Source: an uncultured Sphingomonas sp. (GTDB lineage Bacteria > Pseudomonadota > Alphaproteobacteria > Sphingomonadales > Sphingomonadaceae). From it: 44,453 bases of DNA. How positions within the stretch are numbered: the stretch's first letter is position 1; each line of letters opens with the position of its first letter. Positions 1 through 44,453 of this stretch are shown here, piece by piece. A program made the position numbers and the translations under genes. The DNA lies in assembly GCF_913776855.1 (NCBI RefSeq), contig NZ_CAJYQD010000029.1, forward strand, positions 1 to 44,453, read 5' to 3'. The notes beneath the pieces are model-generated. The model was not told the DNA's origin, searched no databases, and worked only from the letters and a program-made list of their open reading frames with translations.

Positions 1-27
1 GCGGCGGCACGCGGACGATAAAAGCAT

Positions 28-55
28 TTGCACGACCGCCAACGCGCTGCTAGGG
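28..55 (+). promoter_or_regulatory. possible promoter of tRNA-Leu
   Basis: A TTGCAC box at 28-33 and a CTAGGG box at 50-55 are separated by 16 bases, about 45 bases before the tRNA-Leu. The -35 box is good and the -10 box is poor, as is common in GC-rich alphaproteobacteria. This is a pattern match only. Confidence 0.3.
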
Positions 56-99
56 GCACGCTCCTGCCAGCCAAGGGGGCGACCCCAAGGTGTTCACGT

Positions 100-186
100 G
101 CGGTCGTGGCGGAACTGGTAGACGCGCAACGTTGAGGTCGTTGTGGCCGAAAGGCCGTGGAAGTTCGAGTCTTCTCGACCGCACCA
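100..186 (+). tRNA. tRNA-Leu (anticodon GAG)
   Basis: A complete class II tRNA can be folded. The acceptor stem GCGGTCG pairs with CGACCGC and is followed by the encoded ACCA. The anticodon stem CAACG/CGTTG encloses the loop TTGAGGT with anticodon GAG, which reads CUC leucine codons. A variable arm with GGCC/GGCC pairing around GAAA follows, then a T arm with TTCGAGT. The long variable arm and the GAG anticodon identify leucine. Confidence 0.97.
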
Positions 187-190
187 TTTC

Positions 191-210
191 CCGTTCCGTG
201 ATCGGAACGG
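191..210. terminator. hairpin between tRNA-Leu and the J-protein gene
   Basis: An 8-bp perfect stem CCGTTCCG/CGGAACGG with loop TGAT lies between the 3' end of tRNA-Leu and the convergent stop codon at 213. It could end transcription from either side, but no T run follows on either strand, so its action as an intrinsic terminator is uncertain. Confidence 0.4.
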
Positions 211-212
211 GG

Positions 213-1733
213 CTATTCCGAAATAGTGTCGGACAGGGTTCGCGGTTCGTCCGGAACCGCCACCAGTGGCTGCAGGTCGCGCAGCAATTTCATGCCCATG
301 CCGTTCTGCGCCGCAAGGCCAGCTTCGCGCAGCGCGATCTCCAGCGTACAGCGCGCTGGCGGATCCTTGTCGTCGCGCAGCACCTGGCGGACTTTCGCCA
401 TCGGCCATCCGGTCCGCGTCGCGACCGCGTCGAGCATGGCGCCCGGTATCGTGAACCGGTCGCGCCCGTTTATTGGCGCATAGCTGTTGGTGTTGAGCAT
501 CACCTCGTGCAGCAGCGCGCGCTGCTGCACCCGCATCGGTTCGGGCAGCAATTGGGGGTCGATCGCGACGGTCGCGGTGAGGCAGCTGGCGGGCGCACGC
601 TGCTGCACAGCGCGCATCGCACCCAGGTCGAACCGGGTCAGCCGCACCAGCAGGTCGTCGGGCGGCGTGGCCATGCCCGCCTGCAACCGCTTGACGGTCA
701 GCTTGCCGATGATCGGGTCATTGGTCGCAACCTTGCCGCTGCGTCCCTTGGGTGTTGCATTGGCGACTTCGAAGACGATGTCGGACGCGAGACCGGGATT
801 GATCTTCTGGACCTCAGCCAGGTTCTTTCCGGTCAGCGTCTGCGCGATATAGTTCGCGTCCGGCTTCGGGGGGGTATCCGGCCACCAGCTCATGCCGATC
901 CGTACCGCAACGAAGAACAGCGCGACCGCGAGCCATACCCGCATCCGGATGCGAGGGCTTTTGCCAGACCATTTGTCCCAGTAGGCGACCCGCTCCGGGT
1001 TCATCCGGCGCTCGGCATCCGGATAGCGAGTGCGAACCGTCGTGAGCATATCGCGAATGTCGGTGGGCGAGGTCAGCCAGTTGCGGCGACGGTCATCGTC
1101 GCGGGTCAATTCGACCCAGGCCTTGTGCCATCGATGCTTCGGATCGCCCACCAACGCCACGAACCGGGTTGCGCCGATCCGTTCGACGATGGCGTGCGCT
1201 TCCGCCGACAGCGCGTAATCTTCGCGCCGTTCGATCCAGCCGAACGTCGCCGCCGCCGGTTCGAGTAGCGGGTCGGAGCGGGGTACGCTGGCCGCCAGCG
1301 TCTCGGCGAACCACCGTTCGGCGCCGGTGGCGAAATCGACCTGCTCCAGCCGCGGATCGGCCAGCAGCGCGCGGCCGTGATGGTCGATGCCGGTCAGTTC
1401 GTCTGCCGTCGGCGCCACGTCATGGCCGGGGAACAGCAGGGCTTCGAGCGCATGGAAATGCGCGTTCATCGCCTCTGCCAGCGGATCGGACTCGGGCGCG
1501 GGTTCAGGCTCGACCACCGGCGGAAGCGGGACGTCCGCCAGCAGCGGATCGACCGCCGCCGCCGGATCGGCCGCCCGCGCCAGTGCGGCGTCGCGCGCGT
1601 CGCGCAGCGCTTCGAACGCATCCGGATCGGCATCGACGTCCATCGCCTTCAGCCGCGCGGCATAGGCGCGGCGGATGGCGGAACGATCGCCGGTCGGATC
1701 GCAATCGAGCGTCGCCCAGATGCCGCGCCTCAC
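213..1733 (-). CDS. J-domain (DnaJ-like) co-chaperone with a transmembrane segment, partner of HscC
   Basis: The protein has 506 residues and starts with GTG, overlapping the hscC stop codon by four bases (GTGA), so translation is probably coupled. Residues 1-55 align with the J domains of DjlB/DjlC-type proteins (IWATLDCDPTGD, then AIRRAYAARLKAM and FEALRDARDAALA). At the HPD position I read DVD, so the canonical Hsp70-stimulating triplet is missing. A hydrophobic segment near residues 268-290 (VWLAVALFFVAVRIGMSWW) suggests a membrane anchor. The rest is unfamiliar. The role is inferred from the neighbouring Hsp70: E. coli hscC also sits beside J-protein genes. The family call is fairly safe; activity with a DVD motif is open. 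Confidence 0.8.
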   Translation of the reverse strand: MRRGIWATLDCDPTGDRSAIRRAYAARLKAMDVDADPDAFEALRDARDAALARAADPAAAVDPLLADVPLPPVVEPEPAPESDPLAEAMNAHFHALEALLFPGHDVAPTADELTGIDHHGRALLADPRLEQVDFATGAERWFAETLAASVPRSDPLLEPAAATFGWIERREDYALSAEAHAIVERIGATRFVALVGDPKHRWHKAWVELTRDDDRRRNWLTSPTDIRDMLTTVRTRYPDAERRMNPERVAYWDKWSGKSPRIRMRVWLAVALFFVAVRIGMSWWPDTPPKPDANYIAQTLTGKNLAEVQKINPGLASDIVFEVANATPKGRSGKVATNDPIIGKLTVKRLQAGMATPPDDLLVRLTRFDLGAMRAVQQRAPASCLTATVAIDPQLLPEPMRVQQRALLHEVMLNTNSYAPINGRDRFTIPGAMLDAVATRTGWPMAKVRQVLRDDKDPPARCTLEIALREAGLAAQNGMGMKLLRDLQPLVAVPDEPRTLSDTISE

Positions 1734-3436
1734 AGGAACCGTTCGCCTTCGATCTGGTCGAGCGCCGCGCCGAAGCCGGTGCGGGCCTCGGCGATCATGC
1801 GCTCGTCCTGCGTCGCCAGCACGCTTTCGAACTGGCCGAGCATCTGGCCGATCGCCGCGCGCGTATCGCCCAGAAAGGATTCATAGGCGCGCCGCCCCCG
1901 CGCCAGCAGCGCGGCATTGACCGCATCGTCGCGCGGATGGACCTTCAGGGCGGCCAGTGCCTTGCGGCGTTTTTCCAGCTCGGCCGAATCGGGCGCGTCC
2001 TCGTCGTCGACGATCACCAGATTGCGTGTCATGCCGGTTTCCGGCACGCTGATATCGACCTCCAGCAGGCCCGAACTGTCATAGCTGAAGCGACAATCGA
2101 TCGACACATGCCCGGCCGGTTTGGGCGGGACGGCCACGGTGATCTCGCCCAGCTTGACGTTGCCCGCGACCTCGCGTGCTTCGCCTTGGTAGATGCCGAA
2201 CTGGACCTTGCGCTGCTGGTCGCTGACGGTCCAAAAGCTCGACACGCGGCTGATCGGCACCGCCGAATTGCGTTCGATGATCGGCGAGAACAGCCCGGTA
2301 CGAAAGCCGCCCCGCCCGTCCGGCTCGCTGGTATCGACGCCCAGCGTGAAGGGGCAGACATCGGTCAGCCGGATTTCGTCCAGCCCGGCATCGCGCGCCA
2401 GCAGCCCGGCCTGCACCGCCGCGCCCATCGCCACCGCATGGTCGGGGTGGACGGTGGTCGCGGGAAAGCGGCCGAACATGCGGGTAACCGCGCGGCGCAC
2501 GATCGGCATCCGCGTCGCGCCGCCGACCAGCACGACTTCGGACAGGGTGGCCGCCGCGATCCCGCTGTCGCGCAACGACCGCAGCACCGGTTCGCGGATG
2601 CGTTGCAGCAGGCCGGCGGCATGATCCTCGAACGCGGCGGCGGTGATGGGAACGCTCAGCACCGCATCGCCCACCGTAACCCGCAAATCGGCCTGATCGC
2701 CCTCGCTCAACGCCCGGCGGCAGCGTTCGGCGGCCTGGGCCAGCAACGCGGCCGCACGGTCAGGGGGCAACGTCGCCAGCACGCCGTCGGGGTCGAGCGA
2801 GGAGCGTGCCAGATCGATCAGGCAGTCGTTGAAATCGTCACCGCCCAACCGGTTGTCGCCCGCCGAGGCGCGTACCTCGATCACCCCGTCGAACATCTCG
2901 ACGATCGACACGTCGAACGTGCCCCCGCCCAGGTCGAACACGAGGAACGGTTCGCGGTCGGCCCGGTCGGCGATGCCGAACGCCAATGCGGCGGCGGTCG
3001 GTTCGTTGATCAGCCGTTTGACCGGCAGCCCGGCCAGCTCGCCTGCGCGCCGGGTCGCCTTGCGCTGGCGATCGTTGAAATAGGCGGGAACGGTTACGAC
3101 CGCGCCGGTCGCCGCTTCGCCGGTGAACGCTTCTGCATCGCGCTTCAGGCTGGACAGGACGAGGGCCGACAGTGTTTCGGAATCGAAGTCGCGCCGCGCC
3201 AGCCGGGCGGTCTCGCGCGTGCCGATGCGCCGTTTGAAGCTGGTGACGGTGCGGTCGGGATGCGTCGCCATCCGGTCGCGCGCGGCCCGTCCGACCAGTA
3301 CCGCGTCATCGTCGCCGATGCTGACGGCAGAGGGGGTCAGGAACTCGCCCAGTGCATTGGGCACCATGACGGGTCGGTCGTCACGCCATATGGCGCAGGC
3401 GCTGTTGGTGGTGCCAAGGTCAATGCCGACGATCAT
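1730..3436 (-). CDS. hscC: HscC-type Hsp70 chaperone
   Basis: The protein has 568 residues. It begins GIDLGTTNSACAIW, the phosphate-binding loop of the Hsp70 ATPase, and continues with VPAYFNDRQRKATRRA, LINEPTAAALAFG and FDLGGGTFDVSIVE. The substrate-binding part is short, as in HscC (about 556 residues in E. coli) and unlike DnaK (about 640). I chose the ATG at 3436 because the Hsp70 fold starts there and GGGGCGG lies upstream; an in-frame extension further upstream is implausible. HscC is a specialised Hsp70 with a J-protein partner, and here the J-protein gene follows with a four-base overlap. It is transcribed away from the TonB-dependent receptor gene. Confidence 0.9.
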   Translation of the reverse strand: MIVGIDLGTTNSACAIWRDDRPVMVPNALGEFLTPSAVSIGDDDAVLVGRAARDRMATHPDRTVTSFKRRIGTRETARLARRDFDSETLSALVLSSLKRDAEAFTGEAATGAVVTVPAYFNDRQRKATRRAGELAGLPVKRLINEPTAAALAFGIADRADREPFLVFDLGGGTFDVSIVEMFDGVIEVRASAGDNRLGGDDFNDCLIDLARSSLDPDGVLATLPPDRAAALLAQAAERCRRALSEGDQADLRVTVGDAVLSVPITAAAFEDHAAGLLQRIREPVLRSLRDSGIAAATLSEVVLVGGATRMPIVRRAVTRMFGRFPATTVHPDHAVAMGAAVQAGLLARDAGLDEIRLTDVCPFTLGVDTSEPDGRGGFRTGLFSPIIERNSAVPISRVSSFWTVSDQQRKVQFGIYQGEAREVAGNVKLGEITVAVPPKPAGHVSIDCRFSYDSSGLLEVDISVPETGMTRNLVIVDDEDAPDSAELEKRRKALAALKVHPRDDAVNAALLARGRRAYESFLGDTRAAIGQMLGQFESVLATQDERMIAEARTGFGAALDQIEGERFL

Positions 3437-3575
3437 GTCCCGCCCCGTTTCGATGCTGCACCGGATGTAGCGCGTGGCCGGCGACAGGCAATGTTCGATC
3501 GCGACCACTGCGTTAACCAACTGGTATCCACCTGTACCGTAAGCCTCCCCTGCTGAGGACAATCGGTCCGGGGGG

Positions 3576-6323
3576 ATGCGGGGAATGCGTAAGAGCGGAT
3601 TTTTGCTGGCGGCAACCGCCTGTGTGACGGTGGCGGCACCGGTTTCGGCGCAAGGATTGCGGGGCGTCGTGCCGACCGCCGGGGACAAGGCGGATACCAA
3701 GCCCGCCGAGGAGCAATCCGCCAACACCGCCGACATCGTCGTCACCGCGACCCGCCGTTCGCAACGCCTGTCGAACGTCCCGATCGCGGTCAGCGCCTAT
3801 AGCACCGCCGCGCTGCAGAATTCGGGCGCGACCGACATTCGCCAGATGGCGCAGCTGTCGCCGTCGCTGATCGTGTCGTCGACCGGATCGGAAGCGAACG
3901 CGACCGCCCGGCTGCGCGGGATCGGCACGGTCGGCGACAATCCCGGCCTCGAAAGCTCGGTCGCGGTGTTCATCGATGGCGTCTATCGCAGCCGCACCGG
4001 ATCGGGCCTGAACGACCTGGGCGAAGTCGAGCGGATCGAGGTGCTGCGCGGGCCGCAGGGCACCCTGTCGGGCCGTAATTCGTCGGCGGGCGCGATCAGC
4101 ATCTACACCAAATATCCCTCGTTCGACTTCGGCGGCTATGGTGAGGCGACCTATGGCAATTTCAATGCCGTCCGCCTGGCCGGCGCGCTGACCGGGCCGA
4201 TCGTCAAGGACAAGCTGGCGTTCCGTATCGACGGCGTGTTCGGCAAGCGCGATGGCTTCTACCACGATGTCGTCAACGACACCGATTACAACGATCGCAA
4301 CCGCTATTTCGTGCGTGGGCAGCTGTTCTTCAAACCGGTCGACAATTTCTCGGTCCGGTTGATCGGCGACTATACCTATCGCAACGAGAAGTGCTGCGGC
4401 GCGGTCTATCTGAACACGCAGGAAAAGCTCGATCCGACGCCGGGCGTGGAGGGGGACTACACCCCCGCTGCGCAGAACCGCATCGTAACGATCCTGCAAA
4501 GCCTGGGCGGCGTGCTGCCGAGCAACGGCGACCCGTATAACCGCCAGATCGCCAACACCCGCGGTCGCGCCTATGCCAACGTTACCAAGGATTATGGCGG
4601 CTCGGCGCGCATCGGCTGGACCTTTTCGAACCTGCAGCTGATTTCGATCAGCGCGTATCGCGAATACAAGGCGGGCGGCGCGGCCGACCTCGATTATGGC
4701 AGCGTCGACATCGGCTATCGCCCCGACGACGGCAATGCGTATCGCCAGTTCCGCACCTTTACCCAGGAAACGCGGCTGAGCGGCGGGCTGTTCGGCAACC
4801 GGCTCGACTGGATGGTCGGCGGCTATTACGCCCATGAAAAGCTGCAGGTCGCGGACAACCTCCGCTTCGGCAGCGAATTCGGTGCCTTTGCCGCCTGTCG
4901 CGTGGTCGCGACGATCAATCCGTTGGCGGTACTGCGCGCGCCGCGTGCCGCCGGTTGCCTGAGCGCGACGGGTCGCGCCGCGCTGACCCCCGCGGTCGGG
5001 CCGACGATCATTGCCGGGATCGATCGCCTGTCGACGCTGAACGACCTGGGCAGCATCCGCGATACCTATGACCAGACCAGCAGCAACTATGCGTTCTTCA
5101 CCCATAATATCTTCAAGGTGACCGACACGCTCAGCCTGACCGGCGGTCTGCGCTACACCAACGAACGCAAGCAGCTGAACGCCAGCTTTCTGAACAACAA
5201 TACCGTCTGCCCGGCGCAGCAAGGGGCGCTGGGGCCGCTGCTGGGCAGCAGCAATGCGACGCTGCGGTCGCTGGCGGCGGGTATCATCACGCTGACCTGT
5301 ACCGGCAATTCGACCGCGGCGCTGACCGGCGTGCCGATCCGCGATTCGCTGCGCGAGGGGCAGGTTACGGGCACGACGGTGCTGTCGTGGAAGCCGGTGC
5401 AAAGCACGCTGCTCTATGCGTCCTATGCGCGCGGGTACAAGGCGGGCGGCTATAATCTCGACCGGTCCGACCTGTCGGCGAACGTGTTCACGACGCCGAC
5501 CGCCGCCAGCGCGTCCAACCTGCGTTTCGACCCGGAAACGGTGCAGGCGTTCGAAGTCGGCGTGAAGTACAGCTCGGCAAAATTCACCGCGAACCTTGCC
5601 GCGTTCCGTTCGGCGTTCCGCAATTTCCAGCTGAATACGTTCAACGGCACGAACTTCATCGTCCAGAACATCAGCTCGTGCGCCGATTCGCTGAACGGGG
5701 CCGATCGCGACAATGATTCGACGACGGGGCGTTGCACCGGAAAGGTCGGCGCGGGCGTCGTGACGCAGGGGTTCGAGCTGGAGGCCGGCGCCTATCCTGC
5801 GCCCGACCTCGCGTTCAACATCGGCTATACCTATGCCCATACCCAGTATCGCCGCAACCTGGTCGGCAGCGAATCGGGCGAGCCGCTGAACAACGCGCTG
5901 TTCCTGCTGCCGGGTAACCAGATGTCGAACGCGCCGCGCCACACCATCACGAATTCGGCGGTGTGGACCCCGGCGGTGGGCCGCAACCTGACCGCGCTGT
6001 TCTATGTCGATAGCAGGTTGTCGAGTGACTATAACACCGGGTCCGACCTGTTCGCCGAAAAGGAGCTGGACGGCTTCTTCCTGATGAACGCCCGTATCGG
6101 CCTGCGTGGTCCCGAACAGCGCTGGGCGATCGAGTTCTGGGGACAGAATATCCTCGACACCGATTACCAGCAGGTCGCCTTCGCCGCGCCATTCCAGGGA
6201 TCGGGCAGCGTTTCGCAGGTGACGCGCTTCGGATCGCCCACCTTTGCCGCGGGCAACGCGATCACCTCCTCCTACCTCGCCGAACCGCGCACCTATGGCA
6301 TCACGCTGCGATCGCGGTTCTGA
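3576..6323 (+). CDS. TonB-dependent outer-membrane receptor
   Basis: The protein has 915 residues. A signal peptide covers about residues 1-26 (cleavage after APVSA). A plug domain follows at about 50-165, with IVVTATRR, the DGVYR segment and LRGPQGTLSGRNSSAGAIS. Then comes a 22-strand barrel rich in aromatic residues, ending in a terminal phenylalanine (TLRSRF) as outer-membrane assembly requires. It moves a substrate into the periplasm using TonB/ExbBD energy. The substrate cannot be read from the sequence; such receptors are very numerous in sphingomonads. The ATG at 3576 and one at 3585 are both possible starts. No Fur-type or other operator was recognised in the 139-base gap to hscC. Confidence 0.93.
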   Translation: MRGMRKSGFLLAATACVTVAAPVSAQGLRGVVPTAGDKADTKPAEEQSANTADIVVTATRRSQRLSNVPIAVSAYSTAALQNSGATDIRQMAQLSPSLIVSSTGSEANATARLRGIGTVGDNPGLESSVAVFIDGVYRSRTGSGLNDLGEVERIEVLRGPQGTLSGRNSSAGAISIYTKYPSFDFGGYGEATYGNFNAVRLAGALTGPIVKDKLAFRIDGVFGKRDGFYHDVVNDTDYNDRNRYFVRGQLFFKPVDNFSVRLIGDYTYRNEKCCGAVYLNTQEKLDPTPGVEGDYTPAAQNRIVTILQSLGGVLPSNGDPYNRQIANTRGRAYANVTKDYGGSARIGWTFSNLQLISISAYREYKAGGAADLDYGSVDIGYRPDDGNAYRQFRTFTQETRLSGGLFGNRLDWMVGGYYAHEKLQVADNLRFGSEFGAFAACRVVATINPLAVLRAPRAAGCLSATGRAALTPAVGPTIIAGIDRLSTLNDLGSIRDTYDQTSSNYAFFTHNIFKVTDTLSLTGGLRYTNERKQLNASFLNNNTVCPAQQGALGPLLGSSNATLRSLAAGIITLTCTGNSTAALTGVPIRDSLREGQVTGTTVLSWKPVQSTLLYASYARGYKAGGYNLDRSDLSANVFTTPTAASASNLRFDPETVQAFEVGVKYSSAKFTANLAAFRSAFRNFQLNTFNGTNFIVQNISSCADSLNGADRDNDSTTGRCTGKVGAGVVTQGFELEAGAYPAPDLAFNIGYTYAHTQYRRNLVGSESGEPLNNALFLLPGNQMSNAPRHTITNSAVWTPAVGRNLTALFYVDSRLSSDYNTGSDLFAEKELDGFFLMNARIGLRGPEQRWAIEFWGQNILDTDYQQVAFAAPFQGSGSVSQVTRFGSPTFAAGNAITSSYLAEPRTYGITLRSRF

Positions 6324-6356
6324 CATGATTGTTTTGTTTCCAACGGATCGGCTCCG

Positions 6357-8174
6357 ATGAAGATACCGCGTAAGCTCGGCCTGTCGTTCCTCACGATCAA
6401 CGCTTCGGCGGCGGTGGTCATGCTGGTGTTCCTCGCCAGCATCTTGATGATCGCCCGGACGACCGAGCGGAACAACCACAGCCAGGACGTCTATGCAAAG
6501 GCGTTGACGCTGGAAACCGCGATCCTGCGCCAGAACAGCCAGTTTCGCGGCTTCCTGGTGACGGGCGATCCGACCTACCTCAAATCCTATGAGGAAGCGC
6601 GCGTCGAATTCGACGCGACGGCGGTCGAACTCGCGGCGATGCTGACGGTCGCGTCCGAACAGGCGCAGCTGGCCGAGGCCCGGCGCGAGACGCTGGCATG
6701 GCGGCGCAACTGGGGCGACCGGCTGATCGCGCGGGTCAAGGCGGGCGACCGCGACGCCGCGCAGGAGGAGGTGCGCGATGCGGGGGCAAAGGTGCTGGTC
6801 AGCAAGATCGCACTGCCGCTGCGCGCGCTGCGTGCGACCGAAACCGATGCGATGGCCGCCCATGCCGACGATCAGGCAGGGGCGATCCGCATGGCGCTGA
6901 TCGCGCTGGTCGTCGGCGGCATCGCGCTGATCGCGATCGCGGTCGCGCTGGCGATGCTGCTCAGCCGCCAGATCGCGCGACCGATCACGACGCTGACCGG
7001 GGCGATGGCCGACCTTGCCGCCGGGCGCCACGACATCGATGTCGGCGCGGACGGCCGCACCGACGAACTGGGCGACATGGCGCGTGCGGTGCTGGTGTTC
7101 CGTGACACGGCGGTCGCCAAGCTGGCCGACGACCGGGATCGTGAGGCGGCGATGACTGCGATCGGCGGCGGCTTGCGCAGCCTGTCGCAGGCGGACCTGA
7201 CCGCGCGGCTGGCCGATGTGCCCGCCGCCTTCCACGCCCTGTCCGACGATTTCAACCTCGCCACCGCCAGCCTCAGCCAGGTGCTGGGCGATGTCCGGGG
7301 CAGCGTCGATTCGATCAAGCTCAATTCGGGCGAGATCGCACAGGCCGCCACCGACCTTGCCGAACGGACCGAACGCGAGGCGGCGGCGCTTCAGGAATCG
7401 TCGTCCGCGCTGGACGAGGTGACCCGATCGATCCGCGAAGGCGCGGTCGCGGCGATCGATGCCAGCAGCGCGATGGCCGACACGCGCGGTGAGGCGGAGC
7501 GTGGCGACGCGGTGGTGCGACAGGCGATCGCCGCGATGCACGGAATCGAACAGGCGAGCGACGAGATCGCGCAGATCATTACCCTGATCGACGGCATCGC
7601 CTTCCAGACGAACCTGCTGGCGCTGAACGCCGGGATCGAGGCGGCGCGGGCGGGAGAAGCGGGCAAGGGCTTTGCCGTCGTCGCGTCCGAAGTGCGCGCG
7701 CTGGCGCAGCGCTCGGCCGATGCCGCGACCGAGGTGAAGGCGAAGGTGAAGGCCGCATCGACCCATGTCGGCGCGGGCGTCGCGCTGGTCGAACAGACCG
7801 GTGATGCGCTGGCCAAGATCATCGAGCGCGTGGCCGGTGTCGGCGGATCGATCGACGCGATCGCCCGCTCGTCGGATCATCAGGCGACCAGTCTCGGCCA
7901 GATCAACGTCGCCATCGCCGAAATGGACGCGATGACGCAGCAGAACGCGGCGATGGTCGAACAGACCTCCGCCGCGTCGCGCCAACTGGTCGCGGAGGCG
8001 GAGGCGCTGGCACTGTCGGTCGCGACCTTTGCGATCGACGCGCCGGCCGCCACCGCACCGCGCGCCACGGCGACCGTGACCCCGCTTCAACCCAAGCGGT
8101 CGGCGCGTCGCTGGGTGGCGCCGCCGGAACCCGCCCCGCTAAAGGTCGCCAATGACGATTGGGATGCGTTCTGA
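6357..8174 (+). CDS. methyl-accepting chemotaxis protein with CHASE3-like sensor
   Basis: The protein has 605 residues. TM1 is near residues 10-33. A periplasmic CHASE3-like helical region follows, with [16 protein letters not shown]2 is near 180-202, then a HAMP domain ([15 protein letters not shown]). The signalling domain carries the hairpin tip [19 protein letters not shown] followed by [19 protein letters not shown]. The last six residues are DDWDAF, matching the xWxxF pentapeptide that tethers CheR/CheB in some receptors. It senses an unknown signal and controls CheA. It starts 33 bases after the receptor gene and is followed five bases later by the DUF2332 gene, so the three may be co-transcribed. 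Confidence 0.93.
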
Positions 8175-8179
8175 TCGTC

Positions 8180-9220
8180 ATGACAGGTCCGTTGGCCCGG
8201 CAGGCCCAGGTCGTTCGCGCCCTGGGTTCCGCATTCGTCGCGGCAATCCTTTCGGCGGGGGAGCGGCAGCTGCACCGTGCGCCGTTGACCGCGCGGCTGA
8301 TTGACGACTGGCCGGGTGATCCGGCGGCGGACGCGCTGGCGATGCGGTTCAACGGCGCGCTGCACGCATTGGCCCGGCGCGGCGACTGCACGGCGCTCAC
8401 CGACCTCTATGCCGCGCGGACGGGGTATTTCGACCGGGTGATCGGCGGGGCGATGGCGGCGTCCGACGCGTTCATCGCCGACTGGATGCGCGAGCCGCCC
8501 CAGACGAATGAAGTCGCCCGCAGCGCGGCGATCATGGCCGCGCTGATGACGCTGCGCGCCGACGTGGATCTGCCGGTCGAGCTGCTCGAACTGGGCGCCA
8601 GTGCCGGTCTCAACCTCAATCTCGGTCGCTATGCGTTCGATCTGGGCGGGGTGCGCGTCGGCCAAGCAGATTCACCGGTGCGGATCGCGCCCGAATGGCG
8701 GGGACCCCCGCCGCTGGCCCGGCCGGTCGCGATCGTCGGGGCGCGCGGGGTCGATCTGCGTCCGCTCGCCGTCGGCGATCCGGCGGCGCGCGAACGGCTG
8801 ATGGCCTATGTCTGGGCCGACCAGCCCGCGCGGGCCGAACGGCTGCACCACGCGATCTCCATCGCCCGCGCGCATCCGCCGACGCTGACCCGCAGCGACA
8901 TCGCCGACTGGCTGCCGCGTGAACTGTCCCGGCCGGCGGATGCGCAGGTTTGCCGGGTCGTCGTCCACGCCATGTCGCTGCAATATTGCAGCGGCGCCAC
9001 CCGCGCTACCATCGCCGCAGCGCTGGCCGCCGCCGACACCCCGATCGCCCGCATCGGTTTCGAATGGACCGAAGCACGCGATGCCGTCCACCTGACGCTC
9101 ACCACCTATCCGGGTGGCCATGTCCGCCATCTGGCGACCTGTCATGCCTATGGCCACTGGATCGACTGGCACGGACCGACCGCGGACGGCGATGATCCGT
9201 GGGATCGCTCCCCCGCCTAG
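8180..9220 (+). CDS. DUF2332 family protein
   Basis: The protein has 346 residues from the ATG at 8180, five bases after the chemotaxis gene stop; an in-frame ATG seven codons earlier lies inside that gene and is less likely. DUF2332 features are the N-terminal helical part, the LLELGASAGLNLNLGRY segment (resembling the glycine-rich SAM-binding loop of methyltransferases), WADQPARAERL, and a C-terminal TYPGGHVRHLATCHAYGHW segment. The family is widespread and functionally uncharacterised. A methyltransferase-like fold is only a guess from the LGASAG motif. A decayed insertion sequence lies directly downstream. Confidence 0.8.
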   Translation: MTGPLARQAQVVRALGSAFVAAILSAGERQLHRAPLTARLIDDWPGDPAADALAMRFNGALHALARRGDCTALTDLYAARTGYFDRVIGGAMAASDAFIADWMREPPQTNEVARSAAIMAALMTLRADVDLPVELLELGASAGLNLNLGRYAFDLGGVRVGQADSPVRIAPEWRGPPPLARPVAIVGARGVDLRPLAVGDPAARERLMAYVWADQPARAERLHHAISIARAHPPTLTRSDIADWLPRELSRPADAQVCRVVVHAMSLQYCSGATRATIAAALAAADTPIARIGFEWTEARDAVHLTLTTYPGGHVRHLATCHAYGHWIDWHGPTADGDDPWDRSPA

Positions 9221-9233
9221 GCTCCGGACAAAA

Positions 9234-9996
9234 TCAGAACCAGAAGGTGATGGTGGCGAGGAAGACGCCAACTATTTTGTTGATGGCAAGCTTGTCGCAG
9301 CGGGTAGCGACGCCCCACCAGTCCTTGAAGCGGTACCATAGACGTTCGACCAGCTTGTAGGCTCGATCGGGGTTGCAGTCGTAAGGAATCGGAGCCTTGC
9401 GGCTGCGGGTTGAAGGGACGACCATCACGGTGCCGTTAACCCGTGCGACGGCACGAATGGCGTTGCGGTAGTAACCGCGCTCGGCGATCAGCACATCGAA
9501 GCGACCGGCCGCAGCCTCGATCAATGCCGGGGCCATCCTCATGCCGGCCATGTCTTCTGGCGAGAGCAGCAGGATGCGAGGACGCCCCGCAGCGTCGGTC
9601 AGTCCGTGGATTTTGCCGGTACGCTTGCGGCGGGAGGTGCCGGTGCCCTGGACGAAAATTCCCTTTTTGCGACCGCCGCCGAGCGGTGGATCATGATGCT
9701 GGTCGGGTCGATCGCGATCTTTCCCCAGGCGCCGCTAGCCCGGTCAGTGCCTCGAGCGCCACGAACCACACACCCTGCTGGTTGCACCGATGGAAGCGGT
9801 TGCACGTCGTCTAAGGCCCGTATTCGGGCGAGCAGGCGCGCCAGCGTCCGTCGCTCTTGAGCATATGCTCGATACCCGAGATCATGCGTCGACCGTCGAC
9901 CCTGTGCGCACCGATCCGCCCCTGTGGCACAAGCAGTTCGATCTTCGCGCGCTCCGCATCGCTCAACCACATCAGGCACCACGCCATCCAAGACAT
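9234..9996 (-). pseudogene. decayed IS5-family transposase (IS427-like)
   Basis: Three pieces of one transposase lie in three frames. The N-terminal piece from the ATG at 9996 reads LSDAERAKIELLVPQGR to GRWRACSPEYGP, then a TAG stop where tyrosine is expected (GPYTT in relatives). The middle pieces read TTCNRFHRCNQQGVWF, IAIDPTSIMIHRSA, then GGGRKKGIFVQGTGTSRRK. The C-terminal piece reads AGRPRILLLSPEDMAGMRM, AERGYYRNAIR and KLVERLWYRFKDWWGVATR. Some IS5 subgroups use one programmed frameshift, but a nonsense codon plus at least two shifts point to decay. I could not recognise terminal inverted repeats. It sits between the DUF2332 gene and hisF. Confidence 0.85.
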
Positions 9997-10060
9997 CCGA
10001 TCCAGGCCGATATATTGAATCAGCACGGTCGCTCGTCCACGATCTGATCGAATATCGACT

Positions 10061-10822
10061 CTAATGCGACCTGACCGGCACGCCGGCCGCCGCCAGCGCG
10101 GCGTGGGCGTCGGCGACCGATGCCTCCCCGAAATGGAAGATCGACGCCGCCAGCACCGCGCTCGCATGGCCCTGCGTCACGCCGGCGACGAGGTGGTCGA
10201 GCGTGCCGACGCCGCCCGACGCCACCACCGGCACCGACACCTGATCGGCGATCGTCCGGATCAGCGCCAGATCATAGCCGTCGCGCGTGCCGTCGCGGTC
10301 CATCGACGTCACCAGCAATTCGCCCGCCCCCAGCTTCGCCAGCTTCAGCGCGTGCTCGACCGCATCGATCCCCGTCGCGCGCCTGCCGCCATGGGTGAAG
10401 ACTTCCCAATGGCCGTCGACCCGGCGGGCATCGACCGATGCGGTGACGCACTGGCTGCCGAAGCGGTCGGCGATGTCGGCCACCAGTTCGGGGCGGGCCA
10501 CGGCGGCGGAGTTCACCGCCACCTTGTCCGCGCCCGCCAGCAACAGCGCGCGCGCGTCCTCGGGCGAACGCACCCCGCCGCCGACGGTCAGCGGCATGAA
10601 GCAGACTTCGGCGGTACGGCGCACGACGTCGAGGATCGTGTCGCGCCCCTCATGGCTGGCGCCGATGTCGAGGAAGGTCAGTTCGTCGGCGCCGGCAGCG
10701 TCGTAGGCGCGCGCCTGTTCCACCGGATCGCCCGCGTCGCGCAGGTCGACGAAGTTCACGCCCTTCACCACCCGCCCGGCATGGACGTCGAGACAGGGAA
10801 TGACCCGCGCCCGCACCGTCAT
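10061..10822 (-). CDS. hisF: imidazole glycerol phosphate synthase, cyclase subunit
   Basis: The protein has 253 residues, a full-length TIM barrel. It takes ammonia from HisH and converts PRFAR to imidazole glycerol phosphate and AICAR in histidine synthesis. Visible features are the N-terminal [18 protein letters not shown] with the catalytic aspartate at about 12, the phosphate-binding [10 protein letters not shown], the second catalytic aspartate in ASVDARR (about 131), and [14 protein letters not shown]. Its start overlaps the hisA stop by four bases (ATGA). The IS5-family remnant follows its stop codon, in the place where hisE is often found in related operons (inference). Confidence 0.97.
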
Positions 10823-11547
10823 GCGCGGGCGACCCGGATCGCTTCGGCAAGGTCGAGTCGGCCGTCATAGAGCGCGCGGCCGGTGATGACGCCCTCGATC
10901 CCCGCCTTGCCCTTCAGCGCGTGGATATCCGCAATCCCCGCCACGCCGCCGCTGGCGATGACCGGGATCGACACGGCGGCGGCGAGTGCTGCCGTCGCCT
11001 CGACATTGCAGCCCTTCAACATCCCGTCGCGACCGACATCGGTGAAGAGGACGGCGGCGACGCCGGCATCCTCGAACCGGCGGGCGAGGTCGGTGACCGA
11101 GACGGTCGAGACGTCCGCCCAGCCACGCGTCGCGACCATGCCGTCCCATGCATCGACCGCTACCACGATCCGTCCCGGACAGGCGGCGGCGGCTTCGCGC
11201 ACGAAATCGGGGTCTTCGAGTGCCGCGGTGCCGATCACCACCCGCGCGACGCCCAGGTCGAGCCAGCGGTCGACATTGGCGCGGTTGCGGATGCCGCCGC
11301 CCAGCTGGACCCGGCCGGGGAACGCCTTCAGGATGCCCGCGACCGCATCGCCATTGACCGATTGCCCGGCGAACGCACCGTCCAGATCGACGACGTGCAG
11401 GTGGTCCGCGCCGGCTTGCGTGAACAGTGTCGCCTGATGCGCGGGGTCGTCGCCATAGACGGTGGCGCGATCCATATCGCCCTCGGCCAGACGGACGACC
11501 TGTCCGCCCTTCAGGTCGATCGCGGGAAATACGGTCAAGGACGCCAT
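10819..11547 (-). CDS. hisA: ProFAR isomerase
   Basis: The protein has 242 residues and the (beta-alpha)8 fold of HisA. It isomerises ProFAR to PRFAR. The sequence begins [15 protein letters not shown], with the catalytic aspartate in AIDLKGG, and carries [25 protein letters not shown] (second acidic residue) and [10 protein letters not shown] phosphate-binding motifs. The ATG at 11547 overlaps the end of hisH by 13 bases, and its stop overlaps hisF by four, so the three genes appear translationally coupled. Confidence 0.97.
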
Positions 11548-12134
11548 TCGAGAAACCTCTCCAGCAGCGCAATGCCATAGCGCTGGCTCTTTTCGGGGTG
11601 GAACTGCACGCCCAGCAGATTGTCGCGGCCGATCGCCGCGGTCACCGGACCGCCATGGTCGGTGGTGGCCAGCACATGGCTGCCCTCGAACGCATAGCTG
11701 TGCAGGAAATAGGCCTCACCCGGCACCAGCAACGGATGCGGCGCGGCGGGGACGACATCGTTCCAGCCCATATGCGGCACGGTAACGCCGGGGGCGGGGG
11801 TGAGGCGACGAACGGTGCCGTCGATCCAGCCAAGACCGGCATGGCTGCCGAACTCCTCGCCGGTGGTGGCCAGCAACTGCATCCCCACGCACACGCCGAG
11901 GAACGGTACGCCGCCATCCAGCACCCGCATCCGCATCGCCTCGACCATGCCGGGGATCGCGCTCAGCCCGTTCATGCACGCGGCGAACGCCCCGACGCCG
12001 GGCAGGACGATCCGGTCGGCCCGCGCTACAGTATCGGGGTCATCGGTGATCGTCAGTTTCCGGGCGCCGGCGGCGGTCAGCGCATTGGCGACCGAATGCA
12101 GATTGCCCGCCCCGTAATCGATCAGTGCGATCAA
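11535..12134 (-). CDS. hisH: imidazole glycerol phosphate synthase, glutamine amidotransferase subunit
   Basis: The protein has 199 residues. It hydrolyses glutamine and channels ammonia to HisF. Class I amidotransferase features are [14 protein letters not shown] at the start, the oxyanion region LPGVGAF, the nucleophile cysteine near residue 82 in [11 protein letters not shown], and the His/Glu of the triad in [10 protein letters not shown] place the start at a TTG (12134) because the conserved N terminus begins there and TTG overlaps the preceding TGA (TTGA), as with its neighbours. No ATG or GTG fits the family length. Confidence 0.95.
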
Positions 12135-12436
12135 AACAGGTCGCCGATCTGGTCCATCGCCAGCGTCATGGTGAAGGCGACGACCTCGACCGTGGCGACG
12201 CCGTTCACCACGAACGGATCGGTTTCGGCCAGCGCCCGCACCGCTGCTTCCTCGCCCCGGAACAGCAGCACGCCGCCGGTCGGCGGATTGCGGCGCCCGG
12301 CGAGCAGCATCACGCCCTCGTCCATTGCCGCCTTGATCCATGCGACATGCGCGTCGCGATGAATATCGACCTCTTCCAGCGGCTTCACATAGCTGAGCAT
12401 CGCCAGGCACATCGGCTGCATCGGACGGGCTACCAT
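12131..12436 (-). CDS. YciI family protein inside the his operon
   Basis: The protein has 101 residues from the ATG at 12436, one base after the hisB stop. It shows the ferredoxin-like YciI/YCII pattern: two early strand segments, HRDAHVAWIKAAMDEG with the conserved histidines, LLAGRRNPPTGGVLLF, and a DPFVVNGVATVEVVAF segment near the C terminus. The family is small and poorly understood; a conserved His-Asp pair has been proposed as an active site. Its stop overlaps the hisH start, so it is embedded in the histidine operon. Whether it works in histidine synthesis is unknown. Confidence 0.85.
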   Translation of the reverse strand: MVARPMQPMCLAMLSYVKPLEEVDIHRDAHVAWIKAAMDEGVMLLAGRRNPPTGGVLLFRGEEAAVRALAETDPFVVNGVATVEVVAFTMTLAMDQIGDLF

Positions 12437-12437
12437 G

Positions 12438-13025
12438 TCACAATACTCCCTTGGTCGACGGGATCGCGTCGCCCTTGCGCGGATCGATCTCGGTCGCGGT
12501 GCGCAGAGCACGCGCCAGCCCCTTGAAGATGCTTTCGGCGATATGATGGTTGTTGGTGCCGTACAGCGTCTCGACATGCAGCGTGATGCCGGCGGCCTGC
12601 GCGAAGCTGTGGCAGAAATGGCCGAACATCTCGGTATCCATCGTGCCGAGCTGCGCCTGCGTGAAGGCGACCTTCCACACCAGCCATGGCCGCCCGGAAA
12701 TATCGAGGGCGACGCGGGTCAGCGTCTCGTCCATCGGCGACAGCGCGTCGCCATAGCGGCGGATGCCGCGCTTGTCGCCCAGCGCCTTCGCGAACGCTTC
12801 GCCGATCGCGATGCCGGTATCCTCGACGGTGTGGTGCGCGTCGATGTGCAGGTCGCCCTTGGTCCGCACGGTCAGGTCGATCAGCGAATGGCGGCTCAAC
12901 TGTTCGAGCATATGGTCGAAGAATCCGACGCCGGTCGACACGTCATAGGTGCCGGTGCCGTCGAGATTGACCGTGACGTCGATCGACGTCTCGCTGGTCT
13001 TGCGGGCGATGGTGGCGGTGCGCAT
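12438..13025 (-). CDS. hisB: imidazoleglycerol-phosphate dehydratase
   Basis: The protein has 195 residues, the length of the monofunctional enzyme without the histidinol-phosphatase domain of E. coli HisB. It dehydrates imidazole glycerol phosphate to imidazole acetol phosphate. Metal-binding motifs are visible: [33 protein letters not shown], and later FGHFCHSFA and [10 protein letters not shown]. The ATG at 13025 is preceded by GGAGG at a good distance, which rules out the in-frame ATG four codons upstream. It is the first gene of the leftward his operon, with 82 bases to the divergent sspB. Confidence 0.96.
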
Positions 13026-13107
13026 GGCCGCCTCCATAGCGCGTGGCGCTCCCCATGCAACGCAACGAATCTTGACGCCCCGGCAAACGCCGCTACCCAA
13101 GGGCGCC

Positions 13108-13590
13108 ATGAGCCAGCCCGTCGCCGACAGCCTGATCCCGTATGACGAGATCGTCCAGGAAGCCCTGCGCGCCGTCGTCGGCCGCGTCCTCGGGCAGGTC
13201 TCCGCCACCGGCGCGCTGCCGGGCGAGCATCACTTCTATATCACGTTCAAGACGCAGGCCCCCGGCGTCGACATCCCCAAGCGGCTGATCGAGCGGTTTC
13301 CGGACGAGATGACGATCGTCATCCAGCACCGCTTCTGGGACCTGACCGTCGATGCCGAACGCTTTTCGGTGGGCTTGAGCTTCGGCGGCATCCCGTCGAC
13401 GCTGGTCATCCCCTATGCCGCGATCACCGGCTTCCACGATCCGGCGGTCAATTTCGAACTGCGCTTCCAGGCGAATGACGAGCCGGGCGACGAACCCGAA
13501 CCGCATGATCCGCCTGAAAACGACGCGCCGATCGCGGTCAGCGAAGACGGGTCGAACGTCGTCGCGGTGGATTTCAAGCGCAAGAAGTGA
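13108..13590 (+). CDS. sspB: SspB-type adaptor for ClpXP
   Basis: The protein has 160 residues and matches alphaproteobacterial SspB. An N-terminal substrate-binding domain covers about residues 1-125 ([61 protein letters not shown]). A flexible acidic linker rich in D, E and P follows, then a short basic and hydrophobic C terminus ([10 protein letters not shown]) resembling the ClpX-binding tail. SspB delivers ssrA-tagged proteins to ClpXP. The start is the ATG at 13108, where the family N terminus begins. Its stop overlaps the next gene by four bases. Confidence 0.93.
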
Positions 13591-14003
13591 CGGTCGAGGT
13601 TGTCGCAACGCCGGGGGATGCCGAGCGCGAGGCGATCCTGCGCATCCTGTCGGCGCATAACGATGCGGCGGTCGGACCGACCGAGCGGCGGCAGGTGGCG
13701 ATCGTCGTCCGCGACGATGCGGGCACGATTACCGGCGGGCTGTGGGGCAAGATCGGCTATCGCTGGCTGTTCGTCGAGTTTCTGGCGGTGTCGCCGGAGC
13801 ATAAGGGGCAGGGGATCGGCCGAGACCTGATGGACCGTGCGGAGGCCGTGGCGCGCGAAGCAGGGTGCATTGGCATCTGGCTCGACACGTTCAGCTTCCA
13901 GGCGCGCGGCTTCTACGAGAAGCTGGGTTTCGGGCATTTCGGCACGATCGATGATTTCCCGCCGGGCCATGCGCGCTTCTTCCTGTCGAAACGGATCGAC
14001 TGA
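13587..14003 (+). CDS. GNAT family N-acetyltransferase
   Basis: The protein has 138 residues and starts with GTG in a four-base overlap (GTGA) with the sspB stop. The acetyl-CoA binding motif A is [21 protein letters not shown], and motif B is [15 protein letters not shown]. It should transfer an acetyl group from acetyl-CoA to an amine, but the substrate cannot be predicted. Coupling to sspB suggests co-expression with a proteolysis adaptor; whether this has functional meaning is unknown. Confidence 0.88.
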
Positions 14004-14025
14004 CGCGGCCACGGGTTTTGTCGGC

Positions 14026-15411
14026 ATGACCGATACCCGTACCGAAACCGACTCGATCGGCGCGATCGAGGTTCCCGCCGCCGCCTATTGGGGGGCGCAA
14101 ACCGAACGATCGATCGAGAATTTCCCCTTTCCCCCGTCGGAGCGGATGCCGATCGGCATCGTCCATGCGCTGGCGATCGTGAAGCAGGCAGCGGCAAGGG
14201 TGAACCGGGCGCACGGCCTCGACGCGACAATCGCCGACGCGATCGAGGCGGCGGCAGGTGAGGTGATCGCGGGCACGCTGGACGACCAGTTCCCGCTGGT
14301 CATTTGGCAGACCGGCAGCGGCACCCAGTCGAACATGAACGTCAACGAAGTGATCGCCGGGCGCGCCAACGAAGCGTTGACCGGCAATCGTGGCGGCAAG
14401 GTGCCGGTCCATCCCAACGATCATGTCAACAAAGGGCAGTCGTCGAACGACAGCTTCCCGACCGCATTGCACGTCGCGGCGGTGGTGGCGCTGAACCGCG
14501 ACCTGATCCCGGCGCTCGACCGGCTGGTGGGATCGCTGGAGGCGAAGGCAAGGGACTGGGCCGATATCGTCAAGATCGGCCGCACCCATTTGCAGGATGC
14601 GACCCCGCTGACGCTGGGGCAGGAATTTTCCGGCTATGTCGCGCAGCTGCGCGACGCGAAGCGCCGGTTGCAGGCGGCGGAGGGCGACCTCTTGCGGCTG
14701 GCGCAGGGGGGGACGGCGGTCGGCACCGGCCTGAACGCCGCGCCGGGTTTCGCCGAAGACGTCGCAAAGGAAATCGCGACGATCACCGGCCACCCCTTCG
14801 TCACCGCACCCAACAAGTTCGAGGCGCTGGCGTCGAACGATCCGCTGGTCCAGCTGTCGGGCACGCTCAATACGCTGGCGGTGGCGCTGACCAAGATCGC
14901 CAACGACATCCGCCTGCTGGGGTCCGGCCCGCGCTCCGGGCTGGGCGAGATCGACCTGCCGGCCAACGAACCGGGCAGCTCGATTATGCCGGGCAAGGTC
15001 AACCCGACCCAGTGCGAGATGCTGACGATGGTCGCGGCGCAGGTGATGGGTAATCATCTGTCGGTGACGGTCGGCGGGATGCAGGGGCATCTGGAACTGA
15101 ACGTCTTCAAGCCGCTGATCGGGGCGGCGGTGCTGCGGTCGATCGATCTGCTGGCGATCGGCATGGCGAGTTTTGCGGAGCGCTGCGTCGACGGGATCGA
15201 ACCCAACCGCGCGCGGATCGGCGAACTGGTCGAACGGTCGCTGATGCTGGTTACCGCGCTGGCACCCGAGATCGGCTACGACAATGCTGCAAAGATCGCC
15301 AAGCACGCCCATGCCGAAGGGCTGACGCTGCGGGAGGCCGGACTGGCGCTGGAGCTGGTCGACGAAGCGACGTTCGACCGGCTGGTCCGGCCGGAGACGA
15401 TGGTCGGATAG
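14026..15411 (+). CDS. fumC: class II fumarate hydratase
   Basis: The protein has 461 residues, the normal length of the iron-independent homotetrameric fumarase that interconverts fumarate and malate in the TCA cycle. Seen in order: [37 protein letters not shown], the [14 protein letters not shown] substrate-binding segment, [18 protein letters not shown] with the catalytic histidine, and the family signature [13 protein letters not shown] near residue 316 with the catalytic serine. The start at 14026 matches the family N terminus. Twenty-two bases separate it from the acetyltransferase gene. Confidence 0.97.
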
Positions 15412-15537
15412 CAGCAATCGCCCATCACTTTCCTACACCGCGGACGGATGCGATGCTGCCCGTTGGGAGGTATCGCCCGGACCGGTTTGCCATCATTTGA
15501 CGATCATGGTGCGCAATGCCGCGGAAACGTGGCGAGT

Positions 15538-15555
15538 GTGAACTTTGTGAACTTT
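15538..15555 (+). repeat. two tandem 9-bp direct repeats
   Basis: The unit GTGAACTTT occurs twice head to tail in the 244-base gap between fumC and the next small gene. I see no other clear structure in this gap. The repeat could bind a regulator of the downstream genes, but only two copies are present and chance is possible. Confidence 0.4.
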
Positions 15556-15655
15556 GGCGTCGGCGATGGGGCGGATGCGTTTGGACGAAGGCGTAATGAC
15601 AGGGAACATCCCGGCCGTTACTGCGCTGTATCTGTATAACTTTGGTGAGGACAAC

Positions 15656-15874
15656 ATGGGTGCGACGACGATAGGGGCACTGGTCGGTGCGGCCATCGAC
15701 AAGATGAGCGGCGACGACGATTCGAGCGTCGATGGCGCGATCAAGGGCGCGGTCGTCGCCAATGTCCTGAGAGTCGTGGCGCCTATGGCGATAACCTATG
15801 CGGTCGGCTGGGCTGTCTTGCGTGGGGCGACCGAACTGAAGGCACAACTCTTCGAAACGGAGGATGCAGCATGA
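15656..15874 (+). CDS. small glycine-rich membrane protein, function unknown
   Basis: The protein has 72 residues from the ATG at 15656, chosen because GAGGAC precedes it; upstream in-frame ATGs have no such site. It begins MGATTIGALVGAAIDKM, an alanine/glycine-zipper-like stretch, has an acidic DDDSS patch, then VANVLRVVAPMAITYAVGWAVL, long enough to span the membrane, and an acidic C terminus. I do not recognise a family. The stop overlaps the next start (ATGA), so the two tiny proteins are probably made together. Confidence 0.65.
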   Translation: MGATTIGALVGAAIDKMSGDDDSSVDGAIKGAVVANVLRVVAPMAITYAVGWAVLRGATELKAQLFETEDAA

Positions 15875-16077
15875 TCGGACGGATTATCGGTGCGCTCGTC
15901 GGGCGCGAGATGGATCGCCGCGATGGACGCGGTGGTGCGAAGGGTGCTGCGATGGGTTGGCTGGCCGGCAGCGCGATGCGCCGCATGGGGCCGCTCGGCA
16001 TGATCCTGGGTGGCGGCTATGTGGCCAAGAAGGCGTATGACCGACGCAAACTCGACAAGATGCGACGCAGCTACTGA
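15871..16077 (+). CDS. small glycine-rich basic protein, function unknown
   Basis: The protein has 68 residues and overlaps the previous gene by four bases. It opens with MIGRIIGALVGREMDRRDG, echoing the ALVGAAID stretch of its neighbour, so the pair may be diverged relatives. A glycine-rich hydrophobic middle (GWLAGSAMRRMGPLGMILGGGY) is followed by a strongly basic tail (KKAYDRRKLDKMRRSY). It may associate with the membrane. No function can be assigned. Confidence 0.65.
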   Translation: MIGRIIGALVGREMDRRDGRGGAKGAAMGWLAGSAMRRMGPLGMILGGGYVAKKAYDRRKLDKMRRSY

Positions 16078-16233
16078 CGCGTACCCGGTCCGCGTCCCGG
16101 CGGACCGGTGCCGGACGGGCAGGCCCGCGACCGGCCGGATGGACCTCCACCATGGTGGACTTTGCCGAGGGGCGATGGCTTTGTGCCTTCGCCCCTTGAC
16201 GCCGTCCGCCTGCCCGCGCGAATAGGCCGGTCC

Positions 16234-16896
16234 ATGAGCCATCTGCCAGACTCCGACCGCCACGGCTTCAAGCGCCGCGGCGTGTTGTTCGTCCTGTCCT
16301 CGCCCTCCGGTGCCGGCAAATCGACCATCGCGCGCAAGCTGCTGGCGGCCGAAGACGACCTGTCGATGTCGGTATCGGCCACTACGCGCGGTCCCCGGCC
16401 CGGCGAAACCGATGGCAAGGAATATCATTTCGTCGACCTGGAGGAATTTCGGCGCATGGTCGCCGACCACGAATTCCTCGAATGGGCGCATGTGTTCGGC
16501 AACCGCTATGGCACGCCGCGCGCGGCGGTCGAGGCGATGCTGAGCGCGGGCAAGGACGTGTTGTTCGACATCGACTGGCAGGGCGCGCAGCAGCTGTTCC
16601 AGATCGCGGGCGGTGACGTCGTGCGCGTGTTCATCCTGCCGCCGTCGATGGCCGAGCTGCACCAGCGGCTGGTATCGCGCAACACCGACACCCCGGAGGT
16701 GATCGAAGGGCGCATGGCGCGTGCCGCGGCCGAGGTCAGCCACTGGGACGGCTATGACTATGTGCTGGTCAATGACGATGTCGATGACTGTTTCCGCAAG
16801 GTGCAGACGATCCTGGCGGCTGAGCGCCTGCGTCGCTCGCGCCAGACGGGCGTTATCGGGTTCATCCGCAAGTTGATGCGCGGGCCGGGCGAGTAA
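16234..16896 (+). CDS. gmk: guanylate kinase
   Basis: The protein has 220 residues. It phosphorylates GMP to GDP with ATP. The P-loop is SSPSGAGKST near residues 21-30. The GMP-binding region carries SVSATTRGPRPGETDGKEY and FLEWAHVFGNRYGT, and the lid region has RLVSRNTDTPEVIEGRM. The ATG at 16234 fits the family length. The 156 bases upstream contain no gene I can support. A perfect 13-bp hairpin follows the stop. Confidence 0.97.
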   Translation: MSHLPDSDRHGFKRRGVLFVLSSPSGAGKSTIARKLLAAEDDLSMSVSATTRGPRPGETDGKEYHFVDLEEFRRMVADHEFLEWAHVFGNRYGTPRAAVEAMLSAGKDVLFDIDWQGAQQLFQIAGGDVVRVFILPPSMAELHQRLVSRNTDTPEVIEGRMARAAAEVSHWDGYDYVLVNDDVDDCFRKVQTILAAERLRRSRQTGVIGFIRKLMRGPGE

Positions 16897-16903
16897 GGAA
16901 GTG

Positions 16904-16934
16904 GCGTCACCCCGGCGTGGAGCCGGGGTGACGC
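16904..16934. repeat. perfect 13-bp palindrome, REP-like or bidirectional terminator
   Basis: Left arm 16904-16916 (GCGTCACCCCGGC) pairs perfectly with 16922-16934 around the loop GTGGA. It fills the 47-base gap between the convergent gmk and SDR genes. There is no T tract on either side. The CACCCCGG...CCGGGGTG core resembles palindromic units scattered in sphingomonad genomes, from memory. A terminator role for both genes is also possible. Confidence 0.6.
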
Positions 16935-16943
16935 ATCGGCCGA

Positions 16944-18152
16944 TTACGGCTGCACGACCTTGATCTCCGCCGCGTTCGGGGCGACGGCCGCGCCGGTCGG
17001 GCGTTCCGAAAAGACCGGCTCGCCGGGGATCGTGCCCTCATCGGCAATTCCCGCGGCATAGGATGCGCCGGCGTCGGTACCGTCGGCCTGATGCGCGCGG
17101 GGCGGGGGAAGCAGCTTGGGTTCGCTCGTACGACGCGGAGTCGATCCGCGCAGCGACAGCAACATGCCCGCTGCCACGCCGATCCCGCCGAGCAGCGCGG
17201 CGGTCGTCCACGGCCGCATCTGCGCCTCGAGCGCGAGGCTCTGCTTGCGCACATAATGGTCCTGGTTCGACCGGGCACGGCCATCGGCGCGTGGCTGGAA
17301 CAGATTGTCCTTCGTGCCCGGCGCGGCCGGGGTGTCGGTCGTTTGCGCTTCTTCCTTGAAGAATTTCTCCATGAAGCGGTCGGCGCTGCGCGGCAGCAGA
17401 TTGCTCATCTTGGTCATCGCCATGCCCGTGCCGCCGACGGTCAGGTCGCGCTTCTGATGCGCGGCGGCGAAGCAGATCGCCTTGGCCACCAGTTCGGGAT
17501 CGTAGACGACCGGGGGCACGCGCGCGGGCTGGTCCATGCGATTGCGGGCATGTTCGGGATAGGGGGTGTCGATCGCCGCGGGCTTGACCAGCGTCACCGA
17601 TACCGGCTTGCCATCGGCCTCCAGCTCCATGCGGAAGGCTTCGGTAAAGCCCTGTACAGCATGTTTCATCGCGCTGTACGCGCCCTGCACCGGGACCGAA
17701 CGATCCGACAGGATCGATCCGATATTGACGATCGCGCCGCCGCCACGGGCAGTCAGTTCGCGCGCGGCATAGAGCGAGGCGGCGACCATCGCAAAATAGC
17801 CGACGTCGAACACGCGGCGCTGTTCGTCGATGCCGGTTTCGTCCAGCCGGGCATAGAGCGCGACGGCGGCGTCGTTGACCCAGGTGTCGAACCCGCCGAA
17901 CGCCTCGCGCGCCTTGGCACCGATCCGTTCGGGGGCATCGGCAGCAGTGATGTCGATGGAGAGGTGGTCGGCCTTGCCGCCGCGCAGGCGTATGCCCTCA
18001 ACGGCCTCGCGCAACGTATCCTCGTTACGGGCGACCAGTAGCACGCGGGCGCCCTCGCGCGCGGCCCGGCGGGCGGTGGCAAGGCCGATGCCGGACGAGG
18101 CGCCGGTGATGACGATGGTCTGTTCGGATAGCGGCTTGAGCGTGACGGCCAT
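16944..18152 (-). CDS. short-chain dehydrogenase/reductase with C-terminal membrane segment
   Basis: The protein has 402 residues from the ATG at 18152, preceded by GGGAG. Residues 10-250 form a classical SDR: TGASSGIGLATARRA binds NAD(P), then DTWVNDAAV (an NNAG-like motif), NIGSILS with the catalytic serine, and YSAMKHAVQG with Tyr-x-x-x-Lys. After about residue 290 there is a long extension with a hydrophobic segment (TTAALLGGIGVAAGMLLSL) near 330-350 and a proline-rich low-complexity tail. The substrate is unknown. It follows DUF1289 and the helicase on the same strand after 66 bases. Confidence 0.88.
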   Translation of the reverse strand: MAVTLKPLSEQTIVITGASSGIGLATARRAAREGARVLLVARNEDTLREAVEGIRLRGGKADHLSIDITAADAPERIGAKAREAFGGFDTWVNDAAVALYARLDETGIDEQRRVFDVGYFAMVAASLYAARELTARGGGAIVNIGSILSDRSVPVQGAYSAMKHAVQGFTEAFRMELEADGKPVSVTLVKPAAIDTPYPEHARNRMDQPARVPPVVYDPELVAKAICFAAAHQKRDLTVGGTGMAMTKMSNLLPRSADRFMEKFFKEEAQTTDTPAAPGTKDNLFQPRADGRARSNQDHYVRKQSLALEAQMRPWTTAALLGGIGVAAGMLLSLRGSTPRRTSEPKLLPPPRAHQADGTDAGASYAAGIADEGTIPGEPVFSERPTGAAVAPNAAEIKVVQP

Positions 18153-18218
18153 GACGATACTCCCAGGGCTAACAGGTCGCGCGCTCAACGCACGGGCTGC
18201 GCCCAGGGTCCGCCTAAG

Positions 18219-18425
18219 TTATTGCTCCAGAACGGCCATACGCTGCGGCAGCACGGCCATCACCGCGCGCCGGGCGTCGGAATCGATCGCGGTCCAGCGC
18301 GCGATCTCGTCCCGCGTACGGCCGCAGCCGAGGCACCAGCCGGTGTCGGTATCGATCGAACAGACCAGCACGCACGGGCTTTCGATAGCCTGCACGGCGA
18401 CCGTTTCGAACGGGTCGTCGCCCAC
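18219..18425 (-). CDS. DUF1289 domain protein
   Basis: The protein has 68 residues, starting with GTG five bases after the helicase stop. The hallmark DUF1289 pattern is clear: SPCVLVCSID, TGWCLGCGRTRDEIARW. Its four cysteines are spaced as a possible metal-binding site. The family is small and uncharacterised, and in other proteobacteria is often found with reductases. Co-transcription with the upstream DEAD-box gene is likely from the spacing. Confidence 0.85.
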   Translation of the reverse strand: MGDDPFETVAVQAIESPCVLVCSIDTDTGWCLGCGRTRDEIARWTAIDSDARRAVMAVLPQRMAVLEQ

Positions 18426-18430
18426 CGGGA

Positions 18431-19843
18431 TCAGCCGGGAATGCGGACGTTCAGGAAGGCGGGGACCGGACCGTTCCAGGCACCATCCTCTACCGCGTCC
18501 TGCTGGACATAGCGGGCGGGGCGTTCGTCGCGGCGTTCCTCGTACCGTTCCTCGCGGTCGCGGCGGGGGCGGCGTTCCTCGCGGGCGGGACGGTCCTCGC
18601 GTTCGGCACGCGGAGCGCGCTCGCGAGCCGGTGCGACCTCGGCTTCGGCGGAGGGACGACGGCGGCCGCGACGCGGCGCCTCCTCGACCGGTGCCGCTTC
18701 GGGTTCCGCCACCTCTTCAGCCGGGGCGCTGCCCATATCGAGCACCGGAATCTTCTGCCCGGTCAGCTTTTCGATATTCGCGATATTCTCGGCATCGTCG
18801 GGCGTGACCAGCGTGTAGGCGACGCCGGTCGCGCCGCCGCGTCCGGTGCGGCCGATACGGTGGACATAATCGTCCGGGTGCCACGGCGCGTCGAAGTTGA
18901 AGACGTGGCTGACGCCCTTCACGTCCAGCCCGCGCGCGGCGACGTCGGACGCGACCAGGATCGACACATCGCCCTGCTTGAAGCGTTCCAGTTCGGCGAT
19001 GCGCGCCGACTGGTCCATGTCGCCGTGGATTTCGGCCGAACGGAACCGCGCGCGCTGCAGCACCTTGTTCAGTTCGCGGACCGTCGTCTTGCGATTGCAG
19101 AAGATGATCGCGGTGCGAACGTCGTCCTGTGCCAGCAGCTTGCGCAGTACGTCGCGCTTCCTGGCGGCGGCGACCGGCACGACATGCTGGGCGATGTTGG
19201 TGTTCGTCGTCGCGGGGCGCGCGACCTCGATCGTCTTGGGATTGCCGAGGAACTTGTCGGTCAGCTTCTTGATCGGCGGGGGCATGGTGGCCGAGAACAG
19301 CAAGGTCTGGCGCTGCTTAGGCAGCTTGGTGCAGATTTCCTCGATATCGGGGATGAACCCCATGTCGAGCATCCGGTCGGCTTCGTCGATGACCAGCATC
19401 GAACAGCCGGTCAGCAGGATCTTGCCGCGGGTGAACAGGTCCATCAACCGGCCCGGCGTCGCGATCAGGACGTCGACGCCCTTTTCCAGCGCGGCGAGCT
19501 GGTCGCCCATCGACACGCCGCCAATCAGCAGCGCCATCGAGAGCTTGTGGTTGGCGCCGTATTTCTCGAAATTCTCGGCGACCTGCGCGGCTAATTCGCG
19601 CGTCGGTTCGAGGATCAGCGACCGCGGCATCCGCGCGCGGCTGCGCCCATGCGCCAGGATGTCGATCATCGGTAGCACGAACGACGCGGTCTTGCCGGTG
19701 CCGGTCTGGGCGATGGCGACCAGATCGCGCATCATCAGAACGGAGGGGATCGCCGCCGCCTGGATCGGGGTCGGTTCGGTATAGCCCGAATCGTTGACGG
19801 AACGCAGCAGTTCGTCGGACAGGCCGAGATCGGCAAAGGTCAT
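18431..19843 (-). CDS. DEAD-box ATP-dependent RNA helicase (RhlE-like)
   Basis: The protein has 470 residues. The Q motif region (YTEPTPIQAAAIP), motif I AQTGTGKTASF, Ia PTRELAAQV, motif II VIDEADRMLDMGF, motif III FSATMP, motif V SDVAARGLDV and motif VI HRIGRTGRGG are all present. After about residue 375 comes a tail rich in Arg, Glu and Pro, typical of RhlE-like RNA helicases that act in ribosome assembly or RNA decay. The start at 19843 matches the family N terminus (MTFADLGLSDELL). A CTTGAC box at 19928-19923 on this strand could be a -35 element; no convincing -10 box follows. Confidence 0.93.
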   Translation of the reverse strand: MTFADLGLSDELLRSVNDSGYTEPTPIQAAAIPSVLMMRDLVAIAQTGTGKTASFVLPMIDILAHGRSRARMPRSLILEPTRELAAQVAENFEKYGANHKLSMALLIGGVSMGDQLAALEKGVDVLIATPGRLMDLFTRGKILLTGCSMLVIDEADRMLDMGFIPDIEEICTKLPKQRQTLLFSATMPPPIKKLTDKFLGNPKTIEVARPATTNTNIAQHVVPVAAARKRDVLRKLLAQDDVRTAIIFCNRKTTVRELNKVLQRARFRSAEIHGDMDQSARIAELERFKQGDVSILVASDVAARGLDVKGVSHVFNFDAPWHPDDYVHRIGRTGRGGATGVAYTLVTPDDAENIANIEKLTGQKIPVLDMGSAPAEEVAEPEAAPVEEAPRRGRRRPSAEAEVAPARERAPRAEREDRPAREERRPRRDREERYEERRDERPARYVQQDAVEDGAWNGPVPAFLNVRIPG

Positions 19844-19969
19844 CGCGATTCCATGGCTGGGGAACGCAACCGGTCCGCGCTCCTGATATATCCGAGGGGC
19901 ACTCGCCAAAAACGCCCGAAAAGTCAAGTTTTCGCAAGGTTGGTGTTCGGTCCAGCGAGGCTGGATCAG

Positions 19970-20039
19970 GCGGTGCCGCCCCGCTCCCCCACCCGGCCAC
20001 CCATCAAGGATACCGGGTGGGGGAGCGGGCCGGCACCGC
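19970..20039 (-). terminator. very long hairpin after the secreted-protein gene
   Basis: Arms 19970-19996 and 20013-20039 form a 27-bp stem with one mismatch and a 16-base loop. It lies 22 bases after the stop of the leftward gene at 20061 and upstream of the helicase gene. No T run follows on the minus strand. Its length and GC content make it a strong transcription barrier or an RNA-processing site; a REP-like DNA element is an alternative. Confidence 0.65.
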
Positions 20040-20060
20040 ATCCGCGTGAGCGGAGTAACT

Positions 20061-20555
20061 TCAGCGCGCCGGCACGAGCGCCCGGAACGCGGCGATGCGG
20101 CACTGCCCGCCCGAACGCGACCGGATGACGTCGCGGGATGCGCACATCTGCCCGTCACCGCTGGGCTTGATATACAGGCCCGATACGAAATCGAGCGAGG
20201 GGCAATCGTCGGCAAGACGCGCGCGGAGCCGGCCGCCGCTGCTGAGCAGCAGGTCGACGCTGTCGGTGCGGTTGATCGTCACCGCCGCCAGATTCTGCAG
20301 CGGAACACAGCGGTCGGTACGCTTTTCGACCCACTGGATTGGCGGCAGCGCGCGCGGGGCGCTGTAGGCGGCGGGGGCGAAAGGTGCGCGGGGGACGCGC
20401 AGGATCACCCGCTGTACTCGCACCTCGGTCCGGATCGTCGCCGTTGGCGGCGGCGCGTCGACAGGCCGGCGCTGTGCCGCACCGGGCAGGGCGAGCAGGA
20501 GCAACATCATGGTCGCTGCGGAAAGCGGCAAGGCGGTCACGCGGGGATCATCCAA
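20061..20555 (-). CDS. secreted protein of unknown function
   Basis: The protein has 164 residues. A signal peptide is visible (residues 1-28, hydrophobic core ATMMLLLLALPGAAQ). A proline-rich linker follows, then a compact C-terminal half with four cysteines: RCVPLQNLAAVTI, DSVDLLLSSGGRLRARLADDC, DGQMCASRDVIRSRSGGQC. The even cysteine count and export signal suggest a disulfide-bonded periplasmic domain. I do not recognise a named family. It is divergent from the FAD oxidoreductase gene, and a 27-bp hairpin lies downstream. Confidence 0.75.
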   Translation of the reverse strand: MDDPRVTALPLSAATMMLLLLALPGAAQRRPVDAPPPTATIRTEVRVQRVILRVPRAPFAPAAYSAPRALPPIQWVEKRTDRCVPLQNLAAVTINRTDSVDLLLSSGGRLRARLADDCPSLDFVSGLYIKPSGDGQMCASRDVIRSRSGGQCRIAAFRALVPAR

Positions 20556-20616
20556 TGTCGGAATTTAACCTCAGATGAACTGGCGGCAAGGGGGAGCGGA
20601 ATGCTAACCCGTCTGG

Positions 20617-22059
20617 ATGACGACCGCAGCCATTGCCGCCATGGTCGCCGACGCCTGCAGCGCGCTCGGCGACCGGATCGTGACCACCGATGCCGACCGG
20701 ATCGCGCCGTGGCTGACCGACTGGCGCGGGCGCTATCACGGGGTAAGCGCCGCGCTGTTCGAACCGGCCGATACCGCCGAGGTCGCGGCGCTGGTCGCGC
20801 TGGCCGGGCGGCACGGCGTCGCGCTGGTGCCGCAGGGAGGCAATACATCGATGGTCGGCGGCGCGACCCCGCCGGCGGATGGATCGGCGGCGCTGCTGTC
20901 GCTCCGGCGGCTGAACCGCATCCGCACCATCGGCGTCGGGCAGGCGGTGGCGGAGGCCGGGGTGATCCTGCAACATCTGCACGAGGCAGCGGCGGATGCG
21001 GGGCAGCGCTTTCCGCTGACGCTCGGCGCGCGGGGCAGCGCCACGATCGGCGGGCTGACCTCCACCAATGCCGGCGGCACGCAGGTGCTGCGCTGGGGCA
21101 ATATGCGGCGGCTGGTGCTGGGGATCGAGGCGGTGTTGCCCGACGGGAGTGTGCATGACGGCCTGTCCGCGTTGCCCAAGGACAATCGCGGCTATGACCT
21201 GACGCAGCTGCTGGTCGGGGCGGAGGGGACGCTGGGCATCGTCACCGCCGTCACGCTGAAACTGGTCCCCGCGATCGCCGAGCGGGCGGTGGCGTGGGTC
21301 GGGGTCGCCGATCCGCAGGCGGGCCTCGATCTGCTGCGTACCATGCAGGCGGCGACCGACCGGATCGAGAGCTTCGAGATCATTCCCGCCGATACGCTGG
21401 CGCTGGCAGTCGCGCATCTGCCCGGTGCCCGTGCGCCGCTGTCGGGTGACCATCCGTGGCAATTGCTGGTCGAGGCGGTGGCCGCACCCGGCGAATCGCC
21501 GCCGGCGCGGCTGCTGGAGGAACTGCTGGCCGCCGGTGTCGAGGCCGGGCTGGTGGCGGACGCCGTGCTGGCAAGCAGCGAGGCGCAGGTCGAGGCATTC
21601 TGGACACTGCGCGATTCGCTGTCGGCGGCGGAAAAATCGACCGGGCCGGCGGTGCAGCACGATATTTCGGTGCCGGTCGACACGATGCCGCGCTTCATGG
21701 TGGAGGCGGCGCGGGCGGCTGAGGCGCGCTTTCCCGGCACCCACGCCACCGCCTTTGGCCATCTGGGCGACGGCAACGTCCATTTCCACGTCCGCGCCCC
21801 CGCCGGCGTCGATCCTGCGCGCTGGTATGCACAGGATGCGCCGATCGTCACCCGCTTCGTCCATGACGCGGTAACGGCGGCGGGCGGGTCGATCTCGGCG
21901 GAACATGGCATCGGCCAGATGAAGCTTGGCGAACTGGAACGGCTCGGCCCCCCTGCGCGGCTGTCGGCGCTGCGCGCGATCAAGGCGGGGCTGGACCCGT
22001 GCGGCCTGTTCAACCCCGGCAAGCTCGTATCGCTTGCGCGCCGCACCGCCAATCCATAG
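20617..22059 (+). CDS. FAD-linked oxidase of the D-2-hydroxyacid dehydrogenase (GlcD/D2HGDH-like) family
   Basis: The protein has 480 residues. The N-terminal PCMH-type FAD domain shows ALVPQGGNTSMVGGATP, TLGARGSATIGGLTSTNAGG and LVGAEGTLGIVTAVTLKLVP. The C-terminal FAD-oxidase_C domain carries AFGHLGDGNVHFHVRAP, with histidines typical of metal-assisted 2-hydroxyacid oxidation, then SISAEHGIGQMKLGEL and a CGLFNPGK end. It likely oxidises D-2-hydroxyglutarate, D-lactate or glycolate; the sequence alone does not decide which. It may pass electrons to the respiratory chain. Confidence 0.9.
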   Translation: MTTAAIAAMVADACSALGDRIVTTDADRIAPWLTDWRGRYHGVSAALFEPADTAEVAALVALAGRHGVALVPQGGNTSMVGGATPPADGSAALLSLRRLNRIRTIGVGQAVAEAGVILQHLHEAAADAGQRFPLTLGARGSATIGGLTSTNAGGTQVLRWGNMRRLVLGIEAVLPDGSVHDGLSALPKDNRGYDLTQLLVGAEGTLGIVTAVTLKLVPAIAERAVAWVGVADPQAGLDLLRTMQAATDRIESFEIIPADTLALAVAHLPGARAPLSGDHPWQLLVEAVAAPGESPPARLLEELLAAGVEAGLVADAVLASSEAQVEAFWTLRDSLSAAEKSTGPAVQHDISVPVDTMPRFMVEAARAAEARFPGTHATAFGHLGDGNVHFHVRAPAGVDPARWYAQDAPIVTRFVHDAVTAAGGSISAEHGIGQMKLGELERLGPPARLSALRAIKAGLDPCGLFNPGKLVSLARRTANP

Positions 22060-22143
22060 ACGTTGCTCCCGAGGCTCGCCCGGGGGGGCGGCCGTCCGGC
22101 ATCGTATGACCGGGCCGACTATAGAGTATCTGGAGACCCTGAA

Positions 22144-22929
22144 ATGGCCAGCGCGCCGCAGAATCAATCGCTTCCGCTGTTCTACAACCAGCTCGAACCG
22201 CTTTCGAGCCAGACCCATGCCAACTGGAAGGTCCGCGCGAGCGAGACTGCGCCGTTCCTGGTCGGGCAACACGCGATTCCCGTTACCGTCGAGGAATTTC
22301 CGATGGTGCAGCGCCGGATGCCGATCGTGTTCTCGGTTGGTGACGATCCCGTGCCGCTGGCACTGATGGGCCTGAACGAAGGCGTCAACACCTTCATGGA
22401 CGATGAAGGCCGGCTGATCGATCCGGAAACCTATATCCCGGCCTATATCCGCCGCTATCCCTATCTGCTCGCGCGGCTGCGTCCCGATTCGGAGGACCTG
22501 TCGCTGTGCTTCGATCCGACGTCGGACGTGGTCGGCCCGTTCGAGGATGGCGAGCCGCTGTTCGACGGCGACCAGCCGAGCGAAGTGACCAAGCAGATCC
22601 TCGCCTTCAACGAACAGTTCGAGCAGGCCGGCCAGCGCACCGGCATGTTCATGAAGGAGATCAAGGATCTGGGCCTGCTGATGGACGGCGAAGTCGCGAT
22701 CCAGCAGGAAGGCAACGACCAGCCCTTCATCTATCGCGGGTTCCAGATGGTGTCCGAGGAAAAGCTGAACGAGCTGCGCGGCGACCAGCTGCGCAAGATG
22801 CAGCAGTCGGGCATGTTGCCGCTGATCTTTGCCCACCTCTTCTCGCTGTCGCTGATGCGCGATGTCTTCGCGCGCCAGATGCGCCAGGGCAAGGTGCAGC
22901 AGCAACCCGTCGCCGTGCCGACCTTCTGA
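22144..22929 (+). CDS. SapC family protein
   Basis: The protein has 261 residues from the ATG at 22144, which follows GGAGA. It matches SapC-family proteins by LPLFYNQLEPLSSQTHANWKV, the FPMVQRRMPIVFSVGDDPVP segment, GEGRLIDPETYIPAYIRRYP-like text (here DEGRLIDPETYIPAYIRRYP), and LLPLIFAHLFSLSLM-type C-terminal residues. SapC was named for a gene near the S-layer in Caulobacter/Campylobacter-type contexts, but its biochemical role is unclear. Its stop codon overlaps the cytochrome b561 start by one base (TGATG). Confidence 0.88.
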   Translation: MASAPQNQSLPLFYNQLEPLSSQTHANWKVRASETAPFLVGQHAIPVTVEEFPMVQRRMPIVFSVGDDPVPLALMGLNEGVNTFMDDEGRLIDPETYIPAYIRRYPYLLARLRPDSEDLSLCFDPTSDVVGPFEDGEPLFDGDQPSEVTKQILAFNEQFEQAGQRTGMFMKEIKDLGLLMDGEVAIQQEGNDQPFIYRGFQMVSEEKLNELRGDQLRKMQQSGMLPLIFAHLFSLSLMRDVFARQMRQGKVQQQPVAVPTF

Positions 22930-23459
22930 TGGCGACCCGGCCGATCCATGGCGCGCGCTATTCGCGCGGTGCGATCCTGTTCCACTGGGTGATTGCCGCG
23001 CTGGTGCTGGTCAACCTGTGGATCGGCCTGATCGGGGGATCGATGTCGGCGCACAAGGCGATCGGCATCACCGTGCTGGCTCTGACGCTCGGACGGATCG
23101 GCTGGCGGCTGGGTCACACCCCGCCGCCGCTCCCGCCGGAAATGGCGTCGTGGGAGCGGACAGCTGCCAGAGCGTCGCACTTCCTGTTCTATGTCCTGCT
23201 GCTCGTCGTGCCGCTCAGCGGCTGGGCGATGGTATCGGGGGCGAAACGCAATCCGCTCGATTGGTTCGGGCTGTTTCCGCTCCCCTATCTGCCGATTCCT
23301 CCGTCGGCCGCGCATCTCGGGCACGAAGTCCACGAGATCGTCGGATTCGGGATGGCGGGACTGGTCGTGCTACATGTCGCTGCCGCGTTGCGGCATCATT
23401 TCCTGCTGCGCGACGGGGTGTTGGTGCGGATGCTGCCGGGCGGTCGCACGACGCGCTGA
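22929..23459 (+). CDS. cytochrome b561 family protein
   Basis: The protein has 176 residues and four predicted membrane helices: about 15-35 (GAILFHWVIAALVLVNLWIGL), 40-60, 85-105 (FLFYVLLLVVPLSGWAMV) and 140-160 (IVGFGMAGLVVLHVAAAL). Histidines in FHWV, SAHKA, HEVHE and VLHVAAALRHH are the expected b-heme ligands. It would carry electrons between quinol and a periplasmic acceptor. The start overlaps the sapC stop (TGATG), so the two are co-translated. Confidence 0.9.
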   Translation: MATRPIHGARYSRGAILFHWVIAALVLVNLWIGLIGGSMSAHKAIGITVLALTLGRIGWRLGHTPPPLPPEMASWERTAARASHFLFYVLLLVVPLSGWAMVSGAKRNPLDWFGLFPLPYLPIPPSAAHLGHEVHEIVGFGMAGLVVLHVAAALRHHFLLRDGVLVRMLPGGRTTR

Positions 23460-23501
23460 TGCGCCGTTGCGATAAAGTCACGGTCAACTGCAAAATGGGT
23501 C

Positions 23502-23530
23502 TTGAACCCGCCTGACCCCCACCCTAGATT
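23502..23530 (+). promoter_or_regulatory. sigma-70-type promoter of the candidate small RNA
   Basis: TTGAAC at 23502-23507 and TAGATT at 23525-23530 are separated by exactly 17 bases. The predicted transcription start is about 23537-23539, just before a structured region that ends in an intrinsic terminator. This is one of the best promoter matches in the window. Confidence 0.65.
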
Positions 23531-23536
23531 GCAGTT

Positions 23537-23640
23537 ACACGGTTCGATGTTCCCCCCTTTCGTTGGACCGTGCGGCGCGTTTCACGCGCCTCCTCCCTGA
23601 ACCTTGGCCACTCCGTGCAACCGCACGGGGTGGCTTTTTT
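23537..23640 (+). ncRNA. candidate small RNA with C-rich loop
   Basis: About 100 nucleotides lie between a good promoter and a strong intrinsic terminator, with no reading frame of note. Stem 1 pairs ACGGTTC (23539-23545) with GGACCGT (23565-23571) and exposes a TTCCCCCCTTT loop. Stem 2 pairs GGCGCG with CGCGCC (23574-23590 region). A single-stranded TCCTCCCTGAACC follows, then the terminator stem. C-rich loops and CCTCC tracts complementary to ribosome-binding sites are known from alphaproteobacterial trans-acting RNAs such as suhB/mmgR-type families. Family membership here is an inference, not confirmed. Confidence 0.7.
23607..23640 (+). terminator. intrinsic terminator of the small RNA
   Basis: The arms GCCACTCCGTGC (23607-23618) and GCACGGGGTGGC (23623-23634) pair over 12 bp with one G-U pair around the loop AACC. 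Six T residues follow at 23635-23640. It faces away from the convergent amidohydrolase gene, which ends eight bases later. Confidence 0.93.
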
Positions 23641-23647
23641 CTTGGGG

Positions 23648-24514
23648 TTATTCCGCTGCAATGCGGTGGGCAGTGGCCAGCGCGGCGTCAGCCAGCGCGT
23701 CGATCAGTGTCCGCACCCATGCCGCCGTCGCCGCCACGCCATTGCCGGGCTGGTCGAACTGCGGGTCCAGATAGAGGCTGCGATCGATTTCCAGCTGCAG
23801 GGCATGGATACCGGCGCGGGGGCGGGCATGGCTGGTGAGGATATGGCCGCCGGCATAGGGATGGTTGATCGCCAGCCGCAGCCCCGCTGCCCGCATCACC
23901 CCGACGGCGACGTCGGTGAACAGCGCCGCGCCGCTCTGGCCGTGGCGATTGCCCAGCACGACCTGCGCCGGCAGAACCCCCGGCAGCGGCGGCATCGAAT
24001 GCAGGTCGAGGAGCAGCGCGACGCCGAACCGGGCATGGGCGGCGGCCAGCGCCCGATCGATCGCGTCATGATAGGGCGTATGATCGTGCGTGATCCGCGC
24101 GACGACCTCAGCATCGGTCAGCTTGCGCCGCCACATATTGTCGGCCCCGCCCGCCCGGCGCGGGATCAGCCCGATGCCGCTGCGCACCTTGTCCGACGGC
24201 TGCGCGGCAAAGGCGCGCGGATCGGCCCCGGCATCGACCTGCGGATCGCGGTCGCGCACCGGCGACCGGTTGAGGTCGATCCAACCGCGCGCGCGGCGGG
24301 CGACCAGCATCACTTCATCGCCGACGGCCCGCACCGCGACGGCATCGACATACCGGTCCTCCAACGTCGTCAGCCGCGCGATCGGTACGGTCAGCAGCGC
24401 CTGCATCTCGGGCGGGTAATCGCGTCCGGCATGGGGCACCGACACCACAACCGGCGACACCGGTTCGTCCGGTCCGGTCCGGTCGAACGACGGCGGGGTG
24501 GCGGCGGCTTCCAT
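23648..24514 (-). CDS. N-formylglutamate amidohydrolase family protein
   Basis: The protein has 288 residues from the ATG at 24514; a TTG three codons upstream is an alternative. It hydrolyses N-formylglutamate, or a similar N-acyl amino acid, to glutamate and formate. Family motifs: VVSVPHAGRDYPPEM with a metal-binding histidine, EDRYVD, ARGWIDLNRSP, then LLLDLHSMPPLPG, and INHPYAGGHI with further histidines. The histidine-degradation enzyme HutG belongs here, but no hut genes are nearby. It stands alone, divergent from cpdR. Confidence 0.9.
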   Translation of the reverse strand: MEAAATPPSFDRTGPDEPVSPVVVSVPHAGRDYPPEMQALLTVPIARLTTLEDRYVDAVAVRAVGDEVMLVARRARGWIDLNRSPVRDRDPQVDAGADPRAFAAQPSDKVRSGIGLIPRRAGGADNMWRRKLTDAEVVARITHDHTPYHDAIDRALAAAHARFGVALLLDLHSMPPLPGVLPAQVVLGNRHGQSGAALFTDVAVGVMRAAGLRLAINHPYAGGHILTSHARPRAGIHALQLEIDRSLYLDPQFDQPGNGVAATAAWVRTLIDALADAALATAHRIAAE

Positions 24515-24614
24515 CGGTCGCAAAGGATCACGCCCCGTCGCGCTTGTCGAGCGTGCGGCTGGAAAATCTTAACCACCTTCGCCTAGAAATGGGGCTGGCA
24601 TCGAAGGGAGTCGG

Positions 24615-24992
24615 ATGTTCAGAATCTTGCTGGCCGAGGACGATCAGGTGATGCGCGAATATCTGACGCGCGCACTGGAACGTGCCGGTTATTTTGTCAG
24701 CGCTGTGGACCGGGGCACGGCAGCGATCCCGTTGCTCCAGACCGAATCGTTCGACCTGTTGCTGACCGATATCGTCATGCCCGAAATGGACGGCATCGAA
24801 CTGGCGCAGCGCGCCGGGGAAATGGTGCCCGACCTGCGTGTCATGTTCATTACCGGCTTTGCCGCGGTCACGCTGAAGGCCGGGCGGCAGGTGCCGCACG
24901 CCCGCATCCTGTCGAAGCCGTTCCACCTGCGTGAGCTGGTGGCGGAGGTCGATCGCCTGTTCGAGGGAGAAAGAATCCCGACCAGCAATTAA
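24615..24992 (+). CDS. cpdR: single-domain response regulator, CpdR-like
   Basis: The protein has 125 residues and is a lone receiver domain. RILLAEDDQVMREYLTRAL carries the acidic pocket (Asp9, Asp10). The phospho-acceptor is Asp52 in LLLTDIVMPEMDGIEL, and the conserved Lys is in LSKPFHLREL. The overall sequence resembles alphaproteobacterial CpdR, which in its unphosphorylated form primes ClpXP for selected substrates and is controlled by the CckA-ChpT relay. The window also encodes SspB, another ClpXP adaptor. The call rests on similarity over the whole domain. Confidence 0.8.
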   Translation: MFRILLAEDDQVMREYLTRALERAGYFVSAVDRGTAAIPLLQTESFDLLLTDIVMPEMDGIELAQRAGEMVPDLRVMFITGFAAVTLKAGRQVPHARILSKPFHLRELVAEVDRLFEGERIPTSN

Positions 24993-25066
24993 GGGCTTGT
25001 CAGGCGGAATCGGCGCGGCTAACAGCGCGTCTCCGGTTTCGCTCCCTTCTTCGGAAGGACAGCGCC

Positions 25067-25141
25067 GGGCGCGTAGCTCAGTGGTAGAGCACTGTGTTGA
25101 CATCGCAGGGGTCGCAAGTTCAATCCTTGCCGCGCCCACCA
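25067..25141 (+). tRNA. tRNA-Val (anticodon GAC), integration site
   Basis: The acceptor stem GGGCGCG pairs with CGCGCCC and ends in ACCA. The anticodon stem CTGTG/CGCAG encloses TTGACAT with anticodon GAC, reading GUC valine codons. The T arm contains TTCAATC. The gene is intact although an 18.9-kb element is inserted at its 3' end, because the element supplies an identical 3' part. Confidence 0.97.
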
Positions 25142-25144
25142 TTT
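25096..25144 (+). repeat. attL: 49-bp core shared with attR
   Basis: These 49 bases run from the last base of the 5' anticodon stem to three bases past the tRNA end, and recur without a mismatch at 44006-44054. They start GTTGACATCGCAGG and end CGCGCCCACCATTT. The bases on both sides differ, so the boundaries are exact. Confidence 0.95.
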
Positions 25145-25153
25145 AAAGTGTTG

Positions 25154-26488
25154 CTACCCGGTCATTTTCACCTCCACGGTGGAAGGGCCGGGTAGTGCCT
25201 TTTCTGCGCATTTTCGGCGCAACGCCCCCGGAGATAGCTGCTCGATCTCGTCGAGAATGGCGGTGAGGCCGTTCGTCACGCTCGGATATATGCTGACGGC
25301 ATAGATGTCCGTGGTCGTGCGAGCATGGCCCAGGAAGTTCTGCAGCTCCCACTTATCCGCGCCGTTCTGACGCAGCAGGGTCGCCAGCGTGTGTCGAAGC
25401 ACATAGGTGCCCCATTCGCGCGTTGCCGGCAGGCCGAGCTCGGCGATCATGCTTCGCCATGCGGTGCGGACGCTCGAAACGGGGCGGCCGTAATAGTTCA
25501 CCAGAAAGCCCGCGCCGATTCGCTCGGCCCGATCCAGCTTCTGGTAGGCGCGCCATTCCGCGCGCAACCAGTCGTCCAGCACCGGCATGACCGGAATGAT
25601 CGGCCGATACTTCTTGGTCTGTGCCCGGCCGTGCGGGTTCAGGTCGATGACGCGCAGGCCCGGCTCCCACTGGCCGCGCTCTGGCGCGACGGAAATGTCG
25701 AACACCGTGTCAGGCCGAGCGGCGGTGCAGATCGAGGCGACGAGGAAGGCGTGTAGCGAGGCGCGCTTCTTGTCGGGCTCGGCAGCGAAAGCGAGCATCC
25801 TTACGAGCGTGGCGACGTCGGCCCGGCGCATCCGGGGCCGCGACACCTGACTCCGGGGAAGCGGCTTGTAAATCGGCTGACGCTCCGATCGGGGCGGATC
25901 GGCGTCGGCCGCATGATTTAGCACGGCCGCGAGCTGCAGGACCGATTCCTCGGTCGATGCCGCCGATCGGGGCCGCGACGTGGTGATCTCCTGCTTCTTG
26001 TTCCGCGACACGACCGGCTGGACCTTGGACCAGGCGCGGAATGCGGTGATGAACGGTGTCCCGCACGCCGTCGCGCAGGAGGTCGCAATCCCGAATATGC
26101 CGCCGGCCGCTTCCTCCGCATCCACGAAGTCGACGACGTGTTTCAAGCGTGCTGCGATCGTCGTGGCCGAGATCTGCAGGTCGCCATGCTCAATCCGATA
26201 ATCGGCGATCGCGTCGAGCAGCAGATAGTCGGCTGCCGATGCCAACGGTTGTCCGCAAGCATAGCAGAAGGCGTGCGATTCGCCGCGATCGGCGAGATAG
26301 CGACGATCACACGCCCTTATCGCCTCGTCAGTGTCGGCTGTACCCGTCGACGCGCTTGCCTCGCGTCGCGCGTCGACGTCGTACCAGAAGACGTACCAGT
26401 TTGGACTGCGCTCGGTCCCGTCTTCTCGACAGAGTTTGTCGACCCAGTATTTGCCCCGTCGATAGATTGGCGGCGCGCGATCCGGCAC
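25154..26488 (-). CDS. tyrosine recombinase (integrase) beside attL
   Basis: The protein has 444 residues from a GTG start. The C-terminal catalytic domain shows the first arginine in VASICTAARPDTVFD, the Arg-His pair in TYVLRHTLATLLRQNG, the later histidine in LQNFLGHARTTTDIYA and the tyrosine nucleophile in DIYA. The N-terminal 90 residues contain an unusual FCYACGQ segment that may be a small zinc site. The stop lies ten bases from attL, the normal layout for an integrase recognising its tRNA target. An 8-bp hairpin (25154-25161/25188-25195) overlaps the stop. It is the most likely integrase of the whole element. Confidence 0.92.
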   Translation of the reverse strand: MPDRAPPIYRRGKYWVDKLCREDGTERSPNWYVFWYDVDARREASASTGTADTDEAIRACDRRYLADRGESHAFCYACGQPLASAADYLLLDAIADYRIEHGDLQISATTIAARLKHVVDFVDAEEAAGGIFGIATSCATACGTPFITAFRAWSKVQPVVSRNKKQEITTSRPRSAASTEESVLQLAAVLNHAADADPPRSERQPIYKPLPRSQVSRPRMRRADVATLVRMLAFAAEPDKKRASLHAFLVASICTAARPDTVFDISVAPERGQWEPGLRVIDLNPHGRAQTKKYRPIIPVMPVLDDWLRAEWRAYQKLDRAERIGAGFLVNYYGRPVSSVRTAWRSMIAELGLPATREWGTYVLRHTLATLLRQNGADKWELQNFLGHARTTTDIYAVSIYPSVTNGLTAILDEIEQLSPGALRRKCAEKALPGPSTVEVKMTG

Positions 26489-26652
26489 AGCGACTGTTCC
26501 TTGATAAATTTTGCGGTGGCGGTGTGTACGTCGTCGAAAAACCCAAGGCTTCCGAGCAAATCGACGTCACGAGCCTCTAGCTTGATGCCTTTGCCTTGCT
26601 CGACTGCGCGACTTAGTCGGCGACCGAGCGTGACGATGCTGTACGCGGTCAT
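26317..26652 (-). CDS. small protein overlapping the integrase start, function unknown
   Basis: The protein has 111 residues from the ATG at 26652, which overlaps the previous stop (ATGA). The first 60 residues look like a real helical domain (YSIVTLGRRLSRAVEQGKG, RDVDLLGSLGFFDDVHTAT). The last 55 run over the integrase start in another frame for 172 bases and are low complexity (rich in T, S and R). A frameshift or late internal stop may have extended it. Position just before an integrase would suit a directionality factor, but there is no sequence support for that. Confidence 0.55.
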   Translation of the reverse strand: MTAYSIVTLGRRLSRAVEQGKGIKLEARDVDLLGSLGFFDDVHTATAKFIKEQSLCRIARRQSIDGANTGSTNSVEKTGPSAVQTGTSSGTTSTRDARQARRRVQPTLTRR

Positions 26653-26891
26653 GCGGCTACTCCCTTGGTGACGGACGCAATCGCGTCCTCGATGTCGGCC
26701 TGGCGATCATCGCGGACGTCGGTGCCGTAGCGGATCGACAGATGCACCTCACACCAGGTGTGGTGCTTCGTCCGATCGTGATGCTGGGCGGCGAGGGCCT
26801 GCGCGTTCGGACCGGTCCAGTGCGCGTCCGTTCCGTGACAGACGGAGCAGCCGGCCGTCAGGTGGCGGGTAGTGAAGGTGTCGTGGGTCAT
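26649..26891 (-). CDS. small zinc-finger-like protein, function unknown
   Basis: The protein has 80 residues from the ATG at 26891, with four-base overlaps to the genes on both sides. It contains CSVCHGTDAHW followed by HHDRTKHHTWCEVHLSIRYG, so Cys-x2-Cys and several His/Cys residues could bind one zinc. Phage accessory proteins of this size often carry such fingers. No specific family is recognised. Confidence 0.65.
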   Translation of the reverse strand: MTHDTFTTRHLTAGCSVCHGTDAHWTGPNAQALAAQHHDRTKHHTWCEVHLSIRYGTDVRDDRQADIEDAIASVTKGVAA

Positions 26892-27238
26892 CCGCCCATA
26901 CCTCCGTCTTCCGCCGCTGCCGGGAAGGCTGCCTGCATCGCCACACGGATTTCGATCAGCGCGTCGCTTGCTGCCATGGCGTTCCAGCCCTCGGCCGACC
27001 ATGCGATCTTGACCATGCGCATGGTCATTTCCTTCAGCACCGCTTCGTACAGCGTGCGATCGCGCGAAAGCTCGCCATTCGCGCCGCAGCGCTCGGCCGC
27101 GCGGACGAGGATGCCGAGCGCGAGTTCGACGTCGGCCGAATGCCGCGCCATCACCCGCCGAATTTCGTATGGATGTACCCCGAAACGGCGCGCCTCTGGC
27201 GGGGCGTAATAAGGATCGTGCCTTGACCGATCGGTCAT
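26888..27238 (-). CDS. small protein of the element, function unknown
   Basis: The protein has 116 residues from the ATG at 27238. It is charged and largely helical, with PPEARRFGVHPYEIRRVMARH near the start and a C-terminal run EMTMRMVKIAWSAEGWNAM. No family is recognised. It overlaps neighbours by ATGA on both sides and belongs to the leftward early-gene chain that leads into the integrase. Confidence 0.65.
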   Translation of the reverse strand: MTDRSRHDPYYAPPEARRFGVHPYEIRRVMARHSADVELALGILVRAAERCGANGELSRDRTLYEAVLKEMTMRMVKIAWSAEGWNAMAASDALIEIRVAMQAAFPAAAEDGGMGG

Positions 27239-27507
27239 CGCGCTACCTCCGCATCGATCCACCCAGCGATTTCCGCGACGAACTGGCGGACGTCGCCGCC
27301 GGCGGCTGTGCGGATCGCCTTGACCAGGCCGGCGGCGTGCGCCTGCGCGACCGCAGCCATCAACGTCGCGGTGCCGATGCGTGGATCGGAGATGTGACGC
27401 ACTGCGATCGGCGAATAGCCCGTGACGAAGCCTGCGCCGATCTCGGCGGCGATCGCGTCGACGAGCGCAGCGTCAGGACCGGCGAACGGATTCGGGACGG
27501 CGGTCAT
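27235..27507 (-). CDS. small protein of the element, function unknown
   Basis: The protein has 90 residues from the ATG at 27507. Sequence such as DAALVDAIAAEIGAGFVTGY and TLMAAVAQAHAAGLVKAIR suggests a compact alpha-helical protein, with no recognisable motif. Four-base overlaps with both neighbours place it in the same transcript. Confidence 0.65.
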   Translation of the reverse strand: MTAVPNPFAGPDAALVDAIAAEIGAGFVTGYSPIAVRHISDPRIGTATLMAAVAQAHAAGLVKAIRTAAGGDVRQFVAEIAGWIDAEVAR

Positions 27508-27854
27508 TTCGCGATCATCCGGGCAAGGCGTGCAAGGCGGGGCGAGGTCGATCGTGTGGCGAGGGCGACCAACGCTACCGCTTCGCGGTCGTCGCGCGCG
27601 TCGCACGCCAAAGCGATGAATGCGTCACGGACGACTTTTGCGCGGTGCTTGCAGGACGGCGATACCGGGCCGGCGTCCGGTTCAGGCGCGCGTTGGATCA
27701 GCTCCCCGAACCCGGCGTGATGCAGCGCTGCCTCTCCTACGTCGGCAATCGAGCGCGCGAGCTCGCTGGTCCCGTTACCGTGCTGGAACACGCGCAGGGC
27801 CAGCACCGCTGCCTCCAGCGCGTTCGCGAGGTTGGTCGCCGTGTCCATCGTCAC
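27504..27854 (-). CDS. small helical protein of the element, function unknown
   Basis: The protein has 116 residues. I chose the GTG at 27854 over the ATG two codons later because it overlaps the preceding stop as GTGA, like every other junction in this chain. It is alanine- and leucine-rich (NLANALEAAVLALRVFQHG; REAVALVALATRS). No family is recognised. Confidence 0.6.
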   Translation of the reverse strand: MTMDTATNLANALEAAVLALRVFQHGNGTSELARSIADVGEAALHHAGFGELIQRAPEPDAGPVSPSCKHRAKVVRDAFIALACDARDDREAVALVALATRSTSPRLARLARMIAK

Positions 27855-28063
27855 AGGCCTAAAAGGATCTGGATGCCGGGGCCGTCGAGCAGACGATCAA
27901 TGATCCAGGCATTGAGGAGGCCGAAGGCGATGCCGCCGAGCACTTCTACCGGGCCGAGCAGGCTTTCGGGCACGCTGGGCACGGGCGGATTGCAGTCGTC
28001 GCAGCGGCAGTCGGCGTGATGGATGGCGGCGTGATCGGCAGTGCGGGGGGCAGGGTGGCGCAT
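27851..28063 (-). CDS. small membrane protein with a cysteine cluster, function unknown
   Basis: The protein has 70 residues. The N-terminal part contains DHAAIHHADCRCDDCNPP, a His/Cys-rich stretch that may bind metal. The C-terminal part GPVEVLGGIAFGLLNAWII is hydrophobic enough for one membrane pass. Its ATG shares one base with the previous stop (TGATG). Phage lysis accessory genes can look like this, but nothing specific supports that role. Confidence 0.6.
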   Translation of the reverse strand: MRHPAPRTADHAAIHHADCRCDDCNPPVPSVPESLLGPVEVLGGIAFGLLNAWIIDRLLDGPGIQILLGL

Positions 28064-28230
28064 CAACGGTCTCCGCGGGAGAGCTGGTAGAGGACGTGCA
28101 GGACGACGATTGCCCACAGCGCGGCGCTGGCGATCGCCAGCTCGCTCCGACCGAGCGCGACGAAGCCGATCGCCAATCCAGCAAGGACGGTCGCGGCGCG
28201 CAGGCTTCGGCGAGTGGATCGGCGGCTCAT
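28063..28230 (-). CDS. very small membrane protein, function unknown
   Basis: The protein has 55 residues from the ATG at 28230 and ends TGATG into the next gene. It has a basic N terminus (MSRRSTRRSLRAAT) and two hydrophobic stretches, TVLAGLAIGFVALG and LAIASAALWAIVVLHVLYQL, so it may cross the membrane twice with the ends inside. The stop/start coupling to its neighbour supports it as a real gene despite its size. It has no recognisable family. Confidence 0.55.
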   Translation of the reverse strand: MSRRSTRRSLRAATVLAGLAIGFVALGRSELAIASAALWAIVVLHVLYQLSRGDR

Positions 28231-28325
28231 GGGGAATGTGTCCGGGCAGCAGAAATCCGCTCCGCGAACCGTGGTGTTCGCGAACCGGCGGTGGTCAGGT
28301 GGTCGGGAAGCGTCGGTGGCCGACG

Positions 28326-28790
28326 TCAGGGGGCTTGCGGTTGGCGGCGCGTAAGGGTCCGAAGAATGGGGAGCAGCCGGCGCTTGGCGCTCAGCGACTG
28401 GAGAATTTCCCGTATTGCCCGGCGACGGGTTGATAGCGTGGCGCCGGGGACCGAGGCGGCGATCAGCGCCGCATGCGCTTCACCGCTCTCGCGGATGATT
28501 TCGAGCGTTGCCTCGAGTGCTGCCGCCGCACTGGCGGTTTGGTCGGGACGCACGGCATCGATCTGCAGACGCATCATGTCCGTGAGCGGACGACCGCCCA
28601 GCAGCGCTTCGTATTCCGCATCGAGCAGGATGGCGTCCCGACATGTCAGATCGCCGCGCTGGTCCTCATCGGACATGATGCGCAGATAACCTGGCGTGCG
28701 ACCGGTCACGGCGGCGGCGCGATCCATGGAAATCGCGTCGATCACGTCGCACAGCGTCTGCTTGATCGAGAAAGGGTCGCGGGCTTTCAC
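28326..28790 (-). CDS. phage CII-like regulator (putative)
   Basis: The protein has 154 residues if it starts at the GTG at 28790; the true start is uncertain and no clear ribosome-binding site is seen. FSIKQTLCDVIDAISMDRAAAVTGRTPGYLRIMSDED looks like a helix-turn-helix of the phage regulatory CII type, followed by LTCRDAILLDAEYEALLGGRPL. The C terminus is helical and basic. It lies second after the Cro-like gene, the place of cII in lambdoid phages. This assignment is by pattern and position only. Confidence 0.5.
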   Translation of the reverse strand: MKARDPFSIKQTLCDVIDAISMDRAAAVTGRTPGYLRIMSDEDQRGDLTCRDAILLDAEYEALLGGRPLTDMMRLQIDAVRPDQTASAAAALEATLEIIRESGEAHAALIAASVPGATLSTRRRAIREILQSLSAKRRLLPILRTLTRRQPQAP

Positions 28791-28870
28791 GCAGCACTTG
28801 TCGGGAAATGCCGTGCCGATCGCGACAGACGATCGGCACCACCGGTGCGTACGGAACTGCGCTGGGTGGT

Positions 28871-28909
28871 CCGTGCCCGGCCGGTAAGAAAAGAAACAGC
28901 CGGGCACGG
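28871..28909 (-). terminator. hairpin between Cro-like and CII-like genes
   Basis: CCGTGCCCGGC (28871-28881) pairs perfectly with 28899-28909 over 11 bp, with a 17-base loop. It sits in the 166-base gap after the Cro-like gene. There is no long T run, so it may be a weak or factor-dependent terminator, comparable in position to lambda tR1. Confidence 0.6.
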
Positions 28910-28956
28910 TTTCCGCCCGCAATAACGGCGGCGGGAAGAAGGAAGGGCATAGAGCA

Positions 28957-29223
28957 TCATGCGGGCGAACCGACAACGCCGTCTGCGGGAAAAATTGAGG
29001 GCTGATCCGCATACAGGTCAGGCCGGAGCCGCCGCCTCGGGATACCTGTTGCCTCAGCGAAGATTGCGACATGTTCGGCCGGGCAAGCCTTTTTGGCTTT
29101 CAGCCAGCGCCAAATGGTTGGCTGCGTCACGCCGAGAAGCCGAGCGGTTGCGGAGCCGCTACCGATGATCTGGACACCTTCCGCGAAGACCATGCCCGGG
29201 TCGTCATGTTCAGTCGTCCCCAT
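28957..29223 (-). CDS. Cro/YdaS-like DNA-binding protein
   Basis: The protein has 88 residues from the ATG at 29223. The helix-turn-helix is SATARLLGVTQPTIWRWLKAKKACPAEHV followed by AEATGIPRRRLRPDLYA, matching the YdaS/Cro-like family in which the conserved P-x-E-H segment and R-x-x-L-R-P-D-x-Y ending are typical. It is transcribed divergently from the CI-like repressor across shared operator-like sites, so it likely controls the switch between lysogenic and early expression. Confidence 0.85.
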   Translation of the reverse strand: MGTTEHDDPGMVFAEGVQIIGSGSATARLLGVTQPTIWRWLKAKKACPAEHVAIFAEATGIPRRRLRPDLYADQPSIFPADGVVGSPA

Positions 29224-29240
29224 CTGCCCGACTCATCCCT

Positions 29241-29303
29241 ATACGCATCCGTATGAGACGGACTATACGCATACTCAGGGTTCCGCGCAATACGTATCCG
29301 TAT
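29241..29303. promoter_or_regulatory. three evenly spaced operator-like sites
   Basis: O1 at 29241-29254 (ATACGCATCCGTAT) and O3 at 29290-29303 (ATACGTATCCGTAT) are inverted repeats of ATACG/CGTAT. O2 at 29265-29278 keeps the left half (ATACGCAT) but has a degenerate right half. The centres are 24 and 25 bases apart. They lie between the divergent Cro-like and CI-like genes, the arrangement of a lambda-type right operator. Confidence 0.75.
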
Positions 29304-29316
29304 AGCTACGGCATAC

Positions 29317-29679
29317 ATGCGCCCAGCTCGCATCATTCCGGAACGGTTAGTAGAGCGGATCCGTACGTCGGGGCTGTCCTACACTGCGATTGCTCGCCAA
29401 CTGGGTGTTCAGCAGCCGACGATCACGCGCCTCGCAAAGGGCGAACAGCGCAGTACGGCCCGAATCGACCAGCTTGCGCGAATTGTCGGAACGACACCTG
29501 CTTATCTGACCGGTGAAGTCGACGACCCGACCTTGAACGCACCAGACGAGCCGGAGCTGTCACAGCTCGAAACAGCGTTGATCGAAGCATTTCGCGAGCT
29601 AGATGATAAAGCCCGCGCGGCACTTCTTTATGTCGCCCAAACGATGACCCCCGGCGCTACCCGCTCAACCACCACCTAA
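29317..29679 (+). CDS. XRE-family (CI-like) repressor without a peptidase domain
   Basis: The protein has 120 residues. An N-terminal helix-turn-helix (LVERIRTSGLSYTAIARQLGVQQPTITRLAKGEQ) is followed by a dimerisation-type helical tail (ETALIEAFRELDDKARAALLYVAQTM). It is too short to hold the S24 self-cleaving domain of lambda CI, so induction by RecA cleavage is not expected. There is no clear ribosome-binding site and the ATG is 13 bases after O3, so its message may be nearly leaderless. Confidence 0.85.
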   Translation: MRPARIIPERLVERIRTSGLSYTAIARQLGVQQPTITRLAKGEQRSTARIDQLARIVGTTPAYLTGEVDDPTLNAPDEPELSQLETALIEAFRELDDKARAALLYVAQTMTPGATRSTTT

Positions 29680-29914
29680 ACGCCGACGCAGGCAGGGCCT
29701 TCGTGGGACGCAGCTCCGCGTTGCGGGTATCGAGCGGGTATTGTTTACTGCGGGATCAACGAGATTGACGCACTTTCGCCGGTCTAAGGGCTAGCGTCGG
29801 ACGGGACGTCCGCCGCTGCAGCGTCCGTTAGGGGGCAATCCGTACCGAGCAGCTCGAGTTAACGGATCGTCACGCCTGCGCCGATATGCCGTCCGCTTCA
29901 TCGAGACGGACATC

Positions 29915-30328
29915 ATGATCGAACAGCTTGACCAACATTACGCGGTACTACGTCAGAAAGTGAGTGCCATGCGCGCGCTGTGTCGATCGTCCGTGCCCGA
30001 CATCGGCCAGATCAGCCATGCACGTCACGAGTTGATGGCGGTAAGCATGAAAAGGTCCAGGTATCTGCAGCAAGAGGTGTACCCGCTTTTGCGGCAGGCG
30101 AACGTGCCAGGGATTCCGGGCGTGATCGCCGATCTGGATCGCGACCTCGCTGAGCGCAGAGCCTGGGTAAATCGTCACGTTGCAACGTGGACGCTCGATA
30201 GAATCAGGGAGGACTGGGCCGGGTACCGCGAGGCTTCAGCACACGTTGCGAGAGGGATTGAGGACCGAATTCGTCTCGAGCAGGTCGCGCTGCGTCCAGC
30301 TCTCATTTCTACCTACGCCAAGATTTGA
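29915..30328 (+). CDS. helical protein of unknown function, paired with STAS-like protein
   Basis: The protein has 137 residues from the ATG at 29915, preceded by GAGACGGA. It is predicted all-helical, with MIEQLDQHYAVLRQKV and SRYLQQEVYPLLRQA segments that superficially recall four-helix hemerythrin-like or DUF proteins, although metal-ligand histidines are too few. The 235 bases upstream contain a possible TTGACG box at 29765 and small inverted repeats, but no gene. The next gene starts 14 bases after its stop. No function can be assigned. Confidence 0.6.
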   Translation: MIEQLDQHYAVLRQKVSAMRALCRSSVPDIGQISHARHELMAVSMKRSRYLQQEVYPLLRQANVPGIPGVIADLDRDLAERRAWVNRHVATWTLDRIREDWAGYREASAHVARGIEDRIRLEQVALRPALISTYAKI

Positions 30329-30342
30329 GGGTAACGCGTCAC

Positions 30343-30732
30343 ATGCATACCGGGCCGGCAAAATACGAAATCGCCTATGATCTTCCGAGCCGTACACTCA
30401 AGATCACAACCTATGGGTTCTGGTCCGGGGGCTTGGCGGCAAAGTTTGCCGCGGAACTGATCGCCAAGGGGACTGCGATACGCCTTCGCCACGGCACGTT
30501 CTACACGCTCGTCGATATGCGGAATGCACCGATACAGCCGGCTTCTGTTATCGAATCGCTCGCCGGTATGATGCCAAAAGCGCTGATGGTGACGAAGTCC
30601 CCGATCGCAGCGGTGGCAGCGTCCAGTCTGGGGAAACTACAGACCGAGCGTTACCTGACCGCACCGAATTGCCGGACGTTCCTGGAGTATGACGAGGCCG
30701 ATCGCTGGATGCGGTCTACCCCGCTCTCGTAG
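30343..30732 (+). CDS. STAS/SpoIIAA-like protein
   Basis: The protein has 129 residues from the ATG at 30343. A TTG at 30325 overlapping the previous stop is an alternative start. The order of strands and helices (YEIAYDLPSRTLKITTYGFWSGGLAAKFAAELI, FYTLVDMRNAPIQP) matches small STAS-type proteins of sphingomonads, in which a conserved aspartate follows a hydrophobic strand (LVDMR). Such domains bind nucleotides or partner proteins. Its role in the element is unknown, and its partner is the preceding helical protein. Confidence 0.55.
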   Translation: MHTGPAKYEIAYDLPSRTLKITTYGFWSGGLAAKFAAELIAKGTAIRLRHGTFYTLVDMRNAPIQPASVIESLAGMMPKALMVTKSPIAAVAASSLGKLQTERYLTAPNCRTFLEYDEADRWMRSTPLS

Positions 30733-30830
30733 TTGCCGGTGGAATGGGGCGGGGCGTCTTCGGATCAGCCTGTCCGATTTGTGGGGGGCGAGCGGAGGGC
30801 TGCGCGGGTCTAGGTTGATCGGCGGTTGCG

Positions 30831-30847
30831 GCGGAGGGGGCGTCCGG
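30831..30847 (+). repeat. degenerate copy of the dispersed hairpin repeat
   Basis: GCGGAG, loop GGGGC, then GTCCGG resembles the GGCGGAG...CTCCGCC units found further right but has mismatches in the right arm. It lies between the STAS-like gene and the convergent lipoprotein gene. Confidence 0.35.
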
Positions 30848-30857
30848 CGCTGCTAAT

Positions 30858-31286
30858 CTATGGCTGTTGCGACGGGATTGACCCGTCGACGACGTCGCCG
30901 CATTGCTCGATAATTACCGTTCTGCTGTTCGTGTTGAAAACACCCGCGACCAAGCGATATTTACCCGCTGGTACATTGTACGTATCGCGCGGCTGGCTAA
31001 TTCGCCGATCTGACATTCCGCCGGTGCCGATAAGGACGAAGAGAACCTTCGTTTTATCCACGTCTTTCGGCCGGAAATCATACCGGTAGTCGCGACGCCA
31101 GCGGGCGAGCGTTCCGACGCAAAAAAGTCGGCTGATCCGACGCTCAACTTCATCTACAAGCCAAACGCTCGGTTTTGGCTCCTGAGCTGATCGTTCTTCA
31201 CGATCGTCCGCGCTGACTCTCGGAACGGGGGCATAAGCGCCATTGCACCCTGCTAGGAAGATGCACGCAAGGGTAACGGACTTCAT
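30858..31286 (-). CDS. putative lipoprotein, function unknown
   Basis: The protein has 142 residues from the ATG at 31286. A lipoprotein signal peptide with lipobox LAGC is evident (MKSVTLACIFLAGCNG). The mature part has KVLFVLIGTGG, PAGKYRLVAGVF and a CGDVVDG segment near the C terminus, suggesting a small beta-rich domain. No family is recognised. It is one of two lipoproteins in the cargo zone, each flanked by the hairpin repeat. Confidence 0.7.
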   Translation of the reverse strand: MKSVTLACIFLAGCNGAYAPVPRVSADDREERSAQEPKPSVWLVDEVERRISRLFCVGTLARWRRDYRYDFRPKDVDKTKVLFVLIGTGGMSDRRISQPRDTYNVPAGKYRLVAGVFNTNSRTVIIEQCGDVVDGSIPSQQP

Positions 31287-31340
31287 ACGACGAGCGTAAC
31301 CCACCGGCGCTATCCTTGCTATCGGCACGATTGCGTTCGT

Positions 31341-31423
31341 GGGTACCTGCTACCTGCAAGCTTGCACCGATCAACTCGTCATGCGCGAGATTTGCGCGGT
31401 TACGGCGGAGGGTGTCTCCGCCG
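31341..31423 (+). repeat. dispersed hairpin repeat, copy A
   Basis: The GGGTACC box is at 31341-31347. The hairpin CGGCGGAG/CTCCGCCG is at 31403-31410 and 31416-31423, with loop GGTGT. TTTGCG stands seven bases before the hairpin, as in copy C. It separates the lipoprotein gene from the gene ending at 31432. Confidence 0.75.
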
Positions 31424-31431
31424 CCACATGT

Positions 31432-32418
31432 CTAGAATGGGTATGGGACGGCCGTCTCTCGCGAAAAGCCCTGACCCATGGAGAAATAACACTCGGAGAG
31501 GCTCCATCGCGGAGCATACCAAATTCTCATCTTGTTTTGTAGATCTGGCAGTTCTCGTAACGCTCGATAACCGTACTGTGCTGCAATCATGACCCAACAA
31601 GCGGCAATGGAGTTTAAGGCAGTGCCCAAAGTTGCTCTTTCGAACGTGCCTGCCCGATCGTGCTTCAACGCATTGTAATCGTCGTACCAAGGTAGAGATG
31701 GTTTCGGATTCAATCCGTCCCATCCTGCGAATGGAACTAATGGATCAATACCTCGATAGTGCTGTAATATAACTGTAAACTCGTTTAGCTTCATAGGCTT
31801 GCTTAGTTTATAGTAATCTTTCCTAGTAGGTTTACTATTTTTGTATCCATTTAGTTTCAAAACAGCTAGCCATTGCGCTTCACATTCAGTGCAAGCTAGA
31901 ATTATTAGATTTATAATACTGTTACCAAAGCTAAAAATGTTGGCTTTAGATGGATGTATAACGTCAAAAATAGATTCTAGTTCTTGGTATAGAGAACGAA
32001 GCTGTAATAAGGATGAAATTAATTCTTGCGATCGCATGTGATAGTCAGGTGCGGAGAATGCGGCCCCACCGTGCATATCGGCTTCTGGTCGAGCAATCCC
32101 CCGGTAAAAGGCGCGAGGGGAGAGTTCCATTCGCTGAACTGTCACGGATGCATTGGAAATCCCGAGGGCTGATACAAGCGTACGCACAAGTTCGGAGCCC
32201 TGCGGTACCAAGACGCGCCGTTGCGGATGGTGGGGATGTTGAGAGCCGAGGTCGATACGAAGCGCAACCTGCCCGTCAAATTGCCATATACCGTACGGTT
32301 TGCCTCGTGTTTCATCCGCTAGTGCGAAAGTATCGCCCGGTTTAATACTATCGTTCTGGAAAGCTGCGTTGCTTCCCCGCACCCAGGGGCGGTCAGTATC
32401 CACGACGATGGTCATCAT
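31432..32418 (-). CDS. AT-rich cargo gene, unknown function with KHDR motif
   Basis: The protein has 328 residues from the ATG at 32418; an in-frame extension upstream is less likely. The middle part (about 31700-32040) is strikingly AT-rich compared with its surroundings, so the gene was probably acquired from elsewhere. The C-terminal half includes PWYDDYNALKHDRAGTFERA followed by a hydrophobic helix (NSIAACWVMIAAQYG). The YN-x-x-KHDR pattern recurs in uncharacterised helical proteins that I associate with HEPN-like folds; this is a weak inference. The N-terminal half (DTDRPWVRGSNAAFQND) is unfamiliar. Hairpin repeats flank it on both sides. Confidence 0.7.
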   Translation of the reverse strand: MMTIVVDTDRPWVRGSNAAFQNDSIKPGDTFALADETRGKPYGIWQFDGQVALRIDLGSQHPHHPQRRVLVPQGSELVRTLVSALGISNASVTVQRMELSPRAFYRGIARPEADMHGGAAFSAPDYHMRSQELISSLLQLRSLYQELESIFDVIHPSKANIFSFGNSIINLIILACTECEAQWLAVLKLNGYKNSKPTRKDYYKLSKPMKLNEFTVILQHYRGIDPLVPFAGWDGLNPKPSLPWYDDYNALKHDRAGTFERATLGTALNSIAACWVMIAAQYGYRALRELPDLQNKMRIWYAPRWSLSECYFSMGQGFSRETAVPYPF

Positions 32419-32505
32419 TTCAGAACTGCCGAATCTCGGTCGTTCGTCAAGAGGCGGCCGCCGAAGGTTGCTGCGGTCGTTTGGTGTATACGGCGGGTAT
32501 CGTTC

Positions 32506-32584
32506 GGGTACCGGGTCCGCACGACCGTACGAAAGCAACGCAGAAACGTCACTTCGGGGCAGTTATTGCGGAGGGGTTCTCCGC
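32506..32584 (+). repeat. dispersed hairpin repeat, copy B
   Basis: GGGTACC is at 32506-32512. The hairpin GCGGAG/CTCCGC is at 32568-32573 and 32579-32584 with loop GGGTT. It lies between the divergent AT-rich gene and arsR. The spacing from box to hairpin is the same as in copies A and E (about 62 bases). Confidence 0.72.
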
Positions 32585-32607
32585 CGCGACTTTCATAGCC
32601 AAGCCCG

Positions 32608-32631
32608 ATATATCTGATATGCTGGATATAT
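32608..32631. promoter_or_regulatory. likely ArsR operator overlapping the arsR start codon
   Basis: ATATATC (32608-32614) and GATATAT (32625-32631) form a perfect inverted repeat with a 10-base spacer. AT-rich dyads upstream of arsR are the usual ArsR binding sites. The last two bases of the dyad are the first two of the arsR ATG (32630-32632), so a bound repressor would sit on the start codon. Confidence 0.7.
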
Positions 32632-32962
32632 GGATAATGATTCGGCCATTGTCGCCTTGGGCGCGCTTGCACAGAGCACCCGCCTGGACGTGTTCCGCCT
32701 CCTGGTGCGACACGAACCGGACGGTATGGCAGCGGGCGAGATCGCCCGTCAGCTCGACGTGCCGCAGAACACCATGTCGGCGCACCTCGGAATCCTCGCG
32801 CGCGCTGGCATCGTCCGATCCGAGCGGCACAGCCGGTCCATCATCTACCGCGCCGACCTCGACCGCCTGCGGGCGCTGACGCTGTTCCTGGTCAAGGACT
32901 GCTGCGCCGGCTCGCCCGAGCTGTGTGCGCCGCTCCTCGCCGAACTCACCCCCTGCTGCTGA
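32630..32962 (+). CDS. arsR: ArsR-family arsenic-responsive repressor
   Basis: The protein has 110 residues. A winged-helix domain is evident: [45 protein letters not shown] with the recognition helix, and [12 protein letters not shown] for the wing. As(III) sensing cysteines are probably those in [13 protein letters not shown] and the C-terminal PCC; they lie after the DNA-binding domain as in the type with C-terminal sites, not in the alpha3 position of E. coli ArsR. The start codon lies inside the operator and no ribosome-binding site is visible, so the mRNA may be leaderless. Confidence 0.93.
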
Positions 32963-32973
32963 AAGGACGCGCC

Positions 32974-33402
32974 ATGGCCGTCGACGTCGTGATCTACCAC
33001 AACCCCGCCTGCGGCACGTCGCGCAACACGCTGGCGATGATCCGCAACGCCGGCATCGAGCCGCACGTCGTGGAGTATCTGAAGACCCCGCCGTCCCGGG
33101 CGCTGCTGGTCGAGCTGATCGACCGCGCCGGCATCACGCCCCGGGATATGCTGCGCGAGAAGGGCACGCCCTACGCCGAGCTAGGCCTCGGCGACGTCTC
33201 GCTGACCGACGACGCGCTGCTCGACGCCATGATGGCGCACCCGGTCCTGATCAACCGGCCGCTGGTCGTCTCGCCGCTCGGCGTGAGGCTCTGCCGCCCG
33301 TCCGAGGCCGTCCTCGATCTGCTGCCCGAGCCGCAGCGGGGCGCGTTCGCCAAGGAGGATGGCGAACAGGTGGTGGACGCCTCCGGGCGCCGCGTCGCCT
33401 GA
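32974..33402 (+). CDS. arsC: glutaredoxin-dependent arsenate reductase
   Basis: The protein has 142 residues from the ATG at 32974, which follows GAAAGGACG. It reduces arsenate to arsenite using glutathione and glutaredoxin. The catalytic cysteine is in [17 protein letters not shown], and the arginines that bind the oxyanion are expected in [14 protein letters not shown] and [17 protein letters not shown]. It lies between arsR and arsB, with a one-base overlap (TGATG) to arsB. Confidence 0.95.
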
Positions 33403-34688
33403 TGCTCCTCGCCCTCGCCATCTTCGTCGTCACGATCGCGCTGGTCATCTGGCAGCCCCGAGGCCTTGGCATCGGGTGGAGCGCCATGGGCGGCGCGGCC
33501 GTGGCGCTGCTCGTCGGAGTGGTCTCGCTCTCCGACGTGCCGGTGGTGTGGGGCATCGTCTGGAATGCGACCGCGACGTTCGTCGCGATCATCATCGTCA
33601 GCCTGCTGCTGGACGAGGCCGGCTTCTTTGAATGGGCGGCGCTGCACGTCGCCCGATGGGGCGGCGGGCACGGTCGACGACTGTTCGTCCTGATCGTCCT
33701 TCTCGGCGCAGCCGTGTCGGCGCTGTTCGCCAACGACGGCGCGGCGCTGATCCTGACCCCGATCGTCATCGCGATGCTGCGGGCGCTGGGCTACCGCGAC
33801 AAGGCGACGCTGGCGTTCGTGATGGCGGCGGGCTTCGTGGCCGACACGGCCAGCCTGCCGCTGATCGTGTCCAACCTGGTCAACATCGTGTCGGCCGACT
33901 TCTTCCGCATCGGCTTCGCCGACTACGCCTCGGTGATGGTGCCGGTGGATCTCGCTTCTATCGCCGCGACGCTGGTCGCGCTCCTACTGTTCTTCCGCCG
34001 AGACGTGCCGACCGGCTTCGACGTCGCGCAGCTCGGCACCCCGGCCGACGCGATCCGTGATTCCGCCACGTTCAAGGCGGGCTGGGTGGTCCTCGCCGCT
34101 CTCCTGGCCGGCTTCTTTCTGCTCGAACCCATCGGCGTTCCAGTCAGCGCCGTTGCCGCTGCCGGCGCAGTTCTGCTGCTCGCCATCGCCGGGCGCGGTC
34201 ACGTCATCGAGACTCCCAAAGTCCTGCGTGGCGCACCGTGGCAGGTCGTGATCTTCTCGCTCGGGATGTATCTGGTCGTCTACGGCCTGCGGAACGCTGG
34301 CCTGACCGACCATCTCGCCGGTTTCCTCGACCGCACCGCCCAGAGCGGCGTCTGGGGCGCAGCGTTCGGCACCGGTATCATCGCTGCGCTGCTGTCGTCG
34401 GTGATGAACAACATGCCGACGGTTCTGGTCGGCGCCCTGTCGATCGACGCGACCCACGCCACGGGCACCGTCAAAGAAGTAATGGTCTACGCCAACGTGA
34501 TCGGCTGCGACCTCGGCCCCAAGATCACGCCGATCGGGTCACTCGCCACCCTCCTGTGGCTGCACGTTCTTGAGCAGAAGGGCATTCGGATCAGCTGGGG
34601 CTACTACTTCCGCGTCGGCGCGACGCTGACCGTCCCCGTGCTGCTGGTCACGCTCGCTGCACTGGCGATCCGGATCAACGCCGGATGA
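33402..34688 (+). CDS. arsB: ArsB arsenite efflux permease
   Basis: The protein has 428 residues with about 11-12 membrane helices, for example [60 protein letters not shown] and [15 protein letters not shown]. The motif [14 protein letters not shown] and the later [15 protein letters not shown] with [19 protein letters not shown] are characteristic of ArsB. It exports arsenite and antimonite using the proton gradient. Its start overlaps the arsC stop, and it ends 40 bases before arsH. Confidence 0.95.
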
Positions 34689-34728
34689 GCTGCGGAAACC
34701 CTTTGAACCCCACCGGAAACTTCTTCTG

Positions 34729-35481
34729 ATGCCCCTCCGCACCCTCACTGACACCGACCACCTGCCGGCGCTCGACCGCCGCTACGCGCTCGACCGGCCT
34801 GCCGTGGGGATGGGCGAGGGCGATCCGCCCCCGCGGATCCTGCTGCTCTACGGATCCCTGCGGGAACGGTCCTACTCCCGGTTGTGCGTCGAGGAGGCGG
34901 CTCGCCTGCTGCGCTTCTTCGGCGCGGAGACACGCATCTTCGACCCGTCGACCCTGCCGCTGCCCGACCAAGTCGCCGGTGACGACCATCCGGCCGTCCA
35001 AGAGCTGCGCGAGCTGTCGATGTGGTCGGAGGGGCAGGTGTGGTGCAGCCCGGAGCGGCACGGCCAGATCACCGGTATCATGAAGCTGCAGATCGACCAC
35101 CTGCCGCTGTCGATGGGCGGGATGCGGCCGACGCAAGGCCGTACCCTTGCCGTCATGCAGGTGTCAGCCGGGTCGCAGTCGTTCAACAGCGTGAACACCT
35201 TGCGTGTCCTCGGCCGATGGATGCGGATGGTCACGATCCCGAACCAGTCCAGCGTCGCCAAGGCGTTCGAGGAGTTCGACGACGCTGGCCGCATGAAGCC
35301 GTCCAGCTACTACGACCGTATCGTCGACGTGATGGAGGAGCTGGTCCGTTTCACCGTCCTGCTGCGCCCTCATACCGCCCAACTGGTCGACCGGTATTCG
35401 GAGCGGAAGGACGCCGGCGTGCCGATTGATGCGGCAACTGACCTGTCAAGCATCGCTATCGCTCCGCAGCGATCAACATGA
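34729..35481 (+). CDS. arsH: ArsH NADPH-dependent FMN reductase
   Basis: The protein has 250 residues with the flavodoxin-like fold: [25 protein letters not shown] binds FMN phosphate, then [35 protein letters not shown] and [23 protein letters not shown]. ArsH oxidises trivalent organoarsenicals and reduces quinones or metals. It completes an arsR-arsC-arsB-arsH set. No terminator was recognised after it; repeat copy C follows 47 bases later. Confidence 0.95.
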
Positions 35482-35527
35482 CCGCTGATTGCTGAGCTGT
35501 TAGCGCGGGTAGCTTTCAGCGCAATGC

Positions 35528-35587
35528 GGGTACCAACGGTCTTAGAACTGCCAGCTTTGCGTTGCTGAGGCGGAGGGTTTCTCCGCC
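35528..35587 (+). repeat. dispersed hairpin repeat, copy C
   Basis: GGGTACC is at 35528-35534. The hairpin GGCGGAG/CTCCGCC is at 35569-35575 and 35581-35587 with loop GGTTT. TTTGCG stands seven bases before the hairpin. The box-to-hairpin distance is 41 bases, as in copy D. It lies between arsH and the small membrane protein gene. Confidence 0.75.
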
Positions 35588-35638
35588 GTAGTGTTTCGGC
35601 TTACCCTCTCAGCGTGCCGATCATTCCGAGGTCCTGTC

Positions 35639-35815
35639 ATGCGGCTATTAGTCACGGGTGTCCTAACTGCCGTCTTCCTTATCGCTGGGGTCAAGGCTTT
35701 GGCCGCGGCTGGAATAGAGGTGCCGGCGGGGTGGCCAACCGCTCTAGTTGCTGGCGTATGCGGCGCCCTCAGCTATTGGTTCGCTCATACATTCCCTGCC
35801 CGTCGCCCAAGATAG
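35639..35815 (+). CDS. small membrane protein, function unknown
   Basis: The protein has 58 residues from the ATG at 35639, preceded by CGAGG at a good distance. Two hydrophobic stretches, LLVTGVLTAVFLIAGVKALAA and WPTALVAGVCGALSYWFAH, suggest two membrane passes with a basic C terminus (PARRPR). No family is recognised. It is bounded by repeat copy C and a degenerate hairpin at 35859. Confidence 0.6.
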   Translation: MRLLVTGVLTAVFLIAGVKALAAAGIEVPAGWPTALVAGVCGALSYWFAHTFPARRPR

Positions 35816-35858
35816 TCCGCAAAATGTGTTGCACGAAGCGTCCGGTTTTGCAGGGCGC

Positions 35859-35876
35859 GGCGGAGGCATCACCGCC
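35859..35876 (+). repeat. degenerate copy of the dispersed hairpin repeat
   Basis: GGCGG and CCGCC are inverted around AGGCATCA, keeping the GGCGGAGG start of the family. No GGGTACC box was found before it. It lies between the small membrane protein gene and the convergent lipoprotein gene. Confidence 0.4.
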
Positions 35877-35909
35877 TAACGAATGTCTGGAAGCGGTGGA
35901 AGCTGCCTT

Positions 35910-36449
35910 TCAGCCTGCACCGAGAACGATGTCAGCGATCGCTCCGCCAATCCCTTTAAGGCGCCCATCCCAAGTAATGGTCTTGCGGCCGAACGGCGTA
36001 ACGATGCTCATGACGTGCCGCGAAATACCAACACCCGTTGCTTCGGTTGTCAGCGCGCTCTCGCTGTACAAGCGGGCATCTGCGATCAACTGGTCAAGTC
36101 TTTGCGAATCTGACGCAGTCAACGACCTGCTCTTGTTCGATTCTAGTTTGCGCTCCACCGGCAGAAGGCCGCCTGGACCAATTTCAGATACTTGACTCCA
36201 CTGCCAATTTCCCGCCTCATCCTTCCAGGCAATGGTACTGGCTTCCGCATAGATATGGTGGACGGCCACGCTGTCCACAAAGATCGCGGTTGCTCCAATG
36301 TGCTTGGGCGCATCATAGCGGTCCCGCAACGCAAAACTGCGAGCGATCTCAGTTGAGATCGGAGGCGAAAAGTCCGTGTTTAGGGGGACATTTCCACCGG
36401 CGCAGGCAGTCAAAGCAATCGTGAGGGCGAGGGTGAGGGGCAGCTTCAT
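35910..36449 (-). CDS. putative lipoprotein, function unknown
   Basis: The protein has 179 residues from the ATG at 36449; the upstream in-frame extension has no signal peptide. A lipoprotein signal is visible (MKLPLTLALTIALTACAGG, lipobox LTAC). The mature protein has ATAIFVDSVAVHHIYAEA and a C-terminal VMSIVTPFGRKTITWDGRLKGIGGAIADIVLGAG segment. No family is recognised. It lies between a degenerate repeat and repeat copy D. Confidence 0.7.
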   Translation of the reverse strand: MKLPLTLALTIALTACAGGNVPLNTDFSPPISTEIARSFALRDRYDAPKHIGATAIFVDSVAVHHIYAEASTIAWKDEAGNWQWSQVSEIGPGGLLPVERKLESNKSRSLTASDSQRLDQLIADARLYSESALTTEATGVGISRHVMSIVTPFGRKTITWDGRLKGIGGAIADIVLGAG

Positions 36450-36523
36450 TCCCCTTTGTCGCACATCATCGCTTCGTCCGCTATTTAGGTGAAAGCTGCT
36501 GAGGGTATCAATCACGAGAACGC

Positions 36524-36583
36524 GGGTACCGTCAGGGCCAAACGCCCCGTATTTCCGCGCGCAAGGCGGAGGGGGTCTCCGCC
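36524..36583 (+). repeat. dispersed hairpin repeat, copy D
   Basis: GGGTACC is at 36524-36530. The hairpin GGCGGAG/CTCCGCC is at 36565-36571 and 36577-36583 with loop GGGGT. TTTCCG stands seven bases before it. It closes the cargo zone on the right, before the phage-derived block. Confidence 0.75.
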
Positions 36584-36662
36584 GTAAAAGTAGCCGCTAG
36601 GTAAAGCGCCGCGCGTATACGATATTGAAATTGTCACAAACTTGGATCATAACGGTATCGTA

Positions 36663-36833
36663 ATGGATGCCAAAGATTCAGCAGCCGCCTATCGCAATCA
36701 TGCCGCGCGCGAGCTTCGTTTGGCCAGTGCTTCGGTTATGCCAGAGCATCGTGAACTTCATATCCGTGCGGCGGAAAAGTGGGCTGAACTAGCGGCTCGC
36801 GCGGAGTCCATAAATTCTTCGAAGGGAGATTAA
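36663..36833 (+). CDS. small charged protein, function unknown
   Basis: The protein has 56 residues from the ATG at 36663; a TTG seven codons upstream is possible. The sequence is helical (AAAYRNHAARELRLASASV, HRELHIRAAEKWAELAARAE) and resembles short sphingomonad proteins of the pattern YR-x-x-A...RE-x-H-x-x-A-A-E-x-W. No function is known. It has no obvious operon partner. Confidence 0.55.
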   Translation: MDAKDSAAAYRNHAARELRLASASVMPEHRELHIRAAEKWAELAARAESINSSKGD

Positions 36834-36975
36834 TGGGAGGTTCCTATCTCGAGCTAATGTACCTTCTGTTAGATTTGGCGGGCGGCTAAAGGACACCATT
36901 GGTCAGAAACTTCTCGAAGTAGCGGCACCTGTTTCTATATCGTGGAAGGCGCTGACGCCGGGAGGAAAGCACACG

Positions 36976-37356
36976 GTGGGCGCGGTCAGCAGCAGAAAAG
37001 ATCAGGCGCTGGCGTACATCTCCGCTTATATCGTGCGGGAAGGGCGCAGCCCTTCGATGCGCGAGATCGCGATCTCGCTATCGGTCAGCGACACTCGCGC
37101 GAAGGCGCTGGTGAAAAAGCTCGCGGCCGAGAAGATGATCGATCGCGCACCTGGTGCGCAACGGGCGATCACTGTTCCGGGGCTGATGGATCGCCATCTG
37201 ATCGAGCGGATGCGCGGCATGGGCATGAAGATCGACAACGATTTCGTCTGTCCGCCCGACGTCCTGCCGTTACCACAAGGGAATCTGTCGCTGGTGGCGA
37301 TCCTCGATCATATCCCCGATCCTGAAGGGGATCACCATGGCCGGAATTCCGACTAG
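36976..37356 (+). CDS. LexA-type winged-helix DNA-binding protein
   Basis: The protein has 126 residues from a GTG preceded by GGAGG at a good distance. Residues 8-65 resemble the LexA DNA-binding domain (ALAYISAYIVREGRSPSMREIAISLSVSDTRAKALVKKL). There is no peptidase domain, so it is a stand-alone regulator. The gene overlaps the next by 20 bases. It begins the phage-derived block and is probably its early regulator. Confidence 0.65.
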   Translation: MGAVSSRKDQALAYISAYIVREGRSPSMREIAISLSVSDTRAKALVKKLAAEKMIDRAPGAQRAITVPGLMDRHLIERMRGMGMKIDNDFVCPPDVLPLPQGNLSLVAILDHIPDPEGDHHGRNSD

Positions 37357-37960
37357 CGCCGCAGCAGGCAGACCTGCGGCCAACACCGACGATTACGAGC
37401 GGCAGCGGTTCGCGCACCTAGTGCTGGGCGCGCCTCGGCCTAAGCCTGGACGCAATAAGGCGCGCAAGGGAAAGGCGCCGACGATCGTTCGCCTGGCGCC
37501 CGGCATCGAGGAGCAAGTCGCGCAACGCGAGCGCTGGTCGCACAAGGCGTTCGGCACACCGCAGACGCATGATTTCGCGGCGGCCGAGCGTCGACGGGAG
37601 GGATCGCTCGCCCGCCTCGTCGCAACGGGCGCGCTCGACGTTCACCAGCTGGCGGCCGCCCAGGAGATCGCGACGGCGCACGAAGCGATCACGGCTGACG
37701 TTGCGGTCCGCACCGCCAAGCTGGAGCCGCGCGGCAGTGGCGGCGGGCCGAATGCCGCGTCGGCCGAGCGCATCGGCGCCGTGCTTCGCGAGCAGGCGTA
37801 CACGCGGTGGCGCGCCGCGATCGGCGCCGACGGCGCCATGCTCCTCGCGATCATCGTCGACGACATGGGGCTGGTCGAAGCGGCCCGGCGCTGGCGGAAG
37901 TCGAACCGCCGGACGAAAGCCATTTTGATCCGCGCGCTGGACGGGTGGAAACGGGTCTGA
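37337..37960 (+). CDS. phage-type protein, function unknown
   Basis: The protein has 207 residues from the ATG at 37337, preceded by GAAGGGG. It is highly charged and helical. LARLVATGALDVHQLAAAQEIATAHEAI suggests a scaffold or DNA-binding role, and the C terminus GAMLLAIIVDDMGLVEAARRWRKSNRRTK looks like a helix-turn-helix. Similar proteins occur in alphaproteobacterial prophages. No function is assigned. Confidence 0.6.
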   Translation: MAGIPTSAAAGRPAANTDDYERQRFAHLVLGAPRPKPGRNKARKGKAPTIVRLAPGIEEQVAQRERWSHKAFGTPQTHDFAAAERRREGSLARLVATGALDVHQLAAAQEIATAHEAITADVAVRTAKLEPRGSGGGPNAASAERIGAVLREQAYTRWRAAIGADGAMLLAIIVDDMGLVEAARRWRKSNRRTKAILIRALDGWKRV

Positions 37961-38047
37961 CCCGTTACCTTTGGGGAACTTCCCACAAGGTCACCTGCGA
38001 AAACGGTCACGTAACTGGCAATTCCGACCCCGCGATAGCTGCGCCCG

Positions 38048-38086
38048 GCGCCCGCCGACCTCCCCCCTGGGATCGGCGGGCGCTTT
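38048..38086 (+). terminator. hairpin with short T run
   Basis: GCGCCCGCCGA (38048-38058) pairs perfectly with 38073-38083 over 11 bp, with a 14-base loop and TTT behind it. It follows the gene ending at 37960 and immediately precedes the ribosome-binding site GAGGAGG of the next gene. It could be a terminator for the first gene or a structure limiting expression of the second. Confidence 0.6.
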
Positions 38087-38105
38087 GGCATGAGGAGGCT
38101 GATGC

Positions 38106-38369
38106 ATGGTCCACGACCACTCCCGCCAGCGTCGCCCCGTCCAGGCGCGCTCGAACGTGCCCGATCAGCTCGAACGCCTCTCGGATCGGTTCGACGTGCT
38201 GACCCACCGGGCGCGCCTGGGCGAGATGACACCGAAGCTCTTCGAGGAGCTGGAGACCGACGCGCAGGCGATCGCCGCCGATCTGGTTGCTATTTTCCGG
38301 GGCCGACAGGCCCGTCCCACGAACCCGCCGCTGTACGTCAGCGCCGATGGCACGAAGGCAGCATGGTGA
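38106..38369 (+). CDS. small phage-type protein, function unknown
   Basis: The protein has 87 residues from the ATG at 38106, with GAGGAGG just upstream. A helical middle (VPDQLERLSDRFDVLTHRARLGEMTPKLFEELETDAQAIAADLVAI) recalls short coiled-coil helper proteins. No family is recognised. Its stop shares a base with the next ATG (TGATG). Confidence 0.55.
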   Translation: MVHDHSRQRRPVQARSNVPDQLERLSDRFDVLTHRARLGEMTPKLFEELETDAQAIAADLVAIFRGRQARPTNPPLYVSADGTKAAW

Positions 38370-38569
38370 TGTCGATCCCCCGTCAACAGATCGAGCAGGT
38401 GCTGGATGCCGGCCATCCCGAGACCGCGCTGATCGGCGTGCCGGTCAGCCTACTGCGCGAGCTGTTCCGCGCGGCCGTTTCGACCGACGTCAATGTCGTG
38501 TCGCGCGGCGTGGGCCGTGTCATCGGGACCAACGCGGTGCTGTCCGTCGGAGGCCGGCATGTCGGATAA
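38369..38569 (+). CDS. small phage-type protein, function unknown
   Basis: The protein has 66 residues from the ATG at 38369, chosen because it shares a base with the previous stop (TGATG) and GAAGG lies ten bases upstream. An in-frame ATG two codons earlier is possible. The sequence RQQIEQVLDAGHPETALIGVPVSLLRELFRAAV is helical. No family is recognised. It overlaps the DUF3164 gene by 11 bases. Confidence 0.55.
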   Translation: MSIPRQQIEQVLDAGHPETALIGVPVSLLRELFRAAVSTDVNVVSRGVGRVIGTNAVLSVGGRHVG

Positions 38570-39278
38570 GCCGCATCCCGGTGCCGTCGAGGTAGGCGGC
38601 GAGCTGTACCTGCAAGATTGCAAGGGCAACCTGGTGCCGATCACCGCCATCAAGGCCGGCGACCTGCTGATCGACGAGCTGGTGCGCGGTATCATCCAGC
38701 GCGCCAAGGCGATGTCGGATCAGCTCGCCGCCTTCCGGGTCGAATCGTTCGCCCAGATCGGCGCGCTGCAGGCCCTGCTCGATCAGCAATACGGCGTGAC
38801 CGTGGGCGGCAAGAAGGGCAACATGACGCTGACCACCTTCGACGGGTGCCAGCAGCTGAAGGTGCAGGTCAGCGACCAGTACGACTTCGGCCCCGAGCTG
38901 CTCGCGGCCAAGGCGCTGATCGACGAATGCCTGACCGAGTGGGCAGGCGGCAGTCCGCCTGAGCTGCGCGCCATCGTCAACCGCGCCTTCAGCGTGGAGA
39001 AGGAAGGCCAGATCAACCGTGCCGGGCTGCTGATGCTGCTGCGCGTGGATAGCAAAGACCCGCGTTGGGGTCGCGCGATGGATGCCATCCGCGACAGTAT
39101 GCGTACCGTGGGATCGCGCGAGTACCTGCTCTACCGCGTGACGATCCGCCGTCGCGCGCCGCTGACGATCGAGCAGCAGCTCGTCTGGGGCGCGGTGGTG
39201 ATGTCCATCAAGTCCTGCGCTCCCAACGACGCCGGCGACGCGCTGGTGATGACGTGCGAGAGCGGGGCACGGTCCTGA
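38559..39278 (+). CDS. DUF3164 family (Mu-like phage) protein
   Basis: The protein has 239 residues from the ATG at 38559. It matches DUF3164 proteins, known in Mu-like phages near the transposition and Gam genes. Features are DLLIDELVRGIIQRAKAMSDQLAAFRVESF, a GGKKGNMTLTTFDGCQQLKVQVSD strand region, ALIDECLTEW and FSVEKEGQINRAGLLMLLR. The function is unknown. Its presence suggests that this block derives from a Mu-like phage or shares genes with one. Its stop shares a base with the next start (TGATG). Confidence 0.8.
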   Translation: MSDKPHPGAVEVGGELYLQDCKGNLVPITAIKAGDLLIDELVRGIIQRAKAMSDQLAAFRVESFAQIGALQALLDQQYGVTVGGKKGNMTLTTFDGCQQLKVQVSDQYDFGPELLAAKALIDECLTEWAGGSPPELRAIVNRAFSVEKEGQINRAGLLMLLRVDSKDPRWGRAMDAIRDSMRTVGSREYLLYRVTIRRRAPLTIEQQLVWGAVVMSIKSCAPNDAGDALVMTCESGARS

Positions 39279-39844
39279 TGGCGCAGCGTCGGCGACCCAT
39301 CAAAGGCATTGCCCGGTTTCGCCGGCTGCTGCGACGGATGCCGGATACGGCGCGCGCCGAGCTGGTCACCGAGCTGGATACGACCGGTCGACGCATTCTG
39401 CAGGCGATCATCGCCCGTTCGCCACGTCTGTCGGGCAAACTGCGCGCGGGATTGTCGCACAAGGTACTGCGGACCTCGCTGAAGCTGCAGATCGGCTTGA
39501 TCGGCACGCCGGCCGGGCGCGCCAAGCTGTTCTATGGGCGCATTCAGGATCTCGGCCGCGAGGCGCAGGTAGTCGATGTCGCCGGGAAACGTCTGCACCG
39601 ACGCCATCTTCCGGACCGGCAGCGCGCCGGCCGACTGTCCCATTCCCTGAAAGGAGCCGCCCCATGGCGAAAGTCCATATCGTCGTCTCGCGCACGAATG
39701 CGCGGGCCGACACGGGCAGCACGCTGCCGATCCCTGACGCCGTGCCAGTCCAGACGGCGACTATCACCAGTGCGGCCGCGTCGGCGGTTGGCCGTCCCAG
39801 CTGGCGAGTATGCTGGCGACCGATGGTTTCTCCATCCGCGATAG
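39278..39844 (+). CDS. HK97 gp10-like tail completion protein, damaged C terminus
   Basis: The protein reads 188 residues from the ATG at 39278, but only the first 105 or so look genuine: RFRRLLRRMPDTARAELVTELDTTGRRILQAIIARSPRLSGKLRAGL, ending with LFYGRIQDLGREAQVVDV. HK97 gp10 relatives are about 120-150 residues and end with an RPF-type motif that is absent here. In another frame, a TGA at 39648 is followed by AAAGGAG and the next ATG, suggesting that a different gene once ended there. I infer a deletion or frameshift joining two genes. Confidence 0.5.
   Translation: MAQRRRPIKGIARFRRLLRRMPDTARAELVTELDTTGRRILQAIIARSPRLSGKLRAGLSHKVLRTSLKLQIGLIGTPAGRAKLFYGRIQDLGREAQVVDVAGKRLHRRHLPDRQRAGRLSHSLKGAAPWRKSISSSRARMRGPTRAARCRSLTPCQSRRRLSPVRPRRRLAVPAGEYAGDRWFLHPR
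39664..39809 (+). pseudogene. 5' fragment of a phage structural gene
   Basis: The ATG at 39664 follows AAAGGAG and opens a frame beginning MAKVHIVVSRTNARADTG, then LTIPxxVPVQT-like text (STLPIPDAVPVQTATITSA). After about 40 residues the reading turns to shadow sequence, while the adjacent frame carries a hydrolase. It looks like the start of a virion gene cut by a deletion. Its original product is not known. Confidence 0.45.
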
Positions 39845-40691
39845 CTGGTTCGGTACGGCGGGCATGGCAAATCCGACTGCGATCGCGGCCTATGATCCCC
39901 GGCGCAGCGGGTTCACGGGGTGGGGCGGCGGCGAGGTGTCGCTGGGCGGGCCTTGTGTGGCGACGATCGGCTCCGGGATCGGATATTTCCAGCCTTCACG
40001 TCCGATCGACCGGGCATCGATCTTTGTACGTGTCAGCACCGGTGGTGGTCAGCTTCGGATCGCCAAGGCGAGCGAATCCTTCACGATCGGCACGGTCGGC
40101 GCCGAAGGCTTCACCCGGTCGGAAATCGTCTTCACGACCAAATCCGCCGATCCCATCCAGTACAGCTATATCAGCGGTGGCTATGTGTCGGTCGCGGGTA
40201 CGGTGGCATGGGACAGCGCCCTGCCGGGGATCGAGGTCGCCAATTTCTCGATCTATGGCACGACCAGCATCGTGCAGGGCAGCACCGCCAAACCGGCGTC
40301 GCCGCTGAACGCCCTTGGGAGCTATCAGCCTCACCTGACCTTCGTGAAGCTTGGGACGCACGACATCAACACGGGTGTCTCGCTGGCGGTGTGGGAAGCG
40401 AACATCCGCGCGATCGTCACCAAGGCCAAGCTGACCGGTAGCGTGGTGCTGATCTGGCCGTCGATCGGCGGTGCGTCCGGCAACTACGGGACGGACGCGG
40501 TGCGCATGATGTGGCGCGTTCGCGCGCTGCAGATCGCGCTGAATTCGGGCGCCATCTTCTTCGATGAAGAAGCGATGCTTGGCGGCCGGGTCGGGGCCAA
40601 TGCTTCGGGCGCTCTGCCCGACAATGTCCACGCCGCCGAGTGGGCGCAGCTGCTCGAGGCCGTTGCCCATCATCGCCTTGTGCGCTGGTGA
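39810..40691 (+). CDS. SGNH/GDSL-type hydrolase lacking its first block
   Basis: The open frame of 293 residues from the ATG at 39810 extends in frame backwards to GGWPSQLA, which in relatives follows the GDSIT nucleophile block. That first block is not present upstream, so the catalytic serine has been lost. Later blocks remain: KLGTHDIN (block III, with His in place of Asn of GTND) and PDNVHAAEWAQLLEAVA (block V with Asp-x-x-His). Such enzymes occur as phage tail or surface carbohydrate esterases. The gene is probably a non-functional relic. Confidence 0.65.
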   Translation: MLATDGFSIRDSWFGTAGMANPTAIAAYDPRRSGFTGWGGGEVSLGGPCVATIGSGIGYFQPSRPIDRASIFVRVSTGGGQLRIAKASESFTIGTVGAEGFTRSEIVFTTKSADPIQYSYISGGYVSVAGTVAWDSALPGIEVANFSIYGTTSIVQGSTAKPASPLNALGSYQPHLTFVKLGTHDINTGVSLAVWEANIRAIVTKAKLTGSVVLIWPSIGGASGNYGTDAVRMMWRVRALQIALNSGAIFFDEEAMLGGRVGANASGALPDNVHAAEWAQLLEAVAHHRLVRW

Positions 40692-40745
40692 TCGCTGACG
40701 TTTGAGGCCCAGTTCGCTTGGGTGCCGAAATCACGGGTACAGCGT

Positions 40746-40827
40746 GGGTACGACTGCCCCAACGCAACCGTGAAAACCCACGCATTTCCAAGGTTCTTTT
40801 TGAACCACGGCGGAGGGATTGTCCGCC
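40746..40827 (+). repeat. dispersed hairpin repeat, copy E (diverged)
   Basis: GGGTACG is at 40746-40752, with another GGGTAC at 40735. The hairpin GGCGGA/TCCGCC is at 40809-40814 and 40822-40827, with one mismatch next to the loop. The spacing of about 62 bases matches copies A and B. It lies in the 319-base gap (40692-41010) after the hydrolase relic; I see no gene in that gap. Confidence 0.55.
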
Positions 40828-41010
40828 CGTTGCTCGAACCGCCAGCAGCGATCCGGGGAGCGGAGCTGCCGGCGAGCGGTCAGTTGCGGCGGACAACTGT
40901 GTAGCTGATACCCGACATCGACCGCACGACCGATCTCTACGTAACAGCCCGATACTTCAAGGAAAAATGCTTCGCGGTCGGACTCCCGGATGAGTTTCCA
41001 GCCTTCTGTC

Positions 41011-41265
41011 CTACCCGTCTACCGTTGCAACCATAGCCGGAGATTTTCCCGCAAATATCACTAATCGGTAGAGCGTCAGTCCCGCAGCGTTCTTGGCCTC
41101 GATATGCCAGTCCTCGTCCTTCCAGATCGACTCTGGAGCGTCTTTTAAGAGCTGTCCGGCGAACTCGCTGAGTTCCGTACGAAGGTGACCCACATCTGGC
41201 AGGTCGACCTCGATTTGTTCGACGGTGTCGCGTCGCTGACAAAGCCCGATGCGGTATTTTGGCAT
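41011..41265 (-). CDS. DUF6894 family small protein
   Basis: The protein has 84 residues from the ATG at 41265, preceded by GGAGAG. The pattern is typical of DUF6894: PKYRIGL at the start, VDLPDVGHLRTELSEFAGQLL, a W near the middle (DEDWHIEAKNAAGLTLYRLVIFA). The family is common in alphaproteobacteria such as sphingomonads and rhizobia and has no known function. It stands alone, divergent from the second integrase. Confidence 0.7.
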   Translation of the reverse strand: MPKYRIGLCQRRDTVEQIEVDLPDVGHLRTELSEFAGQLLKDAPESIWKDEDWHIEAKNAAGLTLYRLVIFAGKSPAMVATVDG

Positions 41266-41360
41266 TGCAGCTCTCCCAACCGATGCTTGCCGGTCCTCAA
41301 CCGACCGCGGCGCTACAACGATCCGAAGAAAAACAATGATTTAGTTGAACAGTCCTTCTA

Positions 41361-41406
41361 ATCCGCCGGCAGTGTGAGCAAGGGAGTGCGAGCGCTGCCG
41401 GCGGAT
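41361..41406. repeat. 12-bp perfect inverted repeat upstream of the second integrase
   Basis: ATCCGCCGGCAG (41361-41372) and CTGCCGGCGGAT (41395-41406) are perfect inverses separated by 22 bases. The dyad sits about 140 bases before the integrase start, in a 282-base gap without a gene. It may be a binding site for the integrase or a regulator, or a terminator without T run. Confidence 0.6.
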
Positions 41407-41547
41407 GACCCCCTGTAGGACAACCCGGTAAGTGCCTCCGGTCGTCATGGGTCACCGGCAATGTGCGCGGTATGCAGTAGCCACGCAAGCACATCGGTAC
41501 CGCCCCTCTCGAACGTGCGGTTTCGTGCTTTCAGATAGGAAATTAGA

Positions 41548-42777
41548 ATGCTGACTAACGCGCAGGTGCGAACCGCGCGGCCGAAGCCGCGCGCCTATAG
41601 GCTGCCCGACGGGCAGGGCCTCCACCTCTATGTCGCCCCGACCGGCCTCAAATCGTGGCGCGTGCGGTTCCGCCTCGCCGGCCGCGAGCAGCTGCTGACC
41701 GTCGGGCAATTTCCCGACGTCGACCTGTCGGCCGCGCGCGAGGCAGCAGCTGCCGCACGCGACGCGCTGCGCGCCGGGCGCGACCCGCGCGAAGAGCGCG
41801 CAGCGCGTGCCGAGGTAGATCGGACGTTCGAGGCGGTCGCCCGCGCCTGGCACGCGCACTGGCGGTCGAGCTGGACCGAGATCCACGCCGGCGACGTCAT
41901 CACCAGCCTGGAGCGCGATGTCTTCCCGGCGATCGGCACGATCGACGTCGACGACGTGGGCGTCGCAGACATTCGCGACGTCCTGCGCGCCGTCGAGGCG
42001 CGCGGCGCGATCGAGACATCGAAGCGGCTGCGCCAGCGGATTTCTAAGGTCTTCGGCTTTGCGATCGCGAACGAGTGGGCGTCCTTCGATCCGGCCGCGT
42101 CGGTGAAGCAGGCGCTCGCGGCCGCGCCGATCGCCGGCGAGCAGCTCGCCCTGGTCTCGATCGACGACGCGCGCGAGCTGCTGGCGGCGTCAACCGGCGT
42201 CCCGGCGCCGGCGATCGTCCAGCTGGCGTCGCGCTTCCTCGCGCTGACCGGCGTCCGCCTGGGCGCGCTGCGTGGGATGCAGTGGGACGAGCTGCACGAT
42301 GTCGACTGGTCCGGGGAGGTCGCCGGCCCGCCAGCGCCGGTGTGGGTCGTGCCGGCGGGACGCATGAAACTGGCAAAGGCGAAGAAGGGCGACCGGCGGT
42401 TCGATCACGTCGTGCCGCTATCGCGCCAGGCGGTGGAAATCCTGCGCGTCGTCCGCGCGCTGGCGATCGATCCGGTCCTGGTCTTCAGCCGCGGCAACGC
42501 CGCGCCGATCGCCGAGAGCGCCATCGGCGCGCTGTATCGGAAGTCCGGCTTCGCCGGCCGGCATGTACCGCACGGTTGGCGCGCCACCTTCTCGACGATC
42601 CTGAACGAGCGGTACCCGGGGGAGCGCGTCACGATCGACCGCGCCTTGGGCCACGCCGCGAAAAAGGGGGCTGAGGTCAATGTGAAGGTGGAGGGCGCCT
42701 ACAACCGATCGAAGCAGCTCGGCCCGCGCCGCCGCGTGATGCAGATCTGGGCCGATCTTCTCATGCCCCCCGCGTGA
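41548..42777 (+). CDS. P4-type tyrosine integrase with N-terminal arm-binding domain
   Basis: The protein has 409 residues. The N-terminal domain of the DUF4102 type is clear: PKPRAYRLPDGQGLHLYVAPTGLKSWRVRFRLAGREQLLTVGQFPDVDLSAAREAA. The core-binding domain follows, then the catalytic domain with Arg in ALTGVRLGALRGMQWDEL, HGWR in VPHGWRATFSTILNE, the His in DRALGHAAKK and Tyr in EGAYNRSKQL. All catalytic residues appear present. It lies 1.2 kb from attR, facing it. It may belong to a second element nested or fused into this island. Confidence 0.92.
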   Translation: MLTNAQVRTARPKPRAYRLPDGQGLHLYVAPTGLKSWRVRFRLAGREQLLTVGQFPDVDLSAAREAAAAARDALRAGRDPREERAARAEVDRTFEAVARAWHAHWRSSWTEIHAGDVITSLERDVFPAIGTIDVDDVGVADIRDVLRAVEARGAIETSKRLRQRISKVFGFAIANEWASFDPAASVKQALAAAPIAGEQLALVSIDDARELLAASTGVPAPAIVQLASRFLALTGVRLGALRGMQWDELHDVDWSGEVAGPPAPVWVVPAGRMKLAKAKKGDRRFDHVVPLSRQAVEILRVVRALAIDPVLVFSRGNAAPIAESAIGALYRKSGFAGRHVPHGWRATFSTILNERYPGERVTIDRALGHAAKKGAEVNVKVEGAYNRSKQLGPRRRVMQIWADLLMPPA

Positions 42778-42898
42778 CCTGTCCGCAGGCGGGGCGGAGC
42801 GGCTCTATTGGCACGGGTCGTGCTCGTCCCCGCCGCAGAGCCATCGGGGCGGCGTAGCCGCCTCGTCCCGACGTGTCAGCGAGACGCGCGGGTGCGTG

Positions 42899-42989
42899 TG
42901 TCGCAGCGTGGCGACAAGGGGACAAAGCCCAGGGCGGGACAGATGGGCGGGGTAGGGCGTCCTATTGATGCGTGTCGCGGTAGCGACAC
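42899..42989. repeat. two TGTCGC...GCGACA inverted repeats
   Basis: TGTCGC and GCGACA are paired at 42899-42916 (6-base spacer) and GTGTCGC/GCGACAC at 42972-42989 (4-base spacer GGTA). Both lie in the 222-base gap between the convergent integrase and winged-helix genes. The shared half-site suggests a common binding protein, although the second may simply be a terminator. Confidence 0.5.
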
Positions 42990-42999
42990 CTTATGATCT

Positions 43000-43773
43000 T
43001 CATTCTGAGGGGGGAGACAGTCCATTATCCAGACTCGGGCCTGATCCTCGACCGACGGCGGCTCCCAAGGCGGCGAGCGCCTTCGATAGCTCGCTCTCCG
43101 GCGCTGGGCGGCGCACAGGGCTTGGCGGCGCAGGGGGTGGGGCAACGGGCTGCTGTTTCGCCTTCAGCGCGAGGCGGGCCTTTGCGCGGGCGAGGAGCTG
43201 GCGGAAGCGATCGCGGACGTTTCGGCCAGCACGGGACGCGAGGCGGCTCTCGTCGACGAAATAGCTGTTGTTGATCTGCTGGCGCGTCGGGCCACCAGCT
43301 ATCGGATTGCGGATGCGCTCCGTGCGCCGGACCCATCCAAGGAAACCGTGTCGCTCCAGCCGGGCAAGCGCGTCGACGATCGTCTGCCGGACATAGCCTG
43401 TCGCTCGCTGGATCTGGCTCAGCGCCGGGTCGATGCGGCCGCTTTTGAAGTCGTGCCAGTGCCCACGCAGCACGGCCTCCAGCACGACGATCCCTGTGTC
43501 CTTCAGCGGGCGAGGCTTGCCCTTCTGCCGCTCGAACAGGTCGTATTCGCGCGCAGTCTTCACCATCGCATCCGCCCAGGCAAGCGTGCCGGCCTCGGTA
43601 CCGTCGGCGCACCGCCGCGATACTTGGGCGCGGCTGTCGTCGACGTCGTAGCTCTCGCGGTGGACCTGACGATCCTGGCCGCGCGGGCGACCGGCGAATC
43701 GTGCGCCGGTGCTGCGGATCAAGGCGCGTGTGGCGCGGGCGAGGTGGGCTTGATCGGAATGGGTAAGCGACAT
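43000..43773 (-). CDS. winged-helix protein, replication- or regulation-related
   Basis: The protein has 257 residues from the ATG at 43773. The central part, IVVLEAVLRGHWHDFKSGRIDPALSQIQRATGYVRQTIVDALARLERHGFLGWVRR, is a winged helix of a type seen in small alphaproteobacterial plasmids and integrated elements, where the pattern R-TGR-x-DPS..., then QQT-x-N-x-Y recurs (here RQQINNSYFVD). Such proteins are variously annotated as replication proteins or regulators. The C-terminal tail is proline-rich. It is convergent with the P4-type integrase. Confidence 0.6.
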   Translation of the reverse strand: MSLTHSDQAHLARATRALIRSTGARFAGRPRGQDRQVHRESYDVDDSRAQVSRRCADGTEAGTLAWADAMVKTAREYDLFERQKGKPRPLKDTGIVVLEAVLRGHWHDFKSGRIDPALSQIQRATGYVRQTIVDALARLERHGFLGWVRRTERIRNPIAGGPTRQQINNSYFVDESRLASRAGRNVRDRFRQLLARAKARLALKAKQQPVAPPPAPPSPVRRPAPESELSKALAALGAAVGRGSGPSLDNGLSPPSE

Positions 43774-43929
43774 CGGTCGGCTCCCGGCGCGGAAGTCGAT
43801 GGGCGCACGAAAGCGCCGCCGGAATCGCATTCCGACGCCGCTCCAGCGTGCGGGACGGCTTGTCAGCCGCCGCTATGTGGAGAGTGTGGGCTTCGGCGCG
43901 GGTTCGGCGTTGCGTGCGGCAACGCGCGG

Positions 43930-43989
43930 TTTTCTGCGGGTTTCAGCGGGGGGGCGGGGCACCGTCCTGTGCCTGAAAAGCGCAGAAAA
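43930..43989. repeat. nested inverted repeats next to attR
   Basis: Outer arms TTTTCTGCG (43930-43938) and CGCAGAAAA (43981-43989), middle arms TTTCAG (43941-43946) and CTGAAA (43973-43978), and inner arms GGCAC (43958-43962) and GTGCC (43969-43973) can fold into one interrupted hairpin. It ends 16 bases before the attR core. It may bind the integrase or mark an end of the element. Confidence 0.55.
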
Positions 43990-44005
43990 CTGAGCCGCCC
44001 GCTTC

Positions 44006-44054
44006 GTTGACATCGCAGGGGTCGCAAGTTCAATCCTTGCCGCGCCCACCATTT
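44006..44054 (+). repeat. attR: second copy of the 49-bp core
   Basis: All 49 bases match 25096-25144. This copy begins after TTC instead of the CTGT of the tRNA anticodon stem, so it carries only the 3' part of tRNA-Val and is not a functional tRNA gene. It marks the right boundary of the element. Confidence 0.95.
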
Positions 44055-44060
44055 CAGAGA

Positions 44061-44090
44061 GCCGCTAACCCTTTGGGTTGGCGGCTTTTT
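44061..44090 (+). terminator. original terminator of tRNA-Val, displaced by the element
   Basis: GCCGCTAACCC (44061-44071) pairs with GGGTTGGCGGC (44075-44085) with one G-U pair and loop TTT, followed by five T residues. It starts six bases after attR. In the uninserted chromosome it would stand directly after tRNA-Val. Confidence 0.88.
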
Positions 44091-44161
44091 GCATTCTTAC
44101 GCCGATAGCTGGATTTGACGGTTTTGCCGCTCCTGACACACTGGTGACACAGGAGGGTCGA

Positions 44162-44374
44162 TTGGCGACCATAAGCAAACGAGCAAAAGGTTGGTTCGTA
44201 CAAGTACGGCGGAAGGGCTACGAACCGGAGTACCGGACACTCCCGACAAAGGATGCTGCGCAGCGGTGGGCGAGGGAGCGAGAAGCGGTCCTAGACAGCG
44301 GACAGGTAGCGACCAGCCGTCGTGATCTAAGAGCCCGACCGATAATTAGGTTGAGCGATTTCAGTCAGTTGTGA
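44162..44374 (+). pseudogene. 5' fragment of a third integrase gene
   Basis: A TTG at 44162 follows AGGAGG with a five-base spacer and opens LATISKRAKGWFVQVRRKGYEPEYRTL then KDAAQRWAREREAVLDSGQ, the usual N terminus of tyrosine integrases of the MATI-x-KR type. The frame stops at 44374 after about 70 residues, long before core-binding and catalytic domains. An IS5-like transposase starts at 44408, so the gene was probably split by that insertion; the rest may lie beyond the window. Confidence 0.7.
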
Positions 44375-44407
44375 TTCACCGGGGTTTGCGAAGACCTTGG
44401 AGGCCAC

Positions 44408-44453
44408 ATGGGCTGGACCGAAACCGCTCGTCGCGAGCATGACAGAAGAAGGC
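44408..44453 (+). CDS. IS5-family-like transposase, first 15 codons only
   Basis: The ATG at 44408 opens MGWTETARREHDRRR, which matches the beginning of IS5-family transposases of the MPWTE-x-(T/A)RR-x-(Y/H) type. GGAGG lies 12 bases upstream (44396-44400 region TTGGAGGCC). The window ends after 46 bases. GTGATTCACC at about 44371-44380 may belong to the element's terminal region. The call rests on a short stretch. Confidence 0.55.
   Translation, partial: MGWTETARREHDRRR

Follow-up and report, generated by a model that had tools for sequence, protein, structure and literature searches.

What function do the intergenic hairpin repeats have that flank the cargo genes of an integrated element in an uncultured Sphingomonas sp.? 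The repeats lie in a stretch of 44,453 nucleotides (contig NZ_CAJYQD010000029.1), which was analysed as a whole and is referred to here as the window. An earlier note on this DNA had proposed a cassette boundary, a recombination target or a repeated regulatory RNA element. The repeats are real and are members of a family seen in Sphingomonas phages. Our preferred reading, to which a probability of about 0.4 is assigned, is that the repeat is an oriented, two-part, stoperator-like boundary operator at the module junctions of Sphingomonas temperate phages. This reading starts from the observed anatomy, phasing, orientation and location of the copies, their mosaic junctions and their co-occurrence with a LexA-like gene. 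A literature search of titles and abstract openings found no description of the repeat.

Copies and anatomy of the repeat

The integrated element is 18.96 kb long and is bounded by exact 49-base att repeats (Table 1). Every copy lies inside it, as had been proposed. The repeat was rejected as the window's own attachment site, since the att core is the end of the tRNA-Val gene. A first guess of a Mu-like transposable phage, made from the DUF3164 gene, was also rejected because a relative carries terminase phrog_9 and portal phrog_12. Copies A–E were recovered where the earlier note had placed them, all on the forward strand; the copy at 29725–29814 had been overlooked. The window contains 32 matches to GGCGGAG-N5-CTCCGCC with up to three mismatches, where 10.7 would be expected and none of 100 shuffles reached 32; those with no or one mismatch are exactly A–E. 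In the genome to which the window belongs (3.19 Mb searched, 84.9% complete), the strict box-plus-palindrome pattern gave four forward matches (A–D), no reverse matches and none for the control. Host-wide REP/BIME repeats were rejected, the strict pattern being found in this genome only inside the window. Two degenerate hairpins noticed earlier, at 30831 and 35859, are without phased boxes and were missed by the relaxed scan; they may have decayed from true copies or have arisen by chance.

Table 1. Positions of the repeat copies and of other features of the integrated element in the window
Feature	Positions	Strand	Details
attL	25096-25144	+	tRNA-Val 3' end; exact 49-base repeat
Tyrosine integrase	25154-26488	-	adjoins attL
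Cro/CI-type HTH regulator	29317-29679	+	family in 9/9 phages/elements
Further copy	29725-29814	+	boxes at 29725 and 29736; variant palindrome GTCGGACGGGACGTCCGCC at 29796-29814
Copy A	31341-31422	+	single box, 82 bases before palindrome end; palindrome 31404-31422
Copy B	32495-32585	+	type I, boxes 91 and 80 bases before palindrome end; palindrome 32567-32585
Cargo between B and C	32630-35481	+	ArsR-type regulator, ArsC, ArsB, FMN-reductase-family gene
Copy C	35507-35587	+	type II, boxes 81 and 60 bases before palindrome end, outer box GGGTAG; palindrome 35569-35587
Copy D	36503-36583	+	type II, boxes 81 and 60 bases before palindrome end; palindrome 36565-36583
LexA-like winged-helix protein	36976-37356	+	126 aa; Pfam LexA_DNA_bind, 25.1 bits (cut-off 23.7)
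Conserved phage gene after LexA-like gene	37337-37960	+	family in 7/9
DUF3164 phage gene	38559-39278	+	
Copy E	40735-40827	+	boxes 93 and 82 bases before palindrome end; palindrome 40809-40827, one mismatch
Tyrosine integrase	41548-42777	+	family right of last copy in 8/9 phages/elements
attR	44006-44054	+	exact 49-base repeat

The repeat consists of one or two GGGTAY boxes followed by the palindrome GGCGGAGGGNNYCTCCGCC and measures about 80–95 bases overall. The single GGGTACC box of the earlier description does not hold for B (32495), C (35507), D (36503) and E (40735), which have a second phased box; the spacing reported there (41 or about 62 bases) stands as one case of a family-wide helical phasing. 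Of 232 boxes, 228 start 59–61, 69–71, 79–83 or 90–94 bases before the palindrome end. The distance from box to box is 11 in 105 of 146 sites, 21–22 in 34 and 10 or 12 in seven, and the type I boxes form a direct repeat with an 11-base period. In 144 of 146 sites the loop ends in T or C; the family searches behind these phasing and loop counts demanded GG at the loop start, the conservation of which is therefore partly built in. The TTTGCG-like hexamer that had been singled out in A, C and D lies in a part of the 82/60 class where conservation is moderate. Spacers are otherwise diverged although the box phasing is exact, and type I spacers differ less within one contig (distance 0.50) than between contigs (0.61; 0 of 2000 permutations).

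Distribution, junctions and the LexA-like protein

Nine phages or elements (eight phage contigs of 36–43 kb and the window) were compared. They hold 27 copies to the left of the LexA-like gene and ten between this gene and the integrase, and none of these 37 is on the opposite strand. A single direction is kept in 38 of the 39 contigs with at least two copies (counts that include overlapping loci), and this direction runs along the late genes. It is unrelated to that of the flanking genes (++ 62, +- 26, -+ 17 and -- 8 among 113), the gene strands being assigned with a simple codon model, which overlooks cargo genes, among them those of the window. Directly repeated sites enclose about one cargo unit (54 intervals, median 1139 bases). 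The ten interval proteins tested include a type IIG restriction-modification enzyme, an AIPR/AbiU-type protein and an AAA_15 ATPase, to which the window adds its arsenic operon. Of 89 contigs, 59 yielded phage families, and the remaining 30 are stretches of 1.0–14.8 kb. Eleven strict matches outside Sphingomonas, judged by their titles and of scattered lengths, were treated as background. Querying with the typed repeat gave only matches of 20–26 bases, in five phage records. Elsewhere in 14 genomes, palindromes with one mismatch occur on both strands and are scattered, among the matches listed.

Junctions were compared using pairs with a homologous flank, those above 97% identity being excluded. 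Both flanks are shared in 5% of such pairs at junctions with the repeat and in 30% at junctions free of it. The same unit is found in one direction at junctions of different cargo in other Sphingomonas phages, and these junctions are mosaic, in agreement with the proposed module boundary. Neither a random intergenic spread nor an absence of the spacing elsewhere, the outcomes that the earlier note had named as fatal to its proposal, was found.

The LexA-like family is present in all nine phages or elements and matches LexA structures. Of the 17 viral LexA-like loci whose left side extends for at least 2 kb, 15 have copies there (35 copies on the left, one on the right). In 161 genomes copies occur in 20, the LexA-like gene in 29 and both in 11 (Fisher p = 6e-5). 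For the type I copy adjacent to the LexA-like gene, the spacer varies in step with the protein (Mantel r = 0.70, p = 0.0002, n = 15). An R-x-[KR] motif, which we take to lie in the recognition-helix region, is present in 33 of 39 rows of the family, and for five of the six rows without it the stretch is free of copies. A LexA-like match at E = 1e-10 is absent from nine of the 20 genomes with copies, and seven of 20 stretches around LexA-like genes are without a copy (one of the seven is only 982 bases long). When all type I copies of each phage are used the correlation is only 0.23 (n = 6); for type II the integrase tracks the repeat better (0.69) than the LexA-like protein does (0.51, n = 7), and copies on the integrase side follow the integrase as well (r = 0.45, p = 0.0024, n = 15). 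The link may therefore be one of lineage. Since the Cro/CI-type family is likewise found in all nine, the partner could be another protein.

Proposed function and rival explanations

According to the boundary-operator reading, the GGGTAY boxes are the predicted binding sites of the phage LexA-like protein. With an occupant of the palindrome, the box-bound protein would form a complex that acts on transcription, halting or gating it in the rightward direction between cargo and lytic genes. Such a boundary would be likely to keep picked-up genes from interfering with the phage's own gene switches, and general recombination between copies would account for the swapping of modules there. Expression of the LexA-like gene in lysogeny is uncertain, as the gene lies to the right of the left array. 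A broader version, which we regard as rather unlikely, makes the repeat a standard docking port common to temperate phages of Sphingomonas and to reduced relatives of theirs, oriented, read by the LexA-like protein and bracketing the late block, so that any gene, whichever way it points, could be plugged in between ports while the lytic programme runs undisturbed.

The main rival is a dedicated, attI-like site with accessory direct repeats on one side and, flanking a short overlap, core sites in inverted orientation, at which a phage recombinase would insert or excise cargo at the palindrome. The mosaic junctions, the accessory boxes in helical phase and the directly repeated arrays with about one cargo unit per interval all suit it, as does the palindrome being the commonest breakpoint (ten of 26 one-sided pairs). 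Yet breakpoints also fall at the boxes (six), at the left edge (four) and elsewhere, which speaks against the recombination target of the earlier note. Between contigs L029 and L117 one copy stays 94.8% identical while the cargo is swapped on both sides, and a second keeps its left part while the cargo to its left changes. No integrase family occurs in all nine phages or elements (the main one is in eight), the window's att core is a tRNA end, and direct repeats around the structural block would risk deleting it; we consider this rival unlikely. Near-identical block shuffling between L052 and L060 was rejected as cassette shuffling because the joints lie away from copies or at a different short repeat (two of them about 16 bases right of a palindrome). 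Alternatively, the repeat could be a homology linker only, where general recombination joins modules and conservation serves nothing else. Breakpoints at both conserved blocks and the greater similarity of copies within than between contigs are consistent with this, but exact phasing despite diverged spacers and the strict orientation call for a protein-level reason, and we judge it improbable.

A hairpin acting as regulatory RNA within the late transcript, for instance a put/nut-like antiterminator or an unusual terminator, would explain the orientation along the late genes and the pyrimidine at the last loop position, as expected from sense-strand pairing with the first G of the loop (required by the search). 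The pair just outside the arms is Watson–Crick in 90 of 123 sites (0 of 5000 permutations reach this). Compensatory stem changes, looked for on the suggestion of the earlier note, are present in diverged phages but few. Phasing of 10.5 bases is needless for RNA, however, and 18 of 146 sites have stem pair 7 disrupted. The type I alignment has no strong covariation for any pairing outside the palindrome; a further conserved hairpin, which by eye had seemed likely between the boxes and the palindrome, was rejected on this ground. A known RNA family was also rejected, the sole Rfam match in the window at gathering score being a tRNA. T-rich tails follow only nine of 123 palindromes, and a terminator scan flagged only C among the window copies and found no more terminators than in shuffles; ordinary terminators were rejected, as the earlier note had argued. 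Because the boxes are helically phased, a double-stranded DNA site is favoured, and the RNA reading is very improbable.

Comparison with known systems

Like the alphaproteobacterial LexA operator, given as GTTC-N7-GTTC with an 11-base period in PMC3323433, the repeat has a direct repeat of that period with a LexA-type DNA-binding domain encoded nearby. It differs from that operator in its half-site GGGTAY, in an additional palindrome and in a phage gene without an evident protease domain.

In integron attI/attC arrays, directly repeated sites have single-gene units between them, and attI carries accessory direct repeats on one side. The arrays described here share these features, but their cargo lies in both orientations and the repeat is not carried with the cargo in L029/L117. 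The GTTRRRY core of the attC consensus is absent from the class logos, read by eye. Against the integron integrase model the window's left integrase scores 19.5 bits (cut-off 265), and the right one gave no match among those listed. If the docking-port version is true, the system would be a phage counterpart of an integron array, based on insulation and not on a cassette recombinase. The repeat bears on the question of how phages acquire genes for defence and fitness while their own regulation stays intact.

The lambda nut and HK022 put sites are likewise intergenic hairpins oriented with phage transcription; the repeat differs in its helically phased DNA boxes, many copies per phage and lack of an Rfam match.

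In cluster A mycobacteriophages, stoperators are repressor sites that are short and asymmetric. PMC6550527 describes them as many per genome, mostly in one orientation relative to transcription, mostly away from promoters and tied to one phage DNA-binding protein. Several sites per phage in one orientation (the 38 contigs above) recall that arrangement. The repeat differs in having two phased boxes and a palindrome over its 80–95 bases and in lying at cargo junctions, and binding and blocking are here predicted.

Boundary sequences of mosaic phages, a term that also occurs in PMC3029335, are conserved sequences at the joints of module exchange. The repeat resembles them in standing where modules are exchanged, but in this case a single defined unit is repeated at several different joints within the same genome. 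As it marks the joints by sequence, cargo can be found by scanning. It also provides a testable protein–site pair and brings the old boundary-sequence idea within direct test.

Distribution and anatomy of the repeats

The five hairpin repeats (A–E) of the earlier note were present as it had described them, all on the + strand, but its list was incomplete, a relaxed scan adding a further copy. With the strict pattern GGGTAC-N35-65-GCGGAGGGNNNCTCCGC, the genome from which the window comes (3.19 Mb in 49 contigs, 84.9% complete) yielded A–D only, and neither its reverse strand nor a backward control gave a match. Matches to the same pattern came from 34 stretches of viral contigs, from 3 of 397 genomes of the same family and from 54 stretches in the genome collection, among them 43 titled Sphingomonas. 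A slightly wider pattern found copies in 20 of 161 genomes of the genus to which S. aurantiaca MA101b (G415) belongs, with no match in its backward control. The copies form a family in a single host group. Total lengths at 83 distinct Sphingomonas or viral sites were 58–59 (24 sites), 69–70 (seven) or 78–81 bases (52) only, the search having allowed 58–88; those of 11 background matches were scattered from 59 to 84. A full-text literature search, with preprints and most subscription papers outside its scope, returned no description of the element.

Each copy is an oriented repeat of about 80–95 bases in which one or two GGGTAY boxes precede a palindrome; boxes are located by their starts, in bases before the palindrome's end. 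A box lay no more than 85 bases upstream in 96 of 102 perfect palindromes. Palindromes with no more than two mismatches (n = 152) were preceded by 232 box starts, 228 of them at 59–61, 69–71, 79–83 or 90–94; 91/80 (type I), 82/60 (type II) and 81/70 were the commonest arrangements. A search of 1.44 Mb by geometry, for an inverted repeat of whatever sequence that follows two phased boxes and has a GG loop, returned 146 sites, of which 144 had T or C as the last loop base, and none in reversed sequence. Conservation was sharply limited by the first box on one side and a few bases past the palindrome on the other. A Watson–Crick pair stood immediately outside the arms in 90 of 123 (equalled in 0 of 5000 permutations). 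Compensatory stem changes, which the earlier note had named as possible support, were seen at pairs 7 and 2 in diverged phages (GGCGGAC...GTCCGCC or GTCGGAC...ATCCGAC), but 18 of the 146 sites have a mismatch at pair 7, so conservation of the whole stem is not strict. A GAAAGCGGAC-type repeat was common near copies, directly left of the first box or about 15–35 bases right of the palindrome.

Coordinates of features in the window and in related viral or genome stretches (L and G numbers)
Feature	Stretch	Position	Remark
Further copy	window	29725-29814	relaxed scan
Left boundary repeat of integrated element	window	25096-25144	exact 49-base repeat, end of tRNA-Val
Right boundary repeat of integrated element	window	44006-44054	exact 49-base repeat
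GAAAGCGGAC-type repeat in copy flank	L052	600-660	
GAAAGCGGAC-type repeat in copy flank	window	36491-36502	
Dam-like methylase gene	G405	37621-38433	named by eye
Dam-like methylase gene	G400	33317-34159	named by eye
Dam-like methylase gene	G409	35280-36119	named by eye

Arrangement in the phages and cargo between copies

Across eight phage contigs of 36–43 kb and the window, 27 copies lay left of the gene for a LexA-like winged-helix protein (window 36976..37356, + strand) and ten between it and the integrase, each of the ten within 2.4 kb of the latter; none lay past the integrase or on the opposite strand. A left copy was present in all nine, and a right copy in each of the eight that have this integrase family; G399, which makes up the nine, had none on the right. 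In five of the nine, a Dam-like methylase gene, last in the structural block, stood shortly before the right-hand copy. Only one of 162 copies fell within a predicted gene. A single orientation was kept in 38 of 39 contigs with at least two copies, L057 alone having one on the opposite strand, and flanking-gene strands occurred in all combinations (++ 62, +- 26, -+ 17, -- 8; n = 113). Type I outnumbered type II on the LexA side (12 versus four), and the reverse held on the integrase side (12 type II versus five type I; Fisher p = 0.015).

All window copies lie inside an integrated element of 18.96 kb (25096-44054) between exact 49-base repeats. It carries two tyrosine integrases unlike each other, and neither terminase nor portal was found among its scanned ORFs; the relative G405 has both genes. 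In L117 and L118 (both S. aurantiaca MA101b), too, no more than a few phage genes remain between the left-hand and right-hand copies; these two and the window element may be satellites or decayed prophages. An apparent integrase-like N-terminus, read by eye, starts right of attR (44055-44453) and may point to a second, tandem element.

Intervals between neighbouring copies (<8 kb, n = 54) had a median of 1139 bases and 57% G+C. Ten interval proteins were tested, nine from relatives and one from the window: four matched models of known or candidate defence systems (type IIG, AbiU, PDC-type), and one more gave many ATPase-type defence matches. The window B–C interval holds ArsR-type, ArsC, ArsB and FMN-reductase-family genes. 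Genes of one Crp-type cargo family (L010, L023, G409) differed in strand, + in two of the arrays and - in the other.

The LexA-like protein as a candidate partner

The LexA-like family, predicted to bind the boxes, occurred in all nine phages or elements, as did a Cro/CI-type HTH family; the integrase family occurred in eight. Its profile matched LexA structures (E = 7.6e-10). Of 17 viral loci reaching 2 kb or more to the left of the gene, 15 had copies there, and viral loci held 35 copies left versus one right (reversed control, 0). In 13 of 20 genus stretches around LexA-like genes the relaxed scan found copies, always on the same strand as the gene; the stretches had been cut mostly to the left of the gene, and 18 came from genomes without a strict match. 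Among the 161 genomes, 20 had copies, 29 the gene and 11 both (Fisher p = 6e-5).

In the type I copy next to the LexA-like gene, the spacer tracked the protein (Mantel r = 0.70, n = 15). For right-arm copies, tracking was significant with the integrase on their right (r = 0.45, n = 15) and not with the methylase on their left (r = 0.20, n = 9). With all the copies of each phage taken together, the link to the LexA-like protein was weaker (0.23 and 0.51; n = 6 and 7) and type II tracked the integrase better (0.69), so the link may be partly due to lineage. R-x-[KR] was kept in what we take to be the recognition-helix region of 33 of 39 LexA-like rows; five of the six rows without it showed no copy. 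Alphaproteobacterial LexA binds the direct repeat GTTC-N7-GTTC (PMC3323433), and the type I boxes have the same 11-base period.

Mosaic joints and possible function

Among junction pairs with at least one homologous flank, both flanks were shared in 20 of 393 at elements versus 1411 of 4721 at gene junctions on these contigs that lack an element. Breakpoints in 26 one-sided pairs fell in the palindrome (ten), boxes (six), left edge (four) or spacer (three), or further out (three). L029 and L117 share long stretches of 93–96% identity to either side, with unlike cargo between and beyond their two copies; their second element is retained as a 115-base island at 94.8% identity. Cargo was therefore exchanged to the left and right of an element that itself remained in place; this speaks for the site having a function and against a cassette bringing its own site. 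Arrays of two strains (L052, L060) share blocks of 1.0–1.9 kb, 99.9–100% identical, in reversed order and the same orientation, with joints at a GGAAAGCGGA-type repeat and at a short shared stretch.

A dedicated recombination site is a serious rival explanation of the element, stronger than an RNA signal or a linker acting by homology only. A one-way boundary bound by protein, comparable to the stoperators found in cluster A phages, fits the evidence best, with both the binding and the direction of its effect putative. Such a boundary would let cargo genes be on or silent without transcripts running into the late block. Cluster A stoperators block elongation and for the most part share a single orientation (PMC6550527).
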